Source: Alistipes sp.
GTDB lineage: Bacteria; Bacteroidota; Bacteroidia; Bacteroidales; Rikenellaceae
Reading direction: 5' to 3'
Length of the DNA: 48,506 nucleotides
Assembly (NCBI GenBank): GCA_017546725.1
Contig: JAFYRX010000051.1
Coordinates: 1 to 48,506, forward strand
The position numbers were made by a program, and so were the translations under genes. Numbering within the stretch: position 1 is the stretch's first letter; every line of letters starts with the position of its first letter. The notes under the pieces were generated by a model. That model had not been told where the DNA came from. It did not search any database and saw nothing but the letters and a program-made list of their open reading frames with translations. Below, in pieces: positions 1 to 48,506 of this stretch.

Positions 1-48
1 GCACACTGCCACTATGGCGATTGCCATAATCAATTTTAACAGTTTCAT
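1..48 (-). CDS. Start of an exported protein, cut by the window edge
   Basis: Only the first 16 codons are present, and the frame stays open to the window edge. The peptide has a basic N-terminus (MKLLK) and then a hydrophobic stretch ending in Ala-Val-Cys, which fits a Sec signal peptide; the final Cys could be a lipobox cysteine. It begins 19 nt after the stop of the small ORF at 68-178, so the two probably share a transcript. The product cannot be identified from this fragment. Confidence 0.5.
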   Translation of the reverse strand, partial: MKLLKLIMAIAIVAVC

Positions 49-67
49 AGTATAATGATTTAGTAAG

Positions 68-178
68 TTACAAATTGTCTGGGCGCCAATCACTGATAGG
101 CATACTCTGTGCAAATCCTCGTTCAATCTCGACTTCAAATATCTCCAATGTGGGAGGCGTATAAACTGATTTCTCCAT
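68..178 (-). CDS. Small ORF, 36 aa, ahead of an exported-protein gene
   Basis: An ATG at 178 opens 36 codons ending in TAA. The peptide is acidic in the middle (LEIFEVEIERGF) and starts MEKSVYTPPT; it has no signal peptide or membrane segment. From memory, Bacteroidales genomes carry many short proteins of the pattern Lys-x-Tyr-x-x-Pro, then an acidic Val/Ile-rich strand, then Gly-x-x-Ala-x-Ser, often next to fimbrillin or lipoprotein genes; this one fits that pattern. It is too short for most gene callers. Function unknown. It could also be a chance ORF, but the 19-nt spacing to a signal-peptide ORF on the same strand and an upstream -7 box favour a real gene. Confidence 0.5.
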   Translation of the reverse strand: MEKSVYTPPTLEIFEVEIERGFAQSMPISDWRPDNL

Positions 179-257
179 ACAAATAATTGGGTTAAAGTTA
201 TATATTATTGCCAAATCTTATTACCGTTCTCTCGATTGAGCAGAACAACTCGTAATA

Positions 258-265
258 CAAATGTA
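258..265 (-). promoter_or_regulatory. Possible -7 box for the 36-aa ORF
   Basis: The minus strand reads TACATTTG, an exact match to the Bacteroidota -7 consensus TAnnTTTG. It lies about 80 nt before the start codon at 178. I see no good -33 TTTG at the expected spacing, so this is tentative. Confidence 0.35.
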
Positions 266-337
266 AAAAATATATTCAATTTAGGCTCGTATATCCACAA
301 AAAAAACAGTTGGAATTAGATCCCAACAGAATATTTA

Positions 338-438
338 GGTCTCATATTTGACCATTAAACAATTTTATCCCCCTTTAACAGGTCTCTTTTTGACCATTAA
401 GCCGATTTTAGCAATGCAGGTGGCAATATAGGTGGCAA
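338..438. repeat. Two pairs of short direct repeats, possible decayed IS end
   Basis: A 20-21 bp unit (GGTCTC, A/T-rich spacer, TTTGACCATTAA or TTTTGACCATTAA) occurs at 338-358 and again at 381-400. Just after it the 9-mer AGGTGGCAA occurs at 418-426 and 430-438, a 12-bp period. IS21-family elements are known to carry two or three roughly 20-bp repeated transposase-binding motifs near their ends, and this arrangement resembles that. No transposase ORF remains here. The rest of 179-476 holds nothing else I can support. Confidence 0.4.
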
Positions 439-476
439 GGACTACTATTTTTGGCCCACTATACCTCGATTTTGAC

Positions 477-508
477 AAAAAAATAAGCAGTTACATTTCT
501 GTAACTGC
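477..508 (-). terminator. Rho-independent terminator after tRNA-Gly
   Basis: An 8-bp perfect stem (GCAGTTAC / GTAACTGC, 487-494 with 501-508) is followed on the minus strand by a run of seven T (477-483 in plus coordinates). It lies 12 nt past the 3' end of the tRNA gene. Confidence 0.75.
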
Positions 509-520
509 CTAATATCCAGA

Positions 521-592
521 GCGGAAAACGAGACTCGAACTCGCGACCCCAACCTTGGCAAGGTTGTGCTCTACCAACTGAGCTATTTCCGC
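521..592 (-). tRNA. tRNA-Gly (anticodon GCC)
   Basis: The minus strand folds as a complete cloverleaf: acceptor stem GCGGAAA paired to the 3' end, D arm with AGCTCAGTTGGTAGAGC, anticodon loop with GCC between CCTT-type stem halves, and T arm containing GTTCGAGTC. The 3' CCA is not encoded. It reads GGC and GGU glycine codons. A consensus promoter precedes it and a hairpin terminator follows, so it looks like an independent single-gene unit. Confidence 0.95.
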
Positions 593-635
593 AAAAATAC
601 TATGAACTTGCAATGTTTTGTTTCAATTGCGAGTG

Positions 636-666
636 CAAAGATATAGCATTTTTTTTATTTACCAAA
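636..666 (-). promoter_or_regulatory. Bacteroidota promoter of tRNA-Gly
   Basis: On the minus strand a TTTG (663-666) is followed after 19 nt by TATCTTTG (636-643). Both boxes and the spacing match the Bacteroidota consensus TTTG-N19-21-TAnnTTTG. Transcription would start about 35-40 nt before the tRNA 5' end. Confidence 0.7.
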
Positions 667-1502
667 ACTTTTGACAAAAAAATTAATCAAAACTAGTAAA
701 TAATTATTCAAAATAAACAAGACAATCTCTTCCTGATATTATCAAAAGCCGCATATTTTTATGCGTATTTGTCAATATATCATCCAGTTACAATATTAAA
801 CTCAATTTAAAGACTATTTATCAGAATACCTCTCAAAATTTTTATCATTTGAGATGGTTTAACGGCATTGTATGTCCGTACTGTAATTCTATACATATAA
901 TATATAAACCAGAGCCTGGTAAACTTCATATATACGCTAATTGTTCATATCGTTTCAGCGATACTTAAATACCATCTTATGTTCGACCAGGTTGCCGTCA
1001 TCAAAATGTTGTATGCGATATATTTCTTCATTGTGACTATAAGAGGTGTTTCTTCATATGCATTAGCACAATTAATTAACGTATATCAGACAGTTGCACA
1101 GACAATGTAAATTAGATACTAACCATAATCAATCATAATATAGATATTCCAGATGGAGTAATTTTTGATGGAGTATATCTCGGTACAAATTGAAAGCGAA
1201 TACCGAGGTTTAAGAAGTCTCAGAAAGTAACTCAACCAAATCCGATGTGGAATTTGCAGGGCGCAGATTTGAAGAGACTCTACAAGTCCCAACTTATGAG
1301 ATTGGTATCAGAAGACAAAATGCCCGTATTAGGTGCTTCAGGCCCGCTTAAGCACTAATTAGCTATGATATTCCATCATCCGACAAAAAAAAGAATTTAT
1401 CAGAAGTGAAATAAACCGCTATTATAAGCATTATACAGACCTGACGTCAGTACCTATAAATTCCTGACTATGCAAAGCACTATCGTGATATTGGAATGTT
1501 AA
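667..1502. other. About 840 bases without a convincing gene
   Basis: The stretch is A/T-rich and broken by stops in all frames. The longest open pieces are 979-1110 (43 codons, hydrophobic, starting MFDQVAVIKML) and 1194-1358 (no good start). They lie on the same strand and both read like protein-coding debris rather than random sequence, but I recognise neither. A decayed transposase is one possibility. No RNA gene or terminator is evident. Confidence 0.4.
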
Positions 1503-1527
1503 ATTATTATCGGTGTCCGATAATAAT
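1503..1527. repeat. Perfect 11-bp palindromic hairpin
   Basis: The arms ATTATTATCGG (1503-1513) and CCGATAATAAT (1517-1527) are perfect complements around a 3-nt loop (TGT). The hexamer GTGTCC within it recurs 18 nt later at 1532-1537. There is no T-run, so it is not a standard terminator; a terminal inverted repeat of a lost element is possible. Confidence 0.5.
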
Positions 1528-1546
1528 GGCAGTGTCCAAAATAAGA

Positions 1547-1571
1547 AATGCGAGACCAAAAGTCCCGCATT
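1547..1571 (-). terminator. Probable terminator of the ppi / glycosidase pair
   Basis: Arms AATGCG and CGCATT enclose a mismatch and an inner GAC/GTC stem with an A-rich loop. It lies about 70 nt after the stop of the 1642-2496 gene on the minus strand. The following T tract is weak (TTCTTATTTTGG on the minus strand), so efficiency is uncertain. It is nearly symmetrical and could act in both directions. Confidence 0.5.
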
Positions 1572-1641
1572 AATTTTGTCTATCACTATTTCCTATTATA
1601 CCTTGGGGTCAACATTTATATTGTTACTAAAATTTATCTAC

Positions 1642-2496
1642 CTAATAAGCATAGATACAATTTGATACGCGGCGCTCGCCTTCGTGGTCGAATTTTCTGT
1701 TATCGCAGGGGTAATTTACAACTCCCGTACCGTCAGCACCATCAATCCACAAAGTTGTAGAGCCACCACCATCGAGATTCAGCGCATCATATCCTCCGAG
1801 TACACGAATCAGGTGCATTAGTTCGGGAATACTCATACCTACGGCATTTCCCTTCGAGCGTCCATCTACTGTTAGGAATACGACTTTACCATCTCGCGTG
1901 GTATAAATGGCACTACGAGGGTGCTTGGTCTCTATAAAACTCTCGCTACACTTACTCCAATCAGCCTTACTACCATCCTGCAACATTACCGGACCCGATG
2001 CAAGGACAGTTCCTTTACTTCCCTTGTAATTACGTTCGATTTCTGGAGTCCAATCGAGGATACGCAGTTTACGTCCCTGCAAATGCACAGCACCATTTAC
2101 TCGGGCAGCGGCTTCACTCGCAGTTGTTGAATCAATCAACTCCTTATCGATTTTATAGAAGCAGGTCGAGTTTCCCGCGCGCATATTATAAAAGGCACCA
2201 TTTACGGCCGCTACAGCATTGTGCTCTTTAGCCATATCGCTTGTGCAGCGCATATTATTGTCGTGCGCCACAGCCAAACGCAATTTTGCAGAGCGTGAAA
2301 TCTCTACAAGGTTGATGCTTTGCGCTCCACTATAGAGATTATCTATACGCAGGCTCTTATGCACAACACCCTTCTGCGGTGAGTGTGTACTCCACTTCGC
2401 TGTAACAATAGCAACAGAATCTGCTGCACTTTGTGCCTGTGCGGCCACACAAACCACGCTGGCCGCAACAAGCAACAACAATCGTCTCACCACCAT
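1642..2496 (-). CDS. Secreted phosphodiester glycosidase family protein (DUF2233/NAGPA type)
   Basis: 284 aa with a clear Sec signal peptide (about residues 1-22, ending A-Q-A-Q). The body matches the NAGPA/DUF2233 fold: an early NGAFYNMR segment, a central HPRSAIYTTRDGKVVFLTVDGR block, and the late glycine-rich LNLDGGGSTTLW motif that is the family's hallmark. Family members include the mammalian uncovering enzyme that removes GlcNAc from a phosphodiester and several bacterial secreted proteins linked to exopolysaccharide; the bacterial substrate is usually unknown. It follows the cyclophilin gene after 1 nt, so the two are co-transcribed and probably both act in or on the envelope, although the cyclophilin itself shows no signal peptide. 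Confidence 0.85.
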   Translation of the reverse strand: MVVRRLLLLVAASVVCVAAQAQSAADSVAIVTAKWSTHSPQKGVVHKSLRIDNLYSGAQSINLVEISRSAKLRLAVAHDNNMRCTSDMAKEHNAVAAVNGAFYNMRAGNSTCFYKIDKELIDSTTASEAAARVNGAVHLQGRKLRILDWTPEIERNYKGSKGTVLASGPVMLQDGSKADWSKCSESFIETKHPRSAIYTTRDGKVVFLTVDGRSKGNAVGMSIPELMHLIRVLGGYDALNLDGGGSTTLWIDGADGTGVVNYPCDNRKFDHEGERRVSNCIYAY

Positions 2497-2497
2497 A

Positions 2498-2941
2498 CTA
2501 CTCTTCTGTTATAGTGACAGAGAAAATCAAATCGCCAGGACGAATATCGTCGATAACATCCTCACCCTCGACAACCTTACCAAAGCAAGTGTGAACACCG
2601 TCAAGATGCTGAGTATTTTGACGATTATGGCAGATAAAGAATTGTGAGCCACCCGTATCCTTGCCACGATGAGCCATAGAAAGGACTCCTCTATCGTGAT
2701 ATTGACGTGGAGCCGAAGTCTCGCACTTGATAGTATAGCCTGGGCCTCCCGTTCCGTCACCAATAGGACAACCACCCTGAATTACAAAGTTAGGAATAAC
2801 ACGATGGAAGCAGAGTCCATCATAGAAATGGCTCTCGGCCAACTTTATAAAATTCTCGGCTGCGATAGGAGTATCCTCTGTATAGAGTTCGGCCTTCATA
2901 TCGCCCTTCTCGGTAGAAATAATTGCGTACTTCATAATCAT
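2498..2941 (-). CDS. Peptidyl-prolyl cis-trans isomerase, cyclophilin type
   Basis: 147 aa, a single cyclophilin domain across the whole length. Visible signatures are [13 protein letters not shown] (catalytic Arg, Phe and Gln), [16 protein letters not shown] and the [15 protein letters not shown] block. It catalyses proline isomerisation during protein folding. There is no signal peptide, so a cytoplasmic location is expected. An alternative start two codons later (MKYAI) is equally good. It is the first gene of a two-gene unit with the phosphodiester-glycosidase-like gene 1 nt downstream, and it is divergent from the threonine dehydrogenase gene. Confidence 0.92.
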
Positions 2942-2966
2942 TAATTTTTATTAAAAGTTTTGTCTG

Positions 2967-3000
2967 TAAATTTACTGCAAGGTATGAAAAATATGACAAA
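2967..3000 (-). promoter_or_regulatory. Weak candidate promoter of the cyclophilin gene
   Basis: The minus strand has TTTG (2997-3000), a 22-nt gap and TAAATTTA (2967-2974). The -7 differs from consensus in its last base and the spacing is one too long. It sits about 25 nt before the start codon. Confidence 0.3.
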
Positions 3001-3045
3001 AATCCCCTTTCTGAGTTTAAAATGTGCAAAAAAGTACAAAAAAGT

Positions 3046-3076
3046 GTTGCTAATTAAATTTTAAGCATTAACTTTG
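3046..3076 (+). promoter_or_regulatory. Promoter of the threonine dehydrogenase gene
   Basis: GTTG (3046-3049), 19 nt, then TAACTTTG (3069-3076), an exact TAnnTTTG -7 box. The start codon follows at 3101. Confidence 0.65.
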
Positions 3077-3100
3077 TATCAAGTTTTGTAGAGACTCTTA

Positions 3101-4042
3101 ATGAAAAAGATACTTATAGTAGGAGCAGGTGGTCAGATTGGCTCGGAGTTGACGAGTTATTTGCGCGGAATATACGGCGGTTCGAATGTTATCGCTGCCG
3201 ATTTAAGAGAGAACGAAATGTTGGCTAGCGATGGCCCTTTTGTTCAGTTGGATGCGCTTAATCGCGACAAGTTTGCTTATATAGTCCACAAGAATGGCGT
3301 AGATGCCATTTACAACTTGGTGGCTTTGCTCTCAGCAACGGGAGAGAAGAATCCGCAGTTGGCGTGGAATATTAATATGGGTGCTTTGAACAATTCATTG
3401 GAGATTGCACGCGAGTATGGTTGCTCGTTGTTTACACCAAGTTCTATCGGTGCTTTTGGCGGTGATTTCCCGCGCGATAACACCCCGCAGGATGTGGTGA
3501 TGCAGCCCGACACGATGTATGGCGTGTGCAAAGTAACAGGAGAGTTGTTGTCGAATTATTATTACACTCGTTATGATGTAGATACACGTTCGGTACGTTT
3601 CCCTGGAATTATCTCGAATGTAACCTTGCCGGGTGGAGGTACAACCGATTACGCTGTCGAGATTTACTATGCGGCAGTCAAGGGTGAGAAGTTTGTATGC
3701 CCCGTGCGAGACGTTTATATGGATATGATGTATATGCCCGATGCATTGAGGGCTATGGTTGAGTTGATGGAGGCCGACCCCAATAAACTTCGCCATCGCA
3801 ACAGTTTTAACATTGCATCGATGAGTTTTACACCCGATATCATCTACAACGAGATACGTAAGCGTATCCCCGATTTCAAGATGACCTATCGAATTGACCC
3901 TGTAAAACAAGGCATCGCCGAGAGCTGGCCCAATAGTTTGGATGACTCTTGCGCAAGAGAGGAATGGGGTTGGAAGCCACAGTGGGATTTGTCTTCGATG
4001 ACAGATGATATGCTGGAGGCTATCAGAAAAAAGAATCTTTAG
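3101..4042 (+). CDS. L-threonine 3-dehydrogenase, GalE-like SDR type
   Basis: 313 aa, an extended short-chain dehydrogenase. The N-terminal ILIVGAGGQIGSEL is the NAD-binding glycine motif; the catalytic Ser lies in PSSIGAFG and the Tyr/Lys pair in YGVCK (Y140, K144). The segments VRFPGIISNVTLPGGGTTDYAVEIYY and DVYMDMMYMPDALRA are typical of the UDP-galactose-epimerase-like L-threonine dehydrogenases described from Flavobacterium and Cupriavidus. It oxidises threonine to 2-amino-3-ketobutyrate, the first step towards glycine and acetyl-CoA. The partner ligase (kbl) is not in this window. The gene is transcribed alone: consensus promoter upstream, strong terminator 30 nt downstream. Confidence 0.9.
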   Translation: MKKILIVGAGGQIGSELTSYLRGIYGGSNVIAADLRENEMLASDGPFVQLDALNRDKFAYIVHKNGVDAIYNLVALLSATGEKNPQLAWNINMGALNNSLEIAREYGCSLFTPSSIGAFGGDFPRDNTPQDVVMQPDTMYGVCKVTGELLSNYYYTRYDVDTRSVRFPGIISNVTLPGGGTTDYAVEIYYAAVKGEKFVCPVRDVYMDMMYMPDALRAMVELMEADPNKLRHRNSFNIASMSFTPDIIYNEIRKRIPDFKMTYRIDPVKQGIAESWPNSLDDSCAREEWGWKPQWDLSSMTDDMLEAIRKKNL

Positions 4043-4071
4043 CGATAAAGATAATTGTAATAGTTGAGAGA

Positions 4072-4105
4072 GGTGTACGTCCCGTTCGGGGCGTACACCG
4101 TTTTT
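4072..4105 (+). terminator. Strong rho-independent terminator
   Basis: A 12-bp stem (GGTGTACGTCCC with GGGGCGTACACC, one G-U pair) has a 4-nt loop and is followed by GTTTTT. Confidence 0.9.
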
Positions 4106-4213
4106 ATACACATACACATAGACGCAACAAAGCCCTAACGCACTACTCTCTGCATAGGTCATTCAGTCAAAATATGGTAAATTATACCACAAGCCACATT
4201 TTGTGTCCAAAAG

Positions 4214-4245
4214 TTTCATTTATACGATTGAATTTTGTATATTTG
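4214..4245 (+). promoter_or_regulatory. Promoter of the DUF5020 / purine permease pair
   Basis: TTTC (4214-4217), 20 nt, then TATATTTG (4238-4245), an exact -7 box. The start codon is at 4274. Confidence 0.55.
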
Positions 4246-4273
4246 TTACCGACTAACCTAAAACGTTAAGATT

Positions 4274-5014
4274 ATGCGTAAACTTATTCTTGCTGTCATA
4301 CTTCTGACGGCTTGTGCTACAGCATCGGCACAAAACATCCAACTGCATTATGATTTTGGGCATAGCCTGTATGATGAATTAGGTAAAACAGATGCCTCCG
4401 ATGGCCGTCCTGCCTTGACAACGACGGTAGAGATGTTTCGACCTGACGGTTGGGGTAGCACATTCTTCTTTATCGATATGGATTATTCGAAGGGCGTGAA
4501 AGGTGCTTATTGGGAGTTGGCTCGTGAGGTATGCTTCTGGCAGGAGAGCAAGATGAGTTGGCTATCGGCCCATCTGGAGTACAATGGCGGTATGAGTAAA
4601 GCCGCAGGCTCGTTCAACAATAGTTGGTTGGCGGGTGCTACATATTCAGGACACTCGAAGGATTTTTCTAAGACGTGGTCGGTTTCTATGATGTATAAGT
4701 ATATTCCGAATACGGTAAATACGGCTGGCGAATGTCAGGCTCACAACTTCCAGATTACGGGAGTTTGGGGTATAAACTTCGCGAAGAGTTGGTGCACATA
4801 CTCTGGCTTTATCGATTTCTGGCGCGAGTGGCGCCCCTGGCAGAATACATCGCACATTCTGTTGTCGGAGCATCAGTTGTGGCTCAATCTCAACAAGATT
4901 AAGGGTTGGGATAATGTCAATTTGAGCGTCGGTAGCGAGGTCGAGTTTTCTAATAACTTCGTAGCGACAGGATTTTATGTAATTCCTACATTGGCCGCAA
5001 AGTGGACATTTTAA
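4274..5014 (+). CDS. DUF5020 family protein, Tsx-like outer-membrane channel
   Basis: 246 aa with a signal peptide (residues 1-19, cleavage after S-A-Q). The mature protein has alternating aromatic beta strands, no Cys-anchored lipobox, and ends in WTF, the terminal-Phe signal of outer-membrane beta barrels. I recognise it as DUF5020, a family related to the nucleoside channel Tsx. The next gene, 74 nt downstream, is an NCS2 purine permease, so this is probably the outer-membrane step for nucleosides or nucleobases. The substrate is inferred from the family and the neighbour only. Confidence 0.75.
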   Translation: MRKLILAVILLTACATASAQNIQLHYDFGHSLYDELGKTDASDGRPALTTTVEMFRPDGWGSTFFFIDMDYSKGVKGAYWELAREVCFWQESKMSWLSAHLEYNGGMSKAAGSFNNSWLAGATYSGHSKDFSKTWSVSMMYKYIPNTVNTAGECQAHNFQITGVWGINFAKSWCTYSGFIDFWREWRPWQNTSHILLSEHQLWLNLNKIKGWDNVNLSVGSEVEFSNNFVATGFYVIPTLAAKWTF

Positions 5015-5088
5015 TTAGGGCTTGACGATTAGAACAATCATCTGCATATTAAACATTTGAAAAAGTAAAACTTAAATAAAATCAGATT

Positions 5089-6381
5089 ATGTTGAATAAA
5101 TTGTTTGGGTACGACCCTGCGAAAACTACGATTCGCACAGAGGTGTTGGCGGGTATAACAACATTCCTTACGATGTCGTACATTCTGGCCGTTAATCCGA
5201 GTATGTTCAGCCAGTTGGAGGGTATGCCGGCAGGTGCAGTATTTACGGCTACGGCGTTGGCTGCAGTTGTAGGTTGCGTTGCAATGGCTCTCCTTGCAAA
5301 GATGCCCTTTGGATTGGCACCGGGTATGGGCTTGAACGCCTTCTTTGTATTTACCGTATGTATGGGTATGGGCTACTCTTGGCAGTTTGCACTGACAGCC
5401 GTACTTATCGAGGGCTTGATATTTATCCTGCTTACCATAACCAACTTACGAGAAGCCATCGTGAATGCCATTCCCGCCTCGCTCAAGAATGCGATAGGTG
5501 CGGGTATCGGTCTCTTTATCGCCTTTATCGGTTTGCAGAACGCAGGTATCATCGCCAACAACGACGCTACATTGGTATCGTTGGGCGAGATTACAAAGGG
5601 CAGCCCGCTGTTGGCTATTATCGGTTTGATTATCACCGGTATTCTGGTTATCAAGAACGTGCGTGGCGGTCTGCTTATCGGTATCCTGCTCACCACATTC
5701 ATCGGCATCCCGATGGGTATCACCAACTATCAGGGCATCATCTCTACCCCACACTCAATGTCGGATATCTTCTGCCAGTTTGAGTGGCAGAACATCTGGT
5801 CACTCGATATGTTGGTAGTGGTATTTACATTCCTCTTCATCGATATGTTCGACACTATCGGCACATTGGTGGGCGTATGTACAAAGGCCAATATGCTCAA
5901 TCCCGACGGAACTATTCCTCGCGTTAAGCAGGCATTTATGGCCGACGCTATCGCCACTACTGTGGGTGCTTGCTTGGGTACATCTACAACAACCACCTAT
6001 GTAGAGAGTGCTTCGGGTGTAGCAATTGGTGGCCGCACTGGTCTGACTGCATTCGTTGTGGGTTGCTGCTTTGCTGTGGCGTTGTTCTTCTCGCCTCTGT
6101 TCTTGGCCATTCCTTCGGCTGCTACAGCCCCCATCTTGGTGATTGTAGGTCTGTTTATGATGAACCCCATCAAGAACATCAACTTCGATGACTACGCAGA
6201 GTCAATCCCCGCATTTATCACCATCATTATGATGCCGTTGGCATACTCTATCTCGGATGGTATCTTGTTGGGTATGATTAGCTATGTGGTTTTGAACATC
6301 TTGTGCTGCAACTTCAAGAAGATTACGCCGACAATGTATGTCTTGGCCGTATTGTTCATCTTGAAATACATATTCCTTTAG
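5089..6381 (+). CDS. NCS2 family purine/nucleobase permease
   Basis: 430 aa with about 12-14 hydrophobic segments. The N-terminal AGITTFLTMSYILAVNP, the GLAPGMGLNAFF block and the FLFIDMFDTIGTLVG segment are characteristic of the AzgA-like (guanine/hypoxanthine) branch of the NCS2 transporters, which import nucleobases with protons across the inner membrane. It lies directly after the Tsx-like channel gene with no terminator between, and its own end is marked by a strong terminator. Whether it takes guanine, hypoxanthine, adenine or xanthine cannot be told from the sequence. Confidence 0.9.
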   Translation: MLNKLFGYDPAKTTIRTEVLAGITTFLTMSYILAVNPSMFSQLEGMPAGAVFTATALAAVVGCVAMALLAKMPFGLAPGMGLNAFFVFTVCMGMGYSWQFALTAVLIEGLIFILLTITNLREAIVNAIPASLKNAIGAGIGLFIAFIGLQNAGIIANNDATLVSLGEITKGSPLLAIIGLIITGILVIKNVRGGLLIGILLTTFIGIPMGITNYQGIISTPHSMSDIFCQFEWQNIWSLDMLVVVFTFLFIDMFDTIGTLVGVCTKANMLNPDGTIPRVKQAFMADAIATTVGACLGTSTTTTYVESASGVAIGGRTGLTAFVVGCCFAVALFFSPLFLAIPSAATAPILVIVGLFMMNPIKNINFDDYAESIPAFITIIMMPLAYSISDGILLGMISYVVLNILCCNFKKITPTMYVLAVLFILKYIFL

Positions 6382-6435
6382 TATCGGCAGGCGCATTTTA
6401 GCATAAAAGCGCATCCGCGCTCAAGGATTTTTTAC

Positions 6436-6471
6436 GAGGGTTTCGGCTTATGGCTGAAGCCCTCATTTTTT
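6436..6471 (+). terminator. Rho-independent terminator after the NCS2 permease
   Basis: A 13-bp stem with G-U pairs (GAGGGTTTCGGCT with GGCTGAAGCCCTC), loop TAT, then ATTTTTT. A second, weaker hairpin (GCGC...GCGC) lies just upstream around 6391-6412. Confidence 0.85.
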
Positions 6472-6505
6472 GCGGGTTGCGTGGCAAGTTTTTGTCGGTC
6501 AAATC

Positions 6506-6536
6506 TTGCAAAAGAGTAAAAATATCCATACATTTG
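6506..6536 (+). promoter_or_regulatory. Promoter of the galactoside operon
   Basis: TTG (6506-6508), 20 nt, then TACATTTG (6529-6536), an exact -7 box; the first start codon is at 6601. No operator-like repeat or regulator gene is visible close by. Confidence 0.6.
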
Positions 6537-6600
6537 TAAGAATGTTAACCTATAACAAAAAGAGCATAAGAAAATATTAATAATAAAACTAACCCAAACT

Positions 6601-8412
6601 ATGAAAACACGAATTTTATCACTTGTAGCACTGCTTTTTGCTGTTGCATCGTTTGCGCAGCCGCGTGCCGAGTATCCACGTCCGCAGTTTGAGCGTGAGA
6701 GTTGGATTAATCTGAATGGTGAATGGAGTTTTACACTCGACTTGGCTAACACTGGTGCCGAGCGTAACTACTACAACAGCAAGGGTTTTGACAGCAAAAT
6801 CATTGTTCCTTTTGCTCCCGAGAGCAAACTTTCGGGCATCGGCCACACGGAGTTTATCAACGCTGTATGGTATCAGCGCACAATTCAGATTCCTGCTGAT
6901 TGGGTTGGCAAGCGCGTGAAGTTGAACTTTGGCGCTGTTTACTATAAGTCGGAGTTGTATATCGACGGCAAATTCGTAGGTCGTCACTACGGTGGCTCTG
7001 ACTCGTTCTCGTACGATATTACTGCTTGGGTATCCGACGGTAAGGAGCACAATTTGGTATTGCACGCCGAGAGCGATGTTCGTGGCGGAAAGCAGCCCGC
7101 AGGTAAGCAGTCATCACGTTTGAACTCTTACGGTTGCTTCTATACTCGTACTACAGGTATATGGCAGACTGTATGGATGGAGGCCGTTGATGAGAGCGCA
7201 TTGGAGCGTGTTCAAGTATTTACCGACATCGACCAGAATCAGATTGTTGTAACTCCTACATTCTATGGCTATAAGGCTGGTGACAAGTTCGCTATCACTG
7301 TAAAGGATGGCGAGAAGGTTGTTGCCAAGACTGAAGTTGGCGCATCACAGGGTCTGCCCGTTGTGGTACCCGTTAAGAAACCAAAGTTGTGGACTCCCGA
7401 AAATCCTTTCCTATACGACGTAGTTTATGAGGTGAAGAATGCCGCAGGCGAGGTTATGGACCAGGTAAATTCGTATGTAGGTATGCGTAAGGTACATATC
7501 GACGGCACAAAGATTATGCTCAACAACAAGCCCTACTATCAGCGTTTGGTTTTGGACCAGGGCTTCTACCCAGATGGCGTATGGACAGCACCTTCGGATG
7601 AGGCTTTGAAGCACGACATCGCAATGTCGAAGGATGCTGGTTTCAATGGCGCACGTCTGCACCAAAAGGTATTCGAGGAGCGTTTCTACTATTGGGCCGA
7701 CAAACTCGGATACCTGGTATGGGGCGAGATGGCCTCTTGGGGTAAGAATAGTTCTTTGCCCGAATCTGGTCGCAACTTCCTTTCGGAGTGGAGTAATATC
7801 GTAGTGCGTGACCGCAACCACCCTGCCCTTGTTGTATGGACTCCGTTCAATGAGGAGTGGGCAACACCTACAGCAGAGATGGGACGCTTGTTGACAGACG
7901 CTTACTATATGACACGTCAGTTGGACCCCTCACGTCCTGTGAATACAGTTAGTGGCGGTCTGTATGCTATTTCTGATTTCTGCACTACTCACTCTTACAA
8001 TCAAAACGGTGAGGCTCTCTATAAGCAACTCTACAGCGACGGTAAGTTCTATCAGCCGCAGGGTGCTACCGATGGCAAGTCGGCTATGATTATCCTTCAC
8101 TACGACGGCAAGGTGCCTTACGTAGTAGATGAGTTTGGTGGTATCAAGTGCGCAGAGGCTAACCCCTCAAAGGAGAATGCTTGGGGTTACGGTGATGCAG
8201 CACAGACAAAAGAGGACTTCTATAAGCGTTTGGAGTCATTGGTTAAGGCTATCACAGACCACAGTGACAAGATTTGCGGTTTCTGCTACACTCAACTTAC
8301 CGATGTCGAGCAGGAGCAGAACGGTGTTTACTACTTCGACCGCAAGAGCAAGTTCGATATGGAGCGCGTAAAGGCCATCTTCCAGATGAAGGCCGAGGGT
8401 TACGAGCAATAG
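6601..8412 (+). CDS. Glycoside hydrolase family 2 enzyme, first copy
   Basis: 603 aa with a signal peptide (1-19, cleavage after F-A-Q). Order: GH2 sugar-binding domain (about 20-190), Ig-like domain (about 195-290), TIM barrel (about 295-600). The acid/base is E418 in TPFNEEW and the nucleophile E511 in VDEFGG. There are no domains after the barrel. GH2 covers beta-galactosidases, beta-glucuronidases and beta-mannosidases; the galactokinase and mutarotase in the same operon favour a beta-galactoside substrate, but that is inference. It begins a six-gene operon and is followed after 37 nt by a close paralogue. The signal peptide suggests a periplasmic location. Confidence 0.9.
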   Translation: MKTRILSLVALLFAVASFAQPRAEYPRPQFERESWINLNGEWSFTLDLANTGAERNYYNSKGFDSKIIVPFAPESKLSGIGHTEFINAVWYQRTIQIPADWVGKRVKLNFGAVYYKSELYIDGKFVGRHYGGSDSFSYDITAWVSDGKEHNLVLHAESDVRGGKQPAGKQSSRLNSYGCFYTRTTGIWQTVWMEAVDESALERVQVFTDIDQNQIVVTPTFYGYKAGDKFAITVKDGEKVVAKTEVGASQGLPVVVPVKKPKLWTPENPFLYDVVYEVKNAAGEVMDQVNSYVGMRKVHIDGTKIMLNNKPYYQRLVLDQGFYPDGVWTAPSDEALKHDIAMSKDAGFNGARLHQKVFEERFYYWADKLGYLVWGEMASWGKNSSLPESGRNFLSEWSNIVVRDRNHPALVVWTPFNEEWATPTAEMGRLLTDAYYMTRQLDPSRPVNTVSGGLYAISDFCTTHSYNQNGEALYKQLYSDGKFYQPQGATDGKSAMIILHYDGKVPYVVDEFGGIKCAEANPSKENAWGYGDAAQTKEDFYKRLESLVKAITDHSDKICGFCYTQLTDVEQEQNGVYYFDRKSKFDMERVKAIFQMKAEGYEQ

Positions 8413-8449
8413 GACTCATATATTGATAAAACTAAAAATAGACAATACA

Positions 8450-10303
8450 ATGAAGAAGATTTTTATGTTGATGGCTGCCCTAATGATTGGGGTAAGCGTT
8501 ATGGCGCAGTTGCCACGCGCAGAGTATCCTCGTCCGCAGTTTGAGCGTGAGGCGTGGGTAAACTTGAATGGAGAGTGGAGTTATACACTCGACCTTGTAA
8601 AGACAGGTTGGGAGCGTAACTTGAAGGATAGCAAGGGTTTTGCTGATAAGATTATCGTACCCTTCGCACCCGAGAGTAAACTTTCTGGCGTAGAGCACAA
8701 GGAGTTTATCCCCTGCATCTGGTATCAGCGTGAGATTTCAATTCCCGCAGCGTGGGAGGGCAAGGATGTAATGCTCAACTTCGGTGCAGTATATTATGAG
8801 TCAGAGATTTATGTAGATGGCAAGTTCGTTGAGCGTCACTTTGGTGGCTCTGATTCGTTCTCTGTCAATATCACCAAGTTCGTTAAGGCTGGCTCTACAC
8901 ACTCGTTGGTAGTTGTTGCATCGAGCGACTTGCGTTCAGGCCTTCAGTCGGCTGGTAAGCAGTCATTGCGTAACGACCCCTTTGAGTGTATGTACACTCG
9001 TACAACAGGTATTTGGCAGACAGTATGGATGGAGGCAGTTGCTCCTACAGGCATCAAGCGCGTAAAGACAACTACCGACATCGACCGTAGCACTGTTACT
9101 ATGGAGTTCACTATGTTCCGCAACGCTACAGGCAATACACTCACAATCAACGTAAAGGATGGCGCAAAGGTAGTCGCTACCGATACTGCTCCCGTTGCAT
9201 CGGGTTCTATCGTAACATTGCCTATCAAGAAGGCAAAGTTGTGGAGCCCCGAATCTCCGTTCCTCTACGACGTAGAGTACATCTTGAAGGATGCCGAGGG
9301 CAATGTTATCGACAAGGTGGCTTCATACTTCGGTATGCGTAAGATTCACACTGAGGGCAACAAGATTTTCTTGAACAATCAGCCCTACTACCAGCGTTTG
9401 GTTTTGGACCAGGGTTTCTATCCCGACGGTATTTGGACAGCACCTTCGGATGCAGCGTTGAAGAAGGATATCGAACTCTCGATGGCTGCTGGTTTCAATG
9501 GCGCACGTCTCCACCAGAAGGTATTCGAGGAGCGCTTCCACTATTGGGCTGACAAGTTGGGTTATCTGACTTGGGGCGAGGCTCCGAGTTGGGGTTTTGA
9601 TGCCAACAACGTAGAGTCTGCACGAAACTTCATCGCAGAGTGGCGCAATGTAGTTGTTCGTGATATGAACCACCCCTCAATCGTAACTTGGACTCCGTTC
9701 AACGAGCAGTTCTGGCCCGATGAGACCGAGTTCCCCCGCTTCCAGGCTGACATCTACACAATCACAAAGCAGTTAGACCCCTCACGTCCTATCAACACTG
9801 TCAGCGGTGGTGTACAGACCGTAACAGACATCTGGACAGAGCACCACTACGAGCAGAATCCCGAAAAGTTGCGCGAGATAGTATTCAACGACGGTAAGAT
9901 GTTTACACGCGCTCCGGCTATTCAGGCTCGTCATCGCGGTAACATCGGTTTCAACCGTGCCGTATTGAATGACCCCTTCACATTCCCCGTTTACAATGGT
10001 GAGATTCCCTATATTTTGGATGAGTTTGGAGGTATCAAGTGTATGGAGGCTAACCCCGCCAAGGATGGTGCTTGGGGTTACGGTGACGCAGCACAGACCA
10101 AGGAGGACTTCTACAAGCGTTTGGAGGCTCAGGTGAAGGTACTTATCGATATGAGCGATAAGATGTGGGGCTTCTGCTACACACAGTTGACCGACGTTAT
10201 GCAGGAGCAGAACGGTATCTACTACTTCGACCGAGGCTCTAAGTACGATATGGAGCGCGTGAAGGCTATCTTCCAGATGGCTCTTCCCGAAGAGAATAAG
10301 TAA
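8450..10303 (+). CDS. Glycoside hydrolase family 2 enzyme, second copy
   Basis: 617 aa from the ATG at 8450, chosen because it begins a clean signal peptide (MKKIFMLMAALM, cleavage after V-M-A-Q); an in-frame ATG at 8423 would put ten charged residues in front. It aligns along its whole length with the preceding GH2 protein and has the same domains. The acid/base is E419 (TPFNEQF) and the nucleophile E525 (LDEFGG). Between these two Glu residues it is 13 residues longer than its paralogue (106 against 93), with a basic stretch RHRGNIGFNRA absent from copy one. The loop lies close to the active site and suggests a different substrate. Confidence 0.9.
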   Translation: MKKIFMLMAALMIGVSVMAQLPRAEYPRPQFEREAWVNLNGEWSYTLDLVKTGWERNLKDSKGFADKIIVPFAPESKLSGVEHKEFIPCIWYQREISIPAAWEGKDVMLNFGAVYYESEIYVDGKFVERHFGGSDSFSVNITKFVKAGSTHSLVVVASSDLRSGLQSAGKQSLRNDPFECMYTRTTGIWQTVWMEAVAPTGIKRVKTTTDIDRSTVTMEFTMFRNATGNTLTINVKDGAKVVATDTAPVASGSIVTLPIKKAKLWSPESPFLYDVEYILKDAEGNVIDKVASYFGMRKIHTEGNKIFLNNQPYYQRLVLDQGFYPDGIWTAPSDAALKKDIELSMAAGFNGARLHQKVFEERFHYWADKLGYLTWGEAPSWGFDANNVESARNFIAEWRNVVVRDMNHPSIVTWTPFNEQFWPDETEFPRFQADIYTITKQLDPSRPINTVSGGVQTVTDIWTEHHYEQNPEKLREIVFNDGKMFTRAPAIQARHRGNIGFNRAVLNDPFTFPVYNGEIPYILDEFGGIKCMEANPAKDGAWGYGDAAQTKEDFYKRLEAQVKVLIDMSDKMWGFCYTQLTDVMQEQNGIYYFDRGSKYDMERVKAIFQMALPEENK

Positions 10304-10326
10304 TTGAACAGTAAAGGATTTCGATA

Positions 10327-11469
10327 ATGAAAAAAATTATGATGATACTTGCCGTTGCAGCCCTGATGGTGGGCTGCGGCGGTAACAACAAAGCCGAGCA
10401 GGAGCAGGGTCTCAACTTGATTAAGGCTGAGAATTTTGATGGCGAAGTCGATGGTAAGAAGGTAGGTCTTTACACTCTCACCAACGGAACTATCACTATG
10501 CAGGTGACTAACTTCGGTGGTCGCGTGGTGTCGTTGTGGACTCCCGACCGCGATGGCAATATGGCCGACATCGTGTTGGGTTACGAGAGCCTCGACCGCT
10601 ATGTAAACAACGCAGGCGAGCGTTTCTTGGGCGCTCCCGTAGGACGTGTAGCCAACCGCATCGGTGCTGGTAAGTTTACACTCGATGGCAAGGAGTACAA
10701 CACTCCGCTGAACAACAATGGTCAGACACTGCACGGCGGTTTGAAGGGTATCGATATGGTTGTATGGGATGTTAAGTATGTGGCTGATAACGCCATCACA
10801 TTGCATCTTCTCTCGGAGGATGGCTCTGACGGCTTCCCTGGCAACCTGGATATCGAGATGACTTATACACTCACCGAGGACAACGAGTTTGAGGTTACTT
10901 ATCACGCCAAGACCGACAAGAAGACTATCGTGAACCTCTCTCACCACTCATTCTTCAACCTCAAGGGTGAGGCTGGCGGTACTATTACCGACCACGTCTT
11001 GACTATCAATGCCGACAATGTTACACCTACCGATGCAAACCTCATTCCTACAGGTGAGTTGATGCCCGTAGAGGGTACTCCGTTCGATTTCCGCGAGCCT
11101 CACGTTATTGGCGAGCGCATCGATGTTGAGCACGAGCAACTCATCAACGGTAAGGGTTATGACCTTAACTGGGTTCTCGCTCGCGAGGATAATGGTCAGG
11201 TGGAGACTGTCGCTACGTTGTATGACCCCACGACAGGTCGTTGTATGGATGTGGCTACAGACCAGGTGGCTTTGCAGTTCTATAGCGGCAACTTCTTTGA
11301 TGGTACAACAAATGGCAAGTACGGCAAGCCTTTGAGTTTCCGTGAGTCGGTTGCTTTGGAGACTCAAAAACACCCCGATGCCATCAACCACGACAACTTC
11401 CCCTCAATCGTACTTAACCCCGATGAGGTATATACACACGTTTGTATCTATAAGTTCTATACAAAATAA
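10327..11469 (+). CDS. galM: Aldose 1-epimerase (galactose mutarotase), lipoprotein
   Basis: 380 aa. The N-terminus is a lipoprotein signal with lipobox L-M-V-G-C (C17), so this mutarotase is predicted to be membrane-anchored in the envelope. Family landmarks: NRIGAGKFTLDGKEY, the HGG segment, NLSHHSFFNL with the catalytic His, and late SVALETQKHPDA with the catalytic Glu. It interconverts alpha and beta forms of galactose released by the GH2 enzymes before uptake and phosphorylation. It starts 23 nt after the second GH2 gene. Confidence 0.92.
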   Translation: MKKIMMILAVAALMVGCGGNNKAEQEQGLNLIKAENFDGEVDGKKVGLYTLTNGTITMQVTNFGGRVVSLWTPDRDGNMADIVLGYESLDRYVNNAGERFLGAPVGRVANRIGAGKFTLDGKEYNTPLNNNGQTLHGGLKGIDMVVWDVKYVADNAITLHLLSEDGSDGFPGNLDIEMTYTLTEDNEFEVTYHAKTDKKTIVNLSHHSFFNLKGEAGGTITDHVLTINADNVTPTDANLIPTGELMPVEGTPFDFREPHVIGERIDVEHEQLINGKGYDLNWVLAREDNGQVETVATLYDPTTGRCMDVATDQVALQFYSGNFFDGTTNGKYGKPLSFRESVALETQKHPDAINHDNFPSIVLNPDEVYTHVCIYKFYTK

Positions 11470-11481
11470 CCGACATAGAGA

Positions 11482-13482
11482 ATGAAGAGATTTTTGGTCA
11501 TAATCGCTTGCTCGTTGCTCTGCGCTATGGGTACGGCACAAAACCGCTGGACTATTCAGCCCAATGGTAAGACCATACGTTTGGATGCTACGGCTACACA
11601 ACTGCCCCATAGCGACCACGTCGAGATGAGTGGTAAGATGATGGCTGTCGTATTGTATTGGAATATCAATGCCGAGGGGCGTTTTGGTTTGGACCGTTCG
11701 TTGGTTTTTCCGATGTTGCGTACCATACCCAACAACACCCACGCAAGCCTTATGTTGCGCCAGAATCTCGACTTGGTAGCACAACTGCGCATCAACAACA
11801 ATAACCGCCTGAAATTCACTACACGTTATGTGGAACTCGATGGCGTGATGCGCGTAGTTGAGGAGCACAAGTCTGGCATATTTGGACTTGAAGTCGAGCG
11901 CACGATTTTTCCTACTATGGAGCAGCAGATGATGTGCGAGCACTACATTCTGCGCAACACAGGCACAACACCCTATGCCCTGCAGATTCCCGATTTGAAG
12001 CAGGAGATTACCACCGACCCCAAGCGTGGTGTAAAGGGCGCATACAAGGTGTTGAGCCAAGTAAAGGGTGGCGGAGTATATGAGTTGAAACCTGGCGAGA
12101 GCGTTGAGTGTAACCTGGTAATTGAGGGCCTCAACAACGAGCAGCAGAGCGTTGCCAACCTCGATGTAAAGCAACTTTTGGTCGAGCGCGAGGCCTACGT
12201 CTCTCATATTGACAACAACCTTGTTCTCGACACCCCCAACGATGTAATAGACACAGAGTTCCGTTACGCCAAGATTCGCGCTTCGGAGAGCATCTGCAAG
12301 ACCAAAGGCGGTTATATGCACGCCCCTGGAGGAGAGAGTTACTACGCTGCAATTTGGGCAAATGACCAAGCCGAATATGTAAATCCCTTCTTCCCATTCT
12401 TGGGTTATGAGGTAGGCAATGAGTCGGCTATAAACTCATATCGTCACTTTGCTCGTTTTATGAACGACGAGTGGAAACCTATCCCAAGTTCAATCATTGC
12501 CGAAGGTGATGACATCTGGAACGGAGCTGGCGACAGAGGTGACGGTGCAATGATTGCCTATGGCGCAGCACGTTACGCACTTACTCGCAGCGACAAGGCC
12601 GAGGCCGAAGAGTTGTGGCCACTTATCGAGTGGTGCTTGGAGTATTGCAAACGTCAGATTAACGACAAGGGCGTAGTAAAATCCGATAAGGATGAGTTGG
12701 AGGGCCGTTTCCCCGCAGGCGACGCCAACCTCTGCACATCGACACTCTATTACGATGCTCTGCTCTCTGCAGCATATCTTGGCAAGGAGTTGGGCAAGAG
12801 TCCGAAAGTCGTAGCCGATTACCAGCGTCGCGCAAAGGCTATGCGCGAGGCTATCGAAACGCACTTCGGAGCCAACGTCAAGGGTTACGAGACCTATCGT
12901 TATTACGAGGGCAACGATATTCTGCGTTCGTGGATATGTATGCCGTTGTGCGTAGGCATTTACGACAGAGCCGAGGCTACGATGGATGCAATGTTCAAGT
13001 CGGACCTCTTTACACGCGACGGATTACTTACTGCGCAAGGCAGTTCTACATTCTGGGACCGTTCTACACTCTACGCTTTTAGAGGAGCCTATGCGGCTGG
13101 TTACGCAGATTTTATCACGGAGCATCTGTCATACTACTCAAATCGTCGTCTGTTGGGTGACCACGTTCCCTATCCTATCGAGGCGTGGCCCGAAGGCAGT
13201 CAACGACACCTCTCGGCTGAGAGCGGACTCTACTGTCGCATCATCACCGAGGGTATGTTTGGCATACGCCCAACGGGTATGCGCAGTTTTGAGTTGAAGG
13301 TGGAGATTCCCGCAGATTGGGAGTTTGCTAACCTCCGTCACATCCGCGCCTTTGGCGCAGACTTCGATATCGAGACCGTGCGTATGGCTAACGGCAAGTT
13401 GCAGATTACTGTAAGCGAACAAGGTGGTAAGGTGCAGACTTACAACGTCAAGCCAGGAACTTTGATTAAAGTAAAATTATAA
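11482..13482 (+). CDS. Six-hairpin (alpha/alpha)6-barrel glycosidase-like protein
   Basis: 666 aa with a signal peptide (1-19, cleavage after G-T-A-Q). The first third is beta-rich; from about residue 260 the sequence is a series of helices typical of (alpha/alpha)6 toroids, with a Trp-rich acidic region (YAAIWANDQAEY, then EGDDIWNGAGDRGDGAM) that looks like the substrate groove. Several GH families share this fold and I cannot assign one. Its place between mutarotase and galactokinase suggests a galactose-containing glycan. Gap to galM is 12 nt. Confidence 0.65.
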   Translation: MKRFLVIIACSLLCAMGTAQNRWTIQPNGKTIRLDATATQLPHSDHVEMSGKMMAVVLYWNINAEGRFGLDRSLVFPMLRTIPNNTHASLMLRQNLDLVAQLRINNNNRLKFTTRYVELDGVMRVVEEHKSGIFGLEVERTIFPTMEQQMMCEHYILRNTGTTPYALQIPDLKQEITTDPKRGVKGAYKVLSQVKGGGVYELKPGESVECNLVIEGLNNEQQSVANLDVKQLLVEREAYVSHIDNNLVLDTPNDVIDTEFRYAKIRASESICKTKGGYMHAPGGESYYAAIWANDQAEYVNPFFPFLGYEVGNESAINSYRHFARFMNDEWKPIPSSIIAEGDDIWNGAGDRGDGAMIAYGAARYALTRSDKAEAEELWPLIEWCLEYCKRQINDKGVVKSDKDELEGRFPAGDANLCTSTLYYDALLSAAYLGKELGKSPKVVADYQRRAKAMREAIETHFGANVKGYETYRYYEGNDILRSWICMPLCVGIYDRAEATMDAMFKSDLFTRDGLLTAQGSSTFWDRSTLYAFRGAYAAGYADFITEHLSYYSNRRLLGDHVPYPIEAWPEGSQRHLSAESGLYCRIITEGMFGIRPTGMRSFELKVEIPADWEFANLRHIRAFGADFDIETVRMANGKLQITVSEQGGKVQTYNVKPGTLIKVKL

Positions 13483-13519
13483 AAACAAAACTTAATAACA
13501 ATCTAAAAACAAAACTATT

Positions 13520-14665
13520 ATGGACATTAAATTGATTCGCGAGAAGTTTGCCGAGCATTTCGGCGCAGAGGGTGAGTTGTACACATCACCTGGTCGTATT
13601 AACCTCATTGGTGAGCACACTGACTACAACGGTGGTTTCGTATTCCCCGGTGCTATCGACAAGGCTATGGTAGCCGAGATTAAGCCCAACGGCACAGACA
13701 AGATTCGTGCATACGCTGTCGATTTGAACGACTATGCAGAGTTCGGTCTTAACGAGGAGGATAAACCCGCTGCATCGTGGGCTTGCTACATCTTTGGTGT
13801 TGCACGTGAGATTCAGAAGCGTGGTGGCGTTGTAAAGGGCTTCGATACCGCATTTGGTGGTGATGTGCCCCTCGGAGCAGGTCTCTCATCATCGGCCGCT
13901 TTGGAGTCAACATTCGCTTTTGCATTGAACCACATCTACAACGAGGATAAGATTGAGAAGTTTGAGTTGGCTCGCATCGGTCAGTCTACAGAGCACAACT
14001 ACTGCGGCGTTAAGTGCGGTATTATGGACCAGTTTGCATCAGTACACGGCAAGAAGGGTAACTTGATGCGTTTGGACTGCCTCTCATCGGAGTTCGCTTA
14101 CTTCCCCTTCGACCCCGAGAAGTATGGCTACCGTTTGGTATTGATTGATTCAGTTGTTAAGCACGAGTTGGTAGGTTCACCCTACAACAAGCGTCGTGAG
14201 TCTTGCGAGAGAGTAGCCGCCATTTTGGGTCAGGAGACTTTGCGTGGTGCTACAATGGAGCAGTTGGATGCCGTTAAGGATAAGATTTCAGAGGAGGATT
14301 ATATGCGTGCTCGCTACGTTATCGGCGAGGAGAAGCGCGTATTGGACGTATGTGCTGCTTTGGAGGCTGGCGACCTGGAGACTGTCGGCGCTCGTATGTA
14401 CGAGACTCACTGGGGTATGTCAAAGGATTACGAGGTTAGTTGCGAGGAACTCGACCTGTTGGCAACTATCGCTAAGGAGTGTGGCGTAGCAGGCTCACGC
14501 ATTATGGGTGGTGGCTTCGGCGGTTGTACAATCAACTTGGTTAAGGCCGAGTTGTACGATGCTTTCATCGCTACTGCAAAGGAGAAGTTCAACGCAGCCT
14601 ATGGCCACGAGCCCAAGGTATATGACGTTGTAATCTCTGACGGTGCTCGTAAGTTGGAAATCTAA
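13520..14665 (+). CDS. galK: Galactokinase
   Basis: 381 aa, a GHMP-family kinase. Motif 1 GRINLIGEHTDYN (residues 25-37) is the galactokinase signature; motif 2 is the ATP loop PLGAGLSSSAALE; motif 3 is SRIMGGGFGGC near the C-terminus. No signal peptide, so it is cytoplasmic. It phosphorylates galactose to galactose-1-phosphate, entering the Leloir pathway. Neither galT nor galE is in the window. The gap from the previous gene is 37 nt with no terminator or obvious promoter, so it belongs to the operon. Confidence 0.97.
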   Translation: MDIKLIREKFAEHFGAEGELYTSPGRINLIGEHTDYNGGFVFPGAIDKAMVAEIKPNGTDKIRAYAVDLNDYAEFGLNEEDKPAASWACYIFGVAREIQKRGGVVKGFDTAFGGDVPLGAGLSSSAALESTFAFALNHIYNEDKIEKFELARIGQSTEHNYCGVKCGIMDQFASVHGKKGNLMRLDCLSSEFAYFPFDPEKYGYRLVLIDSVVKHELVGSPYNKRRESCERVAAILGQETLRGATMEQLDAVKDKISEEDYMRARYVIGEEKRVLDVCAALEAGDLETVGARMYETHWGMSKDYEVSCEELDLLATIAKECGVAGSRIMGGGFGGCTINLVKAELYDAFIATAKEKFNAAYGHEPKVYDVVISDGARKLEI

Positions 14666-14678
14666 TTTAACGATAATT

Positions 14679-16106
14679 ATGAAGCGAATTATATTTGCTA
14701 TCGTAGCGGTGCTCCTCTCTTGGGGAGCATCTGCTGCTATTGTGTTGCCCAAAGTGTTGGGTAGCAATATGGTCCTGCAGCAGAATAGCGACGTAAATCT
14801 GTGGGGTAAAGCCGATGCCAACAAGAAGGTGACTATCACCGTTTCGTGGCAAAAAGGCAAGATTCAGACCGTAGCCGACGGCGATGGTAACTGGGCTGTC
14901 AAGGTGGCTACACCCGCCGCATCGTGGGATAAGCAGACTATCACATTCAGCGACGGCGAGGCAGTTACGCTGGACAATATCCTCATCGGTGACGTATGGG
15001 TTACATCGGGCCAGAGTAATATGGAGATGCCTTTGAGAGGCTGGAGAGGTCAGCCCGTCGAGGGTGCTGAGAACTATGTATTCTCGGCAGGTAAGTATGC
15101 CGACAAGATTCGTCTCTTCACCGTTAAGAAGGCTCGCTCGTATAACGTAGATAAGGAGGACTGCGAAGGCGGCGAGTGGGAGTGTGCATCACCCCAGAGC
15201 GCAGCCAATATGTCGGCCTTGAGCTATCTGTTTGCCTACCACCTTATCGACTGCATCAACATCCCCATCGGAGTGATTACAGCCAACTGGGGCGGCACAC
15301 GCATCGAGTCGTGGATGCCTATGTCGGCTCTGAAGGAGATTTTGACTTCCGAGCAGCTTGAGGCAAAGCACAACACATCAATCAAGCCCACAGAGTTGTA
15401 CTGCGCAATGATTGCGCCCATCCGCAACTTCAAGGCTCGCGGCTTCCTCTGGTATCAGGGTTGCTCTAACCTCGGTGACCACGACCACTACGATGTGATG
15501 ATGGCCCGTATGGTTGAGCAGTGGCGTAAGGATTGGGGCGACGAGGATAACTCTATGCCTTTCTACTATGCGCAGATTGCTCCGTACAGTTACGGCAATT
15601 CACGCGGTACAAACTACCCCATATTCGTGGAGTGTCAGTTGCGTGCTTTGGAGAAGATTCCCAACTCTGCTATGGCTGGCAACACCGATGCGGGCGAGGA
15701 GTACTGCATCCACCCCGCCAAAAAGAACGAGCTGGCAATGCGTATGGCAGGCTTCGCCTTGCGTGACCTGTATGGTCAGGGTGGCGTAGAGGTTGTAGCA
15801 CCCTCATACGCTTCGCACCGCGTTGATGGCTCAAGCATTATCGTTAAGATGAAGGATATCGGCGGCGGTTTCTATCCAGGTTCGGGCAAACCTATCGAGG
15901 GCTTCGAGATTGCTGGTGCCGACAAAGTATTCCACAAGGCCGAGGCTCGCTTGGTAGAGCACGAGGTGAAGGTGTGGAGCGACGCAGTGAAGGAGCCCGT
16001 AGCAGTTCGTTATGCGTTTCGCAACTACGTACCCTGCAACTTTATGAATATCTTGGGACAGCCCGTTGTTCCGTTCCGTAGCGACAACTGGAACGACGCT
16101 AAGTAG
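14679..16106 (+). CDS. Sialate O-acetylesterase-like SGNH esterase
   Basis: 475 aa from the ATG at 14679, which gives a standard signal peptide (MKRIIFAIVAVLLSWGASA); an upstream in-frame start at 14643 would overlap galK. The catalytic Ser is S113 in GQSNM, the oxyanion Gly lies in NWGGTR, and the His is H345 in CIHPAKK. Members remove O-acetyl groups from sialic acids or from acetylated plant polysaccharides. The context here has no sialidase or neuraminate lyase, so de-acetylation of a galactose-rich hemicellulose or mucin-like glycan is as likely as sialate. Last gene of the operon, followed by a strong terminator. Confidence 0.88.
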   Translation: MKRIIFAIVAVLLSWGASAAIVLPKVLGSNMVLQQNSDVNLWGKADANKKVTITVSWQKGKIQTVADGDGNWAVKVATPAASWDKQTITFSDGEAVTLDNILIGDVWVTSGQSNMEMPLRGWRGQPVEGAENYVFSAGKYADKIRLFTVKKARSYNVDKEDCEGGEWECASPQSAANMSALSYLFAYHLIDCINIPIGVITANWGGTRIESWMPMSALKEILTSEQLEAKHNTSIKPTELYCAMIAPIRNFKARGFLWYQGCSNLGDHDHYDVMMARMVEQWRKDWGDEDNSMPFYYAQIAPYSYGNSRGTNYPIFVECQLRALEKIPNSAMAGNTDAGEEYCIHPAKKNELAMRMAGFALRDLYGQGGVEVVAPSYASHRVDGSSIIVKMKDIGGGFYPGSGKPIEGFEIAGADKVFHKAEARLVEHEVKVWSDAVKEPVAVRYAFRNYVPCNFMNILGQPVVPFRSDNWNDAK

Positions 16107-16127
16107 TACCCACGAAATAGAGCATAA

Positions 16128-16165
16128 AAGACGGTTGCAACTTAGGGTTGCGACCGTCTTTTTCT
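16128..16165 (+). terminator. Rho-independent terminator of the galactoside operon
   Basis: A long stem (AAGACGGTTGCAAC with GTTGCGACCGTCTT, one mismatch pair) is followed by TTTTC. It ends the operon that begins at 6601. Confidence 0.9.
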
Positions 16166-16249
16166 GTATTGCCACCCCAAAAAGATAATTTTTAATAAAT
16201 TATAGTGTAATAATTCCGTTGTAAATATCGTTGTAAGAAAAAAAATGTG

Positions 16250-16257
16250 TAATTTTG
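16250..16257 (+). promoter_or_regulatory. -7 box upstream of bamD
   Basis: TAATTTTG matches TAnnTTTG exactly and lies 42 nt before the start codon at 16299. A TTG is present upstream but its spacing (16 nt) is too short for a good -33. Confidence 0.45.
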
Positions 16258-16298
16258 CACGATTATTACCCTGCATAGCAGTGACAAATGAGTTTGTA

Positions 16299-17111
16299 AT
16301 GAAACAAAAGTTATTTAATATCGTTATTTTGGTCGTTCTGGCAATGGCTGCAGTCGGATGCTCCACTGTCCAGAAGATTATCAATACGGGTGATGCTCAA
16401 TTTATTTATGAGCGCGCCAAAGAGTATTATGCTGACGAGAAATGGTCGAAAGCATACGCCTTGTTGGAGGTATGTGAACCCTACTATCGTGGTACAATGC
16501 GCGAGGATAGTGTGACATTCTACAAAGCACGATGCAGTTTCAAGGACGGCGATTACTACGCCGCTGCCGAGATGCTCGATGCGTTCCGCCGTACATTCAA
16601 CCGTAGCGTATTTATCGAGGATGCCGAGGCTATGTATGCCATCTGCCTTTACAATATGTGTCCTTCGCCCGAGCGAGACCAATCGACAACAAGTCAGGCT
16701 ATCATCGCCATATCGGAATATATGGCACACTACCCCGAGAGCGAGCAATTGATATTGTTTAAGGATATGACGGCCGATTTGACGTGGCGCCTACACGAGA
16801 AGGCTTTCGTTAACGCATATACATACTATAAGATTGGTCGCTACAATGCCGCCATCATCGCATTCCGTAACGCTCTGAAGATGTATTCGGACACACACCG
16901 TCGCGAGGATTTGTTGTATTACATTACGATGGCCTCATTCAAGTTGGCAGAAAACTCTGTCGAGGAGAAGCGTCTGGACCGTTATATGTCGACACTCGAT
17001 GCCTATTACTCATTCGTTATGGAGTATCCCGAATCGAAGTACTCTAAGGAGATGGAGCAGGTGGCCGAAGTGACAAAGCGATACATCGAAAAGAACAAGC
17101 AGGAAGAATAG
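16299..17111 (+). CDS. bamD: Outer membrane protein assembly factor BamD
   Basis: 270 aa from the ATG at 16299, which gives a lipoprotein signal with lipobox A-A-V-G-C (C21); an in-frame start at 16245 would bury this signal. The body is helical TPR-type repeats (AKEYYADEKWSKAYALLE, CSFKDGDYYAAAEMLDAF, YKIGRYNAAIIAFRNAL), as in BamD, the lipoprotein of the BAM machine that inserts beta barrels into the outer membrane. It is followed by rpoZ and coaBC, an order familiar from Bacteroidales. Confidence 0.9.
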   Translation: MKQKLFNIVILVVLAMAAVGCSTVQKIINTGDAQFIYERAKEYYADEKWSKAYALLEVCEPYYRGTMREDSVTFYKARCSFKDGDYYAAAEMLDAFRRTFNRSVFIEDAEAMYAICLYNMCPSPERDQSTTSQAIIAISEYMAHYPESEQLILFKDMTADLTWRLHEKAFVNAYTYYKIGRYNAAIIAFRNALKMYSDTHRREDLLYYITMASFKLAENSVEEKRLDRYMSTLDAYYSFVMEYPESKYSKEMEQVAEVTKRYIEKNKQEE

Positions 17112-17195
17112 TCCTGCGCCAATCCCAACAGCAGACGTTGGGTAGAGAGAAAAACAGATAAGAGAAAAATAACAACGAAATAATTACACAGTAAG

Positions 17196-17507
17196 ATGGA
17201 GATTAAGAAGAACATTCCCAACAACACAGTTACCCGCAAACTTGTCGATTTGGATAAGGAAACAGGTAATATCTACGAGAGTATCAACATCATCGCTCGT
17301 CGTGCAAACCAGATTTCGACAGAGTTGAAGACAGAACTCAATCGCAAGTTGGCCGATTTCTCATCACCCACAGACACTATGGAGGAGACTTTCGAGAATC
17401 GTGAGCAGATTGAGATTTCACGCTACTATGAGCGTTTGCCCAAACCCGTAATCATCGCTACCGAGGAGTTCCTCGATGACGAGGTTTACTACCGCAAGGG
17501 CGAATAG
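17196..17507 (+). CDS. rpoZ: RNA polymerase omega subunit, Bacteroidota type
   Basis: 103 aa, soluble. The core NIYESINIIARRANQIS and the C-terminal block EISRYYERLPKPVIIATEEFLDDEVYYR are those of the Bacteroidota omega subunit, which is longer than the E. coli one. It helps assemble and stabilise RNA polymerase. It lies 84 nt after bamD with no terminator between. Confidence 0.88.
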   Translation: MEIKKNIPNNTVTRKLVDLDKETGNIYESINIIARRANQISTELKTELNRKLADFSSPTDTMEETFENREQIEISRYYERLPKPVIIATEEFLDDEVYYRKGE

Positions 17508-17600
17508 CATATTGAAGTCGGCAAACCGCCAAAGAGGGGCCGATGCAGAGTAGCCACGAGGCAAATAGTTCTCGTAGCCAAACTTCAAATAATACCTTAT

Positions 17601-18794
17601 ATGTTAAAGGGTAAACATATTATTTTAGGAATAACGGGTAGCATAGCCGCTTATAAGTCGGCTGTGCTTTGCCGTTTATTAGTCGGAGCGGGAGCCGAGG
17701 TCAAAGTGGTGATGACACCCCTGGCAAAGCAGTTTATAACACCGCTCACGATGGCTACCTTGTCAAAGAATCCCATATTGGTCGATTTCTTCAATCCTGA
17801 AAATGGAGAGTGGAACTCGCACGTCAAGTTGGGCTTGTGGGCCGATTGTTATCTCATTGCCCCTGCTACAGCCAACACATTGGCAAAGATGGCGACGGGT
17901 GTAGCCGACAATCTTTTGCTTACGACATATCTTTCGGCACGTTGTCCCGTAGCCGTAGCACCCGCTATGGACCTCGATATGTATGCACACACGGCAACAC
18001 AGCGCAATCTGGAGCGTCTAAGAGAGGATGGCGTGCATATTATCGCTCCTGCCGCTGGTGAGTTGGCAAGTGGTCTTGTAGGTAATGGTCGTATGGCCGA
18101 GCCGCAGGATATTGTGGCAGCCGTAGCGGAGTTGTTGGCCGAAAAAAAAAAGCCGACATTAACGGGTAAGCATTTCCTCGTAACTGCAGGTGCTACGATA
18201 GAGCCGATAGACCCTGTGCGTTACATCTCGAACCACTCTTCGGGCAAGATGGGTTATGCCGTAGCCGAGGAGTTGGCAGAACGTGGGGCACAAGTAACGC
18301 TGATTAGTGGCCGTACGGCACTCACTACTCCAAAGGGAGTGGAGAGAGTTGATGTATTGTCGGCCGAGGAGATGTATCAGGCTTGTGTAGAGCGATTCGA
18401 GCAGACGGATGGTGCAGTGATGTGTGCCGCAGTTGCCGACTACACTCCGCAAAGCGTTGCATCGGAGAAGATTAAGAAGGGCGAGGGCGATATGGCTATC
18501 GCGCTTAAACGCACACGAGATATTGCAGCGGAGTTGGGCCAGAGAAAAGGCAACCGCATATTGGTAGGTTTTGCTATGGAGACTCAGAATGAGCAGGCCA
18601 ACGCCGAAGATAAACTTCGCAGAAAGAATTTTGATTTTATTGTGCTCAACTCATTGCGTGTTGAGGGTGCAGGTTTTCGTGGAGACACCAATGTCGTATC
18701 ACTTATTGATGCCACTGGACGCAAGGACTTGCCGCTAATGAGCAAGCGAGAGGTTGCAGAGCACATTGTAGATAAGATAGAAGAATCATTATAA
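17601..18794 (+). CDS. coaBC: Bifunctional phosphopantothenoylcysteine decarboxylase / synthase
   Basis: 397 aa, two fused domains. The CoaC flavoprotein half (about 1-180) has GITGSIAAYK, the catalytic His in NSHVKLG (H74), PATANTLAKMATG, and the APAMDLDMY substrate motif. The CoaB half (about 185-397) has VTAGATIEPIDPVRYISNHSSGKMG and KIKKGEG. Together they turn 4'-phosphopantothenate and cysteine into 4'-phosphopantetheine on the path to coenzyme A. The recN start is 6 nt after the stop, so the two are translationally close. Confidence 0.95.
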   Translation: MLKGKHIILGITGSIAAYKSAVLCRLLVGAGAEVKVVMTPLAKQFITPLTMATLSKNPILVDFFNPENGEWNSHVKLGLWADCYLIAPATANTLAKMATGVADNLLLTTYLSARCPVAVAPAMDLDMYAHTATQRNLERLREDGVHIIAPAAGELASGLVGNGRMAEPQDIVAAVAELLAEKKKPTLTGKHFLVTAGATIEPIDPVRYISNHSSGKMGYAVAEELAERGAQVTLISGRTALTTPKGVERVDVLSAEEMYQACVERFEQTDGAVMCAAVADYTPQSVASEKIKKGEGDMAIALKRTRDIAAELGQRKGNRILVGFAMETQNEQANAEDKLRRKNFDFIVLNSLRVEGAGFRGDTNVVSLIDATGRKDLPLMSKREVAEHIVDKIEESL

Positions 18795-18800
18795 AGAATT

Positions 18801-20441
18801 ATGTTGCGACGACTGACAGTAGAGAATTATGCACTTATCGAAAGACTCGATATGGAACTCGATGCTCATCTGAATATCATTACAGGTGAGACGGGAGCCG
18901 GTAAGTCTATTCTCTTGGGTGCATTGGGGCTACTGATGGGCAACAAGAACGAGAGCGGTACAATCCGTGATGAATCTCGCAACTGCATTATCGAGGGTGT
19001 ATTCGACATCGAAGCATACGGATTGGAACAACTTTTTGAGGGGTATGACCTCGATTATGAGCCACAGACAGTAATACGTCGTATGATATCGCCGTCGGGC
19101 AAGAGCCGTGCCTTTGTAAACGATATGCCCGTACAACTCGCCACATTGAGGGAGTTGGGTGCGCGATTAATCGACATACACTCTCAACATCAAAACCTTG
19201 TATTGGCCGACGAGGCATTTCGCATCAAGGCGGTAGATGCATTAAGCGCAACAACGGATGCCGTCAAAGCCTATCGCATAAAATATGATGCGTTGCGTGC
19301 AGCAGAACGTAATTTAAAGGAGTTACAAGATGCAGCCGAGGTCTTGCGCCGTGATGAGGAGTGGTTGCGCTATCAGGTTGAGGAGTTTGAGGCAGCATCA
19401 CTTCGCACGGGCGAATTGGAAGAGGCTCTGGAGGAGTTGAAAGTATTGGAAAATGCCGACCAGATTGGTGAGGCCTTGACATCGTTACGCAATACATTGG
19501 ATGCCGAGCAGATAGGTGTCCTGGAGCAATTATCTGCAGCCGAGAGTGCAATATGCCGTATTAAAGATAACTATCCACGCGGTGAGGAGATTGCCGAGCG
19601 CTTGCACTCGGTGGTACAGGAGTTGAAGGATATGAGCGCTACCGTAGGAGACGATAGCGAGCGCATAGATGCTGACCCAGAGCGCCTGCAACGCCTGACT
19701 GACAGAGTGAATATGATATACTCATTGTGTCAGAAGCATCGCGTAAAGGATTTGTCAGAGTTGATGGCCGTAGGTGAGCGTTTAGCAGAGCAGTTAAATG
19801 CCATAACGCATAGTGACGAGAATATAGAGCAATGCCGCCGAGAGATAGAGGCCTTGAAGTCTGAAGCCACCAAGATGGCGCTCGAGATTCACGCCTTACG
19901 AGAGAATGGTGCAACTATTATATCAAAGAGCGTAGAAGGTATGTTGTCGGCTTTGGGTATGGCCGAAGGTCGTTTCACGGTGGAGTTACAGCAGTGTGAG
20001 GAGTTGCAGCCAACGGGTTGCGACAAGGTACGCTTCCTCTTCTCGGCTAATGGCAAGGTAGCACCGCAGGCTGTCGAGAAGGTTGCATCGGGAGGTGAGA
20101 TGTCGCGTGTTATGCTGGCCTTGAAGGCGTTGCTGGCCGAGAAATCTAAGTTGCCGACAATCATCTTTGACGAGATTGACACCGGAGTATCGGGCCGTAT
20201 TGCCGATGCTATGGGAGGTATAATCTGTTCTCTATCGGAGAATATGCAGGTCGTTTCAATCACTCACCTGCCGCAGGTCGCATCCAAGGGTGACACTCAT
20301 TTTGTTGTCTATAAGCACGATAGTCGCACCAACATAACACGACTCACGCCAGAGGAGCGCATCGAGGAGGTTGCCAAGATGTTGTCGGGTAGCGAGATTA
20401 CATCGGCCGCAATAGAGCAGGCCCGATTGCTTTTAGGATAG
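18801..20441 (+). CDS. recN: DNA repair protein RecN
   Basis: 546 aa, an SMC-like ATPase. Walker A GETGAGKS is at residues 29-36 (K35), followed by a long Glu/Leu-rich coiled-coil region in the middle (about 150-390), then the ABC signature ASGGEMSRVMLALK, Walker B TIIFDEID (D457, E458) and the late ITHLPQVAS switch. It acts in double-strand-break repair. In Bacteroides I recall a DUF4835 gene between coaBC and recN; here there is none. Confidence 0.95.
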   Translation: MLRRLTVENYALIERLDMELDAHLNIITGETGAGKSILLGALGLLMGNKNESGTIRDESRNCIIEGVFDIEAYGLEQLFEGYDLDYEPQTVIRRMISPSGKSRAFVNDMPVQLATLRELGARLIDIHSQHQNLVLADEAFRIKAVDALSATTDAVKAYRIKYDALRAAERNLKELQDAAEVLRRDEEWLRYQVEEFEAASLRTGELEEALEELKVLENADQIGEALTSLRNTLDAEQIGVLEQLSAAESAICRIKDNYPRGEEIAERLHSVVQELKDMSATVGDDSERIDADPERLQRLTDRVNMIYSLCQKHRVKDLSELMAVGERLAEQLNAITHSDENIEQCRREIEALKSEATKMALEIHALRENGATIISKSVEGMLSALGMAEGRFTVELQQCEELQPTGCDKVRFLFSANGKVAPQAVEKVASGGEMSRVMLALKALLAEKSKLPTIIFDEIDTGVSGRIADAMGGIICSLSENMQVVSITHLPQVASKGDTHFVVYKHDSRTNITRLTPEERIEEVAKMLSGSEITSAAIEQARLLLG

Positions 20442-20476
20442 AAACTAATAATTAATAACCTAAAACTATAAACTGT

Positions 20477-21625
20477 ATGAAGAAGATTTTACTCGTAGCC
20501 GTACTTATGATGGCTGTAGTTTTGAGCGGTTGCTCGGAGCGTTATGCTCTTAAGAAGGATTTGAAGGAGGCCTTGAAGGTTGCTGTTGAGCAGGATAAGT
20601 TGCAGGCTGCTCATATGGATGGTGTCGAGGGCCAACTGCCCCGAACATTCGAGAATGGAGAGGTTAAATATACTGGCCCACGCGGTTGGGTGAGTGGATT
20701 CTTCCCTGGCTCATTGTGGCTCTTGTATGAGCACACAGGTGACGAGGAGTTGAAGACTTTGGCCGACAAATATACACGTCGTGTGGAGTCTGCAAAACAC
20801 GACAAGGGCACACACGATTTGGGCTTTATGATTTTCTGCTCATTCGGTAACGCCTACCGTTTGACTGGTGATGAGTATTATAAGGGAGTTATTGAGGAGG
20901 CGTCAAAGTCACTCGTTACTCGATATAATCCTACAGTTGGTTGTATCCGTTCGTGGAATACTCATCGTAAGGAGAATCCCGAGTTGGATTTTATGGTTAT
21001 CATCGACAATATGATGAACCTCGAGATGTTGGAGTGGGTTGGCGGTTATGACGGGATTACTCGTTCGCACGCTTACACTACTATCAAGAATCACTTCCGC
21101 GAGGATAACAGCACATACCACGTTGTAGCCTATAACGAACTTACAGGCGAGGTGGTTGAGAAGCGTACAGCGCAGGGCGTAAGCAACGATTCTGCTTGGG
21201 CTCGCGGTCAGTCGTGGGGCTTGTATGGTTACACTATGATGTATCGTATGACAGGTGACGAGACTTACCTTGCACAGGCTGTAAAGATTGCCGACTATCT
21301 TATCCCCCGCTTGCCCGAAGATGCAGTACCCAACTGGGATTATGATGCCGAGGTAAAGAAGAAGGATTCATCGGCTGCCGCAATTATGGCATCTGCATTG
21401 ATTGAGTTGTACGGTTTCACACAGAACGAGACATACCTCGCAACAGCCGAGCATCAGTTGCGTTCACTCTCGTCTGAGGCATATCTCGCAAAGGTTGGCG
21501 AGAATGGCAACTTCGTGTTGAAGCACGGTGTAGGCCACTTGCCTGGCAAGTCAGAGGTTGATGTACCTCTCTCATACGGCGACTACTACTTCATCGAGGC
21601 CGCAATGCGCTACTTGGCTTTGTAA
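20477..21625 (+). CDS. GH88 family unsaturated glucuronyl hydrolase, lipoprotein
   Basis: 382 aa with lipobox V-L-S-G-C (C19). The (alpha/alpha)6-barrel family GH88 is recognised by HDLGF (D114) and IIDNMMNLEML (D177), the two Asp residues that correspond to the catalytic pair of unsaturated glucuronyl hydrolase, and by the ARGQSWGLYGY block. Members hydrolyse the unsaturated uronic-acid ends left by polysaccharide lyases. No lyase is encoded in this window. The gap from recN is 35 nt and I see no terminator there, so it may be read from the core-gene transcript or from a promoter I did not recognise. Confidence 0.88.
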   Translation: MKKILLVAVLMMAVVLSGCSERYALKKDLKEALKVAVEQDKLQAAHMDGVEGQLPRTFENGEVKYTGPRGWVSGFFPGSLWLLYEHTGDEELKTLADKYTRRVESAKHDKGTHDLGFMIFCSFGNAYRLTGDEYYKGVIEEASKSLVTRYNPTVGCIRSWNTHRKENPELDFMVIIDNMMNLEMLEWVGGYDGITRSHAYTTIKNHFREDNSTYHVVAYNELTGEVVEKRTAQGVSNDSAWARGQSWGLYGYTMMYRMTGDETYLAQAVKIADYLIPRLPEDAVPNWDYDAEVKKKDSSAAAIMASALIELYGFTQNETYLATAEHQLRSLSSEAYLAKVGENGNFVLKHGVGHLPGKSEVDVPLSYGDYYFIEAAMRYLAL

Positions 21626-21646
21626 GATAGCGCATATATCATAAAT

Positions 21647-21677
21647 AAAACCGAGATTGGGATTCAATCTCGGTTTT
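21647..21677. terminator. Bidirectional terminator between converging genes
   Basis: A perfect 13-bp stem (AAAACCGAGATTG with CAATCTCGGTTTT) has a 5-nt loop. The A- and T-ended arms allow it to end transcripts from both sides: the GH88 gene (plus) and the lipocalin-like gene (minus). Confidence 0.9.
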
Positions 21678-21698
21678 ATTGTCTCTATCATCTACACT

Positions 21699-22148
21699 CT
21701 ACTGCAAATCCGACGGGAGAGTCGCGCGAATATAGACACTGACATCAGCAGGGTTATCGAGCGCCGTCCACACCATTCTACCCTCAGTGAGTTCTGTAAC
21801 CACATAACGATGCGACCAATCGCCATTGCCATAATCGTAGTTACCACGAATGATTGCACCCTTCTCATCATCAGTATAGATGAAATAATGGCCCGTTATC
21901 GCGCGCATATATTGACTATCAATGTTCTGATATAGCGTATAGGTCTTATCGGCACGTACAAAGTCAATATAGACATAACTACCACTGCTTAACTCTCCGC
22001 CACTCCAACTATCCAAAGACCAACAACCTGCAATATTATTAGGAGTCACATCCAACGTCGGCTCAACGTAATCCTCCTTATCGTTACAAGAGACCGCCAC
22101 TGCAGTCACCATCATTGCCAAAACAAACAATCGAAAAATTCGTTTCAT
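21699..22148 (-). CDS. Lipocalin-like lipoprotein
   Basis: 149 aa with lipobox A-V-S-C (C21). The mature part starts with an acidic linker, then IAGCWSLDSW followed by beta-strand-rich sequence with short hairpins, as in the small lipocalin-like lipoproteins of Bacteroidota. No ligand can be assigned. It is the last gene of the long minus-strand block that starts at SusC, 13 nt after the DUF1573 gene. Confidence 0.65.
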   Translation of the reverse strand: MKRIFRLFVLAMMVTAVAVSCNDKEDYVEPTLDVTPNNIAGCWSLDSWSGGELSSGSYVYIDFVRADKTYTLYQNIDSQYMRAITGHYFIYTDDEKGAIIRGNYDYGNGDWSHRYVVTELTEGRMVWTALDNPADVSVYIRATLPSDLQ

Positions 22149-22161
22149 AATATATCATTTA

Positions 22162-22950
22162 TTATTTAACCACATTGAGCAATATCATTCGCTCGCGTGG
22201 CGGTAATGTCAAACCCATTATATATAGCCTAAGACTCTGCTCTTTTACTCCCTTTGTCGGGCTATATGTTATTATCAAATCACCCTCGGCACCACCTGCC
22301 AAAACCTCAGGTTCACTTCGCATCGTTACGCCTCGCGTTGACAACAATGTATCTTCTCGTAGGCGCATAGCACGCGTTCCTGCATTAAAGCAGGCGACAC
22401 GCATTGTCTGCTCTCGACCAGCCTCAACCTGCAAATTATCCTGTCGCAAACGCAGCATACCACGATGGTAAGGGTATTCACTTGCGTGCGAGGCCGAAGC
22501 CACAACTCGTCCTACAACATATAGCACCGCCGTCGGCACACTCTGCGAGAGATTGGTGTAGATATATACCCGCTGTTCGAAAGCCCCCATATGACCTTTG
22601 GGGTTATACGTCAATTTTATCTCGCCCTCGCGGCCTGACTTAACTACTTTATCAACGACCTCGGCCTTAAGGCACGAACAAGAACTCTTTACCGTGGTAA
22701 CAACGATAGTCTCTGTCCTATCGTTGCGCCACTTTACACTGCGCCCCCACTCAGCAGCATCCTCGCCTATATTGCCTACCGAGAACTTCACTCCATCAGC
22801 AAATGTCATCTTGGCATCGGCAACCGTACGGGGATTGGCTACACTATCCAATTTCGTCTGGGGTATAATCTTTATCTGCGCCAAAGTCTCTGCGCTTGCC
22901 AATAATGCAAACACCACACTCAGCACCGATATGACTACCCTACTGCACAT
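22162..22950 (-). CDS. DUF1573 domain exported protein
   Basis: 262 aa. I start at the ATG at 22950; four codons upstream in frame there is only a TTG inside the preceding gene's end. The signal peptide runs to about L-A-Q. The DUF1573 core is seen as an Ig-like domain with the VVTTVKSSCSCLKAEV motif (Cys-Ser-Cys) and LTYNPKGHMGAFEQRVYIYTN. A second, weaker Ig-like repeat follows (ACFNAGTRAMRLRED, then IITYSPTKGVKEQSLRLYI). DUF1573 proteins are common in Bacteroidota envelopes; their role is not established. The start is 2 nt from the stop of the protease gene, so they are co-translated. Confidence 0.8.
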   Translation of the reverse strand: MCSRVVISVLSVVFALLASAETLAQIKIIPQTKLDSVANPRTVADAKMTFADGVKFSVGNIGEDAAEWGRSVKWRNDRTETIVVTTVKSSCSCLKAEVVDKVVKSGREGEIKLTYNPKGHMGAFEQRVYIYTNLSQSVPTAVLYVVGRVVASASHASEYPYHRGMLRLRQDNLQVEAGREQTMRVACFNAGTRAMRLREDTLLSTRGVTMRSEPEVLAGGAEGDLIITYSPTKGVKEQSLRLYIMGLTLPPRERMILLNVVK

Positions 22951-22952
22951 TA

Positions 22953-24989
22953 CTACAACCAACCATTGTCGTTTGCTCCCTTACGGACTGTAATGGTGAA
23001 ATTATACGACTTACCATCCGAAGCCTTGATTACAGCCGACGTAACACCCTGCTGCAAACCCTTGAATATCAATTTTGCACCTTGCGACTCAACCGAAGCG
23101 ACTGCACTATCGGCAATCGACACGTCGAAAGAGAGCTTATCGCCACCTTCAAAATAGATATGAGGGGCAATAGCCACGCTCGCCTGCTCATCAATATACA
23201 AATTGGGGAATCGCATAGGAGCACCCGAATCACCAATTGCACGAAGGAAAGCATCGGCATTAACCTGTCCCGAGCCCATATTACCCTTGAAAAGCGAAAG
23301 GTTCATCTGCATAGGTTGCTGCGGACCTATATCGGCAACATAACGATAATAATCCTTATACCCAACCATATAGGCATCTATAGGTGTTGCTGTCGAAATC
23401 AGCATCTCCTGCAACTCCTCGGCCTTGAAGTGCAGACGCTGCTCAGCGGCATACGACACACCCAATGCAACGACACCCGATACGTGAGGACAAGCCATCG
23501 ATGTACCCTCCATATAGCCATAACCACTCTCGCTGACATTGTACGGGAGAGTTGATAGGATACAACCTACCTCACCATAATTATGCTCGGCATCGACATA
23601 ATCGAAATAGTAGTCTTGGTCACCACCAGGCGCTGACACACTCGTACCACCACCATAATTGGTATATACAGCGGGAGTAAAATCGGCTGCCGTAGCCGCT
23701 ACCGAGATATAATCATCCGAGGCTCCAGGGTAACCTGCCTGTGGAGCAGACTCATTACCGGCTGCAAACACTGCTATACCTCCTTCTATTGTTCCGTTGG
23801 CAGAGCCTGCATTATGGGTAAAATAATCCAAAGCATCCTTCTCCAACGGCGCTCCTCGCTCCCACTCCTCTTGTGAAGCAAAGCCCGTCTCGCCCCAGTC
23901 ATATGCATTAGCACTACCCGAAACATAGCCCCAACTACACTGTAACACGACTGCGCCATTGTCGGCCGCATACTTTATTGCTCGCGCCACAGCGATACTC
24001 GACGAGCCTACGTTACCAGAGAATATCTGGCATACCATAATCTTCACGCCAGCCTTCTTACTGCTACCGCCAGCGATAGAACTTACGCCCACACCATTAC
24101 CGTTACGTGCGGCAATAACTCCCGCAACGTGAGAACCGTGTCCCGAATCATAGGCATCGTTCCAAGTAATCAAACCAGTATCTTTGACAAAGTTGTAGCC
24201 ATTATAGTCACCCGCAAAACCGTTTCCGTCGTTATCCTCCATTGAACGGTGTACTTCATCCTCATTAATCCATATACTCTCCTGCAAATCGGGGTGCTCA
24301 ACAAAAACACCTTCGTCCAAAACAGCAACTACAACCGATTCATCGCCCATTGACTGCTCCCACGCCTTCTCGCACTGCACATCGGCATCCTTGACCGACT
24401 TCACCACTTCACCCTGGGTGAACATATCACCACGATTGGCAAGATTCCACTGCATAGCAAACAGAGGGTCATTCATCGAGCCTCGGGTAGCACCTGCCAT
24501 TGCTCTCGCTAATTTCTCCTTTGACAAAGGCGTCGCCTTACCCCTTGAAGCACGCTTGATTGTACGATTGAAATCGACACTCACAACCTCGCCCAACTCC
24601 TGGAAACGCTTGGCAACCTGCTCTGCATCCATATCACCGCCAAAACGCACAACATACCACTGATGTAGGCCCGAATTGCGAGTCACATCCTCTCGCGATG
24701 CATCAATGGGGAATACGCGCTCCAACTCATAAGCGCCTATAATCTCCAACACATCATCTACCGATGGCTGACCACTGCGAGTGGCTCCGCTACGGGTGGC
24801 TTGCGCATAAGAAATCATATCGGCCACATCGGGCGAGAATTTTACAATCAATTCGCTCTTGGCAAAGGGCTGCTCCTGAGCAATATCCTCATCCGAGAAA
24901 TCCTTCTGGCAACCAACGACAAGTGCCGATGCAACCAAAAGCAGGCTATATCTAAAAATTTGTCTTATCATCTCTCTAATTTTGACCAT
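22953..24989 (-). CDS. S8 family serine peptidase (subtilase), lipoprotein
   Basis: 678 aa from the ATG at 24989, 4 nt after the previous stop; the longer frame to 25106 overlaps that gene. Lipoprotein signal with V-V-G-C. Order: propeptide-like domain (SELIVKFSPDVADMI onwards, about 45-125), then the subtilase domain with all three catalytic residues: D225 (VLDEGV), H284 (SGHGSHVAG) and S497 (GTSMACPH). After about residue 590 there is a C-terminal beta-sandwich-like domain (DKLSFDVSIADSAVASVE). An active, surface- or periplasm-anchored endopeptidase is predicted. Its place in a SusCD operon suggests it cuts the imported substrate into peptides. Confidence 0.92.
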   Translation of the reverse strand: MVKIREMIRQIFRYSLLLVASALVVGCQKDFSDEDIAQEQPFAKSELIVKFSPDVADMISYAQATRSGATRSGQPSVDDVLEIIGAYELERVFPIDASREDVTRNSGLHQWYVVRFGGDMDAEQVAKRFQELGEVVSVDFNRTIKRASRGKATPLSKEKLARAMAGATRGSMNDPLFAMQWNLANRGDMFTQGEVVKSVKDADVQCEKAWEQSMGDESVVVAVLDEGVFVEHPDLQESIWINEDEVHRSMEDNDGNGFAGDYNGYNFVKDTGLITWNDAYDSGHGSHVAGVIAARNGNGVGVSSIAGGSSKKAGVKIMVCQIFSGNVGSSSIAVARAIKYAADNGAVVLQCSWGYVSGSANAYDWGETGFASQEEWERGAPLEKDALDYFTHNAGSANGTIEGGIAVFAAGNESAPQAGYPGASDDYISVAATAADFTPAVYTNYGGGTSVSAPGGDQDYYFDYVDAEHNYGEVGCILSTLPYNVSESGYGYMEGTSMACPHVSGVVALGVSYAAEQRLHFKAEELQEMLISTATPIDAYMVGYKDYYRYVADIGPQQPMQMNLSLFKGNMGSGQVNADAFLRAIGDSGAPMRFPNLYIDEQASVAIAPHIYFEGGDKLSFDVSIADSAVASVESQGAKLIFKGLQQGVTSAVIKASDGKSYNFTITVRKGANDNGWL

Positions 24990-24993
24990 TTTA

Positions 24994-26640
24994 CTACTCC
25001 TCGGGCGTAGTGATTGCCCACGGCTCCTTCTTTGTATAAATATCGTAATAGTATTGCAAGTTAGCAGGCTCATTCTCAAATCCAGCCTGCGTACCATCCT
25101 GTGCACGTCCCTCCTGCTGGAACACCAGACTATAAGGAATCCACCAATCGAGTGCAGGGTGATAGAGCAACCAATCAGGCAACTTACCCGTCAAACGATT
25201 GAAGTTAATGGCAAATCGTTTCGTCGATGGCATAACCTTTTTTATTCGGTTATCAGCCAAGAATTGAGGTAGTGTATCCACTCGCTCAATATCCTGCTGA
25301 GTATAGACGGGAACAGTATCATCGTCCTCGAAATCGGGTAATTCTCCCTGCAGATAATTAACCGACAAGACCAGCGTATCGAGGTCCCACTTAATAAGGT
25401 CAACGGGGAACTTAGGCTCATCGATAAAACCTCCGAGATTGGTCTTTGTAGTATTACTCAAATCGTAGACAGAGCTACGCTGATTGGCATTCATTATAAG
25501 CGAACGCAAAGCAGGGAAATTACTCTTTTTAAGCACCTCAGGTACTTGCTGAAAATTATTGGAACAAATATCGAGATACTCCAGATTCTTCAACTGCTTG
25601 AAACTATCGGGCAAATCTACCAAGCCATAGCTACCTATCGTCAGACGTTTTAACTGCGTCAAAGAACAAATATCATCGCCGAGTTCCAGATTCTTGAGGA
25701 ATGTGTTGGCATTACCGAAGAAATAGAGTTCTTCAGCGGCCGTCAAATAACGAACCTCATAAGGCAGAGGCTCATTGGTATTAAACAGCACAAACTGCGC
25801 AGACCTAACACGTCCCACATTTTCGGGCGTACATCCCTCCATAGATTCATCCCACAACACAACATTCTGCCACATCGTCATAGACTGCGAAGCATCCCAC
25901 TGCGTCATAACATCAAGATTACGCGCTACGGCAAGTAAAGCAGTTGAATCACCCGAACGTGTATCGGGAATAATCGGCTCGGCGCCCTCCTGCTTGACGT
26001 TGAGTACATCGCTACGTGATATCTCAACCTCATTTTTAGGGGTAAAGGTGACCTCCGCAAGACGCTCCTCGGGTACAGTATTTATATCCCAGCGGAAACG
26101 CACCGTTGTCTGACGAGGACGCATACCGCGATTAAGTGTCAAGGTATAATCCTCCGACTCAAGCCAATCAATATCTGACGGGATATTCACGTCAAACTCG
26201 ACATTCGAGCGCACCTTGACATCGAAGTAACGCTCCTCGCTTGTCTTATAGCACTCGACATCGAAAGCATTATCATCCAACTCGATAGTATAAGGAAAAC
26301 CCTGCTGCGTGACGGCTATCTCCTTTGACTGCATCGTACGCAGGTTCTGTATGCGTACAACTCCGTAACGAGGCTCGGCTGTCAATGCTGAATCAATCTT
26401 GAATTCACACGTCGCAGCACCTGCGCCATTGGCGGGAGAGACGGTTATCCAGGCATCGTCGGTCGATACAATCCAACTGTCGGCAATATCTACATTGATT
26501 CGCTTGACACCTCCTACAGCGTCCATATCGATGGAAGATGTTTCAACCGACATCGCAGAATCACTCTTGTCGTCACTACAAGCAACGGCAGCGACTACAC
26601 ATAAAAGCGTAAAAAGATATTTATATACTCTCATAACCAT
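24994..26640 (-). CDS. BACON plus leucine-rich-repeat lipoprotein
   Basis: 548 aa with lipobox A-V-A-C. Two BACON-type Ig domains follow (about 30-115 and 120-205; markers WIVSTDDAWITVSP and ITVTQQ/ VKQEG-like ends). The middle holds leucine-rich repeats: LTQLKRLTIGSYGLVDLP, LKNLEYLDICSNNFQQVP and further degenerate ones, then LTGKLPDWL near the C-terminus. BACON domains in this phylum are linked to glycan or mucin binding and LRRs to protein contacts; neither role is shown here. It is close kin in layout to the LRR protein upstream. Gaps are 6 nt before and 4 nt after. A start two codons later is equally possible. Confidence 0.78.
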   Translation of the reverse strand: MVMRVYKYLFTLLCVVAAVACSDDKSDSAMSVETSSIDMDAVGGVKRINVDIADSWIVSTDDAWITVSPANGAGAATCEFKIDSALTAEPRYGVVRIQNLRTMQSKEIAVTQQGFPYTIELDDNAFDVECYKTSEERYFDVKVRSNVEFDVNIPSDIDWLESEDYTLTLNRGMRPRQTTVRFRWDINTVPEERLAEVTFTPKNEVEISRSDVLNVKQEGAEPIIPDTRSGDSTALLAVARNLDVMTQWDASQSMTMWQNVVLWDESMEGCTPENVGRVRSAQFVLFNTNEPLPYEVRYLTAAEELYFFGNANTFLKNLELGDDICSLTQLKRLTIGSYGLVDLPDSFKQLKNLEYLDICSNNFQQVPEVLKKSNFPALRSLIMNANQRSSVYDLSNTTKTNLGGFIDEPKFPVDLIKWDLDTLVLSVNYLQGELPDFEDDDTVPVYTQQDIERVDTLPQFLADNRIKKVMPSTKRFAINFNRLTGKLPDWLLYHPALDWWIPYSLVFQQEGRAQDGTQAGFENEPANLQYYYDIYTKKEPWAITTPEE

Positions 26641-26646
26641 CAGTTT

Positions 26647-29331
26647 CTATTCCAACATTAAATCACAATTCAATATATTCTGCGTCTTGTCATACAACAA
26701 GATATAGGCACCAACCTGCCAAGCATAGCAGATATCCGATGCATCGAAGATAATGTTGGGGTTATCGCTAATATCCAGATAATAAATCAACGTAGAAATG
26801 TTATCATCCACTTTACGCAAATCGTTCGAGCCAAGATACAAGCCTCGCAAACCTTTGTGATTACCGATGCCCGTAGGCCATTCACGCAAACTGCGCTCAC
26901 CCTTGTCGTTACGCTGGCTCCTGACAGCAAGCACCGTAAGGCTCTCGCTATCCAACGGCTGATATGGGAAATTACTGAATGAGTTGAACGAGAGTTCTAC
27001 ACCATACAGATATGGCAGATTTGCGGCATTCATATCATACGGCAACTTCGTAAGTTTATTATACGAAAGGTCCAAAGACTGCAGATGTGGCGAATTTTTA
27101 TATGTGAACGAGCCCTCAGGAATCGACTCTATACCACAAGCACGCAAGATGATGTACGCTACCGACGAGTTGCTCTTGGCCAGCGCCACGGGATAGCGCT
27201 TCATATTGGGGTTATTTGACAAAGTAAAGGTCTCGACATTGATACCCTTATATTCGCCTCTCTCCTCGCCTTCGCAACCTGTAATATCATTAGCCGAAAA
27301 ATCTACCGACTTCATTCTGTATTGGCTCTCGGCAGAGAAGATATTAGGAATCTTCTTCAGGCGGTTATACGTCACCGAGAAGTTTTCTACATCGTCATAA
27401 CCACAGAAATAGCCATCCTCATCTACGGGCAGCGACTCAATTTTATTGTGGTCAAGATATAACTGCACGGGGGCAACATTGCGGCCCAGAGGATGCAACT
27501 TCGAGATGTTGTTAAATGCCAAATCCAAAAGGCCCAGCTTATGCATATTACTCATCGATGCTGGCAACTCCTCCAGCCTATTCTGACGAGCATACAAAAT
27601 CTGGATTTTCTCGGCTGCGGGACCTGTAGCCAAAGCATCAAATCCTGCATAAATCTGCTCGGCAGACCACTGCGCATTATTAGAAAGATTGAGCGAAATG
27701 AGTTCTGGCATCTGGCCTAAAACCATCGGGAAATTGGTAAGACGCGGACAATTATATATCTCCAAATCGGTACAAGATGTAAGTTCTGCCAACTCCTCGG
27801 GCACAGTCTCGATTTCACTGTTGGCAATATAGAGGTACTCCAACTTCTTGAGATTTCCTATCTCGGCCGGCAATGAACGCAGGCCGTTGCACAACGTACC
27901 GTGATTGGTATCGAAAAGATGCACAGTACGCTGTCCTCCCGTCGCCATATCAAAAATCTCCGACTCCTGCATCGTAGCATACAACGAAGTGGCAGGAATA
28001 GTGATATTATGCTCGGCCAACGCTCTTGCGATAGGCTCGGAAGTCTGCTGCGGAGTGTGGATAAGGTTAAGATAACTCTTATGATTTGCCAAACGATTAC
28101 GGTTACGCTCCGAGAGGCTCATATCCAACGAGAGCGACGGGTCGTAATTTATGACATTGGTATCGTTGTGCGTACCGAGATACAACTCGATAAGTTCGGT
28201 AAGTTGGCCCAATGCGGCAGGCATATGACCACGGAATCCGAAACAACTAATATCGATACGTGCCACACGACCATTAGCGTGAAGTTGCACACCTGGCTGG
28301 TCGCCCCACAAATCTACATCTTTATTAAAATCCCAATTGGTACCACGCTCCCACTCTTCACCATCATAATACCAATTCTCACCATCCAAAGCCTTCCATA
28401 TTTCATACAGAGCATAATAATCCTTGATATACTCAGCATTAATATCTATAGCCAAAACTATATCGACATCTGTGGTGATATTGTCCTCAATGGTAAATTG
28501 GTTTTCCGAAGGACGGTAGTTGCTCTCCAACAACTTCTTGCTGCTGTCTAACGCCTCGTATGACGTAACAACATAATTTCCTGCTGGAAGCGACAGCAAC
28601 GAATCACAAACGAGCGTAGAGGTCTGATAACCCTCTTTGTCACTCATATAATCATCCTCATCGAAATGCATCGCAAACTTTACGGGCAGACGCTCCAACC
28701 TTACGGGGCTCGACAATGCTCCCGACGCCTTCTTCTGCGCCACATTGAGAGTCACGAATGCTATCTCATCAAACGTATATTCGCGCTCTGCGGCACGAGT
28801 TGCAGCAGCGACGGCAGTATCCTTCACAAAGCGGAGGCGAGCCAATCCACGCGGCTCGACATTGACCGTAACATCGTGTTGCGTAAGACCGCCCTCTATA
28901 ACATCAAAGCCACTTTCGCTATTAGGTGTTCCGTTATAAATCAATTCATCGAGCGCATTATAGAGCGAGAAAGATATTAAATCATAGTGACCTACCAGCA
29001 ACTTTATTTTATCACTTCGCAGACCATACTCCACATTCTCGGCATCCTCCCTAGAGAGTGTCAACGTCTGCGCGATGGTTACGCCATCATAAACCAGAGT
29101 CACCTTAATCTTGCAGGCATCCGACAAATAATCGAGCATATCCTGCACGGCACGTGTCGAGGATGCTGACTCCGAAGGAGTGTATGATGCCTCCTTAAAT
29201 AATTTGAATTGAGCATATCCGTAGTTATGTTCACGATTATCTACCCCATCATCGGAGCATCCAACCATAAACGCCGACGCCACAGCGACCAGCACTACGC
29301 ATATGAAATTTCTGTACAGTTTCATCTTCAA
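26647..29331 (-). CDS. DUF4458-type leucine-rich-repeat lipoprotein
   Basis: 894 aa with lipobox F-M-V-G-C. The first part (GYAQFKLFKEASY, residues about 35-300) is a beta-rich N-terminal region that I recognise as DUF4458-like. From about residue 310 (YALYEIWKALDGENWYYDGEEWERGTNWDF) it continues into many LRR units: LPAEIGNLKKLEYLYIANSEIETVP, LTSCTDLEIYNCPRLTNFP, LQSLDLSYNKLTKLP and LRGLYLGSNDLRKVD. It is a surface-anchored binding protein by architecture. No promoter is obvious in the 115-nt gap upstream, which contains a terminator. Confidence 0.78.
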   Translation of the reverse strand: MKMKLYRNFICVVLVAVASAFMVGCSDDGVDNREHNYGYAQFKLFKEASYTPSESASSTRAVQDMLDYLSDACKIKVTLVYDGVTIAQTLTLSREDAENVEYGLRSDKIKLLVGHYDLISFSLYNALDELIYNGTPNSESGFDVIEGGLTQHDVTVNVEPRGLARLRFVKDTAVAAATRAAEREYTFDEIAFVTLNVAQKKASGALSSPVRLERLPVKFAMHFDEDDYMSDKEGYQTSTLVCDSLLSLPAGNYVVTSYEALDSSKKLLESNYRPSENQFTIEDNITTDVDIVLAIDINAEYIKDYYALYEIWKALDGENWYYDGEEWERGTNWDFNKDVDLWGDQPGVQLHANGRVARIDISCFGFRGHMPAALGQLTELIELYLGTHNDTNVINYDPSLSLDMSLSERNRNRLANHKSYLNLIHTPQQTSEPIARALAEHNITIPATSLYATMQESEIFDMATGGQRTVHLFDTNHGTLCNGLRSLPAEIGNLKKLEYLYIANSEIETVPEELAELTSCTDLEIYNCPRLTNFPMVLGQMPELISLNLSNNAQWSAEQIYAGFDALATGPAAEKIQILYARQNRLEELPASMSNMHKLGLLDLAFNNISKLHPLGRNVAPVQLYLDHNKIESLPVDEDGYFCGYDDVENFSVTYNRLKKIPNIFSAESQYRMKSVDFSANDITGCEGEERGEYKGINVETFTLSNNPNMKRYPVALAKSNSSVAYIILRACGIESIPEGSFTYKNSPHLQSLDLSYNKLTKLPYDMNAANLPYLYGVELSFNSFSNFPYQPLDSESLTVLAVRSQRNDKGERSLREWPTGIGNHKGLRGLYLGSNDLRKVDDNISTLIYYLDISDNPNIIFDASDICYAWQVGAYILLYDKTQNILNCDLMLE

Positions 29332-29394
29332 TTTAAGTCTCTAAAACTTGCTCTTCATTTATAGCACCCTTACCATAAGGGGATTCGGAACTTT

Positions 29395-29435
29395 CAAAAA
29401 AGATGACACCCCGCCCCTAACAAACGGGGTGTCAT
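29395..29435 (-). terminator. Terminator inside the SusCD-protease block
   Basis: An 11-bp perfect stem (ATGACACCCCG with CGGGGTGTCAT) is followed on the minus strand by CTTTTTTG. It begins 12 nt after the stop of the 650-aa lipoprotein gene, so it separates the SusC, SusD and two-lipoprotein part from the LRR and protease genes. Confidence 0.85.
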
Positions 29436-29446
29436 ATACATCTATA

Positions 29447-31399
29447 TTACTCGGCTGAAACCAATGTGCAGAGAATAACCACTTTATTCACCATATTGGC
29501 ATCTTTGAACAATACAGCACCAGGAGCCTCCTGGCCAGCACCTGCAGCTGTCATCAAAACAGCCTTAAGGCTCTCGCTATATTTAACCCAATCGCCAACA
29601 ACAGTATATTTCTTATAAGTATCAATACCTGTAAGTTCTACGTATTCTGCCATTGATGTACCTATAGGACTCTGGTATGTCAAATGATAAAACTCAGCAG
29701 GCATTGCTGACGAACTATACTCAGCAAAATATGTATCGTAGAGTTCATCACCCGACTTCAACTGCTTAATCGTAGCCTGCGCCTCTGCAGCCAAATCGGG
29801 ATTCGCAAACGCTACACCACCGTTACTTGATGCCGAAGCACTCTCGTTATAATGGAAGTAGATAGCAGAGTATGAACCATCGTTATACTCAACCAAGATA
29901 ACAGCCTCGTAATCACCCGAATTAGTATTCAACGAGCCCTCGGCTGTTGCCGCTTTAATATTAGCCACAATCTTGAAACGAGAGAGATTGTTATCAGAAT
30001 AGAAACAGTCGCACTCAACCCAAGAATCTTCGTTCAACTCCACGAAACTACCCTCTACATCGTAAGAATATACCTTGAACGATGCTACAGGACGAGATGT
30101 AACGAATGAAGTAGCATCGGGTGCATATTTTGCATCCTTACCAAAATAGAATATATCGTACTTGCTACCAAGATAGAGATTAGCCAAAGCACCTTCAGTA
30201 AACCAATAGTCAATTGTGGCATCAGCCTCGGCAAACTTAGCACAAGTTTCGTCCAACTGATTTACGGCTATCGTAGCAGGCTCAGAGTACTGTACAACCA
30301 TTGTCATCAACGAAGAGGCATACTTTTCAGCCACAACTCCACCCGCAACCAATGCCTCGCCATCGGCAGGAGCAAAGTTCTTTGCAAACACAAATACATA
30401 AGCCTTGCGAGCAGATGCTCCATCGTAAGACTCCACGTCTGAAATGCTTACCTTACGGCCCTGAATTGCAGCACCCGACTCATCCCACTCATCTGCTGCG
30501 ATTGTAAACCAGTCCACAGCCTCGCCATTCTCGCCACAAACCTTCATCACGACATCCTTACCCGATGTAACTACGCCATTAGGAGCAACAACAATCTCAC
30601 CTGCTGCATTCAAAGCGCTCTGCTCGGGGAAACCGTCGAAGGCAACGTAGTCGTTATAACCGCCAATCTCAATCTTGAAACTGCTGACAACATTACTTCC
30701 GCTCAAAATATTAACCGTAGCAACCTCGCTATCGGCAGGGATATGAGTAGCAGCCGCTTGCAGAACATACTCCGTAGCACCAGCCTCACCATTCTCTACT
30801 GCCTGCAACCACTCGGGGCCCTCAACTGTATAGTCAAAGTTTGCAACAATCTTTACAGGAACATAGAATGTTGATTCAACATCGCTGCCAAATACAGGCA
30901 TACCGTAAACCATCTTCAGCACATCATCACTACCCAATGCCTCCTCGCTAAATTCTGCAGAATAAGCACCATACTCGTTTACAACAGGGGCATAAACTGA
31001 AACCTCGCGCTTTGTCGTAGGATATGTAATAGCAGCAATAACCTCCGATACGCCGTTCATAGTCAAAGTAACCTCACCGACAGGAGCATTATCGAAAACC
31101 GTTACATCGGCAACATTTACCTTAATAGTCTGCTTGCCAGCAACACCCGACAGTGTGTTTGTCGTAGTCTCGCCGTTAAGTAATTGGAAGTAGGTGTACG
31201 TATTTTGAGAAATCGTAGCCTTCCAATCATAATTAGCCTCAAATGAGAGTTCGATTACATCGCCAGCAACAGCCGTTTTTGTAACCTTCTTGGGGAATGA
31301 AGGTGCGGGAGAAGAATCCTTATCCTTCGTACACGCAGTACCCAAAAGCACTATGCTTAAAAGTGTACTACACAAGAAAAGAAAATAGTTCTTTTTCAT
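29447..31399 (-). CDS. Unrecognised 650-aa lipoprotein of the SusCD locus
   Basis: 650 aa from the ATG at 31399, where a lipoprotein signal with lipobox L-G-T-A-C begins; the longer frame to 31459 adds a non-signal extension. The N-terminal part (about 30-120) is an Ig-like domain with VAGDVIELSFEANYDWKAT, similar to BACON domains. The rest is a mix of beta-rich domains with many Ala, Val and Asp residues; no catalytic motif is visible. A DUF5003-like family is possible, but I am not sure. As the fourth gene of the unit, it is likely an accessory surface-binding lipoprotein of the SusCD complex. Confidence 0.7.
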   Translation of the reverse strand: MKKNYFLFLCSTLLSIVLLGTACTKDKDSSPAPSFPKKVTKTAVAGDVIELSFEANYDWKATISQNTYTYFQLLNGETTTNTLSGVAGKQTIKVNVADVTVFDNAPVGEVTLTMNGVSEVIAAITYPTTKREVSVYAPVVNEYGAYSAEFSEEALGSDDVLKMVYGMPVFGSDVESTFYVPVKIVANFDYTVEGPEWLQAVENGEAGATEYVLQAAATHIPADSEVATVNILSGSNVVSSFKIEIGGYNDYVAFDGFPEQSALNAAGEIVVAPNGVVTSGKDVVMKVCGENGEAVDWFTIAADEWDESGAAIQGRKVSISDVESYDGASARKAYVFVFAKNFAPADGEALVAGGVVAEKYASSLMTMVVQYSEPATIAVNQLDETCAKFAEADATIDYWFTEGALANLYLGSKYDIFYFGKDAKYAPDATSFVTSRPVASFKVYSYDVEGSFVELNEDSWVECDCFYSDNNLSRFKIVANIKAATAEGSLNTNSGDYEAVILVEYNDGSYSAIYFHYNESASASSNGGVAFANPDLAAEAQATIKQLKSGDELYDTYFAEYSSSAMPAEFYHLTYQSPIGTSMAEYVELTGIDTYKKYTVVGDWVKYSESLKAVLMTAAGAGQEAPGAVLFKDANMVNKVVILCTLVSAE

Positions 31400-31462
31400 A
31401 TTTTTAGAGTTTTTAATTTTGTTTTGCCTTATTACATTTGTTAATGATTGGTGCATCACCCA

Positions 31463-32380
31463 TTACATACCCTCCTTTTGAAGGCGTTCAGCCTCTTCAT
31501 CGCTAACCCACTCAAGGATGTTGTAATAATGACCTACGGTACCTATCATCTCGCCCAGATTCTCAACATACACGTGATTCCACAACTCAACAAAGCGCTG
31601 ACACGAATTGAAGTATGAGGGGTAATAGAAACTGTGCGTCGTAAGGATATGATTATCACCCAAAATCTGGCCAAATACCGAAGCCTCATCGCTCAGCACC
31701 TGGTCCTTATCCATCGTAACCAACGGATTAGCGGCATCTTCGGGATGGAACTTTATGGTCAAATCATATCCATCGTAGAAACAACTGCGCAAGATGACGG
31801 TATTCTCCTCTGTCGGATGTACCTCGGTGCGGATAAGACGCTGATACGACGGGTTGTCACCAGGATAATCGCGCAACAGAAGCGAAGTCACTACACACCA
31901 ACCTGTAAAGTTCTCTCTCACGAACGGACAACTCTTATACATCACGACTTTCGTCTGGTCGCTATCCTCATACAGATTCCACTTTAACTTATCGGGCATA
32001 ACCAATCTTAGCACAAAACCCAACGAGTCGGTAGGCTCGATGTTCTCATACAAGCCCTGCACCTTGACCTCTGCTGCGAGTTCACCCGCAGGTATTGTCA
32101 CGCTATTGCTCAACAGGCGATAGTGCTTGCCCTCGATGGCGTTGCTACCCTTGTCAACCACCTCGACTCCAAACGTACGGTCATAACCACACGCGACAGT
32201 AGAGGCGACAGCCACACCAAAGTATTCGTTGTCGGCCAATACCATATTGGTCGATTGCTGCTCGGAGAACATCACATACTCGGCATCGGAATATGTTATA
32301 TACTCCTCGTCGCACGAGATAAACAACGACGTTGCGAACGCTGCAACAAAAAACAGAAATATATTTCTCATACTCTTCAT
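31463..32380 (-). CDS. DUF4843/DUF4984-like SusCD accessory lipoprotein
   Basis: 305 aa with lipobox F-I-S-C. The start DEEYITYSDAEYVMFSEQQ and the following Calx-beta-like strand series (EGKHYRLLSNSVTIPAGELAAEVKV) are typical of the DUF4843-type lipoproteins that follow SusD in many Bacteroidales loci. The C-terminal half is beta-rich, with FTGWCVVTSLLLRDYPGDNPSYQ, which suggests the DUF4984 family. No enzymatic motif is seen. It starts 3 nt after the SusD stop, indicating tight co-translation. Role inferred: a surface accessory subunit of the SusCD transporter. Confidence 0.75.
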   Translation of the reverse strand: MKSMRNIFLFFVAAFATSLFISCDEEYITYSDAEYVMFSEQQSTNMVLADNEYFGVAVASTVACGYDRTFGVEVVDKGSNAIEGKHYRLLSNSVTIPAGELAAEVKVQGLYENIEPTDSLGFVLRLVMPDKLKWNLYEDSDQTKVVMYKSCPFVRENFTGWCVVTSLLLRDYPGDNPSYQRLIRTEVHPTEENTVILRSCFYDGYDLTIKFHPEDAANPLVTMDKDQVLSDEASVFGQILGDNHILTTHSFYYPSYFNSCQRFVELWNHVYVENLGEMIGTVGHYYNILEWVSDEEAERLQKEGM

Positions 32381-32383
32381 CTA

Positions 32384-33925
32384 CTATTTATTACTTTCGT
32401 TGGGTTGTACCTCCGAGCCCGGAGCCTCAATCTCGTGTTGCGGGATAGGCCATACGAACAATGGATTATCGGCTGCAATATGCAACGAACTACCCTCCTC
32501 CAAAGAGTTGCTCTGTGGGCTACGGGTAAAGCCCTCGCCATTATTATAGAGTTTACCCCAACGCTTAAGGTCATTTAGGCGGAAACCCTCCATAAAGAGT
32601 TCGCGTACACGCTCATCTGAGATGGTCTGCAAATAGTTGCCCTCATTAACCGAAATCGAGCCACCCGATGCAAAGCGGCTTTCGCGCAATGTCGAAAGGT
32701 CCTTCGATGCGGCTGAGAAATTAGGAGTCGCACATCGGCAATAAGCCTCGGCACGAATCAGATACTGCTCTGCCAAGCGGAAAGGCTTAGGCATCGAAAC
32801 GTGATAAATCAAAGCCGACGAGATAAAATCCTGATTACCATAATACTTTACGAGCAACGGCCACGTCAGGTTATGGTCATAACCCGTAGCAAATTCAGCA
32901 AAGTACGAACTATAGCGCATATCCGATGTCGCGTAGAGATTCAGCACCCACTGCGCAGGCACATAATCGGGATAGTAATATGTATAATCGTTGTTAAAGT
33001 TCAGGAAATGCTGGCCCAGCGCACCACCATAAGATGTAGTTGTAAAGCCCACACGCCAGATAATCTCCGTTGCCAAATCATACTGCCACATATAGTCGAA
33101 GTAGGTCATCGACGAGGTGTAGGCGGTATTGGCCGATGAGAGCGAGTACTCTCTGTTCTTATGGTCTATAACCTTTGATGAATACTCGATAGCCGTCTCC
33201 CAATCCTGCATATTCAACGCCACGCGTGCGTGTAAGGCATAGGCTACACTCTTGGTTATAAACACCGAGCTGTATGCATCATTATCCTCATCGAGAATAT
33301 TCTCGGCTGCAGCCAAATCCTCCAATACGAAATCGTAAGAGTCCTTCAACGATGCTCGGCGGGCAGGCTCTGTCTCGGAATACTTCTTGCGCAAGACCAC
33401 ACCCAACTCCTGCTCGGCTGTAGCGGGGTCATAAGCCTTGCAGAAATTCTTCAACAGTTCCGAATAGGCCAATGCGCGGATGGTATATACCTCACCCGTA
33501 TATTGTTCCAACGCACCGATACGTTCATCATCGGTCTGCACAGCCATAACACCATCAATACGCTCAAGGTAGAAATTACAATTCGAGATAACGCTATACA
33601 GAGCAGCATACACCGACTCTATCTCGGCATTTGTCGGACGTATATCCCACTGCCAGAACGTACCAAAGGTATTTGTGTAACCATCTACGGCATACACCAA
33701 ATCGGCCTGAATATCGGGCAATAGTGTAAGATAACCGCTAAACAAGGCATTGCTCTTCAGCAAAGCATAGATTCCTGTCAAGGTCTGTTCAGCATCGGCA
33801 AACGACTTCATAGCCTCATCTTCGGGTATAGCCGACGAAGGCTCTTTGTCGAGGCACGACGTTACTACCAAAAGCGCCATCAATGCAGCAACAGCCAACT
33901 TTATATTATATATGATATTCTTCAT
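32384..33925 (-). CDS. SusD/RagB family substrate-binding lipoprotein
   Basis: 513 aa with lipobox V-V-T-S-C. The early PSSAIPEDEAMKSFADAEQTLTGIYALLKS, the TPR-like helices (VYTIRALAYSELLKNFCKAYDP), and the C-terminal EQYLIRAEAYCR and ERVRELFMEGFRLNDLKRWGK are standard SusD features. SusD forms the lid on the SusC barrel and delivers the substrate. The gap to SusC is 6 nt. Confidence 0.95.
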   Translation of the reverse strand: MKNIIYNIKLAVAALMALLVVTSCLDKEPSSAIPEDEAMKSFADAEQTLTGIYALLKSNALFSGYLTLLPDIQADLVYAVDGYTNTFGTFWQWDIRPTNAEIESVYAALYSVISNCNFYLERIDGVMAVQTDDERIGALEQYTGEVYTIRALAYSELLKNFCKAYDPATAEQELGVVLRKKYSETEPARRASLKDSYDFVLEDLAAAENILDEDNDAYSSVFITKSVAYALHARVALNMQDWETAIEYSSKVIDHKNREYSLSSANTAYTSSMTYFDYMWQYDLATEIIWRVGFTTTSYGGALGQHFLNFNNDYTYYYPDYVPAQWVLNLYATSDMRYSSYFAEFATGYDHNLTWPLLVKYYGNQDFISSALIYHVSMPKPFRLAEQYLIRAEAYCRCATPNFSAASKDLSTLRESRFASGGSISVNEGNYLQTISDERVRELFMEGFRLNDLKRWGKLYNNGEGFTRSPQSNSLEEGSSLHIAADNPLFVWPIPQHEIEAPGSEVQPNESNK

Positions 33926-33931
33926 AGCGCA

Positions 33932-36883
33932 TTAGAATGTTAAGTCAAGACCAAATGTAAACTGACGCGACATAGGATACTGCGCCGCATAGATGTTTGC
34001 CGTACCCTCGGGGTCCAAACCCGAGAACTTTGAGAATGTGAGCAGATTTTGCGCCTGTGCATAGATTCTAATGCCGCTGAATACTCGAGTCTTTTTCAGC
34101 ACATTGGCTGGCAACGAGTAACTCAACATCACATTCTTCAATCTCAAGAACGAGGCATCCTCCAACAGACGGCTGTCGAACTCAGTATATTCACCGTGAC
34201 GCGGAATATCGGTCACATCACCAGGCTGCTTCCAGCGCGAGAGCAGACGCGATGACTGGTTATAGGATGCAAAACGGCCATTCGACTCATCGAAATAGCG
34301 GTCGTTATTTATCATCCATCTGTCAGCTACCCAACTGAACTGCGTACTCAACGAAAGGCCCTTCCAACTCAAGGCTGTACCAAAACCACCCTGCCAAGGT
34401 GCGTGATAACTCTTGCCTACCAGCACCTTATCCTCATCACGCAACTCGGTTGTCAGTTCACCATTCTTGTCATACCACAGTGCATCACCATTAGCAGGGT
34501 TTACACCTGCATAGCGGTTGATATAGAACTCACCCAGAGGATGTCCCACGACCAACTTGGTATTGGTATTCGAACGCTCATACTCCTTTACGCCATTGTA
34601 CAACTCGACAATCTTATTATGATTGTAAGATACGTTGGTATTAACCGACCAGTTAAAGTCCTTGGTCGCCACGAGCGTTGCATTGAGATTCACCTCGGCT
34701 CCGGCATTAACCATCACTCCGACATTATCCCAATAATAACCATAACCTGTTGTAGAGTATGGCGCAGGCACCTCCATCAACATATCAGACGTACGCTTGT
34801 AATAGAGTTCCAAATCGGCATTGAGTCTGTTCCAGAAACCTGCGTGGATAGCGAAGTTCGTAGTCCAAGGCTTCTCCCAGCCGAGATTCTCGTTACCTGG
34901 TTGCATCAATGCCACACCTGCATCGCCAACATAATCCAAGCCACCACCTACGAGCGCCAAATGCTCGTAATTGGGGATTGACGAGTTACCCGAGGTACCT
35001 GTCGAGAGCGAGAGTTGCGCTGTCGTAAGCCATCTGGGGCCCGACTGCATAAACTTCTCATTACGCAAATCCCACATAAAACCTACAGACCAGAATGCTG
35101 CCCAACGACGAGACTTTCCGAAACGTGACGAACCGTCGGCACGCACCGAAGCCTCAACGAAATAGGTATTACGATAGTTATACTCTCCACGCGAGAAGAA
35201 CGACAAGAATCCATAATCGGAATCCGTCGTATCGCTCCACGACGTAGCACGCGTTCCAGTAGAGATATTTGTCAGACGGTCATTGTTCTGGCCTTTGGTC
35301 ATAAGGCTGAATGCCTCGTAATGATAATCAACACCCTCGTGGCCCAACATAAAATTGAACGAATGGTCATCATCAAGGTTGAAACGGTAATTAGCAGTAT
35401 TCGTCACCGTCAAAGTGTGACCATCGGTTGAAGAGCGTGATGCTGAGCCCTGTCCCTGATTGGGCGCATAACTCGGATACGACACGCCAAAACCTGTGGT
35501 ATGAGAATAATCTACACCCAACTGCGAACGCAAGGTAAGGCCCTCAACGGGTGTTGCCTCGGCATAGATTGTCGAAATAAGTTTATACTTTTTATACGTC
35601 ACGGGGTTATTCTCAAGCCACTCCAGAGGATTCTGGCCATTACCCTTCCACGTTCCGTCATTAATAGAGGCCAATGAGCCATCGGCACGATAGGGATTCC
35701 AATACGGCATCATAAAACGTGCTGCCGAAATGGGTGTTACCAACGTGTATGAGCCCTCATCTGCCTGCTGGATATTCTGGTAGTTGAGCATCGTATTACT
35801 ACCCACCTTCAGCCACTCGGCTGCCTTACGGTCGAAGTTGGCTCGCAGAGAATAACGCTCAAACATTGAGCCTACGGCTGTACCGTCCTGATTGTAATAG
35901 CCGCCCGAAAGATAATAATTACTCTTGTCGTCGGCTCCCGACACCGTCACCTCGTGACTCTGCAACAAGGCCGAAGAGTTAAAAACCTCCTCCATCCAAT
36001 TTACATCGGTTTGACTCAAGACGTTGTAATTCTGTCCTTCGGTCATCCCAATCTCCTTCTCGTAGGCTATACGCTCAGCGGTATTCATCAAATCCCACTT
36101 ACCACTTGCCACCTGCGAGAAACCCATCTGCATACGATATTCGATTCTCGGGCGCTCGGCACGACGACCACGTTTGGTAGTGATTACAATCACACCATTA
36201 GCGGCTCGCGCACCATAAATTGAGGTCGAAGCAGCATCCTTCAACACCGACAAAGACTCTATATCGGCCGGATTGATTGTATTAAAATCACTGCTCGAGA
36301 TAGGCACTCCATCAAGAATATACAACGGAGCGGTACCCGAATTGATTGAGTTAGTACCACGAATTGTCATAACTGCCGATGCACTCGGCTCTCCCGTATT
36401 CGACAGTACGGTAAGACCTGCAACCTGACCTTGCAGAGCCTGGTCAAAGGCTGCTGTAGGAGTAGATTCTATCTTTTCGGTCTTGACACTTGCGACAGAA
36501 CCCGCGACGGTACCCTTTTTACGAGTACCATAGGCAATGACAACAACATCGTCGATAGACTCACTATCGGTCACCATCTCGACATTATACTGCACACTGC
36601 TCGCATCTTTGGGCACACGCCACTCAACATTCTTGAAACCCAGATACGAGAAGGTCAGCACACTGCCACTCTTTGCCTTGATGCTGTATTTGCCATCAAC
36701 ATCCGTAGCAACACCTTGCATATCCTCCGTCACAACAGAGACACCAATCAGAGGTTGTTTATCTTCCGCTGATATAACTCTACCGCTGACGGTAACCATA
36801 GCAGCCTGCTGCGCATAAAGCGTAGGCAGACAACATAACGCAAAAATTAAACTAAATAACAGTTTTCGACTATACATTTTCAT
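33932..36883 (-). CDS. SusC/RagA family TonB-linked outer-membrane transporter
   Basis: 983 aa from the ATG at 36883. Signal peptide ending L-Y-A-Q; carboxypeptidase-like N-terminal domain (VSGRVISAEDKQPLIGVSV); TonB box region and plug (DDVVVIAYGTRKKG, LQGQVAGLTV, IRGTNSINSGTAPLYILDGVPI); then a beta barrel ending in LDLTF. It imports bulky nutrients through the outer membrane with TonB energy. RagA-type members carry oligopeptides and many SusC members carry glycans; here the neighbours include a protease and no glycosidase. The adjacent minus-strand promoter is very close to the start codon. Confidence 0.95.
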   Translation of the reverse strand: MKMYSRKLLFSLIFALCCLPTLYAQQAAMVTVSGRVISAEDKQPLIGVSVVTEDMQGVATDVDGKYSIKAKSGSVLTFSYLGFKNVEWRVPKDASSVQYNVEMVTDSESIDDVVVIAYGTRKKGTVAGSVASVKTEKIESTPTAAFDQALQGQVAGLTVLSNTGEPSASAVMTIRGTNSINSGTAPLYILDGVPISSSDFNTINPADIESLSVLKDAASTSIYGARAANGVIVITTKRGRRAERPRIEYRMQMGFSQVASGKWDLMNTAERIAYEKEIGMTEGQNYNVLSQTDVNWMEEVFNSSALLQSHEVTVSGADDKSNYYLSGGYYNQDGTAVGSMFERYSLRANFDRKAAEWLKVGSNTMLNYQNIQQADEGSYTLVTPISAARFMMPYWNPYRADGSLASINDGTWKGNGQNPLEWLENNPVTYKKYKLISTIYAEATPVEGLTLRSQLGVDYSHTTGFGVSYPSYAPNQGQGSASRSSTDGHTLTVTNTANYRFNLDDDHSFNFMLGHEGVDYHYEAFSLMTKGQNNDRLTNISTGTRATSWSDTTDSDYGFLSFFSRGEYNYRNTYFVEASVRADGSSRFGKSRRWAAFWSVGFMWDLRNEKFMQSGPRWLTTAQLSLSTGTSGNSSIPNYEHLALVGGGLDYVGDAGVALMQPGNENLGWEKPWTTNFAIHAGFWNRLNADLELYYKRTSDMLMEVPAPYSTTGYGYYWDNVGVMVNAGAEVNLNATLVATKDFNWSVNTNVSYNHNKIVELYNGVKEYERSNTNTKLVVGHPLGEFYINRYAGVNPANGDALWYDKNGELTTELRDEDKVLVGKSYHAPWQGGFGTALSWKGLSLSTQFSWVADRWMINNDRYFDESNGRFASYNQSSRLLSRWKQPGDVTDIPRHGEYTEFDSRLLEDASFLRLKNVMLSYSLPANVLKKTRVFSGIRIYAQAQNLLTFSKFSGLDPEGTANIYAAQYPMSRQFTFGLDLTF

Positions 36884-36889
36884 AATGTG

Positions 36890-36920
36890 CAAAAATACGA
36901 CATTATGATGAGATTACAAA
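36890..36920 (-). promoter_or_regulatory. Consensus promoter of the SusCD operon
   Basis: On the minus strand TTTG (36917-36920), 19 nt, then TATTTTTG (36890-36897): an exact Bacteroidota -33/-7 pair. The first SusC ATG follows only 6 nt after the -7 box, so the transcript would have almost no leader. Confidence 0.72.
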
Positions 36921-37027
36921 CTTTTCATTACATTTTCAGGGAGTTTCGACACAATTATAAATCTTTGCAGGGCAAATTATTACTTTTTATTAACATTTTC
37001 GCCCAACCCATCATACGACTTTCTGCA

Positions 37028-37067
37028 CAAAATAATGCCGTAAGATATTTTATAATCCTACGGCATT
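37028..37067 (-). terminator. Probable terminator after gadC
   Basis: A 9-bp stem (AATGCCGTA with TACGGCATT) has a 16-nt A/T-rich loop and is followed on the minus strand by ATTTTG. It lies 33 nt after the gadC stop. The loop is long and the T-run short, so it is a moderate candidate. Confidence 0.55.
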
Positions 37068-37099
37068 CTCGAATAATTATTATTGCAAAAAGAGGTTGT

Positions 37100-38569
37100 T
37101 TATTCTTCTTTTTTCTCCCAATGGAACGGAGCGAACTCGGCATTGGGGTCACGCCACGAGGGCTTACGCATAGCGTATATGATAAATGGCACAATCACCA
37201 CCACAATGCAGCCTATAATCAATACCGAATACCACACCTTGTTGCTTCCCGTTGCAATCTGGCTGGGTGGCACAAAACTCAAAATAAAGGCAAGCAACGA
37301 GCCACAGAAACCTACAACACCCAACAACCACATCAAACCATTACCTTTACCCAAGCGGAAAGGACGGGGAGTGGATTTCATCTTGTAGCGGAGTGTGATG
37401 GCCGCCGCAAACATCATCATATACATAATAAGATACAGCAACACTGTAAGTTGCGACAAAATCTGATAGAACGACTGCACCGATGGCATCACCACAAACA
37501 ACAGCGAAAGCAGAGTCACTATAGCACCCTGTACAAGCAAAATATTTCGCTGAACACCGTACTTGTTGGCACGCTGGAAGAACGGAGGCAGATAACCCGC
37601 CTTGCCCACTGTAAAGATACCCTTCGAAGGACCTGCAACCCACGTCAAAACGCCCGCCAACACGCCGAACATCAACGCGATAGCGATTATCGGACCAGCC
37701 CACGAGATATGGAAATGGCGGAAATAGTTATCGAAACCGATGAGCAGCGACTGCGTAAGGCTGATATCTTTGGCGGGGATGATGAAGCCCAACGAGAAGG
37801 TACCCAAGATGAAAATCAGCACCGTAACAATAGAGCCTATGATAATCGCTTTGGGGTAGTTACGCGAGGGGTTATTGACATCCATAACGTGGACACCCAT
37901 CATCTCCATACCCGCATAAAAGAGGAAAATACTGCTCGCCAGCACCAGATTATCCAACTTGGTCAAGTCGGGGAAGAAGCCCTGCGACATATCCATATTG
38001 TTGTGGCCGCCTGTGGCTATATAGATAATACCCAATACGATAAGCAATCCTGCAGGGATAATCGTACCTATCATACCACCCCACTTACTGATTTTACCTA
38101 CCCAACTCAAGCCACGCATAGCAATGAGCGTCGCAACCCAATAGATAGCCAGCACCACCACAAGCGTAAACAACTTATTCGAAGCCAGCGTAGCATCGTG
38201 TGCATCGTTCACTCCGATGAATGCTATCGACACCGCACCAAATGTGAGCACCGTAGGATACCAGATAGTCGATTCAATCCACTGCAACCATATAGCCAAA
38301 AATCCCATACGCGAGCCGTAAGCCTCTCCAACCCAGCGGAATACACCACCCTGCTTGTCGGAGAACATAGCAGCCAACTCGGCTGCGACCATAGCCGTAG
38401 GAATCAAAAACACGATGGCGGCAAAGAGATAGTAAAAGGCCGACGAGAGTCCATAAACCGCCTCGGAAGGCAGACCTCGCAGACTCACCACCGCAGTCAC
38501 GTTCATAATGGCAAGCGTCATCACGCTCAATTTGAAACCCGTAGATTTCGTAACACTTTTTTCTGCCAT
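37100..38569 (-). CDS. gadC: Glutamate/GABA antiporter GadC
   Basis: 489 aa, about 12 membrane segments, APC superfamily. The segments MTLAIMNVTAVVSLRGLP, SDKQGGVFRWVGEAYG, WLQWIESTIWYPTVLTF and VAGPSKGIFTVGKAGYLPP are those of GadC, which exchanges external glutamate for cytoplasmic GABA. Next to gadB it completes the glutamate-dependent acid-resistance pair. The C-terminal tail is charged (WRDPNAEFAPFHWEKKEE), comparable to the plug that closes E. coli GadC at neutral pH. It follows gadB by 96 nt; a hairpin in that gap may limit its expression. Confidence 0.93.
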   Translation of the reverse strand: MAEKSVTKSTGFKLSVMTLAIMNVTAVVSLRGLPSEAVYGLSSAFYYLFAAIVFLIPTAMVAAELAAMFSDKQGGVFRWVGEAYGSRMGFLAIWLQWIESTIWYPTVLTFGAVSIAFIGVNDAHDATLASNKLFTLVVVLAIYWVATLIAMRGLSWVGKISKWGGMIGTIIPAGLLIVLGIIYIATGGHNNMDMSQGFFPDLTKLDNLVLASSIFLFYAGMEMMGVHVMDVNNPSRNYPKAIIIGSIVTVLIFILGTFSLGFIIPAKDISLTQSLLIGFDNYFRHFHISWAGPIIAIALMFGVLAGVLTWVAGPSKGIFTVGKAGYLPPFFQRANKYGVQRNILLVQGAIVTLLSLLFVVMPSVQSFYQILSQLTVLLYLIMYMMMFAAAITLRYKMKSTPRPFRLGKGNGLMWLLGVVGFCGSLLAFILSFVPPSQIATGSNKVWYSVLIIGCIVVVIVPFIIYAMRKPSWRDPNAEFAPFHWEKKEE

Positions 38570-38610
38570 AGATTATTATTTTCAGGTTAAACTTTCGTTG
38601 TAAACTTTTC

Positions 38611-38655
38611 AAAACGACTGCACTCTGGAGAACATCCTCTCCCCAAAGTGCAGTC
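38611..38655 (-). terminator. Hairpin between gadB and gadC, possible attenuator
   Basis: Arms GACTGCACT (38616-38624) and AGTGCAGTC (38647-38655) pair perfectly, and the interior can extend the stem further (GGAGA with TCTCC). The minus strand continues CGTTTTGAAAAG, a short T tract. It starts 10 nt after the gadB stop, in front of gadC. Confidence 0.6.
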
Positions 38656-38665
38656 AATCTGTTCG

Positions 38666-40081
38666 TTAGTGAGTATAGACACGTCCCTTGTGCTTCTGCT
38701 GCTTTTGGCAGGCCAGACACGAGGATGTCGGATACTCCAACATCTCCAACTCGGCTACGGCATTGATTATATCGCCAACCAACATATCGGCCATATCGCG
38801 TGACATACCCTGACGCACTACGATGCGCATAACTACCACATCCTCAATATTCTTGGGCATAGTGTAGGCGGGCACCATCCAACCACTCTGCATCAACTTA
38901 TCCTGAAGGTCAAACAAGGTCCACTTGGCCGTCTTAGCGTATTCGGGCTTCATCGACCATATAAACAGAGGATTAACCAACTCCTTGGAGTAGTTCTCGA
39001 AGCAGTGCATCTTGCCTATGGCCTCGTGGCAATAACGTGCTATGGCCATCGAGTTTTCGTGAATCTCCTTGTAACCCTCAAATCCTAAACGAATAAAATT
39101 ATAATACTGCGCCAAAATCTGCGCTGCAGGGCGAGAGAAATTCAAGCCCACCTGCGTGATATTTGCACCCAAATAGTTCACGCTGAACGACATCTCTTTG
39201 GGCAGAGCCTCCTTGCCTCGCCATACGACCCAGCCCAAACCAGGATATACCAAGCCATATTTATGGCCCGACGTAGAGATTGACAGCACCCACTTTAGGC
39301 GGAAATCCCACTTCTTCTCGGGATAGAGGAAGGGCAAGATAAAACCACCCGATGCAGCATCGACGTGAATCGGGATATCGTATCCCGTCTTTTTATTATA
39401 TGTATCAAGCGCATTGTTCAATCCCTCGATGTCGTCATTCATACCTGTCCACGTCACACCCGCAATAGGCACTACACAGATGGTGTTCTCGTCACACATC
39501 TTAATAGCCTCGTCGATGTCGAGCGTGGGATTTTTGTGCGTAATAGGCACAGTACGCATCTCGATTTGCCACAACTGACAGAATTTTTCCCAAACCACCT
39601 GATAAGCCGAACTCATCACCAAATTGGGTTTATCGCAGGGCTTACCCGCCGCTTTGCGTCTGTCACGCCAGCGCAACCAGGCAGCCACACCTCCCAACAT
39701 ACAAGCCTCCGACGAGCCTATTCCTACGGCTCCCGTCTTCCATTCCCCCTTCTCGGGTGTGTTCCACAGATTGGCTACCATATTGATACAGCGCCCGCAC
39801 ATAACGGCCACACGCGGATACTCCGTCTCGTCGATGTAGTTAATGCCAACAGCCTCATTCATCAGGCGTGTACCATAATCATCCATATAGGTAGTAACGA
39901 ATGTCGCCAAGTTAAGGCGTGGCTGCGTCTGTGGGAAGGTCTCGTCCTTGACCATCTGGTAGGCAATCTCGGGCGCACACTTGTGCTGGGGAATTGTCTC
40001 CGCAGGGGCAGACTGTTTCATTTCAGTTGAGCCGAATACGGCTGTTGCAATGTTCTCTTGTGTTTTTGTTTTTTGACTCAT
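38666..40081 (-). CDS. gadB: Glutamate decarboxylase GadB
   Basis: 471 aa, a PLP-dependent group II decarboxylase. The cofactor Lys is K274 in STSGHKYG; IHVDAASGGFILPF supplies the Asp that binds the pyridine ring; the FVTTYMDDYG and GSSEACMLGG blocks match bacterial GadB. It converts glutamate to GABA and CO2 while consuming a proton, which raises internal pH in acid. The N-terminal extension (residues 1-30) is polar. The C-terminus ends in a Cys/Lys/Gln/His-rich stretch (SCLACQKQQKHKG) longer than I expect from E. coli. First gene of the gad pair; no convincing promoter box was found in the 229-nt divergent gap. Confidence 0.96.
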   Translation of the reverse strand: MSQKTKTQENIATAVFGSTEMKQSAPAETIPQHKCAPEIAYQMVKDETFPQTQPRLNLATFVTTYMDDYGTRLMNEAVGINYIDETEYPRVAVMCGRCINMVANLWNTPEKGEWKTGAVGIGSSEACMLGGVAAWLRWRDRRKAAGKPCDKPNLVMSSAYQVVWEKFCQLWQIEMRTVPITHKNPTLDIDEAIKMCDENTICVVPIAGVTWTGMNDDIEGLNNALDTYNKKTGYDIPIHVDAASGGFILPFLYPEKKWDFRLKWVLSISTSGHKYGLVYPGLGWVVWRGKEALPKEMSFSVNYLGANITQVGLNFSRPAAQILAQYYNFIRLGFEGYKEIHENSMAIARYCHEAIGKMHCFENYSKELVNPLFIWSMKPEYAKTAKWTLFDLQDKLMQSGWMVPAYTMPKNIEDVVVMRIVVRQGMSRDMADMLVGDIINAVAELEMLEYPTSSCLACQKQQKHKGRVYTH

Positions 40082-40310
40082 AATAGATTAATTGTAAGAA
40101 TAAAAAAATATTTTCTTACTTATTTTCATAAACTATGCCAAAACACAAAATTTGATTTTTCGTTGAACAGCAACAACAATATTACGCTCGAGGCAAGATT
40201 TGATGGATATCAGATTTCATTTTTTTTGCTGCAAAAGGTGCATTTTATGTTTTTTTTCGTATCTTGCAATCCTAAAACAGTACAAAAAATCATTTTTAAA
40301 ACAAAACATT

Positions 40311-43184
40311 ATGGATAAAATTTTACGTAAATTGTTGGCTCTCTGCGCAGTAGCAGTACTCGCAGTTAGTATGGTCGCTTGTCAGAAGGACAACGCCGAG
40401 CCAGAGCCAGAACCAGAGCCCGTTGTCCCCGTATTGACTATTCAGGGCGTAAGTGAGAACGGCGAGGTAGCAAACGCTGCAACTTCGTGGGATTCTGCAT
40501 CTATCAAGGTTTCAACAGAGAATATCGTTGAGTTCGCTTGGATGCTTCAGACAGCAGACGAGAAGGCTCCCTCTTCAGAGTCTATCGTATTTAAGAACGG
40601 TACAGTAGTTAAGCCCGAGGGTGGTTCTACAACTCTTGAGTTCAAGGACTTGGCTCGTTTGACTGACTATGTTGTATACATCGCAGCAAAGGTTCCCGCT
40701 ACAGAGGAGGCTACTCGCGCTGATGGTGAGACAGAGTTCTACGGCGAGGTTATCAAGGTTAAGTTCTCTACACCCGACTACTCTGACGAGGTTACAGTGG
40801 TTAAGGTTAAGCAGGACGGTTTCGACTTGCACGTTAAGTTCCCCGAGAGCGTACGCGAGAAGGGCAGCTCAATCAAGTGGGGTGTTTCTAACATCGCAAT
40901 GTACAACTCTAACAAGTATCAGGGAATGTCTGATGCTGATATGGTAATGTTGAACGACCAAGTATATCCCGCAGCTCGTTTTGTAAACGATACTACTCTT
41001 ACAGTTGATGAGGCACACCGTTATGTTGTAGATGCTGATGGCAACCTTATCCTTGACGAGTGGTCGGGCGAGCCTACCTATTACTGGGATTTCGTTGCTC
41101 CTGGTGAGCCTTTGGTAGTTATTATGTCAGAGGTTGCTTGGGGTGAGAACGACTGGGGCTGGGGCGAAGGTTGGTATAAATTCCCCTTCGACACTTATGC
41201 TTATCAGGAGGCTATGTGGTATGCTGACCCCGAGAATATGCCTAACGAGGATGAGTTCTGGGAAGAGGGTGCTTGGCACAAGAAGGTTGAGGTTACTACA
41301 CTTGCTCCCGCAGAGTTTGATGGTACAGTCACTATCGAGACAAAGGATTTGGCTCCTAATGGCGGTACAGTTGTATTGACACCCGATGATAAGACTAACG
41401 TATTCTGCGTAGGTATTTTTGATGAGGGTACTTACAACCAATACCTCGACATCTATTTGGGTGGTAACGAGGATTACTTGCAGTGGTTGAGCACATCATT
41501 CTATGGTATGTATGCTAACTTCAACACTGTATGGGCTGACTACGACTTCGATGGTACAAATGACGGTCCTCAGGAGGTTAATCTTGCTGACTTGTTCTGG
41601 GAGTTTACTCCTGGTGGCACTTACCACGTTGTTTTGACTGCTATGGGTAGCCGCGAGGCAACACAGGAGGAGATTGACAGCTGGGCTGATATGGGTACAG
41701 GTATGATGCCCGACCAGATGTCACAGAACTTCCAGCACGTAACATTCACATTGCCCGACTACACAATGGAGGCCCCTGAGATTGAGGTAACTCCGTTGGA
41801 GCCCACATCACCTTACGAGGTTAGCTTCAATGTTAAGTGTACTAGCTACGCTGACTCACCCGTAGTTGAGGTTGCTTATGCTGCTAACTACTTGCGCGAG
41901 TTCAACGAGGAGTTGGAGTACAACACTTACGCTGACCTTTGCGAGAGTAACCGTGGCTATGCAGGATTTACTGAGGAAGAAATCGCACAGATGAACACTG
42001 CAGAGGGTTGTGTTATTACATTACCTTCACGCGAGGATGCTACTACACGTTTGGCTGTTATGGGTTGGAACAGCGAGGGTCGTCCCAGCGTATTCGAGGG
42101 CGAGAACCCTGCTGCTGTTGCTGATGCTAAGTCTGGCGTAGTACCCGATGCTGAGCCTGTAGATTCTGAGCTCTTTACAGCATTGAATGGCGAGTGGACT
42201 GCAACTGCAACTGTTAATTATAGAACTTATGGTCAGATTAGCGAGGACGAGTGGGGTTACATCTACAAGGAGTCTGTATTGACTACAAAGGTTACTATCG
42301 GTGAGGTAACTTATCCCGAGACTTTGACACAGGACATCTACGACCTCTACGAGGAGAATGGTGTTTCTAAGGAGCAGACAGATGCTTACTTCGCAGAGTT
42401 CAAGGAGCAGGCTGCCCTTTACAACAAGAAGGTACGCGGTCAGAACCGTATCCTCTGTACAGGTTGGAACTTCGATGCTACAAGTGGTGCTTATTCTCAG
42501 TTGCGTACAGCAACTCCTTGGGATTTGTTCACCGATAACAGCGGTTACAATGCATCAGACGTAAGTTCTATCTTCTACGACTTTGGTGCAAAGTGGTTCT
42601 TGCAGGTTAACGAGGCTGGCGAGGTATTCGTTCCCGTAAATGCAAACCGTTTGGCTCCGCTTACACGTTGGACATACGGTCAGGATATGCACTTGGCAGG
42701 TTACAATGTTGAGAACTCATATATCTATCCGTTCCCGTTGAACGAGGAGGATATGGATGATGTAACAAAGTGGCCTAACTTGCCCGTTGAGGTTTCAGAG
42801 GACAAGCAGACTATCACTGTTAAGTCATTCGATTTCGAAGGCGATACATACTACCCCAACGTATTCGTTAACTCTATGTGGGGTATGGAGATTTACAACA
42901 CAGTAATCGTTTCTGAAGTTGTTTTGACAAAGGGCTGGACTGAGGCTGACGAGGATGTTGACGTAGAGGCAGTTCGCAAGAACGTTAAGGAGTTGAAGAA
43001 CGGCACAAAGGTTAAGTCAGTAAGCAATGCCGTTATCGAGGCACAGTCTGCACCTAAGAGCCGCACAGTTTACTTCGAGAAGAAGAAGGCTGCTCACAAG
43101 ATTGAGGTTAAGGCAATGTCTTTCGAGCAGAGCATCGAGAATATGAAGCAGCTCATCGAGAAGAAGAAGGCTGCTCGCAAATAA
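40311..43184 (+). CDS. Unrecognised large lipoprotein, 957 aa
   Basis: Start chosen at 40311, which gives a lipoprotein signal with lipobox M-V-A-C (C24); the frame is open from 40200 but without a signal. After the lipobox comes a short Glu-Pro linker (EPEPEPEPVVPVLT). The body looks like successive beta-sandwich modules (fibronectin-III-like at about 35-130) and a lipocalin-like C-terminal part starting ALNGEWTATATVNY at about residue 620. The last 60 residues turn strongly basic and carry EKKKAAHK and EKKKAARK. The protein is otherwise very acidic. No enzymatic motif is seen. It is divergent from gadB and ended by its own terminator. Confidence 0.7.
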   Translation: MDKILRKLLALCAVAVLAVSMVACQKDNAEPEPEPEPVVPVLTIQGVSENGEVANAATSWDSASIKVSTENIVEFAWMLQTADEKAPSSESIVFKNGTVVKPEGGSTTLEFKDLARLTDYVVYIAAKVPATEEATRADGETEFYGEVIKVKFSTPDYSDEVTVVKVKQDGFDLHVKFPESVREKGSSIKWGVSNIAMYNSNKYQGMSDADMVMLNDQVYPAARFVNDTTLTVDEAHRYVVDADGNLILDEWSGEPTYYWDFVAPGEPLVVIMSEVAWGENDWGWGEGWYKFPFDTYAYQEAMWYADPENMPNEDEFWEEGAWHKKVEVTTLAPAEFDGTVTIETKDLAPNGGTVVLTPDDKTNVFCVGIFDEGTYNQYLDIYLGGNEDYLQWLSTSFYGMYANFNTVWADYDFDGTNDGPQEVNLADLFWEFTPGGTYHVVLTAMGSREATQEEIDSWADMGTGMMPDQMSQNFQHVTFTLPDYTMEAPEIEVTPLEPTSPYEVSFNVKCTSYADSPVVEVAYAANYLREFNEELEYNTYADLCESNRGYAGFTEEEIAQMNTAEGCVITLPSREDATTRLAVMGWNSEGRPSVFEGENPAAVADAKSGVVPDAEPVDSELFTALNGEWTATATVNYRTYGQISEDEWGYIYKESVLTTKVTIGEVTYPETLTQDIYDLYEENGVSKEQTDAYFAEFKEQAALYNKKVRGQNRILCTGWNFDATSGAYSQLRTATPWDLFTDNSGYNASDVSSIFYDFGAKWFLQVNEAGEVFVPVNANRLAPLTRWTYGQDMHLAGYNVENSYIYPFPLNEEDMDDVTKWPNLPVEVSEDKQTITVKSFDFEGDTYYPNVFVNSMWGMEIYNTVIVSEVVLTKGWTEADEDVDVEAVRKNVKELKNGTKVKSVSNAVIEAQSAPKSRTVYFEKKKAAHKIEVKAMSFEQSIENMKQLIEKKKAARK

Positions 43185-43202
43185 TTCTCTAAAATATTTC
43201 AC

Positions 43203-43247
43203 AATGAGGAGTTCCCCGCAAAGGGACTCCTCATTTGTGGTTTTTTT
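43203..43247 (+). terminator. Rho-independent terminator after the 957-aa lipoprotein
   Basis: Stem AATGAGGAGT with ACTCCTCATT extended by CCC/GGG, then TGTGG and a run of seven T. Only 23 nt separate it from the next start codon, so the following genes depend on read-through or on a promoter inside the hairpin region. Confidence 0.85.
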
Positions 43248-43269
43248 ATAACAGAACAAAAAAAAGACT

Positions 43270-43761
43270 ATGATGAAGAGACTTTTGAGTTTGGTATGTA
43301 TGCTGATGGGAGTCGTTTCGCTCTCGGCACAGCAACTGCCCGACGTAAAGATTGAGAATGCACAGGGAAAGATTGTTTCGATGCGTTCGATTGCTAAAGG
43401 TAAGCCAATGATTATCTCATATTGGTCAATCACCTGCAAGCCTTGTATTCAGGAGTTGAATGCTATTAACGACGCATTGGAGGAGTGGCGTGAGGAGGCC
43501 GACTTCGAAGTTGTAGCCATCTCAACAGATGATGCCCGTATGAAGGCATCGGCCAAGACCATCGCATCATCGCGCGGCTGGGATTTTATCTGCCTGTATG
43601 ATGACAAACAGACACTCAAGCGCGCAATGAACGTATCACTTACTCCGCAGTCGTTTGTCGTAGATGCCAACGGTAAGGTTGTTTTCTCGCACTCGGGCTA
43701 CACCCCTGGTAGCGAGCAGTTGCTCTTTGATAAGATTTTGGAGTTGAAAAAGAAAAAATAA
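43270..43761 (+). CDS. TlpA-like thioredoxin-fold protein
   Basis: 163 aa with a signal peptide (cleavage after S-L-S-A-Q). Redoxin fold with active-site C56-K-P-C59 inside IISYWSITCKPC, cis-Pro in SLTPQSFVV, and GKVVFSHSGY afterwards. It is an envelope thiol-disulfide oxidoreductase, most likely a reductase like TlpA/ResA. An alternative ATG one codon later is equally good. It is followed after 6 nt by the DUF6029 gene and then by an Omp28-like CxxC protein, so the three form a probable thiol-redox operon. Confidence 0.85.
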   Translation: MMKRLLSLVCMLMGVVSLSAQQLPDVKIENAQGKIVSMRSIAKGKPMIISYWSITCKPCIQELNAINDALEEWREEADFEVVAISTDDARMKASAKTIASSRGWDFICLYDDKQTLKRAMNVSLTPQSFVVDANGKVVFSHSGYTPGSEQLLFDKILELKKKK

Positions 43762-43767
43762 CACGAG

Positions 43768-45345
43768 ATGAAACGTATTATTCTTTTAATTGCAGGAATT
43801 TGCGCCATCACATCAGTTGCGGCACAGGTGCAGGTGGGTGAAGGTCAGGTTTCGGGCAGTTTGGAGTCAAACACCATATACTATATGGACGACTCTAAGA
43901 TTGGCGAGACACCCGAAGATAGATTCGGTTCGAACAACTATCTTAAGGTGGATTACTCAAATGGCCGCTTCTCAGCTGGTATTCAGGCTAATGCATTTTT
44001 GCCTGTATTGCAGGGGTACGAGGATTTGGCTACAGGTCACAAGTTCTACCTCGCATCAAAATATATCCAGTGGCAGGACGATAATTTCGAACTTATGGTC
44101 GGCGATATCTTCGACCAATTGGGTAATGGACTTATCTTCCGCTCGTTCGAGGACCGTCAGTTGGGCTTGAACAACTCGCTGGAGGGTATTCGCGGTTTGT
44201 ACAACTTCAATAATTATGTACAAGTTAAGGGTATGTATGGCCGTCCCCGCCTCTATACTGACTATGCCGACACTTGGGTGCGCGCAGCCGACTTGAGCGT
44301 ATCGTTGAGCGATATTTTCAGTTGGGATGCAGCATTGTTCAATGTCGAGGGTAGTTATGTCAATCGTAACCAAAGCCTGTCGCTGGACCCGATGATGGAT
44401 TTTAGCACATCAGGTTTGACTAATCCTAACCTTAATATGTACTCTGGCCGCGTAAACTTCGGTTGGAATGGCTTGTCATTGCGCGGAGAGTATGTCGAGA
44501 AGGGCAAGGACCTCGCGGCTACCTCTACGACAGCCACATCGGGCAACGCTTTGTTGGGAGAGGTTGGTTATAGCCATAACACATTCAGCGTGATGGCAAC
44601 ATTCCGCCAGCTGGACAATATGGCTACTCGCCTATCGCTCTACGATTCAGGCATCGGCAATACGCTCAACTATTTGCCCGCATTGACTCGTCAATACACC
44701 TATATGCTCGCTAATCTCAATCCCTACCAGGTAAATACCGAGGGTGAGATTGGTGGTCAGGTGGATGCTTGCTACTCTATCCGCAACAAGGATGACCGCT
44801 ACCGCTATTGGAATATGCACGTCAACTACTCTACGTTCTACACTTTGCACGCAAGCCAGACCGAGCGTGGCAAGAACGAGCGTTTGTGGCAGGACTTCAA
44901 CTTCGACGTTGAGCGTCAGTGGAACAAGCAGTTGAAAACTATCTTCCTCTACTCGTTCCAGGAGTGGAATCCCACACACGGCTACAAGCACCGCACCTAT
45001 GTATCTAACGTATTTGTGGGCGACGTGACCTATAAGTTCAACCGCAAGAACTCGTTGCGTGTCGAGGCTCAATACCTCTGGTCAGACGAGTATGAGGGCG
45101 ACTGGGTAGCAGGTTTGGTTGAGTATAGTATGGCACCCAAGTGGAGCATCTTCTTCAGCGATATGTACAACATTGACCTTACGAAGACAAACTACTACAA
45201 CGGTGGTTTCTCATATACTCATAACCGCACTCGTGTACAGTTGAGTTATGGTCGTAACCGCGCAGGTTATGTATGCTCGGGAGGTGTTTGCCGCTTCTCA
45301 CCCGCCTACACAGGATTTAACCTCGTTCTCACATCATCATTCTAA
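43768..45345 (+). CDS. DUF6029 family outer-membrane-type protein
   Basis: 525 aa with a signal peptide (1-19, cleavage after S-V-A-A-Q). The sequence is a long series of amphipathic beta strands with many Tyr, Asn and Arg (LKVDYSNGRFSAGIQANAFLP, EDRQLGLNNSLEGIRGLYNF) and ends FNLVLTSSF with a terminal Phe, as in outer-membrane barrels. I recognise it as DUF6029, a family of unknown function in this phylum. Two Cys residues near the C-terminus (YVCSGGVCRFS) could be a disulfide handled by the thioredoxin encoded just before it. Confidence 0.72.
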   Translation: MKRIILLIAGICAITSVAAQVQVGEGQVSGSLESNTIYYMDDSKIGETPEDRFGSNNYLKVDYSNGRFSAGIQANAFLPVLQGYEDLATGHKFYLASKYIQWQDDNFELMVGDIFDQLGNGLIFRSFEDRQLGLNNSLEGIRGLYNFNNYVQVKGMYGRPRLYTDYADTWVRAADLSVSLSDIFSWDAALFNVEGSYVNRNQSLSLDPMMDFSTSGLTNPNLNMYSGRVNFGWNGLSLRGEYVEKGKDLAATSTTATSGNALLGEVGYSHNTFSVMATFRQLDNMATRLSLYDSGIGNTLNYLPALTRQYTYMLANLNPYQVNTEGEIGGQVDACYSIRNKDDRYRYWNMHVNYSTFYTLHASQTERGKNERLWQDFNFDVERQWNKQLKTIFLYSFQEWNPTHGYKHRTYVSNVFVGDVTYKFNRKNSLRVEAQYLWSDEYEGDWVAGLVEYSMAPKWSIFFSDMYNIDLTKTNYYNGGFSYTHNRTRVQLSYGRNRAGYVCSGGVCRFSPAYTGFNLVLTSSF

Positions 45346-45369
45346 CCCAAATAGATACTTTAACAAATT

Positions 45370-46578
45370 ATGAAAACATTAAGATTATTAGCAATACTCT
45401 GCACAACGCTTCTTTTGTGCAACTCTTGCTTGAAAGGTATCGGCTGGGAAGAAGAGCAGAGAGAGAACCAGAATCCCGATGTGCCACAGACAGGCCTTGA
45501 ACTTACAGCCACACCCTCAACAATCATTGCTAACGGAGAGGATTACGCAGTGTTGGAAGTAAAGTTCAACGGCGAGACTCTGACCGAGGGCTTTACGCTC
45601 TATGACGACGAGGATAATATCGTAGAATTGGAGAATATGGAGTTCAGCACAACCGTTGCGGGCGAGTATAAATTCTGGGCAGCATACAAAGCTGACTACA
45701 CAGAAACTATTACTATCACCGCAGAGGAGCCTGCTACAGATGAACCTGAAGACCCTAACGATGAGCCTGAAGGACCAAGCGACGAAAACCCTGATAACCT
45801 AAACTTCAAGCGTCGTGTACTCTTGACTCAGATTACAGGTACAGGTTGTGGATACTGTCCTGGTATGGTTTCGGCTCTTAAAGAGGTAATGCAAAGCAAG
45901 ACATTTGCTAACAATACAGTACTTGCAGTTGCTCACCGCTACAATAGTAGCGACCCTGCATATTTGACAAACGCTTTGGATGCTGCCTTGGGTGTAAGTG
46001 GAGCCCCGTGGTTAAATGCCGATATGTGTTATACCTATGGACTCTATTCCAATATGGTTGAGTTAATCCACAAGATGGTAGATGCTTCATTTGAGCGCAC
46101 CACTACAAAGGCTGGTATCTCTGCCGTATCATACATCGAGGATGATAAGGTTATCATCAAGGCCACCGTTAAGGCTGCCGAGGAGTCGTTGTTCCGCATT
46201 GGTGCGTGGTTGATAGAGGACGGCATCTATGGACAGCAAACCAACTATGGTTTCGAAGGTGATTTCAATACTCACGACAACTGCATTCGTATAGCCGACA
46301 GCAAGGTATCGACTTCAGACTATACTGGTTACGAAATTGGTCCCGTAGGCGAAGATGGCAAGGTACAGCCTATCAAGAAGGGCGAGACTGCCGAGCACAC
46401 CTTCACTATCGAGTTAAAGGATAAGTGGAAGCGTGAGAATTGTAGCCTTGTGCTCTTTGTTACTGCACCAGAAAAGATTCAGGGCCGCGAGTCATACTTC
46501 GTAAACAATGTAATCGAGATGCCGCTCGAGGGCGAGGTTGCGTTTGAGTACGTGGATGAGGCTGCTGACGAGGAGTAA
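45370..46578 (+). CDS. Omp28-related lipoprotein with CxxC thioredoxin-like motif
   Basis: 402 aa with lipobox L-C-N-S-C. An Ig-like region (about 35-115), then an acidic Pro/Glu/Asp linker (EEPATDEPEDPNDEPEGPSD, about 119-142), then the Omp28 domain beginning RRVLLTQITGTGCGYCPG with C160-G-Y-C163, a thioredoxin-type active-site pair. The C-terminal part is beta-rich. Omp28 was described as an outer-membrane protein in Porphyromonas; its role is not settled. The CxxC, together with the TlpA-like protein two genes upstream, suggests a surface or periplasmic thiol relay. Confidence 0.85.
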   Translation: MKTLRLLAILCTTLLLCNSCLKGIGWEEEQRENQNPDVPQTGLELTATPSTIIANGEDYAVLEVKFNGETLTEGFTLYDDEDNIVELENMEFSTTVAGEYKFWAAYKADYTETITITAEEPATDEPEDPNDEPEGPSDENPDNLNFKRRVLLTQITGTGCGYCPGMVSALKEVMQSKTFANNTVLAVAHRYNSSDPAYLTNALDAALGVSGAPWLNADMCYTYGLYSNMVELIHKMVDASFERTTTKAGISAVSYIEDDKVIIKATVKAAEESLFRIGAWLIEDGIYGQQTNYGFEGDFNTHDNCIRIADSKVSTSDYTGYEIGPVGEDGKVQPIKKGETAEHTFTIELKDKWKRENCSLVLFVTAPEKIQGRESYFVNNVIEMPLEGEVAFEYVDEAADEE

Positions 46579-46604
46579 ATAACAACCGATAATTCTAATT
46601 AAAT

Positions 46605-46640
46605 AAAAGGCTCTGCGAAGTGTTTCGCAGGGCCTTTATT
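46605..46640 (+). terminator. Rho-independent terminator of the TlpA-Omp28 cluster
   Basis: Stem AAAGGCTCTGCGAA with TTCGCAGGGCCTTT (one mismatch pair), short loop, then ATT. It lies about 25 nt after the Omp28 stop. Confidence 0.85.
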
Positions 46641-46805
46641 GTTCCCTAATCATCTCTCTCGGCGTTACATATTTCGGAACATACACAAATATATTAGACA
46701 AGTTTTTCTGGCGCGATACAGAGTTTTTCGATTTTTATTATTAACTTTAACGTCGGAAGTGCATATTTTTGACTAAAACTATAAACTAAATAAAACCCCA
46801 AAACG

Positions 46806-48266
46806 ATGAGTAACAAAATTTCTCGCGGTGATTTCCTGAAGCGTTCAGGACTGGCCGCAGCAGGTGTAATGATGGGTGGATTGGCATCAACAGCGACTGC
46901 CGCAACTACTCCACAGCCACAACAAGAGGACAAGAAGGCTCGATTCGCCAAACTCGGCAAGGTGAACATTGCTTGGATAGGTATGGCCAATCGTGGTCGC
47001 GAGGTGATGCGCGAATTTGAGAAGACAGGCTTGGCTAATATTGTTGCAATGTGCGACGTTGACCCCAAATCGAAGGGCAGCCAGGAGTCTATCGCAGCAC
47101 ACCCCGATGCAAAGGTATATACCGACTTCCGCAAGATGTTCGATGAGATGGGTAAGGAGTTTGAGGCCGTAGTAGTCGAAACCCCCGACTTCTCACACTT
47201 CCCCTGCGTAATGTTGGCATTGAATCAGGGCAAGCACGTCTACGTCGAGAAGCCTATGGGCCGTACATTCCACGAGTGCCAATTGATGATTGATGCCGCA
47301 GCGCGCAATCCACAACTCGTTACACAGGGCGGTAATCAGGGCCACTCGGAGGGCAACTACTTCCAGTTCAAGGCGTGGAAAGAGGCTGGCATCATCAAGG
47401 ACGTTACACACGTTGATGCTCATATGAACAACTCACGTCGCTGGCACGGCTACGATGTAAATATCGACCGCTATCCTCAAGCACAGCCTATCCCCGAGGG
47501 TATGGATTGGGATTTGTGGCACACCACACAACAGTTCCACGAGTTCAACGAGAAGTATCACCCCGGCAACTGGCGCAGTTGGTACGACTTCGGTATGGGC
47601 GCATTGGGTGATTGGGGTGCGCACTTGATTGATACAATCCACGAGTTCCTCGATTTGGGTCTGCCCTACGAGGTTGAACCTCTTAAGTTGGTAGGCTGGA
47701 ACACCTATTTCTTCCCTATGGCTTCGACATTGCAGTTCAAGTTCCCACGTCGTGGTGAGATGCCCGCAATGACTATTAATTGGTGGGACGGTATTGGCAA
47801 CTACCCCTCTATTCCTGATGGATATGGCGAATCAAAGATGGGTAGCGACGTGCCGACTATCGGAGGTAAGCCTGCGGCTGCATCGGCCGTAAAACTCAAC
47901 CCTGGTACTATTATGTACTCAAAGGACCTCATCTTCAAGCGTGGCTCGCACGGTGCTACAACGCAGATTATCCCAGCAGCAAAGGCCAAGGAGATGGCAA
48001 GCAAACTTCCCGAGGTGGAGAAGAGTCCGTCGAACCACTACGAGAACTTCCTCTTGGCTTGTATGGGCGAGGAGAAGGCACGTTCTCCGTTTGAAAAGTT
48101 CGGTCCGTTGTGTCAGGTATTCTGCTTGGGCGTAATGGCTCAACGCCTCAACAAGAAGATTGTCTTCGACCGCGAGAAGAAGATTATCGTAAACGACCCC
48201 TTCGCAAACGCTATGCTCGTCGGCACACCGCCTCGCAAGGGCTGGGAGGAGTTCTACAAGATGTAA
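46806..48266 (+). CDS. Tat-exported Gfo/Idh/MocA family oxidoreductase
   Basis: 486 aa. The N-terminus SRGDFLKRSGLAAAGVMMGGLAS is a Tat-type signal (Arg at the first, Lys-Arg at the second part), so the folded enzyme is probably exported with its cofactor. The NAD(P)-binding start VNIAWIGMANRGREVM is followed by the EKPMGRT motif typical of Gfo/Idh/MocA and by the C-terminal domain (DWGAHLIDTIHEFLDLG with the His). Such secreted dehydrogenases act on sugars or glycosides in Bacteroidota, including some alpha-N-acetylgalactosaminidase-type families (GH109) that use NAD; length and Tat signal fit, but the substrate is not evident. Transcribed alone, terminated 22 nt downstream. Confidence 0.88.
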   Translation: MSNKISRGDFLKRSGLAAAGVMMGGLASTATAATTPQPQQEDKKARFAKLGKVNIAWIGMANRGREVMREFEKTGLANIVAMCDVDPKSKGSQESIAAHPDAKVYTDFRKMFDEMGKEFEAVVVETPDFSHFPCVMLALNQGKHVYVEKPMGRTFHECQLMIDAAARNPQLVTQGGNQGHSEGNYFQFKAWKEAGIIKDVTHVDAHMNNSRRWHGYDVNIDRYPQAQPIPEGMDWDLWHTTQQFHEFNEKYHPGNWRSWYDFGMGALGDWGAHLIDTIHEFLDLGLPYEVEPLKLVGWNTYFFPMASTLQFKFPRRGEMPAMTINWWDGIGNYPSIPDGYGESKMGSDVPTIGGKPAAASAVKLNPGTIMYSKDLIFKRGSHGATTQIIPAAKAKEMASKLPEVEKSPSNHYENFLLACMGEEKARSPFEKFGPLCQVFCLGVMAQRLNKKIVFDREKKIIVNDPFANAMLVGTPPRKGWEEFYKM

Positions 48267-48287
48267 TCCACTTAGACCACTATATTT

Positions 48288-48320
48288 ACAGCCGCATAGA
48301 GACTCTATGCGGCTGTTTAA
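48288..48320 (+). terminator. Rho-independent terminator after the oxidoreductase gene
   Basis: A perfect 12-bp stem (ACAGCCGCATAG with CTATGCGGCTGT) has a 5-nt loop and is followed by TTAATTAGG, a weak T tract. Confidence 0.8.
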
Positions 48321-48361
48321 TTAGGTATAGTACCGCTCTACTCCACAGAGCAGTATAGATA

Positions 48362-48392
48362 CAAAAAAAGAGAAGTCCTCTCGAACTTCTCT
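48362..48392 (-). terminator. Terminator after tRNA-Leu
   Basis: An 8-bp stem (AGAGAAGT with ACTTCTCT, 48369-48376 and 48385-48392) is followed on the minus strand by seven T (48362-48368). It starts 3 nt past the tRNA 3' end. Confidence 0.8.
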
Positions 48393-48394
48393 TG

Positions 48395-48481
48395 TGGTAC
48401 CCAGAGCCGGGGTCGAACCGGCACAGGGGTGAACCTACTGGTGTTTGAGACCAGCGCGTCTACCGATTCCGCCATCTGGGC
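48395..48481 (-). tRNA. tRNA-Leu (anticodon CAA)
   Basis: 87 nt including an encoded CCA. Acceptor stem GCCCAGA / TCTGGGT, D arm GGCGGAATCGGTAGAC, anticodon loop CTCAAAC with CAA, a long class II variable arm (AGTAGGTTCACCCCTGT region), and T arm GGTTCGACCCC. It reads UUG, the leucine codon most often seen in the genes of this window. Confidence 0.95.
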
Positions 48482-48506
48482 TCCAATTCCTTAATTGGAT
48501 GCGCAA

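What the first reader, a model, noticed from the sequence alone, without database searches (positions are those of the whole stretch)
21699..36883. SusCD locus built around LRR/BACON surface proteins and a subtilase, with no glycosidase
Nine genes in one direction encode SusC, SusD, two accessory lipoproteins, two LRR lipoproteins (one with BACON domains), an S8 protease with an intact triad, a DUF1573 protein and a lipocalin-like protein. SusCD loci usually pair with glycoside hydrolases; here the only enzyme is a protease. From memory, the B. thetaiotaomicron SusCD complex BT2261-BT2264, which has two extra lipoproteins, was crystallised with bound peptides, and RagAB of P. gingivalis imports oligopeptides. 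The arrangement here suggests a protein-foraging machine: LRR proteins hold the target, the subtilase cuts it, SusCD imports the peptides. The combination of two LRR binders and a subtilase is the best candidate for a little-described system in this window.
Basis: partly seen in the sequence, partly recalled or inferred. Interest (0 to 1): 0.8.

Follow-up and report, generated by a model that had tools for sequence, protein, structure and literature searches.

The report
Conserved RagAB-type peptide-foraging gene cassette
Nine neighbouring genes in a gut bacterium appear to build a cell-surface machine that holds proteins, cuts them and imports the pieces; the same genes in the same order recur in many related gut bacteria and, judged by published annotation, in a standard laboratory species, yet their job has hardly been studied.

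Summary
In detail: nine co-directional genes (21699-36883, minus strand) encode SusC, SusD, a DUF4984 lipoprotein, a BACON-type lipoprotein, a DUF4458+LRR lipoprotein, a BACON+LRR lipoprotein, an S8 subtilase, a DUF1573 protein and a lipocalin-like lipoprotein, with no CAZyme inside. The block is a conserved unit: 87 of 113 distinct loci carry all nine in this order; I judge 20 of the other 26 cut by contig ends and 6 real variants. The S8 triad is intact in 101 of 101. The SusC is far closer to the peptide importer RagA (620 bits) than to other solved SusCs (391 or less); two control SusCs are not. By annotation the B. thetaiotaomicron counterpart is BT0207-BT0213, not BT2261-2264. No flanking gene cluster recurs in more than 12 loci; a GH2 gene and a sigma-factor gene each recur in 4. 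Complications: two loci keep SusCD and the LRR genes but have a third LRR protein in place of the protease module; three keep the LRR/protease genes without SusCD. So importer and protease look like modules around a DUF4984-BACON-LRR-LRR core. Best reading: RagAB-type protein/peptide capture (0.55).

The parts
33932..36883 (-). SusC/RagA-type TonB-dependent outer-membrane importer, 983 aa; CarboxypepD_reg domain, plug, barrel; no STN signalling domain found by Pfam
   Evidence: TIGR04056 805.8 bits, Pfam; nearest solved structure RagA 620 bits
32384..33925 (-). SusD/RagB-type lid lipoprotein, 513 aa
   Evidence: PF07980, PF14322; nearest solved RagB 93 bits
31463..32380 (-). DUF4984 (weak DUF4843 match over the N-terminal part) accessory lipoprotein, 305 aa
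   Evidence: PF16372 155 bits; relatives directly behind a SusC and a SusD-like gene in 11 of 11 distant loci fetched
29447..31399 (-). fast-evolving BACON-type accessory lipoprotein (gene 4), 650 aa
   Evidence: no Pfam match itself; 22 of 59 members of the slot match BACON; median identity 22%
29403..29435 (-). terminator-like hairpin between genes 4 and 5 (14 pairs, then CTTTTTT); partial termination is inferred
   Evidence: strict pattern in 13 of 103 loci in this gap, in 0 or 1 at each other gap inside the block
26647..29325 (-). DUF4458 + LRR_10 + leucine-rich-repeat lipoprotein, 892 aa
   Evidence: full-length relative 4ecn_A, E 3e-165
24994..26640 (-). BACON + LRR lipoprotein, 548 aa
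   Evidence: PF13004 36.9 bits, LRR models
22953..24989 (-). S8 subtilase lipoprotein with Peptidase_S8_N domain, 678 aa
22162..22950 (-). DUF1573 protein, signal peptide without lipobox, 262 aa
   Evidence: PF07610 71 bits; lipobox-like pattern in 19 of 102
21699..22148 (-). Lipocalin_4-like lipoprotein, 149 aa
   Evidence: PF13648 20.8 bits, just under the cut-off of 22.4
36890..36920 (-). Bacteroidetes-type promoter TTTG-N19-TATTTTTG, -7 box ending 6 nt before the SusC ATG
   Evidence: consensus recalled

Best explanation
A RagAB-type protein/peptide-foraging system. Shown: a conserved nine-gene unit with a RagA-like SusC, a RagB-like lid, five further surface-type lipoproteins (DUF4984, BACON, two LRR, lipocalin-like), a lipoprotein subtilase with intact triad and a secreted DUF1573 protein, without a CAZyme or dedicated regulator conserved beside it. 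Inferred: the LRR and BACON lipoproteins capture proteins at the outer surface, the subtilase (after removal of its propeptide) cuts them, and SusCD, with the DUF4984 protein as companion of the lid, imports the oligopeptides with TonB energy; the DUF1573 and lipocalin-like proteins serve the protease half. Inferred: a leaky terminator after gene 4 gives more importer than binder/protease in this clade. The core is DUF4984-BACON-LRR-LRR; importer and protease are modules that can be lost or replaced.
For: SusC: RagA 620 bits against 391 (8aa4), 333 (5t3r), 246 (8ypu) and 123 (BT2264); control SusCs give RagA 350 vs 8aa4 372 (L049) and 232 vs 417 (L121), i.e. not RagA-nearest. SusD best with RagB. 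Order kept in 87 of 113 distinct loci; pairwise distances of SusC, SusD, DUF4984, both LRR proteins and S8 correlate at 0.83-0.92 in 82 loci (plain species descent also gives this). S8 triad 101 of 101. Lipobox in at least 98% of orthologues of seven products, with 1.2-2.2 acidic residues in the five behind the Cys against 0.6-0.9 further in (loose rule, which in the window's DUF4984 protein picked a later Cys, and which also fired for 10 of 94 SusC and 19 of 102 DUF1573). No flank cluster in more than 12 loci. Distant DUF4984-like genes follow a SusC and a SusD-like gene in 11 of 11 loci, and in three of these an S8 protease comes next (L181, L185 by Pfam; L184 59% identical to L181). A second SusCD-S8 locus type exists in the genus (L048-L050). 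The own genome, 85% complete, shows only two full SusC genes, so this is probably a main importer (inference).
Against: L152 and L153 have SusCD, DUF4984, a gene 4 and both LRR proteins but no S8, DUF1573 or lipocalin; a third LRR protein follows. G035, G040 and G041 keep the other seven genes but lack SusCD beside them, and the search of those genomes at E up to 1e-60 gave no SusC above 33% identity. A GH2 gene lies upstream in 4 loci and a sigma-factor gene downstream in 4. Similarity to RagA over the whole chain does not prove peptide as substrate; the reference set is small. No binding, cleavage or induction data. In PMC10434189 the B. theta genes fall in low iron (weakly supported in that table), which protein foraging does not predict. 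The one tested BT_0212 mutant kept the protease activity examined (PMC6282197).
Confidence: 0.55

Rival explanations
1. Glycopeptide acquisition: the LRR/BACON proteins hold mucin-like glycoproteins, the subtilase frees glycopeptides, SusCD imports them, and sugars are removed by enzymes coded elsewhere, as proposed for B. theta BT4240-4250 with an M60-like peptidase.
For: A published model of surface peptidase plus SusCD for mucin glycopeptides (PMC11992087, passages). BACON domains are often discussed as mucin or glycan binders (recalled).
Against: That locus has GH2 and GH109 enzymes, a sugar kinase and CBM32 domains; none is in this block and a GH2 gene recurs beside it in 4 loci only. S8, not M60.
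Confidence: 0.13
2. A surface attachment or protein-attack system in which import is secondary: LRR proteins bind one conserved host or bacterial protein and the subtilase trims it.
For: Three relatives keep the LRR and protease genes without SusCD; exposed positions on the LRR beta-strand face of the large LRR protein vary less than other polar LRR positions (entropy 1.18 vs 1.71, p 8e-5), as for a fixed partner.
Against: SusCD is present in 89 of the 93 distinct loci that I judge not cut by a contig end. LRR strand positions can be conserved for structural reasons, or because the partner is another member of the complex; in the shorter LRR protein the difference is not significant (p 0.28).
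Confidence: 0.15
3. The subtilase is a maturation protease for the complex's own lipoproteins, and SusCD imports something else (glycan, metal chelate or cofactor).
For: The protease is present only as a module; the B. theta counterpart is lowered in low iron in one table (PMC10434189).
Against: The protease-less relatives keep related lipoproteins; none of the ten recurrent flank clusters scanned is a chelate or cofactor gene; SusC is RagA-nearest.
Confidence: 0.1
4. An ordinary glycan utilisation locus whose CAZymes lie elsewhere in the genome.
For: Most studied SusCD loci serve glycans (recalled); a GH2 gene lies upstream in 4 loci.
Against: No CAZyme in the block or conserved beside it, RagA-like SusC, protease in the operon.
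Confidence: 0.07

Closest known systems
B. thetaiotaomicron BT0207-BT0213 (and presumably BT0206)
   Same: Annotated SusD (BT0207), DUF4984 (BT0208), BACON (BT0211), S8 peptidase (BT0212), DUF1573 (BT0213), i.e. the same families in the same order with two genes between (PMC10434189, passage). A BT_0212 mutant was made and still cleaved EspB (PMC6282197, passage). A full-length relative of the large LRR protein, 4ecn_A, is in the PDB (that it is BT_0210 is recalled).
   Different: No functional study of the locus turned up in the searches made. Its sequences were not compared here directly.
RagAB of Porphyromonas gingivalis
   Same: Nearest solved SusC and SusD; imports peptides after proteolysis (PMC11817032 passages; PMC7782687 passages).
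   Different: The passages seen name gingipains as the proteases and mention no LRR, DUF4984 or S8 gene at the rag locus. Same class of importer, larger cassette here.
B. thetaiotaomicron BT2261-2264
   Same: SusCD with oligopeptide in the structure (PMC7782687, passages); two extra lipoproteins (recalled).
   Different: SusC only 123 bits, partial; the accessory lipoproteins show no match; no protease or LRR gene there (recalled).
B. thetaiotaomicron BT4240-4250 mucin locus
   Same: Surface peptidase proposed to work with SusCD (PMC11992087, passages).
   Different: M60-like peptidase with CBM32, glycosidases and a sugar kinase in the locus.
SusC-SusD-S8 loci of the same genus (L048-L050)
   Same: S8 with the same propeptide domain and a lipocalin-like gene behind it (Pfam on L049; L050 by similarity).
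   Different: No DUF4984, LRR or DUF1573 hit; the L049 SusC is about equally near RagA and 8aa4.

Membership tests
SusCD/RagAB importers | SusC/RagA family protein over curated cut-off with signature | tested here: met
   TIGR04056 805.8 (cut-off 368.25), TIGR04057 62.2 (46.2)
SusCD/RagAB importers | adjacent SusD/RagB lid lipoprotein | tested here: met
   PF07980 and PF14322, 6 bp downstream
RagAB-type peptide importer | SusC nearest to RagA among solved SusCs | tested here: met
   620 vs 391 or less; two controls not RagA-nearest
RagAB-type peptide importer | binds and transports oligopeptides | not testable with these tools
   needs protein, structure or growth assays
Polysaccharide utilisation locus | linked CAZyme | tested here: not met
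   none in the block; in flanks a GH2 gene in 4 loci only, a GH88-like neighbour in the window and L051 only
Polysaccharide utilisation locus | linked sensor/regulator (HTCS, ECF/anti-sigma) | tested here: not met
   none in the block; a sigma-70-type gene recurs downstream in 4 loci only; SusC without STN domain
BT2261-2264-type complex | SusC and the two extra lipoproteins homologous | tested here: not met
   BT2264 partial, 123 bits; no match for either lipoprotein
BT0207-BT0213 cassette | same nine gene families in the same order | tested here: inconclusive
   five of nine families in order by the annotation in PMC10434189; sequences not compared; BT0209 and BT0210 inferred as gene 4 and the large LRR gene
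S8 subtilase | Asp-His-Ser triad and oxyanion Asn | tested here: met
   101 of 101
S8 subtilase | proteolytic activity | not testable with these tools
   needs assay

The most novel reading that the evidence does not exclude
A modular protein utilisome, built like a glycan PUL but for polypeptide: a DUF4984-BACON-LRR-LRR capture core that docks a RagAB importer plus subtilase (full form), an importer plus a third LRR protein and no protease, or a protease without importer, and whose LRR binders recognise one conserved protein target and not food protein in general.
Probability: 0.25. Interest if true: 0.75.

Novelty: new variant of a known kind. Interest (0 to 1): 0.52.

Why it matters
How gut Bacteroidales take up protein is far less understood than glycan uptake. 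This is a conserved, protease-bearing SusCD cassette with a RagA-type importer that B. theta also has by annotation, so the idea of a protein utilisome can be tested with gene removals in a laboratory strain. In the source genome (85% complete) it is one of only two full SusC systems found, so it is probably central to that organism's nutrition.

Tried and rejected
BT2261-2264 as closest relative: rejected on scores. CAZyme-linked PUL: rejected. Structure prediction of the DUF4984 and BACON-type lipoproteins: not possible, so no fold search was run. Profile searches of both against the PDB: nothing convincing. Literature searches by locus tag were noisy; two papers naming genes of the B. theta block emerged. 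Rfam on the window: two tRNAs only. The sigma-70 scan shows no clear excess (35 vs 28.3 expected). Terminator-like sites as a whole are not in excess (14 vs 12.2); only the one between genes 4 and 5 is argued, from its recurrence. A blast of the window S8 against the L185 S8 gave no useful alignment, and the window S8 found none of the ORFs of L176-L186 at E 1e-5, so those proteases are another subfamily.

Rows dropped before counts: 131 oriented loci were collapsed to 113 by identical large-LRR protein. L048-L050 were left out of the cassette counts (no large-LRR hit). G435 was matched but not fetched. Flank clustering used at most 4 kb on a side and ORFs of at least 100 aa: 95 loci with SusC (median 2.3 kb available) and 101 with the lipocalin gene (median 4 kb). 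Its answer lists the 25 largest of 246 clusters; one representative of each of ten clusters was scanned with Pfam and one, not all 418 ORFs.
Full report
Observation. Nine minus-strand ORFs run from 36883 to 21699 with gaps of 2-13 bp, except 63 bp between genes 3 and 4 and 121 bp between genes 4 and 5 (coordinates). Families are SusC, SusD, DUF4984, an unmatched lipoprotein, DUF4458/LRR_10/LRR, BACON/LRR, Peptidase_S8 with Peptidase_S8_N, DUF1573 and a sub-threshold Lipocalin_4. A terminator-like hairpin lies between GadC and the block (37034-37067). A Bacteroidetes-type promoter (consensus recalled) lies just before SusC (36890-36920); the exact pattern is found upstream of SusC in 32 of 92 distinct loci against 1.0 expected from mononucleotide shuffles. 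In the whole window the pattern occurs three times, 0.7 expected, and 5 of 100 shuffles reach three, so the single site means little without the relatives.

Source. The window is a contig of a 2.14 Mb, 85% complete genome. The genome shows two full SusC genes and one partial match; the second SusC is followed by a SusD-size gene and a 614-aa lipoprotein gene (L187; not scanned with Pfam).

Conservation. A subtilase search over 101 genomes found matches in 57 at E 1e-20. Loci were fetched around the subtilase, the large LRR protein (the best 80 of 256 kept) and DUF4984 in the order and in the genus of G318. After orientation there were 131 loci including the window; gene order was kept in 130, and the exception (L121) involves a different SusC. 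Identical large-LRR proteins were collapsed to 113 distinct loci, of which 87 are complete with an ORF of at least 350 aa in the gene 4 slot; 26 are incomplete. From the free space listed there I judge 20 of these cut by contig ends and 6 real variants: L040, L041, L047 (no SusCD), L152, L153 (no S8, DUF1573, lipocalin) and L121 (genes 5-9 only). DUF4984, a marker of the cassette, is single-copy in 43 of 61 same-genus genomes including the own, and occurs in 44 of 101 in all; in 12 of 60 of the G318 genus; in 3 of 295 genomes drawn across the order. So it is common in some genera and patchy overall.

Variants. In G035, G040 and G041 other genes lie where SusCD would be; searching those genomes at E up to 1e-60 gave no match in G035 and none above 33% identity in the other two (the genomes are 84-98% complete). 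L152 and L153 have a further LRR lipoprotein and an unmatched lipoprotein behind BACON-LRR. The shared core is therefore DUF4984, gene 4, large LRR and BACON-LRR; L121 suggests that even this can be split, at the point where the hairpin lies.

Importer type. With the PDB as reference the SusC scores 620 bits with RagA, 391 with 8aa4, 333 with 5t3r, 246 with 8ypu and 123 (best stretch partial) with BT2264. A SusC from the second S8 locus type scores 350 with RagA and 372 with 8aa4; one from an unrelated pair scores 232 and 417. SusD is nearest RagB. The reference set is small and the test is of descent, not of substrate.

Protease. The triad and oxyanion Asn are invariant in 101 of 101. In distant Bacteroidota, DUF4984-like genes follow a SusC and a SusD-like gene in 11 of 11 loci fetched, of 12 matched outside the window (the SusD of L179 is recognised by size and place only). 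In three of the 11 an S8 of another subfamily comes next; in two a Porin_10 gene comes next and in a third one gene further on. This suggests that subtilases joined such loci more than once; no background rate was measured.

Surface display. Seven products carry a lipobox in at least 98% of orthologues, with acidic residues enriched behind the Cys, which fits the Bacteroidetes surface-export signal (recalled). The rule was loose: it also fired for 10 of 94 SusC and 19 of 102 DUF1573, and in the window's DUF4984 protein it chose a later Cys than the real one (Cys23).

Rates. Median identity to the window: SusC 73, SusD 64, DUF4984 57, large LRR 57, S8 57, BACON-LRR 51, lipocalin 46, DUF1573 33, gene 4 22%. 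Gene 4 also varies from 386 to 921 aa. Exposed positions on the LRR strand face are less variable than other polar LRR positions (1.18 vs 1.71, p 8e-5); this may reflect a fixed ligand, a partner in the complex, or LRR structure. For the shorter LRR protein the difference is not significant (p 0.28).

Internal hairpin. Of 103 loci, 31 have a gene 4-gene 5 gap of at least 60 nt; 29 of these fold better than mononucleotide shuffles at z below -2 and 18 carry a CCCCG-loop-GGGGYGGG stem. The strict terminator pattern occurs in 13 of 103 here and in 0 or 1 loci at each other gap inside the block, against 24 of 100 behind the last gene. Inference: partial termination that favours the importer half in this clade; the other 72 loci have shorter gaps, and the short gaps elsewhere leave less room for a hairpin, so the contrast is partly one of length.

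Context. Flanks of up to 4 kb in 95 loci (upstream) and 101 loci (downstream) gave 246 clusters; the largest, an 841-aa lipoprotein gene directly downstream (weak Big_10), occurs in 12 loci. Representatives of ten further clusters are an esterase, a DUF6359/DUF4493 protein, Hsp70, a purple-acid-phosphatase-like protein, an unmatched protein, an amidohydrolase, an aromatic amino acid lyase, an acyltransferase (5-7 loci each), a GH2 enzyme and a sigma-70-type factor (4 loci each). No regulator or CAZyme is conserved with the block.

Literature (CC0/CC BY/CC BY-SA part of PubMed Central only). PMC10434189, table passages: BT0207-08 RagB/SusD and DUF4984, -12.7 to -2.5; BT0211-13 BACON, S8 and DUF1573, -5.9 to -2.6 in low iron, with a second column of 0.084-0.57 and 0.152-0.241 that I take as adjusted P (header not read). 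PMC6282197, passages: a BT_0212 mutant still cleaves EspB. DUF4984 occurs in one paper; BT0206 together with 'Bacteroides thetaiotaomicron' in none. PMC7029141, passages: SusC genes beside peptidase genes in flavobacteria. So the concept exists; this cassette was not described as a system in what was searched.

Verdict. A conserved RagAB-type cassette, most likely for protein or peptide foraging; new variant of a known kind. The substrate is unproved.

Noticed in passing
window 36883-36897: The -7 box ends 6 nt before the SusC ATG, so the SusC mRNA may be leaderless or nearly so; of the 32 loci with the exact pattern, 17 have this spacing (6-8 nt), 14 have 24-69 nt and one 238 nt.
   Followed up: partly
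window 29403-29435: GC-rich terminator-like hairpin inside the operon, recurrent in relatives, with compensating stem changes judged by eye.
   Followed up: partly
L048, L049, L050: A second SusCD-S8 locus type in the genus (SusC, SusD, unmatched 775-791 aa lipoprotein, S8, lipocalin-like gene; Pfam on L049 only); some genomes hold up to six S8 matches, some in tandem.
   Followed up: partly
L040, L041, L047: Cassettes without SusCD that keep the other seven genes.
   Followed up: partly
window 37100-40081: Amino acid permease (GadC-like) and glutamate decarboxylase directly upstream on the same strand, with a terminator-like hairpin behind them; seen beside the block in one relative only (L051).
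   Followed up: no
L091 17754-18995, L096 18931-20412: An amidohydrolase and an aromatic amino acid lyase (histidine-degradation-like, by recall) lie downstream on the other strand in five loci each.
   Followed up: no
window 6601-16106: Plus-strand cluster with two GH2 enzymes, an aldose epimerase, an unmatched 666-aa protein, a galactokinase-type kinase and a SASA esterase, without SusCD.
   Followed up: no
G000 (whole genome): Only two full SusC genes in 2.14 Mb; relatives G014, G015, G030 have four matches each, others up to 25, the number at which scoring stopped.
   Followed up: partly
L044 17317-19842: An 841-aa lipoprotein gene (weak Big_10) directly behind the lipocalin gene, its cluster in 12 loci: a possible tenth member in one subclade.
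   Followed up: no
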